NCBI RefSeq assembly: GCF_003473485.1
Contig: NC_053046.1
Coordinates: 19,496,001 to 19,560,000 of the forward strand
Length of the DNA stretch: 64,000 bases
Source: Medicago truncatula
Lineage: Eukaryota; Streptophyta; Magnoliopsida; Fabales; Fabaceae
Reading direction: 5' to 3'
Position numbers and translations under genes: made by a program. Under the pieces are notes generated by a model. The model was not told where the DNA came from. It made no database searches and saw only the letters and a program-made list of their open reading frames with translations. How positions within the stretch are numbered: the stretch's first letter is position 1; every line of letters starts with the position of its first letter. Shown in pieces: positions 1-64,000 of this stretch.

Positions 1-1080
1 GCGTGTTATCTTTAGGATTGATCTGTAGGATTAAAGTAGGCCCTGAAAACCCAAAATTTTACTAGTTTCATTGGCTTTTCTAATTACCACTTCTTATAGA
101 GGTTAGGAAGTTTCAGGTTTGAATTATTTTCGTCATCACACTTTCTTTAGACAACGTATTACATGACTCTGGTTGGTCCTACAATAGTTATTTTAAGAAA
201 CTTTGTACGAGTTTTATCGTTGGGATTCATTACATCAAAGTAGCACCACATAAGTTCTTTGGTTTCTTAAAAGATAATTCCAATAAAGACGAAGGGGGGA
301 TTCAAAGATACCATAATTGTCATTAATCATCTGAATCACAAAAACCTAATCTTGCATTCGGAATGACAATTCAACCTTGCAATTCTATTCACTTTTTATT
401 ACTTTCGCCTTTGAAATAAGTTTTAATAATTACTAAGTTGAATGACAATCCTTGTAGAGAACGATAAACTTACTACTTTATTATTTGTTACGATTTGGTG
501 CACTTGCAAATTTAGTCCATCATCGTACATATGATGTAAATTCTTGTATATAGTTGGTACAGTTGTAAAAAGTCAATAAATGTTCCTTTATTCAAAGTCT
601 TTTTTAACAATTCCTACAAAACAAAATAAATATTTTAACTTGGCCTTATTACATCCTTTGAAAGACATTAGTGATCCATGTTTGAACAAAGACTCTTTCA
701 TAACTTGACTAATGCAAAAGTTTAAAATGATCAACACAATTCAAACCCCCATTTTCTTGTTTTTCCTTCACCTTTAAAAGAGCTTTCAATATATTGGTTT
801 AAGTAATTGTTGTAATTAATAATTATTTAAATATGTAAAATATATAATATTAATATTTTTTTAATTATTTTTTGTATGAATTATTATATTTAATTGTTGT
901 ATAATTTATTAGGTTAAGTCAACTACATTTTTAATAAAAAACTTAACAATATATTTTATTTTCTAATTTATGAATTTATACGTTTTTATAGATAAATTTA
1001 TTGAATAAATTTTCAAAATTAATTAAAAAAAATATTTTTTATTATTTAAATCATTATATTACAAAAAAAAAAAAATAGTA
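1..1080. other. AT-rich intergenic DNA with LTR-like remnant
   Basis: No gene seen. Bases 461-527 resemble 14766-14834 (shared run around ttggtgcacttgc). Such tracts are typical of the 3' end of Ty3/gypsy LTRs in legumes, so this is probably an old LTR relic. The rest is AT-rich, with no coding potential or terminal repeats that I can see. Confidence 0.35.
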
Positions 1081-1384
1081 CTACCTCCGTCCCTAATTAT
1101 AAGGCCCTTTTGAAAAAATAACGGGAATTAAGAATTTAAGATAGTGAATATTTGTATTAAATATGTTTGTAATTACCATTGTTTTTACAATTTTATCCTT
1201 TAAGAAAGAGGGTTGGCTTATGTTTTCAACATTATATTTATTGCTGATTGAAGAAAAAGATGTATAATAAATAGGGGCATGTGTGTAAAGAAATAATTAA
1301 TATAGTTGGAAATAGTAAATGGGTCTTATAAAAAGGGACAAAAAAAAAATCTCAAAAGGGTCTTATAATTAGGGACGGAGGTAG
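1081..1384. mobile_element. Stowaway-type (Tc1/mariner) MITE
   Basis: The element begins CTACCTCCGTCCC and ends with its inverse GGGACGGAGGTAG. The terminal inverted repeats run about 27 bp (shared ATTATAAG part). It is flanked by TA on both sides (1079-1080 and 1385-1386), the mariner target duplication. It is 304 bp long with no ORF, so non-autonomous. Confidence 0.9.
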
Positions 1385-1490
1385 TAATAAAAATCACATC
1401 ACGTTGGAACCATAAAAAATAATTTATAGTATTTTATGTTCCGTGAGGAAAAACACTATTGATTACAATTTATAGTAAATTATAAAATAA

Positions 1491-2333
1491 GGGTGTTGCT
1501 AACCGGTGCCTCCGAAGCATTGATTAGGGAACAATAATATTAATGTGTCTCATTTAATTTCATTCAATTAAAGTGAAAAGTTTATCAACTTAATTAAAAT
1601 AGGAAAACGCTGCATTTAATATCTTTAGAAAGATACTATTCCTTTCATTTTTTTTTCTTGTGAACTTTTTAGAATCCTTTTTTTTTTAGTCCCCTTGCTT
1701 CCTTTCATATCTTAACAATTTTTTCTCTTCTTGTGAATTTTACTCCAACCGAGTTTTTTTTTCAATGATTTTTTTAATCATTTTTTTCTTGCAAGCCAAT
1801 TCACTGTAAAGCCTATACTCAAACCAATTTTTTTCCATAACTTTTTTTCGGTGAAAAAAACTATTGTTTTTTTTTTTTTTAATTAAAAGCTGTAGAAATA
1901 ATTAAAATAAGACAAACACTAGTCCAAAATAAATTTGCAATTACAAAGATAAAACATATCCAATTAAAGTATGAAATACAAAATCATATTGATGGAGTTT
2001 AATGAATATTGAATACAACCATTCGTATTTTAATTAAGTTGACCAATTTTTCATTTTAATTAAAGTAAATTAAGTGGAACCAAGTTGCTTGGGCTCCAGT
2101 GGCAAGGAGCTCCTTCCAAGGACGTATCCGGGGAATACCGGGTTAGATTCCCAGGGGGAACAACACTTGGCCAGTGCGCATGCCTCTACGCATGAGCCGG
2201 ATTAGTCGTTCACCATTGGTGGGTTGGAAACCAGTGCGAAAGCCAAAAAAAATAAAATAAATTAAGTGGAATCAATTATTTTTATTGTTCCTTAACCAGT
2301 GCCCCTGGGCAGGGGCACTGGATAGCATTACCA
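1491..2333. mobile_element. Mutator-like TIR element, split by a SINE
   Basis: The left end (GGGTGTTGCTAACCGGTGCC...AGGGAACAAT) and the inverted right end (ATTGTTCCTTAACCAGTGCC...GCATTACC) pair over about 45 bp. The 9 bp ATAAAATAA flanks the element at 1482-1490 and 2334-2342, as expected for Mutator-type insertion. The right terminus contains an extra perfect hairpin (2296-2321). A SINE sits inside. The element ends about 20 bp upstream of the TATA box of the aspartic protease gene. Confidence 0.7.
2080..2257 (+). mobile_element. tRNA-derived SINE
   Basis: A 14 bp target duplication, TAAATTAAGTGGAA, lies at 2066-2079 and 2258-2271. The body has a Pol III B-box-like motif (GGGTTAGATTCCC) near 2140 and ends in an A-rich tail. 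It is nested inside the Mutator-like element. Confidence 0.8.
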
Positions 2334-2363
2334 ATAAAATAATATAATTGTTGAATGATAATC

Positions 2364-2372
2364 CTATAAATA
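2364..2372 (+). promoter_or_regulatory. TATA box of aspartic protease gene
   Basis: CTATAAATA lies 19 bp before the first in-frame ATG (2383) and 55 bp before the next (2419). Transcription normally starts about 30 bp downstream of a TATA box, so the 2383 ATG probably lies outside the mRNA. The start at 2419 or 2434 is preferred. Confidence 0.55.
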
Positions 2373-2418
2373 CAACCTTACAATGCCTTCGTGGTCACAA
2401 ACCACAAATATTGATCTC

Positions 2419-3738
2419 ATGGTTATTTTAACAATGAGATTTTATTCATCTTTTGTTCTTCTACTATTTTGCTTTTGTAGATTATCTCTCACTAAGACTC
2501 AAAACCATGGCTTTAATGTAGAACTCATCCATCCAATCTCCTCAAGATCACCATTTTACAATCCTAAAGAAACTCAAATCCAACGAATTTCAAGTATTTT
2601 GAACTATTCCATCAACCGTGTTCGTTATCTCAACCATGTGTTTTCTTTTTCCCCAAATAAAATTCAAGATGTGCCTTTATCATCATTTATGGGTGCTGGA
2701 TATGTAATGAGTTATTCAATTGGTACCCCTCCATTTCAACTTTACAGTCTTATTGATACAGGAAATGATAACATTTGGTTTCAATGTAAGCCGTGCAAAC
2801 CATGTTTAAACCAAACATCACCAATGTTTCACCCTTCAAAATCATCAACCTACAAAACCATTCCATGCACTTCTCCCATATGCAAAAATGCAGATGGGCA
2901 TTGCTCTTCCAAAGATTAAAAGATATGTGAATATAAATATACATATGGTGATGGGTATTCGCAAGGAGATCTTGGTGTCGACACTCTTACTTTGAACTCT
3001 AACAATGGCACTCCTATCTCATTCAAAAATATTGTGATTGGATGTGGGCATAGAAATCAGGGGCCATTAGAGGGGTATGTCTCAGGAAATATTGGCCTTG
3101 CACGCGGGCCTTTGTCTTTTATATCCCAATTGAATTCTTCAATTGGTGGAAAATTTTCTTATTGTCTAGTTCCATTATTTTCGAAGGAAAACGTTTCAAG
3201 CAAATTACATTTTGGAGATAAATCAACGGTTTCTGGACTTGGAACTGTTTCAACTCCCATAAAAGAGGAAAATGGTTACTTTGTAAGTTTGGAAGCATTT
3301 AGTGTGGGAGATCACATTATAAAACTGGAGAACTCTGATAACCGTGGAAATTCCATCATTGATTCAGGAACAACGATGACTATTTTACCAAAGGACGTTT
3401 ATTCTAGGTTAGAATCTGTAGTGTTGGATATGGTTAAGTTAAAGCGTGTTAAGGATCCCAGTCAACAGTTCAATCTTTGCTATCAAACGACATCAACAAC
3501 ATTACTGACGAAGGTTCTAATAATCACTGCACATTTTAGTGGGTCGGAGGTCCATTTGAATGCTCTAAACACCTTTTATCCAATTACTGACGAAGTTATC
3601 TGCTTTGCTTTTGTTTCTGGTGGAAATTTTTCTAGTCTTGCGATATTTGGTAATGTAGTGCAACAAAACTTTTTAGTTGGATTTGACCTAAATAAAAAGA
3701 CTATATCCTTTAAACCCACGGATTGTACCAAACATTGA
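2419..3738 (+). pseudogene. CDR1/nepenthesin-type aspartic protease, one in-frame stop
   Basis: Secreted A1-family pepsin-like endopeptidase; relatives such as CDR1 act in the apoplast in defence. One reading frame runs from 2419 to 3738 but is cut by a TAA at 2917-2919. The protein resumes in the same frame immediately after it (the conserved Y-GDG flap region follows). Both catalytic motifs remain: D-T-G about codon 125 (counting from 2383) and D-S-G-T-T about codon 327. The Cys-rich nepenthesin insert (KPCKPC...PC...IC) follows the first Asp, and a hydrophobic signal peptide follows the start. No intron is needed, as is usual in this subfamily. Apart from the stop the frame is clean, so the lesion looks recent, or it could be a sequencing error or allele-specific change. 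Called a pseudogene with that reservation. Confidence 0.85.
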
Positions 3739-3943
3739 GTTTATGTATGATTATGGTGGTAGATTAAATCAATAATAATACTAAAAGTAATTTTTATAGT
3801 GCTTCATGATATTATTGTACATTTCAATATGGTCGATAAATGAATCCCTTTATTTCTAACCATAACTTGTTGAAAACCCTCCCCGTCCCGTCTTATAAAT
3901 GTGCGCATCCAACCAAATGATGAAATTTTTTCCACTAAACTAA

Positions 3944-4830
3944 GTTTACCACACATAACCACATAGACTAATTTCCGACGAATGTGCAATAACTGCTTGC
4001 CCATTCCCAAAAATACTCCAATTTTCTATGTTTATTTATATTACCAATGGTTGAATTAAATTTTACATATTTTTCCGATGTGTCCTTTAAATGCATACTC
4101 CCTCCATTTTTGTCTTTTGATGTTTTAGGACTTCAATTAAATTTCAAAATATTTAATGTTTTAATATATTTAATATTTTTTCCCAAGGTCACCCTTGTTG
4201 AAAAAGACACCATAAACTTTTAAATGACTTATGACATTTGACTTATCGTATGTGAATTTAATTATAAATAAAAACTTTTTACCCTAAAAAATACAAATAT
4301 TTATATACTTTAATTACTTCTTAAGACTTGTGCCAAGAGTTAAAACATCAAAAAATAAAAAAAATGAAGGGAGTATTTGTACTCTAAATCACACATAATC
4401 ACACACGATTTTAAGATCAAGGTATGCACCCCCATATTTTTTGTAATTTCTGGAATAAGATAAGGAAATAAAATATACTAAATTAAAAATACGGATTAAG
4501 ATAAGGAAATAAAATATACTTTCCCATGTATATAAAATAAATGTTTGCGCCTTTCTCTATAATACTCTTATTTCCTATATGTATATTACTAATGACTGCA
4601 ATAAATTTTACATCTTTTTCCAATGTGTTTTGTGCTTCTCTAATTATAACTATAACTAGCCCACTTTTCGACACTAACCACACATAACCATACACACCAC
4701 TTTGTCATGTACACGCAATAATTGCTTGTGCCTATTCCCTATATTACTCCATTTTCCTATGTTTATATTATCTATGGTTCCATTAAATTCAACAACTATT
4801 TCCAATGTGTTTTGCTCCTCTTTCCGCACA
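3944..4830. repeat. Three diverged ~150-220 bp repeats, interrupted by a MITE
   Basis: Copies near 3944-4085, 4530-4690 and 4684-4830 share CACACATAACCA, a TGCTTG..CCTATTCCC segment, CTATGTTTAT, and an end resembling TTTCCAATGTGT. The Stowaway-like MITE at 4098-4373 lies between the first and second copies. I see no coding capacity and no known family name. Confidence 0.55.
4098..4373. mobile_element. Stowaway-like MITE
   Basis: It begins CTCCCTCC and ends GGAGGGAG-like (GAAGGGAG). The TIRs extend about 30 bp through a TTTTGATGTTTTA motif. TA target duplications lie at 4096-4097 and 4374-4375. It is 276 bp long with no ORF. Confidence 0.8.
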
Positions 4831-4871
4831 CATAATACGCGTAATGACATAAATGTCGATGGAAAACACAA

Positions 4872-6171
4872 GATAAAATGTTTAAATTAATTGTGTTCAT
4901 AATTTTAAACACTTTTTATTTATTTATTTACTTACTTCCATTTAGGCAACTTGTTTACTAATTGTTGGAAGCAATAAGGGAATGCATTTCTTAGATGTTG
5001 TTTTGAGCTTGATCATATTCCATTGTCAATTGAAACTTATCAGTTGACAGAGTAATAGGATTAAGTTCAAAAGAATATATTTGAATGCATTCCTTTATGT
5101 CCTTACTCATCTTATATGAATGAATTTGATGTGAGAGCATGTATAGTTGATTTGATATAATACAAAATGTGTTCTCTTCATTATTTTGAGTTTTCATAGA
5201 GACTTGCAATTTTTTACACCAAGTATAAGATATTTCAATGCCAACATTTTCGACAAACTTTCATGAATTTAATTTAAATCCAACATCATGATGATATCAC
5301 ATCCTTATGGAGAATGTAATGTAACGCAACACTTCGTTTATTGCCCGATTTGAACGAAGATCGAATTAAAACTAAATAAATTTGTAGTATTATATTATTT
5401 GGAATTGATTTTGCACATTCTTGTGTATTTTTAGTTAGGATTTATTTTGGAAATGAATGAATTGATCTTTCAAAGACATGCTTGCCATTGATCAAATGAA
5501 TGTCTTAAAAAAAATGTAGTGAATGATTGGAAATTAAAAAAAATGAACATAAGGTATTGAGAATGAATGAATGTAGTGATAGCCGATGATGAATATTGTG
5601 AAAAATGCATGTTTAGTGGCTTAAAAAAACATCTTTGGCATGGACGATTTTACCCCCCAGTTAGCCCGAGCACGCGCCCGGGATCAACCCATACTTTCTT
5701 TGTATCGCTACGAAAAATTTACAAGAAATTTGACTTTTAGTGACGGCCAAAATCCGTCACTATAGGGAAAATTTCCGTAGCTAAATCTGTCTGTCATTGC
5801 CAAATGACTGTCATTGCATGTTTTCCACCTTTACCTACGGAAAAAACCGTAGGTAATTCTAAGGAGACCATTTTAAAAACATTATGGACCTCTACCTACG
5901 GTTGCGGCTGTCACTAAAACTTATCGTTGTTTTATTTTGCCTAGGCTCCAAAAAAATTCTGGCTCTGCCACTGATCTTTGTCAAGACACTTTATGATATC
6001 AGATTGAGTGTGAAACAAGTTTTCAAGTTCTCTTATGGCAAGACACTTTCAGCTTATAGTGTTTCTACTTTGTTTGACTCTTCCTTTCATTGTTCATGCT
6101 CAGAACAACCAATCAGGTTTGATAGTCTCATCTCATAACATATTATTCTACACATAAGACTGTTTAATGTG
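4872..6171. other. Intergenic DNA with transposon remnants
   Basis: No gene seen. Around 5730-5925 are repeated TAGTGACGG / CCGTCAC / CTACGG motifs on both strands, like CACTA subterminal repeats. Near 5960-5974 TGGCTCTGCCACTG looks like one end of a hAT-type TIR with no visible partner. The short ORFs here lack domain features. Confidence 0.3.
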
Positions 6172-6179
6172 CTTAGAAC

Positions 6180-6748
6180 CAGTGGCGGAGCTAGAAAAAA
6201 AAGTTCGGGTGGGCCACTAAAATTAATTATAATATATAAACACAAATTAAAGTTGTAATACGCATAAAGTACGAAGTTGAAATGACAGAATTTGACTAAA
6301 AAGTTTGGGTGAATACTTAAATAATTACATATTTAACAACTACTATAAATTATGAAACTTTTTTTTGTACATTACAACTGTTAACTAGAGAATTTTCAGT
6401 TGACAGGACAATATGCGGGAGATTTGAAACCCATGCAAATCTGAAGGTCTATAAGCCTCCGCTAACATGCGTATAAGTATAAAAAAAAATCATGTATGTC
6501 ACTTTTAAAATCTCGGAAAACTATAACCGTTGAAAAATTGTTTAATGTCTCGCAAAACAGACCTATAATTAAATTATTTAAATTTTTCGAGTGGGCCACT
6601 ACACCACTTTGCGGGAATTTGGATCAACCAAAATCTAGAACCGACACAAAATTGTATAAAATGTTGCAAAATAGATCTATAATCGTTAATTTTTTATTTT
6701 TCCGGGTGGGCCGTGGCCCACCTTAGCCCATGAAGGGCTCCGCCACTG
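6180..6748. mobile_element. Non-autonomous hAT element
   Basis: Terminal inverted repeats are CAGTGGCGGAGC at the left and GCTCCGCCACTG at the right. The 8 bp CTTAGAAC is duplicated exactly at 6172-6179 and 6749-6756, as for the hAT superfamily. Length is 569 bp with no transposase; an internal 76-codon ORF is not recognisable. Confidence 0.85.
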
Positions 6749-7004
6749 CTTAGAACATGTGTACGTTTTATTTAATTATTTGACAAAAAATTATGCCTCA
6801 CCGATATTGAGAGTCCAGATACGCCCTTGGGTTCACTTGACATGACCGAATCAAACCAGACTAGGGTTCCCGGTAAACTGGCCGGATCGTTTTTTAAAAT
6901 ATTGCATCTAACTTCAACGTTCAACATATTTAAGTTACAAGTTAAAATAACAATTGGTTAACCAACTGCTCAAAAAATTTAAACTGATACGGATGTACTT
7001 TGCA

Positions 7005-7012
7005 CTATATAA
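7005..7012 (+). promoter_or_regulatory. TATA box of DMP gene
   Basis: CTATATAA lies 79 bp upstream of the DMP start codon, predicting a 5' leader of about 50 nt. Confidence 0.6.
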
Positions 7013-7090
7013 CCAACATTCAAATCCATTTCATTGATTCACAATCACCAATATTGTATCACATCACACGCTCTTCACAAATAATCAAAT

Positions 7091-7747
7091 ATGGAACAAA
7101 CTCAACAAGAAATTGGGATCAAAGTCTACAATGCAACTCCTCCACCACAAGAGGCCATAGGCGGCGTCACACACCAGCCTTTCGATCCACCGGAACCTGG
7201 CAAGAAACGTCGCGCCATAATGGCAAAAGGTGTCCAAAAAACCCTCTCAAAAACATCCTTACTCGGAAACTTCCTTCCAACAGGAACACTCATAACATTC
7301 GAAATGGTCCTTCCTTCAATCTACCGAAATGGTCAATGCACTCATGTTCATACCATCATGATCCATTTCCTCTTAATCATGTGTGCACTCTCTTGTTTCT
7401 TCTTTCACTTTACCGACAGTTTTCACGGCGCGGATGGTAACGTTTACTATGGTTTTGCTACTCGGAACGGGTTGTCTGTTTTTAAACCGGGACTCACTGT
7501 TTTGGTTCCTAATGATGACAAGTACAAAGTTGGGTTTCAAGATTTCGTGCATGCGGTTATGTCGGTTATGGTGTTTGTGGCTATCGCTTTTTCGGATTAT
7601 AGGGTTACTAATTGTTTATTTCCTGGACATGAAAAAGAGATGGATCAAGTTATGGAGAGTTTTCCTTTGATGGTTGGAATAATTTGTAGCGGTTTGTTCC
7701 TTATTTTTCCTACTTCAAGGCATGGAATTGGATGCATGTCTTCCTAA
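7091..7747 (+). CDS. DMP8/9: DUF679 membrane protein, DMP8/DMP9-type
   Basis: A 218-residue, intronless DMP protein. Four hydrophobic segments fit the DUF679 fold: about 57-77, 88-108, 152-168 and 190-208. They follow a proline-rich, soluble N-terminus (1-40) with a basic GKKRR stretch. Diagnostic blocks include GVQKTLSKTSLLGNFLPTGT, FEMVLPSIYR, the FFFHFTDSF stretch after TM2, FVHAVMSVMVF and KEMDQVMESFPLMVGI. The DMP8/9 branch of Arabidopsis is sperm-cell specific; it helps gamete membranes fuse at double fertilisation, and its loss gives maternal haploids. Assignment to that branch rests on my recall of the Arabidopsis sequences, including the N-terminal G-I-K/R-V-Y motif. The reading frame is intact, and the start is supported by a TATA box and family N-terminus. 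Expression cannot be judged from sequence. Confidence 0.93.
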   Translation: MEQTQQEIGIKVYNATPPPQEAIGGVTHQPFDPPEPGKKRRAIMAKGVQKTLSKTSLLGNFLPTGTLITFEMVLPSIYRNGQCTHVHTIMIHFLLIMCALSCFFFHFTDSFHGADGNVYYGFATRNGLSVFKPGLTVLVPNDDKYKVGFQDFVHAVMSVMVFVAIAFSDYRVTNCLFPGHEKEMDQVMESFPLMVGIICSGLFLIFPTSRHGIGCMSS

Positions 7748-8980
7748 TTTATTAGTATATATGTTTTCTATTTGTGTGCTTGTTTAATTTGTTTGCTAAC
7801 TTTATGTATATATATCTGTTTAATTTGTGACAAAACGATACAATGGCTGTGTAATTTTATAAATATTGATTCGAGCAAATTTAGTTCAGTTTTTTCACAA
7901 TCTTTCTGAGTCTATAACAATTGAATATGCGTAGCACTGGTTGCAGTTTGTGGTATTTCAATTTCATATCACTCTTCTACCCTGATTACACTTTCGATTA
8001 TTTTAAAATTCATTCATGTAAAAAATTATATATGTATATATGTATAATGAGTATATATTCATAGAAACCATAATTTTCAAATGTTTGAATTCAGCATTCA
8101 TGTAAACCATTATATCCAAATGTCTGAAATCAACATTCATGTAGTAGAATTCTCTGATTTTTTTTTTTTTTTTTCTTTTTTGCAAAAAAATATATTCATG
8201 TAGTAGAAAAAATAGATCTGGTAGATAGTAATAAATAATTCATAAATGTAGCAAAAAAATATATTCATGTTATAGACACTTAAAATAATTCATAATAGTA
8301 CTAGTAGGATATGGCATACTTAGGCAAAGATCACTCAGAGCAACAACTGACATTGTTGTCAAAATTCCAACTTAAATCATAAAATCCAGGATTTTGCGAT
8401 TTTCTTCACCTTCAACGACTTAAATCCATAGTAGAATCCCAAAATAAGCAAAATCCATCGATTTTGATTGCGACTTTACGATTTCTTATAAACTAAGTCA
8501 TTTATGACTATTTACCATTCATAACATATATTTGGTATTATTTTTTTTTTGGTAAAATCCATCGATTTTGATTGCGATTTTACAATTTTCTATAACGATT
8601 CTACAAAAGTCCTTGAGTGAAATCCTTCGATTTTGATTGCGATTTTATGAGTCCCAATTTTGCTTACTCCCTTTCGACCTGAAGTAAAATCCCGATTTTG
8701 ACTACCTTGACTGAAATTACATATATTATTAGTCAATTTGCTTACAGAATCAAATCCACCAGCACTAATATCTCTAGGCAAAGATTACTATGTGGAATGG
8801 CCAATACTAAGAGGATATAACGGATTTTATACTAGCATATAATTGAAATGGATTTCCTATAATTTACGTTTGTAAGTGGAATTGAAATAAAGAACATATA
8901 CATATGAATGTGCCGTGAAATAAGATGATGTATTCCCTTATCATATCATACTTATATCTAATCTTAATTAACATTGAACA
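7748..8980. other. Intergenic DNA with AAATCC/GATTTT repeats
   Basis: No gene seen. From about 8375 to 8700 the motif AAAATCCATCGATTTTGATTG and variants recur four to five times. Flanking stretches (TTGTCAAAATTCC near 8358 and GATTTTGACTACC near 8693) are roughly inverted, so this may be a decayed TIR element. Around 8005-8270 ATTCATGTA-type words repeat. I could not define ends. Confidence 0.3.
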
Positions 8981-8999
8981 GAACAAAAAAATAACTATA

Positions 9000-9449
9000 T
9001 GGATAAAAATTATTTATGCGATGGTAGACGGTTGGCTCAAAGAACTGTTTCGAGCTATGAAGCACGGATACGTACACCGACACCGGATACAACACGGACA
9101 CTGATACGCCGACACAGCTAATAATTTGAGAAAATCACATAATTTAGTGCAATTACAAGTGTCGGTGTCGTGTCAGTGTCGGACACGACATATGTCTAAC
9201 ACCGGGACACGCCTAATCCGAGGAGTGTACGTGTTTCATTGGAATCGAGTTGTGGACGTCTGGAAGAATCTCGACCAGGAAATATTTCTTGAAACCATGA
9301 CTGTGTTGAGAATCTTTTATTTCATCAAAAGAATTGGGTTCTGATTCTTGCGGCTGCGGCTGAGAGACTTGTGGTGGTGGTTGCAACGGTGGAAGAGGAG
9401 ACTTGGTTGATGGCTGCTTTAGTGTAGGAGATTTGTGCGGAGAATCCTT
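9000..9449 (-). pseudogene. Decayed copy of proline-rich gene B, split by a MITE
   Basis: Read on the minus strand, 9449 down to about 9243 follows the first 230 bp of gene B (15735 onward) closely. The promoter also matches (the shared GAGAGAGTGATCGATATA block, 9453-9475). The start codon is AAG instead of ATG (9449-9447), and one base is missing near 9305 (CAACACAG here, CAAGCACAG in B), shifting the frame. A 188 bp MITE-like insert (9055-9242) interrupts it; gene-B-like sequence resumes weakly to its left, ending near TCGAG. The left edge is uncertain. It was inactivated at several places. Confidence 0.75.
9055..9242. mobile_element. MITE with CACGGACAC-rich ends, inside pseudogene
   Basis: The left end (CTATGAAGCACGGATACG) and inverted right end (CGTGTTTCATTGG) are complementary. 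The interior is rich in GACACGG / CCGACAC words. Flanks TTTCGAG and AATCGAG look like a diverged target duplication in gene-B-type sequence. It is related to the elements at 55265 and 58378. Confidence 0.55.
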
Positions 9450-9719
9450 GAATCTTATATATCGATCACTCTCTCAATTATGTAATGTTTAGTGGTTTCT
9501 TGGAGAGAAAGTATGTGGAAAATATTTTATGTCATATTGATAGATATAGTTAGTTAGTATGCATTACTAGTACTGAATCTCTTGATCAATTTAAAACACC
9601 TTAATTATTTGGTTAATGTTTTTATGTTTCTAGTACTAATTGTTCTAGACTTGCTTTAATTCTTCTTTCAGTGAGTTTTGATGTTAACTAATAAAAGCCT
9701 TTCTGTTATATAACTCTTG

Positions 9720-12700
9720 AGTATTTTTAGTTTGTGTCCTGCACGCTTGTTCTTATATGCTTGTCAAGTTATTAATTTCTTGAAGTAGAGAGTTTGTTGC
9801 ACTTTGAGCTTAATGATGTTGAAATGTGTGTTAATTCTTACAAACTATGTATGAATTCAGCACTAATGATGTTGGAAATTGTTTTAAAATTATTTGATAG
9901 GATTTTTGTTTGAAGACAAGCAAAATATTAAGTTGGGGAGAGTTTATAAGTGTAAAATTTACTTAAAATCCAATTTATTATTAGGCATTAATTTGATAGC
10001 TTGTTTTGCAAGATATCTTATAAAATTCCCAATTTTCCTAGTAAATATTAGATAACTATGTTTTGAGTACTTTTGTTAAGGTTTACCAAGGGAAAAAAAT
10101 GTTTTTTTTTTTTTTTGTTTTGTTTTGTTTTGTTTTGTTACGAAGGTCTCCTATTATAGCTCTCGAAAATGAAACCAAACGTTTGAATTTTACTTGAAAA
10201 AGTACATATGGATTATACCAATTTCGGTATGAGCAGTGCTATTTAAAGGGAAAGAATTGTTCCCGAAAATTTCACGTAATTTTTTTGGACCAATCAAATC
10301 TTGGTATAGTCCAGAATTCACGCAGGTGGCGGGGTTAATTTTTCGAAATATTCAACAAACATAGTGGAACTTTTGCTCGCGATGCCACTCGTGAAATGGG
10401 TTTTCGCTGTGTTAAGCATTAGCCTATCTGTATATTTATTTGTTTGAACTACATTACTATTGCTCATTACAGAAGAAGCTACACTTTAATTCAAATAAGA
10501 ATTTTTTTAAGGGTTCTCTTGTCATATAATTGTTGGCGATGTCACCTCACTTTGAGGATTGCAAGTAATTTACACAATGAATGAGAATTAGCCATATGAA
10601 TAAATTTGCAAGTGATATCCACGAACTAATTTCTACTTCACTTAAAAATTTACTTATAAATTTACTTATGTGGCTAATTTTCATTACTTGTTGAATAAAT
10701 TGCCCACTATCTCAATGAAACCCCAACGAACCGCAAATTGGTTAACCAGTACCATTCCATGATACTTTTAAGCATTGGTTCACAATATTTTAGAGAGAAT
10801 TTGCAAAAAAATGGAGTATAAAAAAACCGCAAATATCATGACATGACTTTTTGAAACAGATCTATCGACGATTTTTTTAAGAGGCGAATTACGAAGCGTG
10901 GTGAGCCGCGTATCCGACCCAATACGATTTACTTTAGAAAAATCATATTTGTTTAGTGGTGATATCCATAAACCTATTTTCCTACATCTGAAACAGTTGG
11001 TTAACGACAGTAAAAAATGTGGTTAATGTAGTTGAGTTGATGATTAAAAAAGTGGTTAATGTAATTGAGTAAATAAACAATTCAATTAGGATAAAATTTT
11101 TGATAAATTCAACTACATGATTAACTACAACTACATAATTTTGAGTATGATTTAAATGAACCATTTACGCAAGTGAATTAACAAGGTATCACATACGTAG
11201 GGAAAATTAGTGTCCAATTAAACAATTTTTATAGTTATTATCTACATAACGAAAAGTTAATTAGAAGCATATGTCTCCATGAAACATCCAACAATTTCAC
11301 CCAAAAAGAAAAGGCAAAACTCAAAGCAAAATTAATAAACTAGAAGCATACAATTAATATGAAGAAACATACATATATCAATCTAGAATGGTGCATTTTA
11401 TTAAAATCAACATAACCCTTCTAATGAACAGATAATTGGAAGCATATGTCTCCATACCATGGTCATTAGAAGCATATATCACTTAACCCAAAAATAAGGT
11501 TTCAAGTATAACCCTAATTTGAACCAGAAATGCATTATTATTATTATAAAAGAAAACCTACAAAGTCACTCAAGAAATATTCTCCATATGCAAAACAATG
11601 AATAACGAGTTCCAGCTTCACACAAATATATTTGGGGACCTGAAACAAGAATCATAATATTTTTTAATTAAAATAGCATACTAATGAATGAAACACTGAA
11701 TAATGAGTTAATATTCTTTGTTACCAATTTGATCCCAATAACGTAAATTTCAATAACTCATGCATGCATGGAGATTAATTAAACTTTAACTATCACCTTA
11801 ATTTCATTTCAATAACATGAAAGTAAATTCTCTTCATTAAGATTCTAGAATTAATTAAACTTGATCAATATATAAATCAGAAAGCCAAAACAAAGTATCC
11901 CTTAATAAAAGAATTCATCAAGAATGTTCTGATGAGTCCAATGATGATGAAAACTACTAACCGGACTCGGAGGTGGTATTTGCATCTGTCATGGTGACGG
12001 AGTAACAGAGGGATTATTACTTGCTGATGATTCTAATGTATCCGGTGGAGATCCCGATGAGACGGGTGAAGGGTCTGATGACGCGACGGGTGAAGGGTCT
12101 GAGGAGTTCAATGAATTGTCTGATGAGACCGGTAAAGGGTCTGATGAGCTCGATGAAATGTATGCGGCGGTGATGCTGATGATTTGTCCTTGTGACTGTG
12201 AACTTCCTGGCGGTGGTTCTTGGATTGAAAGATGTCGCTTTGGTGATGATGGCTGAGGATCTTGGAGTGGATGTTTTCGCTTTAGTGGAGAGTTTTCAGG
12301 TGATGGTTGTGGCTGTGTTGAAGAGTATTGGGGTGATAGCAAAGGAGAGCCAGGTGGTTGTTGCAGCTGCGACGTGGCGGCTGGTGATGGTTGATGCTGC
12401 GACATGGTGGCTGGTGATGGTTGATGCTGCGACGTGGCGGCTGGTGATGGTTGATGCTGCGACGTAGGTAAGTGCGTCGGTGATTGTGGCGGTGGAGAGT
12501 TGTTTGGTGGCTGTGATTGTTGTTCAGGTGAAGTTTGTTGTGGCGGTGGAGAGTTGTTATGATCCATGGTGTGATTTCTCAAGAATTCAATGGTAACATG
12601 GATTTGATTATATATATATATATAGTGTGTGTGTGTGTGAGAGCTTCAATTAACTGACTAACGGTATTTTAGTTAGTTAGTTAGTTACATATATGTAACT

Positions 12701-13530
12701 GACTGAAATGATTCAGATAGTTAGTTAGTTGCATATATGTCACTGACTAATTGTTGTTAGTTGCACTTTGGGATGAAAACAACTGATATACACACATCTT
12801 TTAGAGAGGAACTTCATATATTAATTGAAATTGAATATCTCTTTAGAATAAAAAATAAGACATGAAATCAACACATTATCTTAAATCATAATGAACTTAA
12901 ATGAGTTTGATGCACATTATCTTTCTATTTAACCCTGTAAAGTTAATCACTCGAGTTATAGGACGCTTTGTGCCTAGACGGAAGGAAAGATATAATTTAC
13001 CTTAAAGTCGGCTGTTATTTTCAGATCGGCTCGGATCATGTCACTGTCATAGTTGTATTACAACGAGAATTATGAGCTTCTATGTCTAGAGACAACATCG
13101 CTATGATGTTTTAGAAAGTGCTTATAAAATTATAGTTAAATCAGCGATTAATAATTTCTTAGAATGATAATAAAGCCACAAAGCAGAAATTTATAGTTTC
13201 AACTTCTGCAACAGAATTACAATGAAAGACGATTTCAATTAGCTTCACAAAATATCATTTCAAATACATTGTTCATAAACCCAAATGATAGAAAAGTATA
13301 TAAGCAAATTTGACAGTAATCCATTATTCAGCTAGTTAGAGAACCGTTATTCAGTTATACAGCCGGTAAATAACTAACTATAAAAAAAAAACGTTAGGGA
13401 GTTAATAATATCAGAAGATTTTATAAATTTTCCTCAAAGAAACCATTAAGTTGTATCGGTGCTTTGTGATTGTGAGTCAGAAACCCTTAATTTGTATCAG
13501 TTCTGCAGTGATTGTGAGTCAGAAACCGCT
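9720..13530. repeat. Left arm of large inverted duplication
   Basis: This stretch is the reverse complement of two separate blocks to the right. About 9720-11500 pairs with 16300-17940 (3' flank of gene B), and about 11100-13530 pairs with 19290-21350 (gene C and both its flanks). Shared landmarks include the segment that reads, on the gene strand, CTTCTAATGACCATGGTATG, and the AGGTTTTCTTTTATAATAA block. Compared with the C block it has roughly 400 extra bases at about 12775-13180. Ends were judged by eye. Confidence 0.8.
11989..12567 (-). CDS. Proline-rich orphan protein A
   Basis: A 192-residue protein of unknown function, very rich in Pro, Ser and Gln, with no signal peptide, membrane segment or known domain. 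The start is the ATG at 12567 (MDHNNSPPPQQ). A centre of three to four near-perfect ten-residue repeats of type SQHQPSPAAT/M (30 bp units) spans about residues 35-70. A basic patch (LKRKHPLQ, SPKRH) follows, and the end is Ser/Asp-rich with DPSPV motifs, closing SNNPSVTPSP. It is nearly identical to gene C in inverted orientation but one ten-residue repeat shorter. Upstream, the TATA region is a TA/TG microsatellite (about 12610-12640). Downstream, a putative 3'-UTR intron is conserved with B and C. The GC-skewed repeats create long antisense ORFs that I ignore. Protein existence is inferred from conservation among copies. Confidence 0.65.
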   Translation of the reverse strand: MDHNNSPPPQQTSPEQQSQPPNNSPPPQSPTHLPTSQHQPSPAATSQHQPSPATMSQHQPSPAATSQLQQPPGSPLLSPQYSSTQPQPSPENSPLKRKHPLQDPQPSSPKRHLSIQEPPPGSSQSQGQIISITAAYISSSSSDPLPVSSDNSLNSSDPSPVASSDPSPVSSGSPPDTLESSASNNPSVTPSP

Positions 13531-15593
13531 ATGGATCCAAACGGAAAATAGGTGGCTAAAGAACAACGATCACCACGGGATGACTCTCCACAACCACCGC
13601 AAGACTCTCTTCCGCAATCAAATGTTGTCACGGTATCCTCTACTTAATTGGAGTACTATGGATAGAATTCGAAGGAACTTAAACTAATGTGTTTCATCAT
13701 TAATTTTAGTACTCATGCAAATGTATGAAAAAGTTGTCGATTTTTGTTTTAATATTCTGCACAATTTTACTTTAATATATCAATTTTAGGTGACCAATTG
13801 TGATTTCAAATTTCAGGCTAAGAATTTGTGGCGAGTACAGTGTATCCTACTCAGGACTATTCAAATCTAGTTGAGTTCTCTATCTAATGGCGCGTAAATA
13901 TGTATGCAAAATGAGTTCTCTATCGTGCGGTCTCTATGTCTATCGAGCATTCTTTAGTATTTTTGTGCTTATATTAATTTCCTTTTACCTATTCATCGAC
14001 CTCACATGTAATTTTCTATGAATTTTAAATAAATTACTATGATGACTCCAATATTAAAGACCCGATCGAGAGACCTGAAAGATCTGAAGTGATGGTAAAG
14101 GTGAATACTGAATTGTCATATAGAAAACTTTGACGATGATCGACATGTTTTGTCGGGGAATTGAAAGAATCGGAGGCTGCTTAGAATTAGGAGTCTGACC
14201 TTGTTCTGATTGTTTGCAATGTTGTTTCTGGTTTGTCTTAAAATGTTAGCTGGGGACAGAAAAAGAATTTCACTATTTTATTAATTTTCTTTTGAATATT
14301 TTTCTTTGGTTATAGTCATTTTAGAGTAGAAATCTAATCTTCTAGTTAAGTAGTGTGATTTGTATTGATTTCTCTCTAACGAGGCAATTCTTGAGGGTTT
14401 ATAAGTATGGAGCTAGATTTATGCTACATCTTTTGAGAATTCACCTAGTACCGCTCTAGTTAAGCACATTTACAATAAGTCATTCCGTAGATTAATCACA
14501 ATTTCATAATCAACATATTTTTTGTGTTTATCAAGCACTTTACCATATTTGGTATTGAATATTGCATTAACCCTTCAAAGAAAATATATGGGATTCAAAT
14601 AATCATAATCGCTATCTAACCTCTTAAACAACTCTTTTTACTTTTTTGCATACTACCACTCGCATCCAGCACACAATCCAAAAGTTAAAACCCTTAAACC
14701 CCTTTAAATGCTTTCTTAGTTTATATTAGGTATAGAGTATTGCTTAGTTGACAACAATCCCTATAGAGACGATAATTTACTACTTTATTATTTGTTGCGG
14801 CTTGGTGCACTTGCTAAATTTGTTATCAACAAGCTAGGGTTTTTTATTCTAGTTCATCAATTCTGACGAAAATCGAAGGAGTCTATGCCGAAAAAGGAAT
14901 ATTGATGAAGATTGTCGAATGATCTCATAGGATTGAAGATTTGAGAGATTAAGGTGTCAAGTTCATGGATCTCGGAACTGGATAAAGTTAAAGGTGATCT
15001 TGCCAACAAGTGGTTTAGGTTCTTGATGATCTTTTGGTTTAAAGACTCACACAATTCGTTAATTACTTGTAATCACACCTTGTAGCACTTCATGAAAACA
15101 TTCAATCATAGTAGAATGTTCTAGATTTTTCTACGAAAAATGGATGTACTCCATAACGAAGAAGATTGAGGAAACCACTAAAAAATCGATATATTCTCTT
15201 CACTTGTTATTTAGTTTTAGCATAAATTCGGTATATTCGTTCTTTATATTTATACATTTTTTTTGTGATTATGATTTATGTTCCCTTTCGTTGTGATTTA
15301 ATTCTTGTGCATGAATCTTTTAATGCCTTTTTGTCTATACATCGTTAATTGATTAAAGAAAAATGATTTGTGTACACGTACTCAACATCTTGAGAGAGAA
15401 AAAAATAGAGTGAGTATGTGATGCATATGATAGATCGACGATACCGTATAAAGAGAGAGATAAAAACATAATGAAATATTGAATTAATGTAAAAAAAAAA
15501 TATTGAGCTAATATTATTAAAAAAAAAAGTGTCTACTAAAATTAAATATTAGTCAGAAACAACGTTGACTAACTATAATACCGTTATAATCGG

Positions 15594-15596
<3 letters not shown>
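13531..15596. other. Spacer between inverted genes A and B, with LTR-like remnant
   Basis: No gene supported. Bases 14760-14834 resemble 461-527 (LTR-end-like, GGTGCACTTGC followed by TTATCAACA). A 65-codon minus ORF at 14857-15054 has no recognisable feature. The stretch is the centre of the inverted duplication and is unique within the window otherwise. Confidence 0.35.

Positions 15597-15629
<33 letters not shown>
15597..15629. repeat. (TA)n microsatellite
   Basis: An uninterrupted run of TA dinucleotides about 100 bp upstream of gene B, in the position of its promoter. Confidence 0.9.
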
Positions 15630-15631
<2 letters not shown>

Positions 15632-15734
15632 CACCAAAATATTCTCCCTATACTACTTTCTCAACATAAAACCACTAGATATTGCATACTTGAGAGAGTG
15701 ATCGATATACCATTCATTTCCATTCCTCAGCCGC

Positions 15735-16289
15735 ATGGATCCTCCGCACAAATCTCCTCCACCAATGCAGCCATCAGCCAACTCTCCTGCACTGCCGTTG
15801 CAACCACCGCAACAAGCCCCTCAGCCGCAGCCGCAAGAATCAGAACCCAAGTCATTTGATGAAATAGAAGATTCTCAAGCACAGTCATGGTTTCAAGATA
15901 TATTTCCTGGTAAAGATTTTCCACCATGTCTTCAACCGCAGCAAGAAAATTATCAAGATTCTTCCAAACTTCCACAACTCGAAGAAGGTCGTAAGGGAAA
16001 ACCTCGACCATGGCATGAGTCACCAGAACGATTAATATTTCTTCAATTATATCCTAATTTTGCTTATGTTCTGGCGCCACTGGATTCACCACCACATTCA
16101 CCGTCGAAGCAAGAAAACATTATTTCACCACCATGTCAACAACCACCACCGCAGCTGGAAAATGTTCTTGCACCACCATCTCTTCCTCATCATTCTACAT
16201 CAGAACCTTCACCCGTCTCATCAGGCTCTCCACCGGATTTATTAGAATCAACCGCAACAAATAATCCTTCTATTCCTCCGTCACCATAA
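15735..16289 (+). CDS. Proline-rich orphan protein B
   Basis: A 184-residue Pro/Gln/Ser-rich protein of unknown function, with no signal peptide or membrane helix. It begins MDPPHKSPPPMQP at a clear ATG. The middle is less repetitive than A and C and contains a more ordinary segment (about 60-110; FDEIEDSQAQSWFQDIFPG and RLIFLQLYPNF) that could fold. The end (EPSPVSSGSPP...LLES..NNPS) is clearly homologous to A and C. The 3' flank to about 17940 is shared with gene A in inverted orientation. The 9 kb pseudogene is its paralogue. The promoter carries GAGAGAGTGATCGATATA at about 15693 and a TA microsatellite upstream. Confidence 0.6.
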   Translation: MDPPHKSPPPMQPSANSPALPLQPPQQAPQPQPQESEPKSFDEIEDSQAQSWFQDIFPGKDFPPCLQPQQENYQDSSKLPQLEEGRKGKPRPWHESPERLIFLQLYPNFAYVLAPLDSPPHSPSKQENIISPPCQQPPPQLENVLAPPSLPHHSTSEPSPVSSGSPPDLLESTATNNPSIPPSP

Positions 16290-17940
16290 CCGGTTAGTTG
16301 TTTTCATCATCATTGGACTCATCAGAACATTCTTCATGAATTCTTTAATTAAGGGATACTTAATTCTGGCTTTCTGATTTATATATTGATCAAGTTTAAT
16401 TAATTTCATAATCTTAATGAAGAGAATTTAATTTCATGTTATTAAGGTGATAGTTAAAGTTTAATTAATCTCCATGCATGAGTTCTTGAAATTTACATTA
16501 TTGGGATCAAATTGGTTACAAAGAATATTAACTCATGCAGTGTTTCATTAATTAGTATATATACTATTTTAATTAAAGTACTCATATGCAATAGTTTGAT
16601 TCTTGTTTCAGGTGCCCAAATATATTTATGTGAAGCTGGAACTCTTTTGCAATTTGGACTTTGGAGTATTACTTAGCAAGAGAATTAATCTTGAGTAACT
16701 TTGTAGGTTTTCTTTTATAATAATAATAATAATGCTTTTTTGGTTCAAATTAGGGTGATACTTGAAACCTTATTTTTGTCTACTCCTTTTTTGGGTTAAG
16801 TGATATATGCTTCTAATGACCATGGTATGGAGACATATGCTTCCAATTATCTGTTCATTAGAAGGGCTATGTTGATTTTAATAAAATGCACCATTCTAGA
16901 TTTATATATGCTTCTTCATATTAATTGTATGCTTCTAGTTCATAGATTTATCCTAATTGAATTGTTTATTTACTCAATTACATTAACCACTTTCTTAATC
17001 ATCAACTCAACTACATTAACCGCATTTTTTACTGTCGTTAACCAACTGTTTCAGTTGTAGGAAAATAGGTTTATGGATATCACCACTAAACATATATGAT
17101 TTTTCTAAAGTAAATCGTATTGGCTCGGATACGCAGCTCACCACGCTTTGTAATTCGCCTCTTAAAAAAATCGTCGATAGATCTGTTTCAAAAAGTCATG
17201 TCATGATATTTGCGGTTTTTTAATACTCCATTTTTTGCGAATTCTCTCTAAAATATTGTGAACCAATGCTTAAAAGTATCATGGAATGGTACTGGTTAAC
17301 CAATTTGCGGTTCGTTAGGGTTTCATTGAGATAGTGGGCAATTTATCCAACAAGTAATGAAAATAAGCCACATACCCTAAATTTGTAAGTGAAGTAAAAA
17401 TTAGTTCGTTGATATCACTTGCAAATTGGTTCATATCGCTAATTCTCATTCATTATTGTGTAAATTACTTGCAATTCCTCAAGGGTAACATGACATCACC
17501 AACAATTATATGACAAGTGAACCCTTCTAAAAAAAATTCCTATTTGAATTAAAGTGTAGTTTCAAACAAATCGAAATACAGAAAATGGTATACTCCATGT
17601 ACTTTTTCAAGTAAAATTTAAACGTTTTCTTTTCGTTTTCGAGAGCTGTAATGGGAGAATTGGGAATTTTATAAGATTTCTTGCAAAACAAGCTATCAAA
17701 TGCCCTAATAATGAATTGGATTTTAAGTAAATTTTACACTTATCAACTCTTTAAACAAAATTTTATCAAATAATTTTAAAACAATTTCAAACATCAATAG
17801 TGCATAATTAATTTATTCAAAGTTTGTAAGAATTAACACACGTTTCAACATCATTAAGCTCAATATGCAACAAACTCTCTACTTCAAGAAATCAATAACT
17901 TGACAAGCATCGCGTGCAGGACACAAAATAAACCAACAAA
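16290..17940. repeat. Right arm, part 1: 3' flank of gene B
   Basis: Reverse complement of about 9720-11500 in the left arm; its first 600 bp also match the 3' flank of gene C in direct orientation. It contains the putative 3'-UTR intron acceptor (TTGTTTCAG near 16603-16611). No separate gene; an 86-codon ORF at 16800 is not conserved in the other copies. Confidence 0.75.
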
Positions 17941-17960
17941 ATTTGAGTACAGAATAATAC

Positions 17961-18866
17961 TGTTGTGAATTCGGACAAAATCACACCAATGAATAACAAA
18001 GATGTGTGGAGCAAAGGAAGTGGTAATCAATAGATAAAGCGTCTCCAAGCAACAACAACAAAAAAAGACCTAAATCTAAGTGTAGAGCAACACCACAAGC
18101 ATAATCAAAGCAATAAAGATAAGCAATGAAAGAAAGGAACAAACACTCAAAGATTGTTGACCCAGTTCGGTCCAATATGAACTAATCTTAGGGAGAGAGC
18201 AGCCCTCCAATCCACTATGATGAAAGTGTTACAAAAGAGTTACAAGAAATTACCTTATAAGCTTACACAAGAACAAGACCTAATTTCTACCCTTTTTGTG
18301 TCACCCACAATCTCAATGAATCCTAAGAGAAAACACAAAAGGAAGATTTTTGATCCTTCCAATGGTGAAATCTCACTGCCCAAGATGTTTACAATGTTTC
18401 CCAACCCAAGAGATCCTCACTACAAAGACACTCAACCCTAAAATTACCTCCTTTGGTGGTGATGTCAATTTAACCATCAGCCACCATGCTGCTCTCTCCA
18501 AAAGGGAATTACTCTTCATCAAACTTGATCAAGTCCAAGCAATGCTTGAACCTTGATCTAGGAAATGACTTGGTAAACACATCCGCCGGATTCTCTTTCA
18601 ATGCCACTTTTTCCACGCACCACAATCTCTTTTGATTCAATCATGTCTCTAACAAAGTGCAAGTGAATGTCAATGTGCTTAGTCCCCTCATGATACACTT
18701 GATGATTAGCCAATTAAGTGAATGACACTTTGACTATCACAATGTATCTTCACACATTCTTGAGTAATTCCTAACTCACCAATCATACCTTTCAACCATA
18801 TGGCCTCTTTCACCCCTTCAACAAGGGAAATGTACGCCCCTTGAGTTGTTGATAATGCCACCACGG
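17961..18866 (-). mobile_element. Ty1-copia 3' end: RNase H fragment plus LTR
   Basis: On the minus strand, 18866 to about 18560 encodes part of a copia RNase H with frame breaks: VALSTTQGAYISL, KEAIWLKGMIGELG, IHCDSQS, and then TKHIDIHLHFVRD in another frame. The rest to 17961 is an LTR-like tail ending in the classical GAATTCACAACA. The 5' part of the retroelement is missing. It separates the 3' flank of gene B from the 5' side of gene C. Confidence 0.75.
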
Positions 18867-19289
18867 ATTGAAAAAAAAAAAAAAAAGCTGAGAACCTCAA
18901 ATCTGAAGAGAAGAGAAGCTAACCTTGAAGAGCTTGAGAAATGGTACAAATTTTTGGAAGAAATTGATTGAAGAGTTTGAGAAATTGATTGTGAAATTGA
19001 TTTTAGGGTTATGGAAGAGTAAAGATGGTTATGAGAGGAAGCATTACACACGAGGGAAATTTTGATGTGGATACGCGGGATATAAAATTTTCACAAAATA
19101 TTAGCCGTCGGAAATCTGTCTCAAAATTTCACAGTTTTGGGACGGATGAGTTTTTTTAAGGAAATTCGTGCGAAATTTGTCGAAAAAAAACTTTGTTGGA
19201 ACATGTCATAAAAGTTTCACACGATTTTGGGACGGATTTGAGACGAAAATTTCGCTCATTTAAAACCGAAAACAGTTTTTTTAGTAGTG
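18867..19289. mobile_element. CACTA right-end fragment
   Basis: The segment ends ...TTTTTTTAGTAGTG, the inverse of a CACTAC terminus. It carries repeated subterminal motifs (GGGACGGAT, AAATTTCGC, GAAATTCGTGCG). It has no matching left terminus, so it is a fragment fused to the copia relic through an A-run at about 18870. The homology between genes A and C stops exactly at its end. Confidence 0.6.
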
Positions 19290-19749
19290 TTCTTACTCAC
19301 AATCACTGCAGAACTGATACAAATTAAGGGTTTCTGACTCACAATCACAAAGCACCGATACAACTTAATGGTTTATTTGAGGAAAATTTATAAAATATTC
19401 TGATATTACTAACTCACTAACGGTTTTATTGATAGTTAATTAGTTTACCGGTTGTATAACTGAATAACGATTCACTAACAATAACAAGCTGAATAATTGG
19501 ATTACTGTCAAATTTGCTTATATACTTTTCTTTCATTTGGGATAACGAACATTGTATTTGATAATATTTTGTGAAGCTAATTCAAGTCATCTTTCATTGT
19601 AATTCTGCAGCAGAAATTGATGCTATAAATTACTCTATTGTATATGCCCAAAATGTAACTAACAAAAATACAGTTAGTAAGTGACATATATATGCAACTA
19701 ACTAACTAACTAAAATACCGTTAGTCAGTTTATTGAAGCTCTGACACAC

Positions 19750-19756
19750 TATATAA
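19750..19756 (+). promoter_or_regulatory. TATA box of gene C
   Basis: TATATAA lies 40 bp before the ATG of C, giving a very short predicted leader. In gene A the same position is expanded to a TA/TG microsatellite. Confidence 0.5.
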
Positions 19757-19796
19757 TCAAATCCAAGATACCATTGAATTCTTGAGAAATCACACC

Positions 19797-20405
19797 ATGG
19801 ATCATAACAACTCTCCACCGCCACAACAAACTTCATCTGAACAACAATCACTGCCACCAAACAACTCTCCACTGCCACAATCACCGACGCACTTACCTAC
19901 GTCTCAGCATCAACCATCACCAGCCACCATGTCGCAGCATCAACCATCACCAGCCGCCACGTCGCAGCATCAACCATCACCAGCCACCATGTCGCAGCAT
20001 CAACCATCACCAGCCGCCACGTCGCAGCTGCAACAACCACCTGGCTCTCCTTTGCTATCACCCCAATACTCTTCAACACAGCCACAACCATCACCTGAAA
20101 ACTCTCCACTAAAGCGAAAACATCCACTCCAAGATCCTCAGCCATCATCACCAAAGCGACATCTTTCAATCCAAGAACCACCGCCAGGAAGTTCACAGTC
20201 ACAAGGACAAATCATCAGCATCACCGCCGCATACATTTCATCGAGCTCATCAGACCCTTTACCGGTCTCATCAGACAATTCATTGAACTCCTCAGACCCT
20301 TCACCCGTCGCGTCATCAGACCCTTCACCCGTCTCATCGGGATCTCCACCGGATACATTAGAATCATCAGCAAGTAATAATCCCTCTGTTACTCCGTCAC
20401 CATGA
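19797..20405 (+). CDS. Proline-rich orphan protein C
   Basis: A 202-residue near-twin of protein A: the same MDHNNSPPPQQ start, basic patch and SNNPSVTPSP end. It has one extra ten-residue SQHQPSPA(A/T)(T/M) unit, that is 30 bp, which is the main length difference. No signal peptide, TM or known domain; low complexity predicts disorder. The ORF extends upstream in frame to a TTG at 19782, but the first ATG is 19797, matching gene A. The next exon-like conserved block lies beyond a putative 3'-UTR intron. Function unknown; preservation of frame between A and C suggests either recent duplication or selection. Confidence 0.65.
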   Translation: MDHNNSPPPQQTSSEQQSLPPNNSPLPQSPTHLPTSQHQPSPATMSQHQPSPAATSQHQPSPATMSQHQPSPAATSQLQQPPGSPLLSPQYSSTQPQPSPENSPLKRKHPLQDPQPSSPKRHLSIQEPPPGSSQSQGQIISITAAYISSSSSDPLPVSSDNSLNSSDPSPVASSDPSPVSSGSPPDTLESSASNNPSVTPSP

Positions 20406-20436
20406 CAGATGCAAATACCACCTCCGAGTCCGGTTA

Positions 20437-20754
20437 GTAGTTTTCATCATCATTGGACTCATCAGAACATTCTTGATGAATTCTTTTATTAAGGGATACT
20501 TTGTTTTGGCTTTCTGATTTATATATTGATCAAGTTTAATTAATTCTAGAATCTTAATGAAGAGAATTTACTTTCATGTTATTGAAATGAAATTAAGGTG
20601 ATAGTTAAAGTTTAATTAATCTCCATGCATGCATGAGTTATTGAAATTTACGTTATTGGGATCAAATTGGTAACAAAGAATATTAACTCATTATTCAGTG
20701 TTTCATTCATTAGTATGCTATTTTAATTAAAAAATATTATGATTCTTGTTTCAG
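20437..20754 (+). other. Putative 3'-UTR intron of gene C, conserved in A and B
   Basis: The donor CCG|GTTAGT lies 31 bp after the stop, and the acceptor TTGTTTCAG ends at 20754. Both sites recur at the same place in the 3' flanks of A and B. Inference only; no transcript data. Confidence 0.4.
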
Positions 20755-21701
20755 GTCCCCAAATATATTTGTGTGAAGCTGGAACTCGTTATTCATTGTT
20801 TTGCATATGGAGAATATTTCTTGAGTGACTTTGTAGGTTTTCTTTTATAATAATAATAATGCATTTCTGGTTCAAATTAGGGTTATACTTGAAACCTTAT
20901 TTTTGGGTTAAGTGATATATGCTTCTAATGACCATGGTATGGAGACATATGCTTCCAATTATCTGTTCATTAGAAGGGTTATGTTGATTTTAATAAAATG
21001 CACCATTCTAGATTGATATATGTATGTTTCTTCATATTAATTGTATGCTTCTAGTTTATTAATTTTGCTTTGAGTTTTGGCTGAAATTAAAGGATACTTG
21101 AAACTATTTTTCTTTTCTTATTGGGTGAAATTGTTTGGATTTTTCTTTTCTAATTAACTTTTCATTAGAAGGGCTATGTTGATAAGAATCATAAAAATTG
21201 TTTCATGCACACCAATTTTCCCTAAGAATCATAAAAATTGTTTGGAAATGGTGAATTCACTTGGGTAAATGGTTCATTTAAATCATGCTCAAAATTATGT
21301 GATTGTAGTTAATCATGTAGTTGAATTTATCACAATATTTATCCTAATTGAAATGGCTGTATCGCTTTCGAAATTTTTGAGAGCTTCAGCTTGATTTCTT
21401 TCGCTTATTTAATAAAGGACTTCATATTTAAAAAAGAAAAAAGGTTCATCCTTTTTTGGTAGAAACAGATCCCTTGTACATAATCAGCTAAAAAGAAAAA
21501 AAGAAAAGAAAAAAAAAAGGTTACTACAGGCTTCTCCAAAAGAAAAAGAAAGCGATATTTCTATCATATCCACTAAAAATGTAACTAATATGTAATATTT
21601 TATTTTGTTGTCAAAAAGAATAATGTAAATTTGAGCAAAGGGAAAGGAATTAAGGGATTGCTTGATCATCTTCAATCACTCCTCATTCTTGAAGTTGCAT
21701 A

Positions 21702-22385
21702 TCAAGTTTTTATGTCTTTGATTACATCATGGATGATTAAATACGCCTGAAACAACAATAATTAAACTTCACCATCATCCAATTCTTTTTATTTATATAT
21801 ATAATAAATAAATATATTAGAAATAAAGAATGAACAAAAGAAAATGAACTCACGTACCACGTAACTCATATATATAACACAAGAAGTTACGGCTAAGGCT
21901 ATACAGATGTAATCTTTTATATTTGATGCCTTCGATGAATATGATGCATCAGATGGTGATGTTGATCGTGATCTAGATGGTGTTATCCACGTTGAAGAGC
22001 GATATCGTGGTGGGATGAAACTTTGTTCCATATTAGAATGGGATGATCGTGGTGTTTCCGACGAATATGGTGTAATAGAATAATATGGTGGTCGTGCTGG
22101 CTGCGATGAAGAAGATCGTTGAAAAGAATAGTGTGGTGGTTGCGACAAAAATGATGGTCGACTAAAATGATATGGTGGTCGTGGTGGCTGCTGCGACGAA
22201 TATGATGGTGCAATAAATTGATATGGTGGTTGTGGTCGCTGCGTTGAAAATGGTGCATTGGATTGGGATGGTAGCTGCGGTGTAGATAGTGTTCGATGGA
22301 ATAAATATTGTGGTGGTGGTCGTGGCTGTGATAAAGATGCGGGTGGTGGTGGATCCGATGAAGATGTTGGTTGTTTGTGAGCCAT
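21702..22385 (-). CDS. Proline/serine-rich protein D with C-terminal membrane segment
   Basis: Proposed exons: 22385-21858 and 21746-21702 (minus), 190 residues. The first ATG is MAHKQPTSSS; an upstream in-frame GTG is not used. The body (about 5-145) is rich in Pro, Ser, Tyr and Gln, with PPYSF/PPYHF-like units. A hydrophobic segment of about 20 residues (CIALAVTSCVIYMSYV) precedes the splice site. The donor GTG|GTACGTGAG and acceptor TTGTTGTTTCAG correspond exactly to those in gene E. Splicing replaces a hydrophobic read-through tail with AYLIIHDVIKDIKT. This suggests a type II or tail-anchored protein with the proline-rich part on one face. The bases around the ATG (CCATAGTGACTTT on the plus strand) are shared with E. 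No family recognised. Confidence 0.6.
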
Positions 22386-22898
22386 AGTGACTTTCAATGT
22401 GATATGATTTAAAATAGCATATGTCACAATACACTTAGAAAAATAGAATCGGTTGAGGAATGGGTACAAATGGCAATTGATCCACACTATTAGGAAGTGA
22501 GACGAAGCAAGTGAGAGAGCGCTGCTAAGTTAAATATTCCTACGTAACTATATGGGGAATATTTGCTATAGGATGGTCGATGCACTAAAACGAAAAGAAA
22601 AAAAGATCACAGAAAAAAAAAATCAAAATGGTGAAGACATATTAAGGTTAAAATAAATAAAATTTTCAACAATTATTCCCACTTCAAATAATAAATAAAA
22701 ACAAAAACTTGTACTCAATTATTCAAACATGATAAATACTAAAAGAAGAAAAAAAACATAAACACTTAAGAGTGTTTTGCTAGGAGGATATGGTAAGATC
22801 CCCACTTGTTTCTTGAGGAATATCGTTGTGGCTATTTGAAGATGAGTTTTCAGCTGAGGGTGTTGACATCATAAACTTGTTGTTGTTTTTATTTTTAT

Positions 22899-22930
<32 letters not shown>

Positions 22931-23049
22931 ATAATTTTAAATCTTTAAAATTATTTTAAAGAATAGTATAAGGACAAAAATTGTAAGAAAAAAATGCAAG
23001 AACAATTTTTATTATGTTGTTTCATTATGTAATTATTTACTTCTAAAAT
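22386..23049. other. Gene D upstream region with (TA)n microsatellite
   Basis: No gene. A run of TA repeats lies at about 22899-22925. The rest is AT-rich. Confidence 0.5.
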
Positions 23050-24070
23050 ATATTTTTTTTCTCCCTAAACCAGGAGAAAGAACAAATATCAAAGGGAAGC
23101 AACGACATCCTAACTAGGTTGGTACCTTGATGAACCCCCATCATCTACCGCCAATCTCAAAATATTATTAAAAAAAAGGAGGGAAAGATACAAGAGGGGG
23201 GACTAAACCAAAACCCTCAAAAAAACAGAAGAAAAAAAGAAATAGAAAAACAGCAACCGCCTACGGAAACCTATACCGAGGTAGAACACAACGGTCCGAA
23301 TAAAACTCCGCCTGTAAATCAGGAGGTAAAACTAACAACCACACATCCCCATCAACCGAGTGACCCATAGAAGCCAACCTATCAGCACAACAATTACCTT
23401 TACGGAAAATATAAGAGGAAATAACCTGAATTCCAAGAGAACATCCATTATACCCAACGACTGCGAAGCAAAACCGGCACCAACGACATATTATATTCTT
23501 GAAAACTAAAATAGCGCTAGTAGAGTCACTCTCTAACCATATGTTCGTCCACCATTATGGGCAGCATACTCCATATCCCGAATAAAATCATGCACTTCAG
23601 CCGTAAAAATAGAGCAACTACCCAAATTACAGGTAAAGGCATGAAGGAAAGTACCTAAATGATCCCGAAACAATCCGCCACAAGCACCATGATTACCAAT
23701 GACAAAGCCGTCGGTGTTAACCTTTAACAAAGGAACCGAGGGAGCCTTCCAAAACACCAAGACCACCTCTCTAATTTGACGATTATGATGAGAAACAAAG
23801 AACAAGTCATATAGCGGAGCATCTGAGTCAATACACTTACCAGTGGACAAGAAACCACTCATACCAATCAAGGAGTGAACACGCACCTGAACAACATGTA
23901 TGGTGATGCTATTAGAAGAAAACTGAATTCCTATCCCACCATAGCGAATGCAGCATGTGAACAATGGCATCCAAATAAATATCTGACATTTGAGAGGAAC
24001 AATGGGGATGGATGCAAAGAAGCAACGCCTGAATGAAGGAAAGGTTGATTACAAGATTTAACTTTAAGGG
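23050..24070 (-). mobile_element. 5'-truncated LINE (L1) with RNase H domain
   Basis: Minus-strand translation shows a plant LINE-type RNase H: NTDGFVIGNHGACGGLFRDH, then TAEVHDFIRDMEYA, then W-LESDSTSAILVFKN, and finally SSYIFRKGNCCADRLASMGH, with at least one frame disturbance near 23530. After the stop near 23265, a GAGGGTTTTGGTTTAGTCCC 3' region follows, with a T-run on the plus strand at about 23051-23060 (poly-A side). The 3' region matches that of the LINE at 60940. Upstream reverse transcriptase is absent. Confidence 0.8.
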
Positions 24071-26225
24071 GTCTACGAATTTTTACACTTACAAAAAAAA
24101 ATGTATAATTCAACTATTTGCTTTAATGTGAGTCTTTTCTAAAATATTCAGAATTTGATGGAATGTTAAGCAGTGAAATTTTTAAATTAATATATAAAAC
24201 ATAATGAAATTTATAAACAATGTAAAAAAAGTAAAGCGGTATAAGTTTAATTTCTTTTTGACTGGAATATAATTTTTCCCAAAATTTAAAATTTAGAAGA
24301 ACAATGAGCCAAGTACAGGACAGTGTTCTCCTTTAACTAATATGCTTTAAAAAATGTTTTTATTTTTATTTTTTTGAAGGAAAAAATGTTTTTATTTTTT
24401 TTATTTTTTATTTTTTGAAATAAAAAAATGTTTTTATTTTAAAATGCATTAAACTAAATAAATAACTATTTCTTATTTGGATATATGGACAAAGAAAACG
24501 CAAACTTATTTTTTACTGTACAAAATAATAAAAAAATTAGTTTCGATCTTCTCATTTCATATCTCTTTACCCTAATTTCATAAAACTAACTATCTTTCGT
24601 TGGATTTATTATATACATCTATTAAATGAGAATATTATTCAAGTATATTATAATACTTTTCCAAATTGTCTTAAAAGTTATGATTTTGTTAACTGTGATG
24701 TGTGTAGGTGCGTGTTTGAATATCCCACGAGTGTTGAAAAATATGTTTCTGTCAAAATATTAAAAAATGTATCTTCTAATTTGTCGTAGTCGATATAATT
24801 TGTTTAATATGTAGTGTAGGTCATAATAAAAATATGGGTTTGGATTCTATGTAAAGATTTAAAAATTTCCTTTTAAGAGCGATAAAGATTATCTACTAAA
24901 AATGCTATTAATTATTCAAAAATGTCTGTCTCTTTCCAAATAAAAGTTCGATTACCGTAGATTAATTATTAAAACTAAAATTTTACAAGTTATCTCATAA
25001 TATAAAAATAAAGGAAAAAACATGAACACAATAATGATCTATGATGTTTTGTAATATTAACTTTTAATATATTATATGTTTTATTTTGTATATTTTTTTA
25101 CAAATGTTATATTTTGCATATTATCTCGTAGTTTTATAATATAAGTACAAACATAACTTTTTGTCATGAATTTGATCAATCAAAATCCGACGCAATCTAA
25201 AACAAAATTTTATTGCATTTTTTGAATTTTTGTAAGGGACTCATCTAAAATGAATCGTGGTTGTTTTCTTGTTGAATTATATGATCTTTTGATTTCAAAA
25301 TGATCCAAACTACACCATAAAAATGACATGTGTTGAATCCAATTTAAGCCTATAGGTTTATTATTATGAAAGTTCAATCAATGTATTGCCGTTAATTTGT
25401 GGAAACGAGTGTATATAAATATAAACCTACATTGAGGAAATGAAATTATAACAGTTACAATAATATACGGAAAAAGATAGGTAGACATCCTTTTTTGAAA
25501 TACCTCTTATGTACACCCCATGTGTCAGGGGTAGTTTAGTCATTTCACATTACATTATCACTATTTTCACCTCTTCTTTCAATGTTTTTGCCACATGTCA
25601 CAAATGTGCGTGGATGTAAAAAGGTGTATGCCACCTAAGGTGGTTCATGTATAACAGCTCATAATATACTATAGAGTTAGTGCTTTTTATAGAGATCATT
25701 GTTACAATGAAAATTATTTATATTACTTTTTAATGTGTATAGATGTGTTATTTGACAATATGCACTTGATGAATTATTTAACAAAGTATAATTGATGAAT
25801 CATTTGATTATATGTAATTTGTGAATCTGAGTCAGACTCTAAGTAATGTATAAACAATTAGAAAAGTTCATAAAACGGAAACACAAAATGAAACTTGACA
25901 CAAGACACTTTAAAGAACCATTCTAACTAAAATTATAAATATACCTTCTAGTTCTAAATATAATTAGATCAAAATTTACCTACGTATATAGTCAGCTAAT
26001 TTAAGAACAAAATATATTATTTGAATTACTGATCAACCATTTATTTATTCATGAACAAATACAATACAAAGAAAAAAGACTGTCACAGTCTTCAACCCTA
26101 AGTAGCTAAAAAAGAAAATAAAAGATGAAGAAATGAACATTTTGCATGATCATATCTCCTGAAAATGTAACTAATATGTAAATTTGAATATCTTTATTCA
26201 CTCCTTAATCTTCTTCATTCATTCC
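24071..26225. other. AT-rich intergenic DNA between D and E
   Basis: No gene seen. Around 25480-25660 there are TACACC / GGTGTA and ACATCC / GGATGT inverted words, possibly an old MITE with unclear ends. Otherwise only A/T-rich tracts. Confidence 0.4.
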
Positions 26226-27282
26226 TCAATCTTCTTTGAATTGTCTGATAATGTGAAAAATCTGAAACAACAATAATATAATTAATTAACAACTGATAGA
26301 ACTTCACCGAATATTACAAAGAAAGAAAGAAAGAAAGAAAGAAAAATAAAGTAAGAACAAAGAACATGAACTCCCTTACCACGTAAGAAAGATAGAAAAC
26401 ACAAGAGGTTGCGGCAAAGACTATGAAGATTTCAATTGGATCAATGATCTGCATATTATCTTGTTCATTAGATTGCGATGCTCTTCGTAATGGTGATGAT
26501 GGTGGTGATACTGTTGGTGATGGTGTTGATGGTCGTCCTGATGGGTATCTTCTAGGGATCACTGAATGATATATTGGTGGTGGGTTCACTGAACGAGGCC
26601 ATGGAGGACGAATGTGACTCGATGAAAAATTAGAATGGTATGGTAATGGTGATGATGGTGGTGATACTGTTGGTGATGGTGTTGATGGTGGTGGTGGTGG
26701 CTGTGACGGAAAAGAGTAACAAGGTGGTCGTAGTGGCCAATACGGTACCATATTATAATACAGTGTTCGAGGTGGCTGTGATGAAGAAGATGGTACCAGC
26801 GACAGATTTGTTGGTAGAATAGAATGATATGGTGGTCGTGGTGGCTGCGGTGAAGATGGTGTATTGGATTGTGATGGTAGCTCCGTTAAAGATTGCGTTC
26901 TTCTTCGCAGGAATGAAAACGGCCTTCGTGGCAATGAAGATTGCTGTGGCTGCAGTGAAGATGGTGGTTTCTCTGATGAAGATAGTGGGTTCTTTGATGA
27001 AGATGGTGGTGCATTAGAATCGGATAGTTTTGGTGGCGGTGGTGGAGGAGGTGGTGGATTCTTGGATGAAGATGGCGGTGCATTAGAATCGGATAGTTTT
27101 GGTGGCGGTGGTGGAGGAGGTGGTGGATTCTTGGATGAAGATGGTGGTGCATTAGAATCGGATAGTTTTGGTGGTGGTGGTGGTGGAGGAGGTGGTGGGT
27201 TCTTTGATGAAGATGGTGGTGCATCAGAATTGGGTGGTTTTGGTGGTGGTGGAGGGGGAGGAGGGGGAGGAACGGGAGCCAT
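26226..27282 (-). CDS. Proline-rich protein E with C-terminal membrane segment
   Basis: Proposed exons: 27282-26380 and 26261-26226 (minus), 312 residues. It opens with MAPVPPPPPPPPPP and about four tandem copies (residues 14-100) of a unit combining a Pro8-9 run with KLSDSNAPPSSSKN. A Pro/Ser/Tyr region with TPSPTVSPPSS repeats follows. The membrane segment IFIVFAATSCVFYLSYV aligns with that of D. The donor TACGTG|GTAAGG and acceptor TTGTTTCAG give the tail IFHIIRQFKED. Without splicing the ORF would run into a Phe/Leu-rich low-complexity tail encoded by GAAA repeats (26319-26343), which argues for the spliced form. It lacks a signal peptide and an FH2 domain, so it is not an extensin or formin. 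Antisense Gly-rich ORFs are shadows of the Pro codons. Confidence 0.65.
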
Positions 27283-27659
27283 AGTGACTTTGAATGAAAG
27301 GTTATATTTTTATGCTATGCTTCAAATAGAAGATGAATGTTATGCTGAAAGTATATTGAATGGTTAGTGACTTTAGCTATATATAATAATTTGGTTCAGT
27401 GTTTAGAAGCTTCAGAAATAACAATAACCAATTTGCATAACGGTATTTCTAACTAATCAGTTAACAAAAGCTAACGATCTGAATAACCGTCTCATAGAAA
27501 TACCGTTATAATAACTGTCTCACACTAGTGTTCATTAAGTTTTTTGTTTTTATTTTCTTAAAGGATTAAGATTCTTAATTTGGTTATGTAGTTTTATATT
27601 ATTTATTTATTGATGAATAAAGAGTTTAGCTAGTTATATATTGTACTGAATTATGCAAA

Positions 27660-28040
27660 GGATGGTATCAACAAGGAGTATTTGACATCTCCATGTTTCC
27701 TTGGGCACAAAGTGTTTGCTTGGGGAAAATACTTGGGTGACATAGAGTTGGGTAACATTGGTGACATTGGTCAATCACAATACCACAATGCTTGTGTTTC
27801 TCTCTCTTTCACAAGCATTTGACATTATGATTGGTTAATGTCACCCAACTCTATGTCACCCAAGTGTTACCCTTTGCTTGGAGTCTTTCACATTTCCAGG
27901 TTTGCTCGGATACATAGTGCCGGCTTGGAGTGTTTGACATCTCAATGCCCGGGAACAAAGTTCTGGATAAGAGTCTTTCACATGTCTATGTTTTCTCGAG
28001 AATGAAGTGTCGGGTTGGAGTGTCGTGTTAGTTTTTGCTC
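27660..28040. repeat. Degenerate ~75 bp tandem repeat
   Basis: About four units resemble GGAGTNTTTGACATCTCNATG ... GAACAAAGTGT..G-TTGG, broken by the MITE at 27724. No coding meaning seen. Confidence 0.5.
27724..27872. mobile_element. Mutator-like MITE
   Basis: TIRs of about 40 bp share ACTTGGGTGACATAGAGTTG. The exact 9 bp duplication TTTGCTTGG lies at 27715-27723 and 27873-27881. The element is 149 bp and nearly a full hairpin. Confidence 0.85.
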
Positions 28041-28162
28041 CTTAGTCGTATGCTCCCTTCGTTTGCAGGATTTGAGGTCTGCTTGGTAGGTTGGATCTCC
28101 GTCCTTTTATACATAGATAATGATGGTGTATCTTGTGGAAGAGACGTACGCCTTATTTATTA

Positions 28163-28981
28163 CTCCCTCCGTCCCAAATTATATGCCGCTTTGGCACTTC
28201 TACGCATATTAAGAAATCTTTAACTTTTGTGAACTTTGTTAAAATTAAATATGTTTTTTCCTCTTTTACCCTTGGCAACACAATTACTCCAACTTGATTG
28301 CCACCGTCCCAAATTCCTCAAACTCCAAGGCAATGAATTCACACGGTTCCTTCTCTCTCTTCAATTGCACTACCAAGGCAATGAAATAATGAAACAATCC
28401 AACGATACCTTTTTCTCTCTTTCTCCCGTGTAAAAACTTGAAAAAATTCATTTGATTTAAAAAAAACCTCCAATTTGTTCATGAAAATATTTCAAGTTTC
28501 CCTCCAAAAAAATTAGTATGTGGCTGTTCTTTTTCCTATGATTAAGATTATTGAACTAAACAAAAACATACCAATATGACTTCAAATCATGAATCTTCTC
28601 TTTTGATACATGTTTGAATGATGTCCAGGAGCATATTGGTAAGTAACTAAACACCCGTTTATTGCTTCTTCACGCCTCTATCTTATGATTGTAGTCAAGA
28701 GTAAACTTTGTCTTATTTTCTCACACTACAAACTTGGTCAATTAATTTCAATTTAATGTGGATTAGTATGGGAACCGTGAATAACAATAAATACATGGGA
28801 ACCGTGAATAACAAGTGAATTATGGATTATGAGAACCTTGAATAAAAAGTTTTGGAAAAAGAGAATAGACAAGGGCAAATTAGGAAGAACATGAATAATT
28901 TTACATTGATATTGCAAAACGACTTATAATTTGGGACAATTTTTTTTCTCCAAAACGTCATACATTGTGGGACGGAGGGAG
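28163..28981. mobile_element. Stowaway/mariner non-autonomous element
   Basis: TIRs are CTCCCTCCGTCCCA and TGGGACGGAGGGAG, with flanking TA (28161-28162 and 28982-28983). At 819 bp it is long for a MITE. Internal ORFs of 62-65 codons show no transposase motif. A second internal copy of the TIR-like TTATAATTTGGGAC lies near 28924. Confidence 0.85.
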
Positions 28982-29371
28982 TAATTAATGTTCATGGATG
29001 ATATTTACCCCATATTCTTTATGTTAGGAAGAAAAGAAGAAATAAAATACACTGAGGACTTGTCGTTTTGGCGGATTCTCTTGAGACCTGAAATGTCACA
29101 ATCAGGTATTTTCCTCTTACACTGAAGTGTGGCTATTACCTCCTTCTTTTCCTAGATCATGCGGCGGTAGAACCTCCATGACGGTGACAGGTGGAAAGTT
29201 TGGGAATCAGATCTACTTTCCTTCTAATCCAGATTTAACATCTATTACTCCGATTAACGGAGTAACGTTTTGCTGGTTGCACTATACGACCTCAATCTAA
29301 GATGCATTTTCAATAGGATTTTTATAGTGATTTTACTCCACTAGAGTGAGGCATGCATTTTGTTATTTTAA

Positions 29372-30727
29372 GGGTTAATAGGCCTTTACCCCCCTGTAAT
29401 ATAGGTCACTTTTGGTTTTGCCCCCTCTTAAAAAAAAAAAAATTGGATTCGGTCCTTGTAAATTTTTTTTGTTTTGGAAAACCCCCCTAGACCAGCCGAC
29501 TGTGCATTTTTGCTAATGTGGCATGTTGCTTCACCCTTTTTGGATGACGTGGCGCGCTGACTGTATAATTTTTTATTTTTTTATATATGGTTCACGTGGC
29601 ATTAAGGATTATTTTTTTAAAAAAATTCTTAAAAAATTTTAAAAAACGAAAAAATATTATAAAAAAATGAAATAAATTCTAGGAAAATAATAAAAATGAT
29701 TAAAAAAACGAAAATAATTATGGAAAAATTAATAAAAATCTGGTAAATGAAAAATATAGAAAATTTAGTAAAAAAAATTCTGGAATAATTTAAAAAATCT
29801 GGTAAAATGAAAAAAATATAGAAAATTTATTAAAAAAAAATCTGGAAAAATTAATATATTTAAAAAAATTTATATTTCCATATTATTTTCAATAGAGGAA
29901 AAATTTTAAAATTCTGGAAAAATAAAAAAAAAAATCATATTTTTTTTTTCGAAATTAAGAAGTTTTATTTTATAGAAAAATAAAAATTCAACAACTTAAA
30001 ATATTTCAAAATTTATGAATCTAATAAGAATAGAATTAAAAATGAAAGTTCATATTTTTCTTTCGAAATTAAAAAGTTTGTTTTTTTATTTTTTATACAG
30101 AAAATGAAAATATTGGAAAGTATATTCATAATTAAAAAAACATAACATTAGATCATGAAGAATAGAATTTCGATATATATTAATTTTTTTTTTATAGAAT
30201 ATCGATATTTTTTTTATAATTTTAATTTAATTCAGATTTTTTTTATAATTTTTTTTGAAAATTTTGATATATATTATTTTTTTTCAGATTTTTTTTATTA
30301 AATTTTCTAGATTTTACTAGAATTTTTAAATTTTTCCAGATTTTTTTCATTTTTATTTATTTTTCCATAATTATTTTCGTTTTTTTAATCATTTTTATTT
30401 TTCCAGAATTTATTTTATTTTTTATAATATTTTTTCGTTTTTTTAAATTTTTTAAGAATTTTTTATTTTTTATTTTAAAAAAAAATCATAAATGCCACGT
30501 GTACCCCATAAAAAAATAAAAAATAAAAATAATTATATAGTCACAGCGCCACGTCATCCGAAAAAGGTGACGCATCATGCCACATCAACAAAAATGCACA
30601 GTCAGCTGGTCTAGGGGGTTTTCCAAAACAAAAAAATTTTACAAGGACCGAATCCAAAATTTTTTTTTTACAGGATGCAAAACCAAAAGTGACCTATATT
30701 ACAGGGGGGTAAAGGCCTATTAACCCT
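29372..30727. mobile_element. Mutator-like foldback element, whole-length hairpin
   Basis: The ends are GGGTTAATAGGCCTTTACCC and its inverse. The arms pair for at least 200 bp with high similarity, and the AT-rich interior continues to be self-complementary (for example ATAATTATTTTCG near 30368 against CGAAAATAATTAT near 29709). The target duplication TTATTTTAA (9 bp) lies at 29363-29371 and 30728-30736. No ORF of note. Confidence 0.9.
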
Positions 30728-30736
30728 TATTTTAAT

Positions 30737-32174
30737 ATAGTGAAAATATCCACGAGCTTATTTTTTGGATTTTGAGCTCCAAGCAGTGCCACTAAATGTT
30801 GAATGAATTGCACCTATGATTGTGATTTTGCGCGTGATTCTCTTTTGTATGTTGTGATGGAACATGAAGAAGAAAAATTATTCACACTTGAAGAATTTCT
30901 TGAGTGCCTGGAGGTGGAAGAGTTTTCTCTTAGAAATTGTTGACGCTCAAGGATGCTAGTGTCATGTTCTCCTTGATCTAGAGAAAATACGACAACCCTA
31001 CGATCTTCGTGAATCGGAATAAAAGACGTTTTTTGTATTGCCTTTAAACAACAAAGATATAACGTAAAATGTGCGGCATTCTTGGAACGAGAACGAGTTT
31101 TGACCATCACAAAATGTAGGAGAAAACTATTAAGGTGGTGAATTTGAGGAAATACAAAGGAATTGATGACACAATTCCATTCCTCCTAGCATCAATGATG
31201 TGGAGCAGACCAGCACGATGAGTAACCAATGGAAGTGCTCATATGAGACAGTGATGTGATGGAAGCGGTTCTTTAGTGCAATGAATGTGATTCTCCGATG
31301 AAGAGAAATGAACCTACAACACAGGTTAGCACTCTGACACTCAAGTCGATTAGAGAAATGTTGAAGGAAAGTGTGTGAAAAATGGTGAAAATATGATCGT
31401 ATCTAGGGTGTGGCGCATAACAACACTTAGACCATCTACAATGGTGGGTGCGTCACCTATTTAATTAGGACCACATTAAATAGACACCCTCCTTATAGAG
31501 TATAATATATGAGTGTCTATTATGATCTCTTAACTGCCCTTGGCATAACTAACTCCGAGATATCCGACGAGATATGCTAAGGGCAGTTAAGAGATCATAT
31601 ATATGGATGATTTACATTGTACGACATGAGGTCAAGTGTCAGCACATAAAAAATCTTTTGTGGTTCCTTGAACGCCAAGGATTATGGGTTATTAGACCGT
31701 CATGTATTCATCCGGCGATGTTGACCGAGGTCCAATCCAAAACAGTATTGATACCAAAGATGCATTCATTCTGCTTTTCATATGTCCTTTGTAACGTATA
31801 CCCCGCCTCCAATGGAAGGCATATATAAAAACAAAAGTAAATAATGAAATTAGAAGTTGAGGAGTAATTTTTAAACGGGCGTTCTATCCAAAAAGAATTA
31901 AACCGACAAACATGATAAATTTATGCCGTTACATGTTAAGTTTTTTTTTTTTTTTTTTTTTTGAATAAATGTTAAGTTATGATTACCTTTGGCTGGCAAA
32001 AAATACATAAACAACGGAAACTATATTTATTTCAAAGAAAAAAGTATTAAATTCACACTATTTTTAAACCCGACTCATATGGACCATATTATGATTCATT
32101 GATTCTTATTATATCTATAAATTCCTCTGTTATATAATAATGTATTCATGCAGTGTTTCCATCGAATCATCACA
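30737..32174. other. Intergenic DNA with perfect small hairpin
   Basis: No gene supported. A minus ORF at 30814-31110 (98 codons, Ser/Arg-rich) has no known feature. The hairpin at 31522-31598 is listed separately. The T-run near 31939-31962 may mark an old retroposon tail. Confidence 0.35.
31522..31598. repeat. 26 bp inverted repeat with 25 bp loop
   Basis: Arms 31522-31547 and 31573-31598 are complementary except for one position (core CTCTTAACTGCCCTT). They could be a MITE core or a small-RNA hairpin. Confidence 0.6.
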
Positions 32175-33614
32175 ATGTCTTCTCCGAGTAGTGTTCATCA
32201 GTTCCATAAGTCACAATGTTTTTTCAAAGTCATCGTCGAGAAAACCCTTAAAAAGAAAGAGATTGTAAGTGCATGTTAATCTTTTATTTAATTTTCTACA
32301 TTAATATTTTTGGTCACAACCTTTTTTATTTAGTTTATTTTTTGTGAATCTAAAATGTTTGCAATGTAACAGATACTTCCTAGGAGTTTTGTGAAGAAAT
32401 ATGGAAAAAAATTATCAAACCCAGTAACCCTAGTTCTACCAAATGGTGATAAATGGGAAGTACATTGGATAAAACGTGACCATGACGTGTGTTTTCAAAA
32501 GGGTTGGGAAAATTTTTCACAACATTATTCAATGAGTTATGGCCATTTTTTAGTTTTTAGACTTGAAACAAGGTCTCAATTTCAAGTAATGATATTTGAC
32601 AAAAGCGCTTTGGAAATGGACTATTGGAGTATACCAAGCCCTAGATATCAAGTTGAAAGAAACATTCATCGTCATGAAGATGCTGAAAAGAGTGGCGATA
32701 AAGACGATTATATTGAGATTTCGGATGAGACTGAAATGCGAAGATCTTCATCACCTCAACCTCACAAAAGAATGAAAACCAGTGACGGTCCATCTCAAAG
32801 GAAAATTCTAAAGAAAGAAAAAATAATTGTGGATCAAAAAATCAAAGGAAAGTTATAATTTTCTCCTCCATCATAATGTTAAATTGATACTTGAATGTTG
32901 AAACTATTTTATTAACTATTTCAGGAGGTAATGCTGAAATTTTCTTCAAAGAAAAGAATGTCTCATCAAATGAAGCTATGAATTGGAAAGAATTACTACA
33001 AAATACTAAAAGGAGAGCCATGAATTTTCATTCCGATAACCCCTTTTTCATTCGTCCGTTGCATCCATCCTACCTTGAACATATGGTATCTATATTTTTT
33101 GTTTTTCTTAGAATCAATCAATTTCCACATTTTACTATATAGTTTATCAATCTAGAAATGTTTTCCTATATAAATATTTTTTCATGTGCTTAAATGATGA
33201 TTGGATCCAGTTTATACCAACATCGTTTTCGAAAGAGTATTTGAATGGCAAGAATGGGATTGCAACCGTGTTGTTTGGTGATGAGGATAAGACTTGGCGC
33301 TTAAACTTCAAGTTCAATGATACAACTAATCGAGCACTCATAACTTCTGGTTGGGGACAAATTGTTGACGAGTATAATTTCAAAGTTGGTGACACTTGTG
33401 TATTTGAGATGACTGATAGTACAAATATTTTCTTTAAAGTTCATATTGTTCGAGCCAATGATCAATCTAGCTCCGAACACTTTCAAGGTATTAAATTTTT
33501 TTTTTTTTTGGGTAGATAGACAAAATGGCAAAATAACATTACAAATGCGTATGTATTCTTGCAGATTTTGGAAATCCTAAATTGAAGAGGAAATCAAATT
33601 CAAGACAAAACTGA
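32175..33614 (+). CDS. B3-domain (REM-like) transcription factor, two B3 domains
   Basis: Proposed exons: 32175-32264, 32373-about 32852, 32925-33085, 33211-33487 and 33565-33614. The first B3 domain is split by intron 1: QCFFKVIVEKTLKKKEI then ILPRSFVKKYG..., VTLVLPNGDKWEVHW, GWENFSQHYSM, FLVFRLETRSQFQVMIFD. An acidic/basic linker (SGDKDDYIEIS, KRMKTSDGP, KKEKIIV) follows. The second B3 spans exons 3-4: NPFFIRPLHPSYL, FIPTSFSKEYL, WRLNFKFND, GWGQIVDEYNFKVGDTCVFE. It ends in a basic tail (FGNPKLKRKSNSRQN). Such proteins bind DNA in the nucleus; REM genes often act in reproductive tissue. Introns 1, 3 and 4 have consistent GT-AG sites and phases. Exon 2 to 3 does not: the last obvious GT (32852) gives the wrong phase and a stop. 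Either a weak upstream donor in the linker is used or the gene is frameshifted. Confidence 0.8.
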
Positions 33615-33744
33615 TATATGTATCATTCACAGCTCAGGAAACTTGGAAGTTGCAATTTCAAGACATTGCTATTGAGATTTACCTTAATGTTACCCTACAA
33701 GTCAATGTTTTTTTTTCTATTTCTTTTGTCATTTCGTCAATAAA

Positions 33745-34011
33745 ATGTTTCTTCAAGAGGGCACAGCTGCTGGTTGTGTGTTTGCTGCTGTGGGGTTTCG
33801 GCACTGCTGGCCGCTTGTGTTTTGGCGCTTTGTCGTTATTTTAGGGGCCCTTTGTGTCGGTGGTTTTAGTTGTTGTAGCAGCAGTTAGGTGCTGTTTTTC
33901 TTACCTGTTATTTCCGTACTTTCTGACCACTTGTAATTGTTCCGCTTTAGCGTTCTTGGGTGCTTCTTACACCAAGTTCTGCTTAATAAATTTATCTGAT
34001 TCAAAAAAAAA
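33745..34011 (+). mobile_element. 5'-truncated LINE 3' end
   Basis: G/T-rich sequence with a typical plant L1 3' end (TTCTGCTTAATAAATTTATC then an A-run at 34003-34011). It lies just downstream of the B3 gene and may supply its polyadenylation signal. The left edge is approximate. Confidence 0.5.
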
Positions 34012-34593
34012 TGCGGACTCTTGAGCATAACATGCAGTTTATATACATTCAGTAGAATAATGATCTTCTATGGATATTGGATTACTTTTAAACTTTAAAT
34101 AATTTTATTTTGGTGAACATGACTTTTAAATAAACCAATACATTAATTTTAGATATAAATTTATGTATCTTAATAATCCAAATTTACCATCCCTCTTGTT
34201 ACTATTATTATACTTAAGTTGTTACAAGGCGGCTCATGGAGAGGGCCTAGAAATTCAAATACGGTATACGATGTTTCTTTCCTAAAATTTTCATATCTCT
34301 CGAATAATGTTTTATGTTATATAAATGATGAATTCATGCATTCAAATAGCAAGACAAGAGAAAATTTAGCAAACTATTTTACACTTGTGATTTGGGTAGA
34401 GTTGCACTAGTAGCAGTGTATCATAGTGCATTCTCTTATGTTTCTCAAATTATTCTGGAAGTTTATTTCAGCTTTGATTTGTGATGAGGGTGAACACCTG
34501 AAATTCAAAACAAAACTCATTAAGTCTGTATGTTGCATATTAGAAATTTTTAAATGCATAGCAACATTGATGAAATTTAATATTAATTAGATA
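34012..34593. other. Intergenic DNA between B3 gene and receptor kinase
   Basis: Nothing recognisable. The two genes converge here (B3 on plus, kinase on minus), so it should contain both 3' ends. Confidence 0.4.
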
Positions 34594-37500
34594 CTAGCCA
34601 AATATGCTCTTGGAATATGAATTTATCTTACCAGTGAGAAAAGTCTTTCTGATTATGTTTAGCTCTCTAGTGGCATCTTCTATATTCATTCTTTCTTTGG
34701 GAGATTCCATCGAACAGGCAAGTCCAATCCTAAAAATGGAAACAAAGCATTTATCCATCGTTGAAATAAGATGCCGATTGCTTCCATCATCTATTGTTGC
34801 TTCTTCAACTCTTGGTACAATACACGGGTCCAAAATCTTCATAATGTTATCAGGAAATGAAATTTCAACATACAAACGCAGATTTTGACCATCTGTAAAC
34901 ATGTCATCCGTCGGTCTTCTTCCCGTAAGCATTTCCAATATAAGCATCCCAAAGCTATACATATCACCATGTGTGGAAACTTCAGAACTCATTCCATACT
35001 CTAAAAGTATAGTGAAAAATTGTTAATATCGTATAACAAGTAAAATATCGAGTCTACAACAAAATTACAAGAATTCAAAGAAACACTAAATGATTCAAAG
35101 TTCATGGAAAACCTGGAGGAGCATAGCCAATGGTCCCTTTTATTCCAATTGTGCTAGTTTCTTGACAAGAGTTATTGTCAGCAGAAGATACAAGTCTTGC
35201 TATGCCAAAATCACTCACATGTGCAACGATATCGTCGTCAATAAGGACATTGCTTGGCTTTAGATCACAATGAAGGACCAATTGCTCACATTCATGATGA
35301 AGGTAATGTAATGCAGAAGAAACATCGACAAGGATATTTAATCTTTGCTCAAACTTCAATGTTCTTGGATGATCTGCATTCATTGTCCCGGGATGCAACC
35401 ATTGTTCTAAGCTTCCATTTCTCATGTACTCAAAAACTAGAGCTTTGAATTCTAGACCTTTGTTATCAATACTAGAACAACAAGTTAAAATCTTAACTAA
35501 ATTTCGATGTCTAATATTTTTGAGAGCATTACATTCAGTAATAAAACTCTTGTGAGCTCCCTTCTTTTCAAGGTTCAGGACCTTAACAGCAATAACTTTA
35601 TCTTCTGACATAAGATTTCCTTTATACACGGAACCGAAGCCTCCTGATCCAATCAAGTTTCTATCCGAGAACCCATCGGTTGCCTGATATAAGTCTTGGT
35701 AGGAAACCATAGGTAATTGGTCAATTGTTGGTGAATCTGAAGATGGTTTTTTGTTTCTCTTTCTCCTCAAGTAGATAGCTACAATAAGAAGCATTATGAT
35801 AACAAAAGAAATCACACTAACTATCACCGCCATCAAAAGAAAGTTACGATGTTTTTTCTTTTTCATACGTTTGACACGGCATGGTGGTAGGTGCAGATGC
35901 GAAATACCTCCACAAAGCTTATTGTTCCCGGTCACTGCTAATGCACTAGCATTTCCAAAGACACCTTCTTTAGGAACCTCTCCATCCAACATGTTAAAAG
36001 AAACATTCAAGTATTCTAAAACAGAAATATTTTGCAGAACACTAGGAATTGATCCAGTCAACCGATTTCTTGATAGGTCTAAATATCGAAGACCTCTAAG
36101 AGAAGCTAAAGAGGATGGTATGATTCCGTGAAAGGAGTTCCCTTGAAAATAAAGATATTCTAAGCTTATGCATTCACCAATGGTTTCAGAAATGTTACCA
36201 GAAAGTTGATTGTCAGAGACATCTAAGGTATCTATTGTTGTTAGCATACTGACTTCTTTCGGTAAGTTGCCACTGAATGAGTTTTTTGACAAATCCAGTA
36301 ATATTGATAAAGAGGAAAGACGAAAAACCTCTAAGGGTATGGTTCCACTAAGATTATTTTGAAAAAGGACTATGGATTGTAACTTTTGACAGTTTCCTAT
36401 GCTTGAAGGAATATTTCCTTGTAGCATATTTTCACCTAAACCTAGGTAATACAATTGACTGAGGTTGCCTAAGGTGGTTGGTATAACTCCGGACAGTTTG
36501 TTTCGACTCAAATCCAACAATTGCATGTTTTGAAACTTCCCAAAAGAAGATGGAATAATTCCATCAAGTTGGTTAAGTTCTATGGTCAAGAGAGTTAAGC
36601 CAACTAGATTTCCTATTTCCATAGGAATCTTTCCTGATATGATATTACCTCCAAGATATAGTTGACTAAGTTGGGTGGATAAATTACCAATGGAATTTGG
36701 CAAACTACCTCCAAAATTATTATAGGCTATACTAACAGCTATCAACTTACTACAGTTTTTCAATGACTCTAAAAATTCCAAATCCTTGGTTGAATTTTTG
36801 CCTAGATTATTTTGACCCACATTTATCATCCAAAGATCTTGTAGCTTTCCTAGACTCGGAACATGTCCGACAAAATAGTTTTCACTAATAACAAATGATG
36901 TCAAGGAAGAACCATTTGTAATGGAAGTAGGTATTGGACCTGATATTTGATTCCCACCAATTGCTAAAGTTTGAAGATTGCGGAGAGTATTGAACATGTT
37001 ATGAGGAAGAGAGCCATTAAAGTGATTAGCTGCAGCTGATATCATAGTAAGAGATGACATATTGAAAAGACAAGAAGGAAATGTACCAGATAATTTGTTG
37101 TGAAACATTATTATCCCTGTCAAGTTTTTGAGGCGACAAACTTCTTTCGGAATATTTCCCTCCAAGTTGTTATAACCAATGGAAAGTGATATTAAGGATG
37201 AAAGATTCCCTATAAATGATGAAACACTTCCAGTTAACTTGTTATTCCGAATATTTAGTACTTGAAGCTTTTGAAGAGAGGTGATTTCAATTGGGATTTT
37301 TCCAATCAAATTGTTCCCTCTCAAGTATAAGCCTTCAAGATCGGAACAGTGGGTCAAGTTTATAGGAATCTCCCCTGAGAGGGTGTTATTGGTGAGAAGG
37401 AGTTGTTGCAATTGTAACAACCTTCCAAGTTCATTTGGGATGTTTCCAAAGAAATTATTCTTTGCAAGGTTTAAGTTTCTGAGAAAAGAGAGATTACCAA

Positions 37501-37810
37501 TATGAGTAGATATTGATCCATGCAATTCATATCCTTGTAGGTTCAATTCTATAACTCTTTGATGCATGGGGCTGCATGTGATTCCATGCCAATTGCAAAA
37601 GTGTGTTGAACTATTCCAAGAATCTAAGACTCCATTTGGGTCAATTGATATTGAATCTTTGAATTGGAGCAATGTTAAATAATCAGTCTGATTTCCTAGC
37701 ACCAAACCTGAAATTCTGTTTGGGACAACACACATTGCAGTTAAAGTAAAAAGAAGAAGAAGAAGATGTGGGTATGCATAAGGAAGCAGCAAGAAAGAAA
37801 AATGCTTCAT
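34594..37810 (-). CDS. LRR receptor-like kinase, subfamily XII (EFR/Xa21 type)
   Basis: Two exons, 37810-35113 and 35000-34594, 1034 residues. The start is the MKHFSFLL methionine; an upstream in-frame TTG is not a start. In order: signal peptide; LRRNT domain (ALALLQFK-like TLLQFKDSIS, then WNSSTHFCNWHGITC); about 20 leucine-rich repeats with the GxIPxxLGNLxxL plant consensus; one transmembrane helix at about 656-680; Ser/Thr kinase. Kinase motifs: GSGGFGSVYKG, AVKVLNLEKKG, HCDLKPSNVLID (about 847; Cys for Arg, hence non-RD), SDFGIARL (about 867), and PPEYG created across the intron. That intron, placed just before APE/PPE, is the characteristic intron of the subfamily. Members sense microbial peptides at the plasma membrane (EFR, Xa21); the ligand here is unknown. 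The frame is fully intact. Confidence 0.95.
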
Positions 37811-38009
37811 TTGGTTGAGTGTTTGAATAATTAAGCACAAGAAGATGAGGTTTTATTGTCATCATGCTATGTGGACCAGTTGATGTTGCTAGACACTTAC
37901 TAGTAGACAGACTGGTAGATGTCATTACTCCTTTCTTTCAAAAATAAGTGACATTGTTGACCGGTCAAAAATTTAATATTTTAAAACTATTTATTATGAT
38001 AAAAGGGAG

Positions 38010-38146
38010 TCCCCATGAGCATAGCTCAGTTGATAGGAATATGCATTATTATATGCAGGGGTCGGGGTTCGAACTCCGGACACTTCACTTATTCACCTTA
38101 AAAAAAATGAATTCTAGCACTAGACTACTTAACAAAAAAAAAAAAA
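38010..38146 (+). mobile_element. tRNA-derived SINE
   Basis: A-box-like TAGCTCAGTTGATAGG, then B-box GGGGTTCGAACTCC, then CACTTATTCACCTTA and a terminal A-run at 38134-38146. It matches the common legume SINE layout. It is not a tRNA gene: no acceptor stem pairing or anticodon arm. No clear target duplication found. Confidence 0.75.
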
Positions 38147-38442
38147 TGTTAACAAGTGCTTCAAGGCACTTAATAAGAAGTTCAAAAAGGAAACTTTATC
38201 TTGGAATTTGTCTATTCAACACATTGAAACATTAAAAAGTAACTTTTTCTACATAAAAATTATCAATTATTTCTATTTTTTAAAATCCTTAGCATTTGTT
38301 ACAATGAAAAAGTACGATTCTTCTCTTTGAAAAATGCTACATATAGCCAATTAATGAATGCAATTTCAAATCTTCCCGAAAGTCATATTGGCGTGTTTTG
38401 ACTGAGTTAGGATCCGCCAAACAACATATTTTGACCGGCCAA

Positions 38443-39038
38443 TTTTTTTTTTTTTTTTTAGAAAAGGTAAATTATATCATTTCATTAAAAATTAGATCGG
38501 TAATACATGCTGGAATATCATCAAACACCTGGAAGCTAATACTAGATGTGGCTACTTTAGCTAAAACATGAGCAACCTCATTTGCTTGCCTCCTAATAAA
38601 CTCGACATGAGAGTTTGTTAAATAATTATTGCAGAATTGGACATTACTGTCCATAATAGAGCCAAATTCAGTGACATCTCCACGACCATTGTTGAAATAA
38701 TCAGCTACTCTTTTTGAGTCAACTTCAAAATCAACATTTAAAAGTTGAAGTTCATGAATCCACCGAATCGCATGGTGTAATGCCAGAGCCTCCCCAACAT
38801 CAACAGAGCAAGTTGGGTTAAACCACATAGTTTTTGAACGAACATGATTCTCATCCGAGTCTCTGATACACATTTCAAAGCCTACTTTATTTATCATGGT
38901 AGGGAAAGAGGCATCAACATTGCATTTGTATCTACCACTTTCTGGTTTCCTCCATCTAATATTTGTATTGTTACTAGAATTTGAGGCACTCGGGAGTAGA
39001 GCTTGGTTATCTGACATTATAGGAACTCGCTTCCGATT
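38443..39038 (-). mobile_element. 5'-truncated LINE with RNase H domain
   Basis: The minus ORF 39047-38472 encodes a plant LINE RNase H: W-KPESGRYKCNVDASF, EALALHHAIRWIHEL, FEVDSKRVADYFN, and SHVEFIRRQANEVAHVLAK. The T-run at 38443-38459 is the poly-A tail on the minus strand. ACCGGCCAA occurs at 38434-38442 and 39039-39047, a target duplication of at least 9 bp. The open frame of nearly 190 codons suggests a recent insertion; no function beyond the dead element is implied. Confidence 0.85.
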
Positions 39039-39047
39039 ACCGGCCAA

Positions 39048-39920
39048 ATTTTCTTGGCTACCAATATTTTGGACTGGATCATTTATTTTGGGTTGGAAGC
39101 AAATTATTTGTAAATAAAAGCTGAATCTGAGATGGAATATGTGTATGTTTAACTATACGATTGAATCATATAGCAAATAAATAATGTGTTCTAGATATAA
39201 ACCCGTGCGTTGAGCGAATATCATGAATATTTAGTTTGCGAATAGCTTTTTTAAAATAGAAAAAAAAAAATTATACATGGAGTATAGTTATCCATAACCT
39301 ATGAAATTGACGATGAGAAAGAAATATAAGGTTTTATTAAGGGAGAAAGAAATATAGGATTATTTTTAAGGAAGTAAGAAATCTAGGTTGTCATCAATTT
39401 AAAAGTATGCAAGTAAATATTTATAACTAAGTGTAAAACTTAAAAAACCTAAGAGGTATTAGGCCTAAAAATTGAGATTGGGATGATGATGTTGAGCACT
39501 ATGCAGTAGATAATAGAAGCATTTTTATCTCAAAAGTTAGAAGAGGGAATATTAGAAACATCAATGTTACTTCTAAAAATAAATCAATCACAATTTTAAG
39601 TAGATTTGTGACATAATCCTTCGCATCTAGCTTGCCTTATAATTTCAGAATCTTCATCAGAGAGGAGATATAAACATGTGTTGGCAGACAACATTCTCTA
39701 ATATAATATGAGCTTTGCTATATGGTGTGAACTATACACGCACGACCTGGACACGATAAATGAGGGTAGTGGTTTATATTTTTAAGATAATTTAAAGCTA
39801 AAATAGAAATCTAATCAAATGATTGTTATGTATGATCCAATGGACACAATATATTCGTTGATTTTCATCACAATATATTCCTTATAATAATATATAAAAG
39901 AATTGATAATGTGTGTAACC
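39048..39920. other. Intergenic DNA
   Basis: No gene or defined repeat seen; AT-rich. Confidence 0.4.
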
Positions 39921-39923
39921 TAA

Positions 39924-42900
39924 CACTACTGCACATATGACATTTTGCAACATTTTTGCGGTGATAATTTTAAAAAAGTGTTACACACATAATTTATTTT
40001 CAAAGCACCCATCAAAATCTCACTTATCAAAATGATAACTCAACACTGCAGTGATAACTCAACTCTCGTTCTCTATTCTCTCTCACCAAAAATCTCACCG
40101 ATCAAAATGAATCGATGACAACAATCAATCGCCACTGTCGCCGCCACATCACCACCGTCACGCATCATCGTCGTCACGCCTCTCAGAATTCAGTTTTCTT
40201 TTCTCGACCACAAACAACAAATCGATCACAGAAGCAGAGCTATTCACCACATTAATGTCTTTCTCTCTTCACAACCTCGAATAATCACTTCGATTCTTCG
40301 TTCAATTCACAACGTCAATTCATAGCTCGATTCATCAGCATTCCATTCGTTGTAGAATCTTCATCTTAGGGTTCGTGATTTTGTTCTAATTAATTCAATT
40401 TGAGATAAGTGATAATTTGTGTTTTTGTTCTTAGTTATAATTTGTTGATTCTGTTATTCTTTATTCATTCATTCATTTGTTCATGCTTCTGCTTTAGCTG
40501 AAGCTTAACAATCATCGATTTCGGCAACCGCCAATGTCCAACATCAACAATTCAACGATATCGATCTTCGGATTGCAGCTCTAGCTATCAAAAGACAGCA
40601 TTGTTTCCCTCGTTGTATTATTGTGAAATTTGACAGTGAAATTTTCTCTTGCAAGGTATTATTGTGTTGCATAGGAGGTGTTTGATAAATTGTCTCAATG
40701 AAATTTGAACCTGTTTTGCAATTTTTTTTGCAGGTTTTGGTGTTGGTTGAGGTTTCGGTGTTGGATACGATTTCAGAGGTCTCTTTCTGCACTGCCTTTA
40801 ATTTCTTCTCTATGCTTCAATTTTAAATTCTCTAAATTCTTTTAGGCTGCAATTTTATGTTGGACTTTGTTAATCCAAAAGTGTTTTTTTTTTTCTTTTC
40901 AAATTCCCTTTTGTTCTATTCTAATGTCAATGTTATCACTTTAGACATGCTCATTATGTATGCTTATATAACTGATTGTATATTGGTACTTAGTAGAGCT
41001 TTTAATTCACAAGTTGGAAAGTTGTTTCTTGGCAGAGGAGGAAAAATAGGTGAACTAGAATTTTCTCAGATTATAGGGTAAAATATTGGTGGCAGGGAGT
41101 TAAAAAGTGTTTCAAGTTCCTATCAGTATGTTTCAAGTATATGTCTAAAGACTTGCTAAATTTGATACAAGCATAGCATTTGAAATAGAATAGAGATGAT
41201 GTCAGGGAGTAGATAATATAAATACCAGGCTCCCCCCGTCTTTATGTATAAACATAGGCTCCCCGCAATGTAAATATATAAATAATAGGCTCCCCACCGT
41301 TAAATGTAAATAATGTGCAGTAAACTGATTTGTACTCTGTTCTTAGCACTCAGCATGGGATACTTTCTTTTGCTTCTTTTCCTTCAGTTAATAATATATA
41401 GGTTTGACGGTGATGCAGGACCAAAACGGAAGTTATTTTGATTCAGGGCAGTTCCAGATTGTTGCCTAACAAGGGTGATTGGGAAATCAACCTGTATGAG
41501 TTCGATTTCTCAAGTTCTACGCGTATTGGAAAGGTACTGCCTCCTGCGTTTTATTCTCTTGGAGACAATGTGACTGATGAAGGAAAAGCCAGTACTATTT
41601 GAGGTACTCTAGCTAAGTGATGCGCTGTTTTTTATTTATTTTTTGACACATAGCTTAATCGATTAAGATCCTAAAAGTGAATTTCATTCGCAACGATCTA
41701 GCTCATTGTAGATTAAGATTTGAACTGTATCGTATATTGTAGATTAAGATTTGAACTATCCAAAACAATAACAAATTAAAGGTCTCAGACATCTGAATTC
41801 AACTCCAAGAATTAAAGGGAATCTAAAGAGTATATTTGCAAAAATTAATTAATCTGGAAGAACTAGGACAAATCTATGTACCCAAAATTGATAGAAAGCA
41901 AAAATCTGAGTTAAAGAAAATAATCAATCAAAGCAAGTTTCTCAAATTAAGTCATACCCATGTCAATAACCGAATTATGATTGAATGTATTGAATATTAG
42001 TGATTCAAATAGGATATAAAAATCATGATCTTTTGGCAATTTCTTTCGGCTGACAAGTTCTAACAATTTATCAGGCATTTCTATGGAATCTACATGTGGT
42101 TGGAGTCTACTAGTTGGTCTACTGTTTTTTGAAAATGTGTCATTTAGGCATGTCAGAGATGCTGCACAAAGTCTTATAGGCAATCTTGTGGACCCTCAAA
42201 ATTATTTTAGTGCTATTTTCTGTCATTTAATGGAATATGAATCTCAAATAAATTTGTGTCCACCTATATATAATATTGTTAGTTTCTTATCTATGGTTGT
42301 TGTTTCTTACTTGATAATGCTGTAGATTCATGATCTGCATGTAATTGGGCCCAGTGATGTCAATTGCGAATCACGGAAAATAAGTTATTTGTTCAATTTT
42401 AGCTATGCACCAATGATATAGTGCTGCTATAACCACTTTTTTACAATCTTATCTATGCAAGAGCATATAGAGCTGCTACAGCAGCTATATTAAACAATGA
42501 CTGGACCAAAATCAAACATATGCTTGTGATAACAATTATAAACTTGATACAAGAGATGACTCCAATGCACTTCAAAAAGTAGTATCTTCCTTGAGATTTT
42601 CTGTTTATGCTCTCTCCATGGCATCACAAAAATGAATTGCAAGAACTGGTTTTACAAGTGTTCATGAATCTAGATTTCTGCTTTTTAAGCCAGACCGCCA
42701 TTAAGGATTTGTTTGCACCAAATCCATAGATAAAGTTAAATTTCACCTCATGCTAACTGGTAATCAACTTGTTTAACAGGGTGGGGAGCTCTGTTCTTGG
42801 AGGTCTGACTTGACAGTTCCATTTTCTAGATTTGCAGATATGGATGGTCTGACATCTTTAAAAAGGTCTTACTTGTTTACCATATTTATGAAATTAGTAC

Positions 42901-44553
42901 TGATCAAATTAATTTTTGATTTGTGTTATGGGAATATGTTTTGATTTCAAGAGGTTGTCTCTTATATGAATGTTGGTTCTTTGGTGTCAGCTTTTATATC
43001 CCTATGACCTATGCTTCCCCTGCAACTAAAAATAAGCATGTTATTGTCAGGCCAGCTGTTATTTTCATTGCATGATTCTTTCTCTTTTTTTTTCTTTTTT
43101 TTTATGTTATTCAGAGATGTGGGTAAAAAGCTTACCTTATGCATTCTTTGCCTTTGATCAGTTTATTCATTGAAGAATCTCAAGCTGGCATTAAAATATC
43201 TCCTCAAGATAGTAGTTACTATGGACAAAATGATAGAAAGTTCATGAACAGGTCAGGTCAATCTCTTAACATATATCATGGCTGCTCAATCAATTATAAC
43301 AAATTACAGAAATTTCATTACTACTTACTTATTTGCAAATATATACAATTGTTTGTTAAATTTTTAGACGGAGCAATTGCAAGAGGAGCTTGGACGTGCA
43401 AATATATACAATTTGTTTGTTAAATTATGAAACTGAATGGATATGTTTTTTACATTTCAGATTGTCAAAGGAAAAGCTGAGGAGAAAGGAGATGGTGTGG
43501 TGGCTAGAAAGTTCATGAATGGTCCAGCAGCAAAAGTAGATGATCAGCAAGAGCCTGAACCATGCACACCTCAGAACAATCATAAAGAGCCTGATCCGGA
43601 CGCATCAGAACTAGTACAACTTTTGGACCGAAGTCAGCTTCCCAGATTAAACCCCTCCAACGCTGCTGATCAAGCCAATGCAGAAGCCACTATGAGAAAA
43701 GCACGAGTCTCAGTCCGTGCTAGATCAGAAGCCCACATGGTATAGTATATTAGTGTGCATCGATAATAGAAATCTAATTCAATTATATCATTGATTACTT
43801 ATAGCTGAATTGATTAACTAATTGATCACAATTGCAGATCAATGATGGATGCCAATGGCGAAAATACGGACAAAAAATGGCTAAAGGAAACCCTTGTCCT
43901 CGTGCGTATTATAGATGCACAATGGCTCTTGGTTAAGTATATATTTTGGAGTTCTTCATTGCAGGAAGGAAGTAGATGGAGACATTACTTTAATTAAGTA
44001 TATCTTCCCAACATATTGTTAGTTTAGCTTGTTAAGTTCATGTACATTTATACTTTTTGCTTTCCTTTTAATGAGCCGGGCCCATCTGTCTTTCTTCTGA
44101 CTGTATTATTTACTTTTAGTGCAATTTGTGTATAGTGATCTTAATATTAATAAGAATTTGAGATTGAATCAATTGTTTGTGTTTTACTATTGATCTACCC
44201 AGACTTCACTATTCAGCAACATTTATGCAACAAATTTTCTGCAATTCCAATTAAAACTATTAGCTACAGATTGGCTACTAATTAGCTTCAAATTAATAAC
44301 ATTTATGTAACTGAATTTCTGCGATTGCAACCTAAACTGTTAGCTATAGATTGGCTACAAATTTGCTACTAATTAGCTACTAAATGAGACAATTTTTAAG
44401 TGTTGCAAGTTTTACTCTCAAATGTTACTGAAATCATTTAGTAACATGGGCTTTACCTAACATTTGTCAAATGTTACAAGATCTAAATAGTAACAGTTGT
44501 TTTTGATTTAGTTACAATTTTGAAGTGTTACTAAATCTTATATATGTAGTAGT
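39924..44553. mobile_element. Non-autonomous CACTA element carrying gene fragments
   Basis: It starts CACTACTGCACATAT and ends with the inverse of CACTACTACATATAT. The 3 bp TAA flanks both ends (39921-39923 and 44554-44556), the CACTA-class signature. Subterminal TGTTAC/GTAACA words cluster at both ends (many within 44395-44535). Length is 4630 bp with no transposase. The inside holds sequence resembling a 5' UTR and intron of a plant gene (about 40080-40800), exon-like blocks near 41420-41600, and a truncated WRKY fragment (43461-43936). This fits gene capture by a transposon. Confidence 0.85.
43461..43936 (+). pseudogene. Truncated WRKY group IIb fragment
   Basis: Exons 43461-43739 and 43838-43936. 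The first gives SELVQLLDRSQLPRLNPSNA..., MRKARVSVRARSEA; the second gives [32 protein letters not shown] and then a stop. WRKYGQK is intact, but only the first zinc-finger Cys remains; the second Cys and the His-X-His pair are missing. WRKY proteins bind W-box DNA through that finger, so this product could not fold normally. The first-exon donor (ATG|GTATAG) is weak. The fragment lies wholly inside the CACTA element. An AGAAAGTTCATGAA word also occurs upstream at 43227-43251, suggesting a small internal duplication. Confidence 0.85.
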
Positions 44554-44556
44554 GTA

Positions 44557-46266
44557 ATTACAAAACAATACATAATTTTAAACCAAACCTATATCACAAT
44601 AAACCTAATTATCAATTGAAATTCCAATACACATGAATTTGATTAATTGAATTGATATTGCAAGTAATTGATCCAAGTAAAATAGTTTTAACCTAAATCA
44701 AATGGATTTAGATTATTCTTTTGAGAAAGCACTACTTAGATCAAAACTAGCAATTCACTAATCAATTAATCAAGTGCTATTAAAAGCATATTTGTTTTCA
44801 ACCAAAACCAAAGTTATATATAGGTTAAATTGCATTTTTGGTCCCTTGACTATTTAGGTAGTATCAACCACCATGAACAACAACATCTGATGTGGCGATT
44901 AAAAATTAAAAAATGAATTTTTAAATTTCAAAAATCAATTATAGTATTAAAAAATATATATATTTTAATTAAATTTAAAAAAAAAAAAAAAAAAAAAAAG
45001 ACATACGAGAATGGGAGGAATTGGGTTTCTTCACCCATTCTTCTTCCTATAATCATTTGATTTGATTTTTAATCTTCAAATCACCTAATTCATTTTTCGT
45101 CATATGAAGCAAGCATTCAATTTCATGAAAAATGGTATCCAAGGAAAAGGTTTGGGTGAGAAACTCCAGAAGCAATTGTTCTTATAGATCTGTCATATGA
45201 AAACGTTATAAATCTTCAGAAGCAAAATCCAGAAATACAAACCCAGAAAAGTGCTCCTAAACTCTAAATTCCAGAAGCACGGTTGGTATCGTAAATCGTT
45301 CATCTTCTTCATATGAAAAGTAAACCCAAAAAAGCAATCCCTAAATTTCTTCAACATAAACCCATAAAACTTTACAACAGAAACCCACAAACTTATAGAT
45401 CTATCAATCAATTCTAATCTACAACACAAACCCAAAAAGATAAAAGATCTATCAATCAAAGTTGCAGAATGGATAGTGGGTTGCTGTTTTCTAGAGGGAG
45501 AATGAAGTTGTTGGTTGTAACAACCTATTTAATTATTAGATTATTTTATTGAGTTTAAAGTCTATTTTATGTGATTTATATGATTTTTTGGTGATGTCTT
45601 GTTGATTTATTAAGTGGCTTATTTTTATTATTTAATAGAATAAGATTTGAAAATAAAATAATATTGAGATGAGGGGCTGTTTTGAGAATTTAGAGAGTTT
45701 AGTGGAATAAGTGGAAATAAGATAAAGAGGGTTGAGGAAATAAATAGGAGAAAATAGGTCATAATAGTTTTCACGTAAAACAAGTTTTGGAGAAAAGGGA
45801 TAAAACAAGAGAAGAGAAGAACCAAAGAGGAGAGGCTGCCGATCATTAATCATAAGGTAATGATGGGACTAATTCTGAGTATGTGATTCTGAAATTGAAT
45901 TTAACATGGTTGTAAGTTGAAGTTTTAGAATTTGAGAATTAGGGTTAAAATTGGAGAATTAATCGATTAGATGATTGAAACATGTTGAATTAGTATAGAA
46001 ACTGTGTACATACCTCTTTTCACAAACACCTCTTTCAACTCACGTTGAAAATCTTTTCTTTATTTTTTAATATTATATTTCAATATATTTTTTTCTCTTA
46101 TCATTTTTTGTGGTTGAACATATTACCTGTTTAGGCATTCATGTGTAATGACACTTGGCCACTTTTATTTTGTAACCTTTGATTATACACAAAAAAATTC
46201 ACATCAATTGACAATTCAATTTGACATCACTTCCTAATTATATTTTTAATAACTCAATATTAATAA
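44557..46266. other. Intergenic, low-complexity DNA
   Basis: No gene. At about 44825 a TTAAATTGCATTTTTGGTCC word resembles a legume TE terminus without a partner. A long A-run lies at 44979-44999. Short ORFs at 45193-45850 are AT-rich and featureless. Confidence 0.35.
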
Positions 46267-46275
46267 TTAAAAACT

Positions 46276-47209
46276 GAGTTTTTCTATTTACACCCCATGT
46301 TTTTCTGGTTACACCCAAATTTTCTTAAAAGTTTTTTATAATACCAAAATTGCCCTTTTATATAAATTTTCTTAAAACCCTAATTTTATTCATTGTGAGT
46401 TTCACCCTCTTTCACCCCACAATCGATCAAACAATTTGATGTTCAATATCAATCTCCATGAAAATTAAAGAGTGAATCAAAATATTTTTCATCCATACTC
46501 AATTGGATATAAGTAAGTGAATTTCTTCTTCTATTTGCTAGTTTCAATTTTTTCCCTTCAACTGCACTGATGCACTGTACGATTACGGTTTTAATTTACA
46601 TTGGCAAGGTTAACTTAAATTGAGTTTACATGAACCTACTTAAACTGAGTTAACATGAACCTACTTAAACTGAGTTTACATGAACATACTTAAACTGAGT
46701 TTACATGAACCTACTTAAACTGAGTTTACATGACCTACTTAAATTTAAATTGAGTGTACATGACCTAACTTACATAAACTGAGTTTACATGAACCTACTT
46801 AAATTAAGTTTACATGAACCTACTTAAACTGAGTTTACATGTGCATTCTTAAACTGAGATGACGTATAATCATTGAATAAGATTGAACTTTTAGATGTAC
46901 ACTTAAACTAAGTTTGCATGATCTACTTAAATTAAGTTTACATGACCTACTTAAACTTAGTTTACATGAACCTACTTAAACTGAGTTTAAGTTGGTACAC
47001 TTACTTAAATTTAGTTTACATGAACTCAGTCTACATGACCTACTTAAACTCAGTTTACATGAACCTACTTAAACTGAGATTAAGTATATACACTTAAACT
47101 CAGTTTATATGACCTACTTCAACTTAGTTTTAGATTAAATTTTATGAAAGGGTAATCTTGTTATTTTGGGGTGCAACTATGATTAACTAGGGTGCAAGTA
47201 GAAAAACTC
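46276..47209. mobile_element. Mutator-like element filled with a minisatellite
   Basis: TIRs are GAGTTTTTCTATTTACACCC and its inverse (18 of 20 match). The exact 9 bp TTAAAAACT lies at 46267-46275 and 47210-47218. More than half of the 934 bp is the tandem array listed next. No ORF. Confidence 0.85.
46612..47130. repeat. ~25 bp minisatellite array
   Basis: About 20 imperfect units of TGAGTTTACATGAACCTACT plus TAAAC, with some shortened (TGACC) and some shifted copies. Bounded entirely by the Mutator-like element. Not a CRISPR array: units are head-to-tail without spacers. Confidence 0.9.
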
Positions 47210-47310
47210 TTAAAAACTTCACTTCCTAATTATGTATATATTTTTTAGGGGTTCGTACTTCATATCATATATTTGACTTCTACACATATCTTATCTAATA
47301 TTAATTTTAA

Positions 47311-47624
47311 GGGTTAATTAAGTTTTTAGTCCCTATAAATATTCACAGTTTTGTTTTTAGTCCCTACAAAATAAAATCACATTTTTTAGTCCCTACAAAA
47401 TAAAATCACATTTTTTAGTCCCTGCGACATTTTCCTTAAGCATTTTAGGGACCAAAAATGTTGATGAAATTTTTTTATAGGGACGAAAAATGCTGATGTA
47501 AAATTTTATAGAGACCAAAAGCACCAACCAAAATTTTTATAGGGACTAAAAAATGAAATTTATTTTTATAGGAACTAAAAACAAAACTGCAGATATTTAT
47601 AGGAACCAAAAACTTAATTAACCT
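47311..47624. mobile_element. Mutator-like MITE
   Basis: TIRs begin GGGTTAATTAAGTTTTTAGT and extend through TCCCTATAAATAT about 40 bp. The 9 bp flanks TAATTTTAA and CAATTTTAA differ at one base. The interior repeats TAGTCCCTACAAAATAAAAT twice. Confidence 0.75.
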
Positions 47625-47980
47625 CAATTTTAATAAAGTACAAAACCCAACTTATTATAAACCACTCTTCTTAAGTGTCACCATTCTTTAATTCCACATC
47701 ATCAATAAAGTAGTAATTTTATTTTTCCTATTAAGCATTCACTTATATACCCACATTGAAATTATCATGCCTCAATCAGTGTTGGTTTTTTTTTTTTTTT
47801 ACAAATACCTCAATCAGTGTTTAACTTGCCTCAAATATGATTTCTTACAAAAAAAAAAAAAAAAAAAAACCTAAAATATAAAATAAAATCATTTCAGTAT
47901 ATAAAAAAAACCCTCGGTGGAGAGAACTTATGAATAAACTAAAAAAAATATATTTAGGTAAAACTACTCGAAATTTATAT

Positions 47981-48010
47981 TTTTTTTGTGGTATCAGGGG
48001 TTTGAACCCC
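47981..48010 (-). mobile_element. 30 bp severely truncated SINE insertion
   Basis: The 15 bp ACTCGAAATTTATAT is repeated exactly at 47966-47980 and 48011-48025. Between them are a T-run and a reversed B-box (GGGGTTTGAACCCC), i.e. only the tail end of a SINE on the minus strand. Confidence 0.75.
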
Positions 48011-48025
48011 ACTCGAAATTTATAT

Positions 48026-49601
48026 AAAATAAAATAAAAAATATCAATTCTTAAAATTTGTTCTAAAATTCAAAACTTGCATTTTCTATACATCATCACT
48101 TCATCCAATATCACATTCATTTCCATCATATGAAAAGTAAAAGTCACATGGATAATTACTACAAAAAAAAAAAGGATAATTACTACAACACACCAATTTA
48201 TAAGGTGCGGATGTATTTATTTATTTTGTTAAAACAACAATCAATTGTGGAAAGCATTTCTAATCATCTCTTAAGTCAAACTTGAAGAATCTACTATCTA
48301 CCTTTAGATCAACAGCCGACGTTGTCGTAGCAGGCTAGAGAACGACGACGGCTGTTTAGAAGAGTAGTGTACTTGCAAATATTTCAACCTTTAAATTAGG
48401 TTATGATCAAAAGCAATGGTAGATCCAGGACTCTGCTCTAGGATTTCAAACTTTTGAGTTCTTGAGCTTCTTGGGTTACTAGTGCAAGAAAAAAATAAGG
48501 GGTTCAAAATGCAAAATAATGTACTTTTAAACTTTATCATTTGACCCTATATATATAGGACAGATTTTAGGGTTTCAAGGTGAAATTCGTTGGTTTTGTT
48601 GAGTTGTATTTGACGTGGTTTGCAGATAAGCGTTTGGTCGCCATCAAGTGGCACTGATGAGATCACTAGAGTCACTAACGTGTGCCGCTAATACGTCATT
48701 GTAGCTTGCTACGAGGTGATCCGGTCCATTAGAGTATTGAGGTAAGGGCAATTAATGTAAAAAAAGGTAATTGCAGTACATAAACTCGATTCCATAAAAA
48801 AAGTGTTTCACGACAATAAAGAAACGATTAAATTCGATGAAAACTAGACTCAGATTCCTCAAGCAAGATCCCGATTTCGAGTTTTGTGGATGAAAAAATA
48901 TATAGTTGGGTGAGGAGATCTCATTACATATGACTAGCCAAGTTCTCTGATAAAAATTAGTCATTGACAAAGCTAGTAGATATTTTACTTCAATAACTTG
49001 GTCGACAAGAAAAATTAATTCAACGTTATTTTATAGATAATATAATTAATTTAAAGTTTATGGACCACCTATCTTTGTTTTTTTCCTTTATAGTCAAAAG
49101 ACCGAAATAGTATTACATTAAGTCGTTCTCTTTTCTTAGCAATACTACATTAAGTTAATATGTCAAATGGTGAATATCATGTAAAAACATTAAACTAGGT
49201 AACATCTATTTCCTTCAGGTAATAGACAACTAGCAATGGTTGGTTACTTATTATAAAACTAACACAATCTTATGCGACTTATGTTTGATTCTATCTATTG
49301 ACGTAGTCATACTTTGGTCCCTCACACATAATTAACTTTAAAGACACATGACGTTGCTGCTTGTATAGTTATAGAAAAATTTATTTTGCTTTGGTGCATG
49401 GTTGAAAGTAGATTCCTCTGTCTCGAAAACTTTCGCGTTCATGTAGTCAAAATACTCTTTGTTGTCCGATTTAGATCGGACGGTCCGAAAATTCAGATTT
49501 CAATTTTTTATATTATAATTTAAAATAACAAGTTTAAACATTGTTCGTCCGATCTAGATCGAACAATCACCGACGTCTCAAATGTGTGAAGTCATAAATA
49601 C
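48026..49601. other. Upstream region of the ureide permease gene
   Basis: No other gene. A small hairpin near 48312-48357 (AACAGCCG...CGGCTGTT) and AT-rich DNA. Confidence 0.4.
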
Positions 49602-49616
49602 AGTGGAGGCAGATAC

Positions 49617-49707
49617 TTTTTTTTTTGAAGAAGTTAAATTATTTAAATTAGCCCACCCAAATTGACACTAAAGAGATTCAAACCTGAGATCTCGAGAACC
49701 CAATCCA
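49617..49707 (-). mobile_element. Short SINE upstream of ureide permease
   Basis: The T-run (poly-A of the minus strand) is followed by a reversed B-box area (GATTCAAACCTGAGATCTCG). The flanks AGTGGAGGCAGATACT (49602-49617) and AGTGGAGCCAGATACT (49708-49723) match at 15 of 16 bases. It lies about 100 bp before the start codon, so probably in or next to the promoter. Confidence 0.7.
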
Positions 49708-49803
49708 AGTGGAGCCAGATACTGAAATTGGTATTGGTACATATATCTTCATTGTGTTAATTTCTTGTCACAAGTCATATGAAATTTCTTGGTGAGTTGA
49801 AAA

Positions 49804-52800
49804 ATGTATATGGTAGAGAGCAGGGGAGGTGCCATAGTATGCATGCTGGTTTCCTTGTTCTTCTTAGGGACATGGCCAGCTGTGATGACTTTATTGGAAA
49901 GGAGAGGTCGTCTTCCTCAGCACACCTATCTTGACTACACCATCACTAATCTCTTGGCGGCTGTTATCATTGCTTTCACCTTTGGTCAAATAGGCACTGA
50001 TCATCCTAACTTCTTGTCTCAACTTTCTCAGGTAGGTTTTAATATTATCTTTTCTATGTTTATTCTAAATGGAAAGAGGGAGCATATCATGCACTTGATG
50101 ATATTTTTAGGTCATGGGAGAACTAGTATATATACAAACATAAAGAATAGGTGTGTATTGATGTTGAAGATTTTGTAGTTGAAGATCTTTTAGTTTCAAG
50201 TAGCTTTAAACATGGAAATCAGCTTATAATACCAAAGAGAGGAAGAACTCTTTGTTCAGAGTGAGAGTCCTTCATCCAACTATTTTTTGCCACAAATTAT
50301 AACCAAATAAGAGTCTGTTTTTTTGAATCAGCCAAATTTATTAAGCCAAAAAATGTGTAAAGAAACCACAAATTTAGACGGAAAAATAATAAATAGAGGT
50401 ACCATATATATGCGGAACACTCAACGGTGACAACCCCTACCGTATATACGTGGAACCTCAAAACACCTTCCTACAAACCAAATAAGAGTTTGAATGCAAA
50501 TTAAAAACAGAGAGAAAAAATAAGCTGGCAAAGAGAATCCAAAACAGGTTTTTCCACTTTCTTCTCTGTGGGACATGTTTTCCCCCAACCCATTTCTTTT
50601 ATATTTTTCAATATTTGAAAATAAGAACCTATTTGTATTAAAATATTTTAAACGATAAAAAGAGGATAGTATGAAATGTATCATTTTGATGTTTTCAAAC
50701 TTACTTTTAATGTAACAACTTGATGTTTTCAGACTTTTCCCTAAGTGAGACCCACCATATTGATTAAATTACAGCAATGATAGGTTGACACTATGTGTAC
50801 ATCCTTTCTACTATTTGGAAAATTTAACTTAACCAAATATATTGTCAGTGTAACCACATTTTTGTAGTTGCGTAATCACTATTTTTCCAGAATTTATTTG
50901 GTTAACTAAGTGGAAAAATAGTGGTCACGCACATTTTAGTTGCGTGACCACGTTTTTTCTGGAAAAATAGTGGTCACGCAAATGGAAAAATGTGGTCACA
51001 CATACCATATATTTGGTTAACTGAAATTTTTCAGAATGGTACAAAGGAGTGTACACCATAAAGATGTCGACATATCTTTATTCATTAAATTATATCATAA
51101 TGTTTTGTTTTTCTAGGGAATCATAATGTTTTGTTATAAACCATATTTCGATCTGGTCATTAATTTTTACATTTTTTTAATACTTTCTCTGTAATTGTTT
51201 GATGTGAATATGTGATGTTTGATGCAGGATAACTTGCCTTCTGTTCTATTTGCCATGGCTGGTGGGGTTGTCCTTAGCATTGGAAATTTATCCACTCAAT
51301 ATGCTTGGGCCTTTGTTGGTTTATCAGTTGTTGAAGTTATCACATCAAGTATAACTGTTGTTATAGGTAATTGTTAAATTACTAAACAAGCTATGCAACA
51401 ATTTCTTTATTGAATTCTACTGAATTAACTTTGTTGAATTTGTCACAGGCACAACATTGAATTATTTTTTGGATGACAAAATCAATAAAGCTGAGATTCT
51501 TTTTCCAGGAGTTGGTTGCTTTTTAGTTGCAGTTTGTTTAGGCTCTGCTGTTCATTCATCTAATACTGCTGATAATCAGGCTAAGCTTTCAAGTCATCAT
51601 AAAGATGTAGTTCAGTATGTTTTACACTGTCATTATATCACAACCAATCATATTTCGGACTTCAGTAGTAGTTACGTTTCCAGTCAAAAATCTTACATTG
51701 ACGATGTATATAAGTTAAATCCGAAAAGATAAGAAAATGCTTCACGATTTTGTTTGGAATAATTATTATAGTTTCTTAATCATTTCTGATTTTGTCTTGG
51801 TTTATGACTATAATGTCTTATTTTTTAATCACACCAAAATATGTTATTTTTCCAGGGGGACTAATTTATCTACTTTGAATGAAGAGAGTAAAGGTAACAA
51901 TATTTGGTTTTCTATTTTGTGAGATTATCTTATCTGATAAATGTTGCCTATTAATGATCTTTATTACATAAACAGATGATTCAAAGGATCTAGAGAATGG
52001 AACTGCAAACAAAGCCAAAGCAGGAACTGCAGTATTTCTTATAGAACTTGAGAAAAAAAGATCCATTAAGGCAAGTCATTATTCCTCATTGAAATTTTCG
52101 CGGACAATTTCACTTTGTTGTCAAACAATGATACCAAAGTTTAAAACTACAATCGTGTAATTACTCTGCGATTCTCGACATTGTAGAGAAATGCAGACAA
52201 ACACGGCTGAATTGAAGTTGCAATTTGATTGCATAATACATTTGCAGTTGCAGACAACAATTTAAAACTATGATTTAGACAATGACAGGTGATGTTATGA
52301 TAACACCGTTGTGTTAAACCATTTGCAGGTATTTGGAAAGAGCACTTTCATTGGGTTGGCTATAACTTTCTTTGCAGGAGTTTGCTTCTCTTTATTCTCA
52401 CCAGCATTCAATTTGGCAACCAATGACCAATGGCACACTTTAAAGAAAGGGGTTCCTCATTTGAGTGTTTACACTGCCTTCTTTTATTTCTCAGTTTCTT
52501 GTTTCGTTGTTGCCATCATTCTAAACATCACCTTCCTTTACCACCCTGTCTTGAACTTGCCTAAGTCGTCATTGAAAGCTTATTTGGGAGATTGGAATGG
52601 TAGAGGCTGGGCATTGTTGGCTGGTCTGCTTTGTGGATTTGGGAATGGCCTTCAATTTATGGGAGGTCAAGCTGCAGGATATGCAGCAGCAGATGCTGTT
52701 CAAGTGAGTTTTTACTCTTTTTTTTTTCATGTCAGCACGTAACTTTTCTTTCAGTGAGGAGAATTTGTACATAAATATTTTTATTCAGATACTCCATTTG

Positions 52801-53014
52801 GACTTAAATATAAGCAAAAATGTACGCATATTTTGGTATTTGAGAAGTGTTGTTTGTGCAGGCACTTCCACTTGTGAGCACTTTCTGGGGCGTTATTTTG
52901 TTTGGTGAGTATAGAAAATCATCAAGGAGAACATATACATTGCTTGGGAGCATGTTGCTTATGTTCATTGCAGCGGTTGCCGTGCTCATGGCATCGTCTG
53001 GGCACCGAAAATGA
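49804..53014 (+). CDS. UPS: Ureide permease
   Basis: Seven exons: 49804-50031, 51228-51366, 51449-51614, 51856-51893, 51976-52070, 52329-52703 and 52862-53014; 397 residues. It moves allantoin-type ureides and some nucleobases across the plasma membrane by proton-coupled uptake; legume members act in ureide export and transport. Family blocks: MYMVESRGGAIVCM, TLLERRGRLPQHTYLDYTIT, NLSTQYAWAFVGLSVVEVIT, TTLNYFLDDKINKAEILFPG, a hydrophilic central loop from exons 4-5, VFGKSTFIGLAITFF, NGLQFMGGQAAGYAAADAVQ and VLMASSGHRK. About ten membrane spans. All phases close. Intron 5 (52071-52328) uses a GC donor (AAG|GCAAGT), a strong GC-AG consensus. Intron 1 holds a MITE. The gene is convergent with the RUS gene. 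Confidence 0.95.
50791..51061. mobile_element. MITE in intron 1 of ureide permease
   Basis: About 45 bp imperfect TIRs (GTACATCCTTT...TTAACCAAATATA and the inverse). The interior has repeated GGAAAAATAGTGGTCACGC palindromes. Edges are approximate; no target duplication found. Confidence 0.65.
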
Positions 53015-54062
53015 TCATGCAACTTAAAGGAAACTATTCATTCAACTTTGAAAGGTGTTGAAACAAACTATTTGAAGTGTAAACCAAGTAAAAACTTACT
53101 GGTCGTTTTAATATTTTGCGGTTCAAATATTGATTCAAGGTTTATATAGGAGGATTTGGATATACAGCTTAGCCAAGTATTTTCTAGTTTCATCCATTTT
53201 TCCACATTCTTATTTGGTGACTTTTTACATGGACCGCTATTAAACCTGTCCATTTTATTAGTGATATGTCACATTATTTTCAACCTTTCATACATGGGGA
53301 CTAGAGATCAAAACCAGCACCTCTCTCTAAATGCTTGGACTCGTATACTTTTCTTTCATGGTAACAAAAATGAAAGAACTGTCTGGAAATTTTACCCATT
53401 TTCAAATGATGTGTTATGTATCTTAGCTACAATACGACTACAAGGAAAGGAGGCTCGTGTTTGTTGTGTGAATCTATCCAATCCCAATAACATGGACAAA
53501 CACTAATAACGGTAGAAGATGGTGTTCGGGTGTACCTGTTGTTCCATTCAAGTATGTTGTTCACCTTTAATTGTTGCAGCAGCAGCGTGGCTAATGGTGG
53601 TTAGCAAGGCTCTCCCATGGTGGATGTCTTGAGCAAAGAAGAAAGAATGTGGGAGGTGAGAAGGGAAGAGACTAAAGGAGAGTATGTGTATAATCAAGTT
53701 AAGTGTATACCAATAATATCATAGTATAATGGTGAGTTTGATCAATCCAATGGTTCTCAAAACATAGACCACCATGGACCACTTATACAGTGGTCAATGT
53801 TAAAAGTCATCGCATTCCCAATGGGCAAAAATGTTACCTCTTCTATTACATCTTATGTCCCTTTTTTTGGAAAGAATCTGCTATATCTATTTCATGAAAA
53901 GTCTTCACATAAAAAGTTTACATTTCTTATTTTCGACATATTTTCCTCACTTGCTTAAGACTTAAGTCCCTTTATAAGAAGTGTTATAATCTTTACAACA
54001 GTTTAACTCAATCCATCCAGAGCCTTAAGACCAATGTTAATGTATCAGACCTGGAGATAAAC
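53015..54062. other. 3' regions of convergent UPS and RUS genes
   Basis: No gene supported; the 116-codon ORF at 53156 lacks features. It should contain both polyadenylation sites. Confidence 0.45.
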
Positions 54063-57000
54063 CTAGTCGATTTTTTCTTCGGACGGTTCGTGTATCCAAT
54101 TTGCCCTCCATATGATAGGTGATGATAGAAGACGTTCTGTTTTCCACCCTAATGACTTGAGCTGTATGTACCAAACATGCGGTCAGTTTGTGTAAACTGT
54201 TCAAACAAAATTTATAAAATGAACAATATCAAAACAATCTTACAATAACTGAGTTTTTTAGCATCACAATTTTCTCATGAACTCTCCTATTTAACTTTTT
54301 CATAGGCATCTTGGAATATCGAAGGAATTTTTCATTAAGAACCATAAACTAGTTTTATTTGAAAAGCTCTCATGAGTTAGAAGCTAAATAAAATATATGT
54401 ACCTTCTGAATAAATACTTCATACTGGTTTTCCATCCACATTTGGCTGTCTGAATGCAGAGATTTTCCTTTATAAACATTATTTGCGAGGACAAGAGCAT
54501 GAATAAATGACTTTAGGACATCAGCACTACTTGAATCTTTATGAACAATAACGTCGATGATTCCTTTCTTTTCCACTAGTATGTACTTGGCTAAATAAAG
54601 AAACAAGATAACGAAATAAGGTTTTAAGACTTAAAATGGAAAGTGGAAAACAAATAGTTAAAATAATTTGAGAAATCAACCTTTTGCGTAGTAAGATGCT
54701 AAAGAAAGCAAATGCTCCTTACTGTTGGTGTAACACAGAATTTTCTAAGTCAGTGTTATGAATGACATTTCAAAGATATTAACACACTATAATGAAGCCA
54801 TAATAAATTAATAATGGACAACTTATGCTTTGAGCAAATAGTGCTGATAAAAAAGAGCAAGTGCTAAGTAATGTTAATTAAATTTGTAAAGATTACATTT
54901 GGGGCCTTGTTTGCAAATAACGATGACACAAAAAGAATCATAATTGATGCATAGAGAACAGAAAAAAAATCTAGGACAGGGACACAGACAAAATTTTAGC
55001 AACTTACATTTCCATTTCATCAAATGAAGAAATCCTTGTGCCTAGACGTACTTTTGAATCCAAGGAATTAACCTTCTTTGAACTCATCGAGGTTAGTTGT
55101 ATCGGTAAAACATGCTCCAGTGGAGAGACCTGTTTAGGGGAGAGAACTGGCAAAAAGTTTAGAAGCAGGCATTAATATATAATATATAATATATAGAGAC
55201 AACGAGAACATAATAAGCTAGCTTCAATATTGGAAAATCACATTCTCTTTGACAGGGTCCTAACCTAGGTAGCACCGACACTTCACATTGAACGGATGTC
55301 TGGTGTTAAACACATGTTGGTGTGCAGACACAACACTGACACATGTGGTTACATTCAATTATTCCATTTTCTCAAAACTACTATGGTCGCTAACATGTCA
55401 GTTGTGTCTGGTGTTCGTGACTGTCTCGGTGCTTTAGAGGTCCTAACTCTATCAAGCCAACATTGTTTTTTAGAGACGATTTTAGGAGGGGTTAAATTTA
55501 ACACCAAAAATAGACATCCTATGAATATAATGATTTTGATGTGACAAAATTGTTCTAAGATGCAGCTGATTTTATGTGCCAAGATTATAAACAGAAGAAT
55601 ATGTGGTCCAAGTCTAACATCCAAGATAAATTGCGAATATAAAATGGTAATGAAAAGTGGAAACAGAGAATACCTTGTCTGGATTCCATGAAACGCTGCA
55701 AAAGAATAGAGCTCCTTTCAGGGTTTAAAGAGTTCAATGACAAGCATTGAACAGCTCGGTAGTTTGCTACATTGGAACAAAGACAACATTCACATTATCA
55801 AGTTTTCATATATGATGCTGGTTTTTAGAATCAGCTTGTGTATTAGGGATAGGGTGGGTATGTTCAGTATAGACCAAGACATCCATATAAATTACGAGAT
55901 CTCTAACTTCATAAAGAAAATGGGATTAATTTAATGAGAGTAGACTTTGTTTTCAATTGTCGAGAATATGATATTGTCAAGAACATGATTTAGTAGAATC
56001 TAGTCATTGAGTTTAAGTTTGCAAGGTAATCAAATCGAGATTCACATTGTTTAAGATACATCACCAATAAAAATTATAAAAGTTTGTAAAAAACAAAAGT
56101 GACATAACAAAATTATAAGTTGATATATCAAACATGAACCTCGAAATAATTGAAGATTTAACTCGTAAATCAAATGAAAAAAGAAAAAAAGTGACATACA
56201 ATATAAAGTTAAGAAAAAAAAAGTTCCCAACTACTCTAAGATTAGTTTGTGATCCATTATAATGAATCAGGATTCCATATGAGATTTATATCCATAATAG
56301 ATACAAACGCACTAGGGATTCGTATTGATTGGGTTCAGTTAGTATTGAATCAAGAGATACAACTCTCATGTATAAGATACTAATAAACATGACAGAAATA
56401 CAATCTTTCTTCATACAACAAACCAACGGCTATACTTAACAAGACCAAGACATCGGTTGGTCGGTAAAAAGAAACAAAATAATATCATCTGCAACCTGTC
56501 CGGTAACCAGAAACAAATGGACTAATTTGTCTACAAAACCAGTAAGAAAATTTGACAAATTAGATCGCTATGAACATGCCAACACCATCAATATATATCC
56601 TCCTTTTACTACTTGATGAGGTACATGGGCCCAAGGAGTCATTTATTCATTTTCATTTAGTTTTCTTCACAATTCTAAAATGCAAAGGAATGCATAAAAC
56701 AAATTACAAGTTGAAAACATACCATACATATGAAACAGAGTCAGAGACAAAAAAGAAAACCAAATTGCTAGTGGGTGACCAGTGGTAATGCGAGCAACAA
56801 GCATTCCCAGTGCCATGCCAATCATAGTCGCCACAGTTTCTTGACTTCCTTCCTATAGAAATATGTTAACAAGTCAAAATATATCTATATATCATGCCCT
56901 ACTAAATAAAATACTTCATTTCAGCTAATAATAAACAATTAAAATAAGGGATTGTTTGGATTGGCTAATTTGAACCTATCTACTAATATAAACACTTGTG

Positions 57001-60000
57001 ATACTGTTTGTGAAAGCTTACGGAATCCATAAGCTCTTTAAGATAGCCTATATGAAAATGGTGTGAGTTTATTTTATCCTTTGCTAACAGCTTATACAAA
57101 AGCACTTATATGATAAGCGCAACATGGCTAAAGTTTTATTTATACCTTAGCAGAAATATCGGCAGCATTATCCTGAAGAGCAAAATGTTGAGTCAAAGCT
57201 GCTCTAGTGGCTCCACTTGCAACGCCAGCTAGTTCCAAATCATGTTTAAAGAGACAAAATATAAATAAATAAATAAATAAAAAGGATAGACTGATGATAT
57301 CATGTCACCAATTTATTTTTGAACTTATAGAAATGTTGGAACTTACTGAAAGATCTTGATATGCTTCCTAAACAAACAATAAAAACAAATGCTGATGGAA
57401 ACAATGGTGAAATGAGGTCCATTAGCATACCTGCAATCAGTTTATAAACCATAATAGATCAATATGAGATAAAAAGACTGCAATGTGAAAAACAAATAAT
57501 CAATAAATGTATACCAAGATGAGAATATCCTGAGCTCTATGTAGAATATGCAAAATCAAAGTTTTAAATTAATGCAAATCTGTGTCAGTATTCAGATCAG
57601 TTAAGAACAAAGAAATCATATTCAACAGAGACAAAAGCTTTGTAAGAAACTGCTAATTCATAACTAGGATCGTGTTCTGTTCTTTTTTATAGTACAAGCT
57701 CGATTATAATATATTACTAGATACTTTTTAGTACTGTTAGTTGATTGATAAATCCCATCAAATGTGTCAGTGCAGCTAATATGGAATGGATTGATGTAAG
57801 GGGAGAATGGTGCGCATGTTAGCCTCAAAATTTGACACATACTCTGAAACCAACACTCAACTAGTTAAGCTGTTATTGGCCTATGTCTATATATTAGAGA
57901 AAAATTTCATAAACAAAATGGCTACACAAATTTCTATGAAAAGATGGAGTGTCAAATAATCTACCAAGATCATTCATGAGATCTGCAACCAAACGCCACA
58001 TTTTAGCATTGCTATCAAGATTTGATCCCTGCAGCATATGAAATAAATAGAAATAGTTAAAATGACATGATTTCAGAATCATTTGAGTGGAAATTAAACC
58101 AGCATACAAAGTCATCGCTGCTTATTTTATTTAAAAATTAATAAGAACTATATTTTTATTGGAGACAGACCTGGTAGAATGTGAATAAGATTCCCCCAAG
58201 CATGCCAGTTAGATCTCTCAAAAACCACTGGAAATAGTTTCAACATTCAACGTCAACACATTTCATTTCAGCCTAAGAAACACTGAAGAAAGAAAATGTA
58301 TGAAAAAACAAAACACAAACAACTTGAGGCTTCTTCCCCCAAGCCCGACCATAAAACACTGAGGTTCAATCACTACCTATGCAGCACTGATACGGATACC
58401 AGACATGATACTCACATTGACAAGTCAGCATTGATAATACTTTGAAAAATGGAAGTAATTGAATGTAACGATACACATGTTGGACACCGAACAAGACTTC
58501 AATCTAAAGTCTCGGTCTACATATGACTCAAATAAAAACAAAAAAATACTAGTTAATACCTGAAAAGTGGCACCAATGACTGTAGCTGATTTCTCACCAA
58601 CTCCAATAGCACTCAAGAGAGCCTGAAAGGGATTTTCTTTTATTGACAACTCATACACTACTCTAAGCTTGGTATTACTAAAACTAGTAGAACAGAAAAA
58701 ACATAAAGCAAAACACGTCTTACCTGGGTAGAAAGCATGGTCCTAATATACGTAGACAGGCCCTGCAGCAATCAATCTATGATTAACTCAACAACAATAA
58801 CAGACATAGTTTTGAGAGTAAATCAGCATTTTAGTAATTGAAATTGAAAGTGTCTGTCAAACAAATCTGCGAAATAGCAATTTAGTCCCTTAAACTTAAA
58901 AACATCAGCCAATTTCGTCATTTTTCCAAACTTAGCGCCACATTTCTGAAGGTTTTATCCTTGTCTTGATATGGTAATGGACTATTAAAGTTGATATGTA
59001 GGTCTTTCATTAGTTTTTAGTTGTGATAGATATTTACTAAAGAAATATTTTGATGGAACTAAACTTACCAAAGTTCTTTAATTTAAGAGACTAATTTGTT
59101 ACATTATTAATTTTAGGAACTAAATTGCTCGACGTTTACAATTTCAATGATGGAAATGCCGATTTACTCTAGTTTTGGTGAATCCCAAATTTAATAATTA
59201 CCTGCAGTAAATCCCAAATTTGAAATGGAACATAATCTGGAGTAACACTGCTTGGAAACCCCTGAATATTATCAATAATAACAAGAAAAAGAGAAACCCT
59301 TTTAACATAAAGGAAAAGAACAATAGCATAGTATTCTGCAGTTTCATACACAATTCTGATGTTTTTACCCGAGAAAACAGAAGATGTATTGTCAGTGTAA
59401 AATAGTTTTACACTGCCATCCAATAAACATCTTGTATTCCGCCAAATCAAAAGATATTTTGACATTAGTTGTATGACATGCAGATTGATGGTTTCTAATT
59501 GGATGATGGTGTAAGACTATTTTACATTGTCAGTGTGTGCCCATAATAGTAATGAGTTCAATGGAGGTGCACTGACGGTGTAAAATAGTTTTACACTTTG
59601 ATCAATGTAAGCATAGATTATAACCACTTTTTGAAAATAACAACCCAATTCCAATTGGACGTCAATGTGAAACTAGTTTACACGGTCGGTGCATCATCAT
59701 CCAATAAATACCTATCTTGCCATGTAAGCATAGATTATAAACACTTTTTGAAAATTACAACTCAATTCTAATTGGACGTCAGTGTAAAACTAGTTTACAC
59801 TGTCAGTGCATGTCCCATTTTATCTAATAAAATAATAATGACTGAAGCTTGCCTCAGGAAAAAATGCTTGAAGAAATCGTCAGTGTAAAACTATTTTACA
59901 TTCTCAGTGTGTGCCCATAATAATAATGACTATAACAGAGGTGCACTGACGGTGTAAAGTAGTTTTACACTGTCATCCAATACATATCTATCATCTTACC

Positions 60001-60655
60001 ATGTAAGCATATATTATAACCACTTTTTGAAAATAACTACCCAATTCTAATTGGATTTCAGTGTAAAAAAACTAGTTACACCGTCAGTGTATCATCCAAT
60101 AAATACATACCATATTGCCATTTAAGCATAGATTATAACCACTTTTTGAAAATAACTACTCAATTCTAATTGGATGTCAGTGAAAAACTAGTTTACACTG
60201 ACGGTGCATCATCTATCTAATAAATAATACCTATCACCTTGTCATGTAAGCATTGATTATAACCACTTTTTAAAAACAACTACTCAATTATCAATTCCAA
60301 TTAGACATCAGTGTAAAACCATGTCCCATATTTTCTAATAAATAATAATGATTGAAGCTTACCTCAGGAACAAATGCTTGAAGAAATCGTCTCCAAACAT
60401 GAGTAAAGCGTGCACCAGATCTGTATAAATAAATGTTAAAGAAGAAAGAAGAATAAGGAGAAAGAATAATTGAGAATGGAATTGTGAAAGGGAAAGGAAG
60501 AAGAAGAACCTTCGAATGGAGAAAGAGGAAGAAGAAGCTTTGATAGTGAAAGTTTTAGAGAGTTTAGTGGGAGATGAACCGTTCCATTCTTCTAATGTTA
60601 ATAATGATGTCTTGTTGGATGCAGAAGAAGAAGAAGAAGATGAAACTGAATCCAT
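54063..60655 (-). CDS. RUS3: Root UVB sensitive family protein, RUS3-like (DUF647)
   Basis: Fifteen exons (minus): 60655-60510, 60420-60363, 59261-59202, 58762-58724, 58622-58560, 58227-58171, 58028-57965, 57430-57347, 57228-57146, 56852-56723, 55766-55674, 55146-55008, 54721-54681, 54590-54403 and 54161-54063; 447 residues, all phases consistent. The N-terminus is Ser-rich with LEEWNGSSPTKL, then RRFLQAFVPE, GFPSSVTPDYVPFQIWDLLQ, GLSTYIRTMLSTQ, ALLSAIGVGEKSATVIGATF, WFLRDLTGMLGGILFTFYQ, GSNLDSNAKMWRLVADLMND, TGVASGATRAALTQHF, QDNAADISAK, and HPLAIWFSFLSLT. The C-terminus has GWKTERLLSSPIIWRANW. RUS1 and RUS2 act in early seedling UV-B responses; the RUS3 role is poorly known. The N-terminal match, as I recall it, favours RUS3 over RUS1 or RUS2. 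Introns carry many MITEs. Confidence 0.93.
55265..55438. mobile_element. MITE in RUS intron 11
   Basis: The TIR CTAGGTAGCACCGACAC pairs with TGTCTCGGTGCTTTAGA. The 9 bp GGTCCTAAC is duplicated at 55256-55264 and 55439-55447. The interior shares ACATTCAATTA...CCATTTTCTCAAA with the element at 58378 in inverse. Confidence 0.8.
58378..58490. mobile_element. Related MITE in RUS intron 5
   Basis: CAGCACTGATACGGATACC at the left and GTTGGACACCGAAC at the right resemble the TIRs of the 55265 element. The interior is an inverted match to it. Edges approximate. Confidence 0.5.
58816..59169. mobile_element. Mutator-like MITE in RUS intron 3
   Basis: GAGTAAATCAGCATTT and the inverted AAATGCCGATTTACTC form TIRs of about 30 bp. 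The flanks TAGTTTTGA (58807-58815) and TAGTTTTGG (59170-59178) match at 8 of 9. The interior has AATTTAGTCCCTTAAACTT-type words common in legume elements. Confidence 0.7.
59375..60345. repeat. Tandem MITE-like array in RUS intron 2
   Basis: Repeated units of about 125-130 bp share ACCACTTTTTGAAAATAAC, CAATTCTAATTGGA, and palindromic CAGTGTAAAACTAGTTTACACTG words. A larger duplication with an offset of about 510 bp includes part of exon 2 (59851-59880). Confidence 0.75.
59851..59880 (-). pseudogene. Partial duplicate of RUS exon 2
   Basis: Minus-strand sequence repeats the last 28 bases of exon 2 (RFLQAF.PE) with two changes. The donor is GC instead of GT, and no acceptor precedes it, so it should be silent. 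Confidence 0.7.
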
Positions 60656-60923
60656 GATGACCTGACCAGATCATGAACTGAAGTGCATAACCTTTGATGA
60701 CTTCGTAGGTAGACAGGTTTTGCAACTCGTGTCGTGTGTTTACAAGCGTATGTGGCACGTGAGTCCCCCTGTTTTAACCAATCAGGGATTTTGATCTCCT
60801 ATTTGTTATGGAAAATTAATTTGATAAATTTTTGTCATCATATTTGTTTTTGGGATAGCTTATGTTTTTACTCTTTTTCTTCTCTCTCTCTATTATTTAG
60901 AAAAGAATTGGTTATCACAAAAT
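60656..60923 (-). promoter_or_regulatory. Upstream region of RUS gene
   Basis: About 270 bp between the RUS start and a LINE insertion. It contains CACGTGAG (60755-60762) with a CACGTG G-box, a light/ABA-response motif in plants. No clear TATA box. Confidence 0.4.
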
Positions 60924-60939
60924 TATTTTGAAAATAGTT

Positions 60940-62068
60940 TTTTTTTTTTAAGCAAAAGACGGGATGCAGAGGGGTAACCTGCTGCAACACCCTAATCTTA
61001 TCTTATAATATTAGAAAAGTACAAAAGAAAAAAAAGAAAAAGAAAAAAAGAGGGGGGACTAAAGCTAAAACCCTCGACAAAAAAGAGGAAGATAAGAAAC
61101 TAAAATAAAAAAGAACAAAATAAAAGCATAAGGAACAACAATAGACCAACAAGCTAGCGCGGGGTACGGTTCGAAGCACCTACCTTGAATCCTTTGTTAG
61201 CCTCGGTTTGCTGCTTCTTTAACCTTCTTTTTGACTTTCTCGGAACCACCAGTTGAAATGGTTGATTTGTGTTTCCACCCAAATCAACACTCTCATAATT
61301 TTGAGCCATGTTAGACCAGGATTCACTCAAAAATTCCGTAACTTATTGGGCATCATTAGGAACTAGCCTTAAAACTTGCATGTCGTGAATTACATTTGAG
61401 CTAAAGTTTGACAAATTAGGGTTTGTCACCACCATAGATCTACCAAAGTCCTCCTGACTTGAAGGAGAATCTTGAATATAATCCGCATCCATGATTGCGT
61501 CACCCCAAGGGCCAAAAATAAGCATATCCGGAAATATATTGTGACGTTGGTCATCATTCAGTGTCTCAGCCAGAACAGAATCATCAACCTGCAAAGTTTG
61601 CTCACTAACCACTCCAACAGAGATATTAGGAACCTCTTCCTCATGGTTTAATCCCACAAACCTAACATTTGTAACTTCCCTAGACCTTATTATATCATGA
61701 ATGAGCGGGTCTATTTCTACAACAGTTGTATTGTAATCTATCACTTTTTTTAGCGTACCTGCAGGTGGTATGATCACGGCTTCAACCTTCTCAACATTTG
61801 AGGCAGTAGGCTTAATGACAGGCTGCACTTTGGGACTTTGATACTTGCAATTCTTAACAGAATGTCCAACAATCTGATGTGAGTTACATAATGGAGGAAG
61901 TTTTACAAACTCAACATCCACATAGAAATCAAAATCCTTCCTTTCAACTAGGATTCTTTCACGCATCTCTAATGTTAGATCAACCTCTATTAGAACTCTA
62001 GCATAATGACCGAAAGTTCTCTTGCTAGTTACTTCATCAAGTGCCAAAGGAGTTCCTAAAGCCCCTAC
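60940..62068 (-). mobile_element. Internally deleted LINE (L1): ORF1 plus 3' end
   Basis: A 16 bp target duplication, TATTTTGAAAATAGTT, lies at 60924-60939 and 62069-62084. A T-run at the left is the poly-A tail. Minus ORF (about 62068-61343) encodes the back half of a plant LINE ORF1 protein: LGTPLALDEVTSKRTFGHYA, RVLIEVDL, then a zinc knuckle CNSHQIVGHSVKNC in which the second Cys is His. It then has a 3' region (GAGGGTTTTAGCTTTAGTCC) shared with the 23 kb LINE. ORF2 (endonuclease/reverse transcriptase) is absent although both ends are present. Confidence 0.88.
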
Positions 62069-62084
62069 TATTTTGAAAATAGTT

Positions 62085-62969
62085 ATGTAAATATAATTTC
62101 TCAATTAATTATATGCATCTATGCACCTCATGTGACCTTGTGATACAAAGAAATAGAGATAGTGATTTAATAAAAATGATTATGTTAATGTTATGAAAAA
62201 AAAATATAAAAAGTAAATAAGATGTTGAATGATTGTGTATGAAATTAAGGGTGTATAAATATAGATTTGGCTTATATAAAATGAGCAACTCACTTTATAT
62301 TCGATTATCCACCAACTCCGTTCAATTATTTCTTTCCCTTTTTTCTTTTCTCATGTGTGATGATACAATGAATATTCAATTATCCGTATCATTTAAGGGA
62401 CATGTACCATGTACTTTATTAATGTAGGTCCAATGCACACCAAATTAATTAAACATATTTGTTTGGTAGTCAATCAGTCATATGTTGCCTATTCGTTAGT
62501 GATCTAAATTATGTTGTGTAATCTTATGTAGGTTGGGAGGATGCATATGCGACTGTTAGGAGAACTTTGGTGCCAAAGTTCAAATCAATGGTGAAAGATA
62601 TTGATGTAACATTAAATGTGGTTTATTGAGAAGTGTTTCGTAACATATCATAAATTACGTTGTTTGTATGATTCATCTGAATTAAAATCCGTTCCCATGG
62701 TATGATTAATGTAGTAAGGATTTATTATATGACTTATTCTATTGCCATTTTATAAAAGTTTTTAAAATTTTTTTAGAATTTACTTACAATATAACTCGTG
62801 CGTCAGCACAGGTCAACGTTCTAGTTATAATTATCTGAACCGTACTCCATTCATTGAAAACATATATTATATATAAAAATTAAAAAGTAAATTATATCCT
62901 CTAACCATATCAAAAGAGATAGAGATAGAGGATATATACTTATTTGTTAATTAGACACTTCACTCACAC

Positions 62970-62973
<4 letters not shown>
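62085..62973. other. Intergenic DNA
   Basis: No gene supported. An exon-like block at 62533-62628 (GWEDAYATVRRTLVPKFKSM) lacks a recognisable family. Confidence 0.35.

Positions 62974-63041
<68 letters not shown>
62974..63041. repeat. (TA)n and (AAT)n compound microsatellite
   Basis: TA repeats to about 63005, followed by twelve or so ATA/AAT units. It ends directly at the stop codon of the secreted-peptide ORF. Confidence 0.95.
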
Positions 63042-63042
<1 letters not shown>

Positions 63043-63258
63043 TTACTTCATGACTTCACTTCGTGGAGTGAAGTATGAAGACAAATTGGAACATGCACCG
63101 CTGAGTGGGTTGGTCATACACTCTTTGTACCAGATGATGCAAACCTTCCAATCAATAGTTGTTTGTTGGACGCCTCCTGTGGCCGCAACAGCAACAACCA
63201 CCAAGAAGAAGACTAGGAAAATCACACACGAAGCTTTCTTGGTCATGATCACTGCCAT
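63043..63258 (-). CDS. Putative small secreted peptide
   Basis: A 71-residue ORF (start 63258, or 63246 for the second Met) with a clear signal peptide (MTKKASCVIFLVFFLVVVAV, cleavage likely after an AVAA-like motif). The short mature part has three Cys (VCIIWYKEC...GAC). No NCR, RALF or snakin pattern fits: NCR peptides need four or six Cys. It may be a truncated or intron-containing gene; no neighbours inform its role. Confidence 0.45.
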   Translation of the reverse strand: MAVIMTKKASCVIFLVFFLVVVAVAATGGVQQTTIDWKVCIIWYKECMTNPLSGACSNLSSYFTPRSEVMK

Positions 63259-64000
63259 TTCAATTAATTAACTATGCTATGTTATGTTTGTTTTCTTTCT
63301 TTCGGCTTTGCTTTTGCTATTGCTATGCTCTCACCCCATCCTCAATATTATATTCAATTTTTCATTCAATTCAATTCCACATTCCCCATTTTGTTTACGT
63401 GTAAACACAGCAATATCATATTCTACTTCTAGCCCTAGTTTAACATTCATATATTATTTATTATCATGAAAATAACTTTTCATTAAATATGTTTATTTTA
63501 GATAAACAAATTGTTGTGTATGTCTTCAAATTTGTGAAGAATGGTAAAAATAGTTAATCCCAAGCAAGCTTTAACGTCTAGGAACTTCTCATTACCTAGT
63601 TTTTTCATAAGCAAAGAATTTGATTAAAAGTATATAAAGGGGTACCCCTTACATCAAGTATCACATAGGTACCAACAATTGCATGCATGCCACCAGGTCA
63701 GATTACCAATAAGAAATTATCAACAAACTGATTAACAATAAACTATTCCAAAGATAGCATTTTAAATCGATTAATGGTTGCAATACAGTCCTCAAACCCC
63801 CATAAAAAAATAAAAAAGATCATGATGCATAAAAGTGTTGATATTACCAAAAAGAAGGTTTTGCGAGTTAACCACCCTTCTACGGTCACTAACAATAATT
63901 GTGTATTCAGAAATTAGGGTGTGATCATACATTACAATATGGTAGCTTGTGTGATTATGGGATAGTTTTGCAAGTGAGATTGATATCGATGAATAGTATC
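63259..64000. other. Upstream of peptide ORF; window end
   Basis: No gene, repeat or TE terminus recognised. Confidence 0.4.

Follow-up and report, generated by a model that had tools for sequence, protein, structure and literature searches.

Proline-rich gene family

I found five open frames for proline-rich proteins (A to E; 17-31% proline and 0-2 cysteines), all within positions 11,989-27,282 of the window, the 64-kb stretch of DNA analysed in this study. With about even confidence, I regard them as a real, locus-confined and rapidly evolving family of two subtypes, whose products would be disordered and scaffold-like, soluble in the case of A, B and C and tail-anchored in the case of D and E. 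Most likely, none of the five is secreted. The frames and their broken relatives are as follows.

11989-12567, minus strand: gene A, open frame of 192 aa, Pro/Ser/Gln-rich, 22% Pro
15735-16289, plus strand: gene B, open frame of 184 aa
19797-20405, plus strand: gene C, open frame of 202 aa
21789-22385, minus strand: gene D, unspliced open frame of 198 aa
26314-27282, minus strand: gene E, unspliced open frame of 322 aa
9261-9548, minus strand: psi-B, pseudogene of B with B's 5′ flank, adjoining a dispersed repeat
About 13531-13640, plus strand: psi-F, second pseudogene, head-to-head with A, stop at codon 7
C5:19717090-19717278, minus strand: relative of psi-F, open 62-aa ORF, about 157 kb past the right end of the window

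A preliminary description of this DNA had named five open proline-rich genes, all of which were found at the positions listed. It had also described A and C as near twins in opposite orientation, and self-comparison agrees (11315-12694 against 21079-19688, 95.7% identity). Gene A contains an in-frame tandem repeat of 30 nt, and gene C is its inverted near-twin plus one extra 30-nt unit. The N-terminal part of B is distinct, and its last 30 or so codons and its long 3′ flank are common to A and C, as had been proposed (16198-16287, 86.7%, for the C-terminus; 16290-16940, 84.9%, for the flank). D and E likewise proved to be a second subtype with a membrane segment, joined by a short match (22193-22276 against 26799-26882, 83.3%). 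As for the claim that no other host gene lies between them, one inter-gene ORF (23533-23970) looks like a retroelement remnant rather than a host gene, with an RVT_3 match below the Pfam threshold (E 0.032). No Pfam match to A-E was found at E ≤ 1, in line with the claim that they carry no recognised domain.

Two points of the preliminary description had to be amended. It had counted one pseudogene, and psi-B is indeed one, having lost its start codon and suffered a 1-bp frameshift and a truncation; psi-F is a second one in the same span. The 9-27 kb span comprises seven copies, of which five are open and two are broken. The picture of a local, inverted, orphan cluster with two subtypes stands, but growth by inverted duplication is an incomplete account, the A/C identity being mostly due to gene conversion (see below). 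The units that make up the locus were duplicated separately. Filtered blastp gave no match between the A-C and D-E subtypes at E up to 10, so a common ancestry of the two stays unsupported. Similarities of coding DNA between A and D and between C and D (64% over 119 bp, E about 0.001 and 0.0006), and between B and E (68% over 56-59 bp, E 0.002-0.006), were set aside as low-complexity.

Predicted gene models

The frames of D and E continue past the membrane segment, and these additional residues appear to be the read-through of an intron. The predicted exons are as follows.

21858-22385, minus strand: exon 1 of gene D, phase-0 donor GTACGT
21702-21746, minus strand: exon 2 of gene D with the stop codon; spliced protein of 190 aa
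26380-27282, minus strand: exon 1 of gene E, phase-0 donor GTAAGG
26226-26261, minus strand: exon 2 of gene E with the stop codon; spliced protein of 312 aa

The predicted introns of 111 (D) and 118 (E) bases have the donor position, phase 0 and the acceptor TTGTTTCAG in common. The spliced proteins would end in ..TSCVIYMSYV-AYLIIHDVIKDIKT (D) and ..TSCVFYLSYV-IFHIIRQFKED (E). Their hydropathy peaks at residues 163-181 of D (1.96) and 285-303 of E (2.23), and nine residues follow the peak in both. The peaks of A, B and C reach only 0.85-1.04. A hydrophobic N-terminus was absent from all five proteins in hydropathy windows (no dedicated signal-peptide predictor), the best 19-residue value beginning within the first 30 residues being -0.42 to -1.12.

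Tail-anchored membrane proteins have one C-terminal hydrophobic helix followed by a short tail. As predicted after splicing, D and E have this form, with a single C-terminal helix, a nine-residue tail and no signal peptide, and are thus probably anchored in a membrane at the tail; they matched no named plant tail-anchored family. A CYSTM or LEA_2 domain, which would mark D and E as CYSTM or LEA_2/NHL membrane proteins, was sought, and Pfam gave no match for the unspliced frames, which end ahead of the predicted second exons (14 and 11 codons). The search of solved structures with frames B and D gave no match, and the Rfam search of the whole window gave nothing for the cluster genes.

A, B and C have a likely intron in the 3′ UTR (322, 319 and 322 bases), located after the stop codon and also ending with TTGTTTCAG. 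A and C contain a basic stretch, KRKHPLQDPQPSSPKRH (KRKH..SPKRH in A), which I take to resemble a nuclear signal pattern. In gene E, a 69-nt repeat that codes for runs of 9-10 prolines is present about four times. Within the predicted exons, the period of all 12 rows of tandem repeats (12 to 141 nt) is divisible by three, and the predicted intron of E has three more rows, of 4, 12 and 22 nt.

The A-E proteins look mostly disordered. A, B and C may be soluble, disordered Pro/Ser/Gln-rich proteins whose mRNAs would be spliced in the 3′ UTR, while D and E may expose a cytosolic proline-rich arm held at the membrane by one C-terminal helix, which the second exon would complete. The proline-rich arms may serve as scaffolds that bind partners through short motifs, and the runs of about ten prolines in E could bind profilin or SH3/WW-type partners.

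Maintenance of the reading frames

Are the frames maintained by selection? It is possible, if somewhat unlikely, that A-E are relics or relaxed low-complexity ORFs, which once coded for proteins, are now drifting, and stay open partly through repeat expansion and a scarcity of stop-prone codons. The two pseudogenes among seven copies fit this idea. When each gene, together with its 100-bp flanks, was dinucleotide-shuffled 500 times, the observed frame length was reached 6, 0, 3, 0 and 0 times for A, B, C, D and E, respectively. Thus, the lengths of A and C alone are only moderately surprising, which also suits a relic.

The comparison of D with E cuts both ways. The dN and dS values are close to each other, both over the alignable part (0.52 and 0.65) and in the C-terminal part (0.59 and 0.58), although the alignment is uncertain; they gave no sign of residue-level constraint between D and E, as expected of relics. 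On the other hand, both genes are open and have retained the splice site, though 36 of the 109 aligned intron bases differ (about 0.2 substitutions per site per lineage). Neutral drift of the first exons was simulated with my own substitution and indel settings (2000 runs each, without and with indels). At 0.2 substitutions per site, exon 1 stayed open in 3 and 3 runs for D and in 1 and 1 for E; at 0.3, the counts were 0 and 1 for D and 0 and 0 for E. These results argue against relics. At 0.1, exon 1 stayed open in 69 (without indels) and 27 (with indels) runs for D and in 36 and 3 for E, which a relic could match; the frame argument thus hinges on the assumed divergence. Taken together, these comparisons suggest that D and E have retained the frame, the intron and the anchor, with residues that are largely free to change.

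Gene conversion between A and C

The A/C pair contains a long identical tract.

11315-12463, minus strand: conversion tract, A side, 1,149 bp identical to 19931-21079
19931-21079, plus strand: conversion tract, C side, identical to the A side

From 12463 to 11315, none of the 1149 positions differs between A and C. The contiguous 5′ DNA (12464-12694) has 8 mismatches in 213 positions with 48 gap columns, the block further upstream (13178-13524) differs at 39 of 345 aligned bases, and a distal piece (11081-11182) differs at 8 of 102. Against these three flanking blocks together, the contrast is 0/1149 versus 55/660 (P = 2e-25). Since the distal piece on the C side (21251-21352) overlaps a dispersed repeat, and the piece may have an origin other than the A/C duplication, the test was rerun without it (0/1149 versus 47/558, P = 4e-24). 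The contiguous 5′ DNA alone gives 0/1149 versus 8/213 (P = 3e-7). In 20,000 permutations, the longest mismatch-free run was 385.

A and C remain alignable beyond the tract on its 3′ side, where differences and indels are numerous (11183-11314 against 21080-21250; local score 55, versus at most 27 in 1000 shuffles). The homology is diverged beyond this end too, and the tract thus ends within homologous DNA at both sides. The 1,149-bp identity with diverged homologous flanks is the product of gene conversion. That the pair is just a very young inverted duplication that never underwent conversion, as the 95.7% identity over 1.4 kb might suggest, is quite unlikely, because this does not account for the differences in the contiguous 5′ and upstream DNA or for the diverged homology past the 3′ end. 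Constraint does not explain the identity either, since B differs from A/C at 45 of 605 positions in the corresponding 3′ DNA. The A/B comparison of the 3′ flank is a mosaic, with mismatches of about 1% to about 23% per 100-column piece (ragged end pieces excluded).

Thus, A and C have exchanged sequence recently, from which a recent origin of the pair does not follow. The comparison of dN and dS between A and C, which the preliminary description had suggested, was uninformative (0 synonymous and 3 non-synonymous differences) because conversion has erased the differences; the three remaining ones, at codons 14, 19 and 26, all lie outside the identical tract. Near-identical inverted copies need a check for conversion before dN/dS or dating is applied. 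The A/C pair resembles chromosome palindromes, in which inverted copies are homogenised across a limited tract (PMC3403216); it differs in belonging to a plant gene cluster and in having arms that diverge beyond the 1.1-kb tract.

Relation to known proline-rich and lineage-specific families

A proline content of 17-31%, internal repeats and a legume genome bring to mind cell-wall proline-rich proteins of the PRP/extensin/HyPRP or nodulin PRP class. This assignment is very unlikely, given the lack of a hydrophobic N-terminus in A-E, the 0-2 cysteines and the lack of a Pfam match; neither an eight-cysteine C-terminal domain nor a PRP Pfam domain was found in any of the five. D and E resemble HyPRPs (PMC2216038) in that a repetitive, proline-rich N-terminal region gives way to a C-terminal region of another type, but they have neither the eight-cysteine domain nor a signal-like N-terminus.

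A locus-confined orphan cluster is a kind of family known in principle. The precedent is the Medicago-lineage-confined LEED..PEED family, from what is presumed to be the same genus: according to PMC4199706, 12 of its 13 genes lie in one 93-kb window and arose mainly by local tandem duplication, and they code for small, putatively secreted acidic peptides with transcripts in nodules only. On that account, A-E are alike in forming a small family at one genomic neighbourhood by local duplication (PMC4199706). They are unlike the LEED..PEEDs in being proline-rich without a secretion signal.

The family at the A-E locus, probably a young one, appears to have multiplied by local duplication and to have lengthened through in-frame repeats; inverted copies have exchanged sequence by gene conversion, and other copies have decayed into pseudogenes. 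If expressed, the cluster would show in compact form how orphan genes arise, diversify and disappear at a single site, and it would combine conversion and growing repeats with pseudogenes and with a membrane anchor that was either gained or lost.

Confinement to one locus

Is the family found elsewhere in the same genome (429.9 Mb in 42 contigs)? At the thresholds used (protein E ≤ 0.001), no intact relative of A-E was found elsewhere; the searches scored the best candidates only, and this absence is therefore not absolute. Protein C matched C and A, protein B matched B and psi-B (E up to 1), and protein E matched E and D (E up to 0.1). Protein D had four matches at E up to 1, two of which (D and E) pass 0.001; the others are a second stretch of E and a C6 match (E 0.2) with two stops. 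At the DNA level, gene C found C, A and B. Gene D found itself and E (in three stretches), and the DNA directly upstream of D gave short matches on C1 and C3.

The members thus lie in one genomic neighbourhood, with one exception, the relative of psi-F about 200 kb away. The 62-codon ORF of this relative is Pro/Ser/Gln-rich, has no Pfam match and adjoins a copy of the block upstream of A, which recurs at C5:19717177-19718300, about 200 kb to the right.

The 3′ flank of A gave 45 matches in the genome: six in the cluster, two on C8 (72 and 66 bp, without a coding part), three at about 10221-10436 of the window, and 34 at about 10550-10711 and 10979-11182, where the distal flank consists of dispersed repeat DNA found genome-wide in short pieces. 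It is extremely improbable that a transposable element, or a gene captured by one, makes up the repeated unit: repeat DNA does lie in and around the cluster (the sub-threshold RNase H remnant and the dispersed repeats adjoining psi-B and E) and supplies those 34 of the 45 matches, but the coding parts were found at this locus only, at the thresholds used, and, besides the dispersed pieces, the flank recurs outside the cluster only as the two C8 pieces and the three at about 10221-10436.

Shared upstream element

The element ATACCGTTA occurs five times in the 64 kb (0.31 expected), always upstream of A, B, C or E, the start codon being 74 to 226 bases away.

12659-12667, minus strand: ATACCGTTA upstream of A
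15578-15586, plus strand: ATACCGTTA upstream of B
19715-19723, plus strand: ATACCGTTA upstream of C
27438-27446, minus strand: first ATACCGTTA upstream of E
27500-27508, plus strand: second ATACCGTTA upstream of E, in opposite orientation

The element was picked by eye, and the control was the longest common k-mer (with 3 or more G/C) of 300-bp upstream regions. For B, C and E, it is the 10-mer AATACCGTTA, which the upstream region of A also carries. Of 3000 random triples drawn from the remainder of the window, none reached a 10-mer and three reached 9. In the 430-Mb genome, AATACCGTTA has 444 copies, versus 1224 for the reversed control. It is absent upstream of D; of four sets of regions including D, two share 6-7 letters and two share no k-mer of at least 6. 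The upstream regions of A and C are homologous and those of B and C weakly so; thus, E is the sole clearly separate case of the element.

The TAACGG within the element is presumably a MYB-type site. According to PMC11995187, it had earlier been claimed as an AtMYB2 site, and other sites bind better. The MYB-like element common to A, B, C and E might control their expression. A bolder proposal, which I consider improbable, is that the locus encodes a scaffold system in two parts, specific to the species or the genus, in which soluble A-C and membrane-anchored D/E, all disordered and proline-rich, would be linked by one MYB-type element. Their sequences would change almost neutrally, with the frame, the intron and the anchor preserved, and conversion would keep the inverted copies matched.

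A DUF679 (DMP-type) gene neighbours the cluster. The preliminary description had speculated about meiotic or reproductive expression, of which the MYB-like 10-mer and this neighbour may be weak hints. No papers on A-E were found by key words or by guessed neighbouring locus tags. The tags led to a single review, in which the tag of MtDMP9, Medtr5g044580, is cited.

Genes and repeats around the cluster

The following features flank the five proline-rich genes:

2362-3738, plus strand: TAXi-type aspartyl protease, two long frames with one in-frame stop between them
7085-7747, plus strand: DUF679 (DMP-type) membrane protein gene (DUF679 match, E 6e-64)
27724-27877: short inverted-repeat element; C5:19581189-19581344 (C5, the contig of the window) holds a copy with 90% identity
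32370-33519, plus strand: two B3 DNA-binding domains in adjacent frames
34594-37852, minus strand: LRR receptor-like kinase (matched part, 35102-37852)
38472-39152, minus strand: RNase H (RVT_3) frame of a retroelement
46612-47130 and 59509-60391: diverged-repeat arrays, from self-comparison of the window
49801-50178 and 52293-52742 (span 49801-52742), plus strand: two ureide permease frames

The DUF679 gene to the left of the cluster is presumably MtDMP9, judging from its position. According to a review (PMC12361163), MtDMP9 is Medtr5g044580, a haploid-induction gene. The in-frame stop in the aspartyl protease may indicate a pseudogene or a short intron. Both B3 domains probably belong to a single gene. 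Judged by its sequence, the frame at 34594-35022 (minus strand) reads like a putative second exon with the kinase-domain end of the receptor-like kinase. The inverted-repeat element is MITE-like. Within the cluster, a remnant similar to the RVT_3 frame lies at 23533-23970, with a sub-threshold match.

Repeat DNA in the 3′ flank of A

It was found that 34 of the 45 genome matches of A's 3′ flank result from short dispersed repeat pieces in its distal part (10550-10711 and 10979-11182). A non-autonomous element common to the flanks of A and B may have these pieces as its ends. On C8, another contig of the assembly, the matching stretch (L007) carries 66 and 72 bp fragments of this flank, with no coding part (L007:1380-1572).
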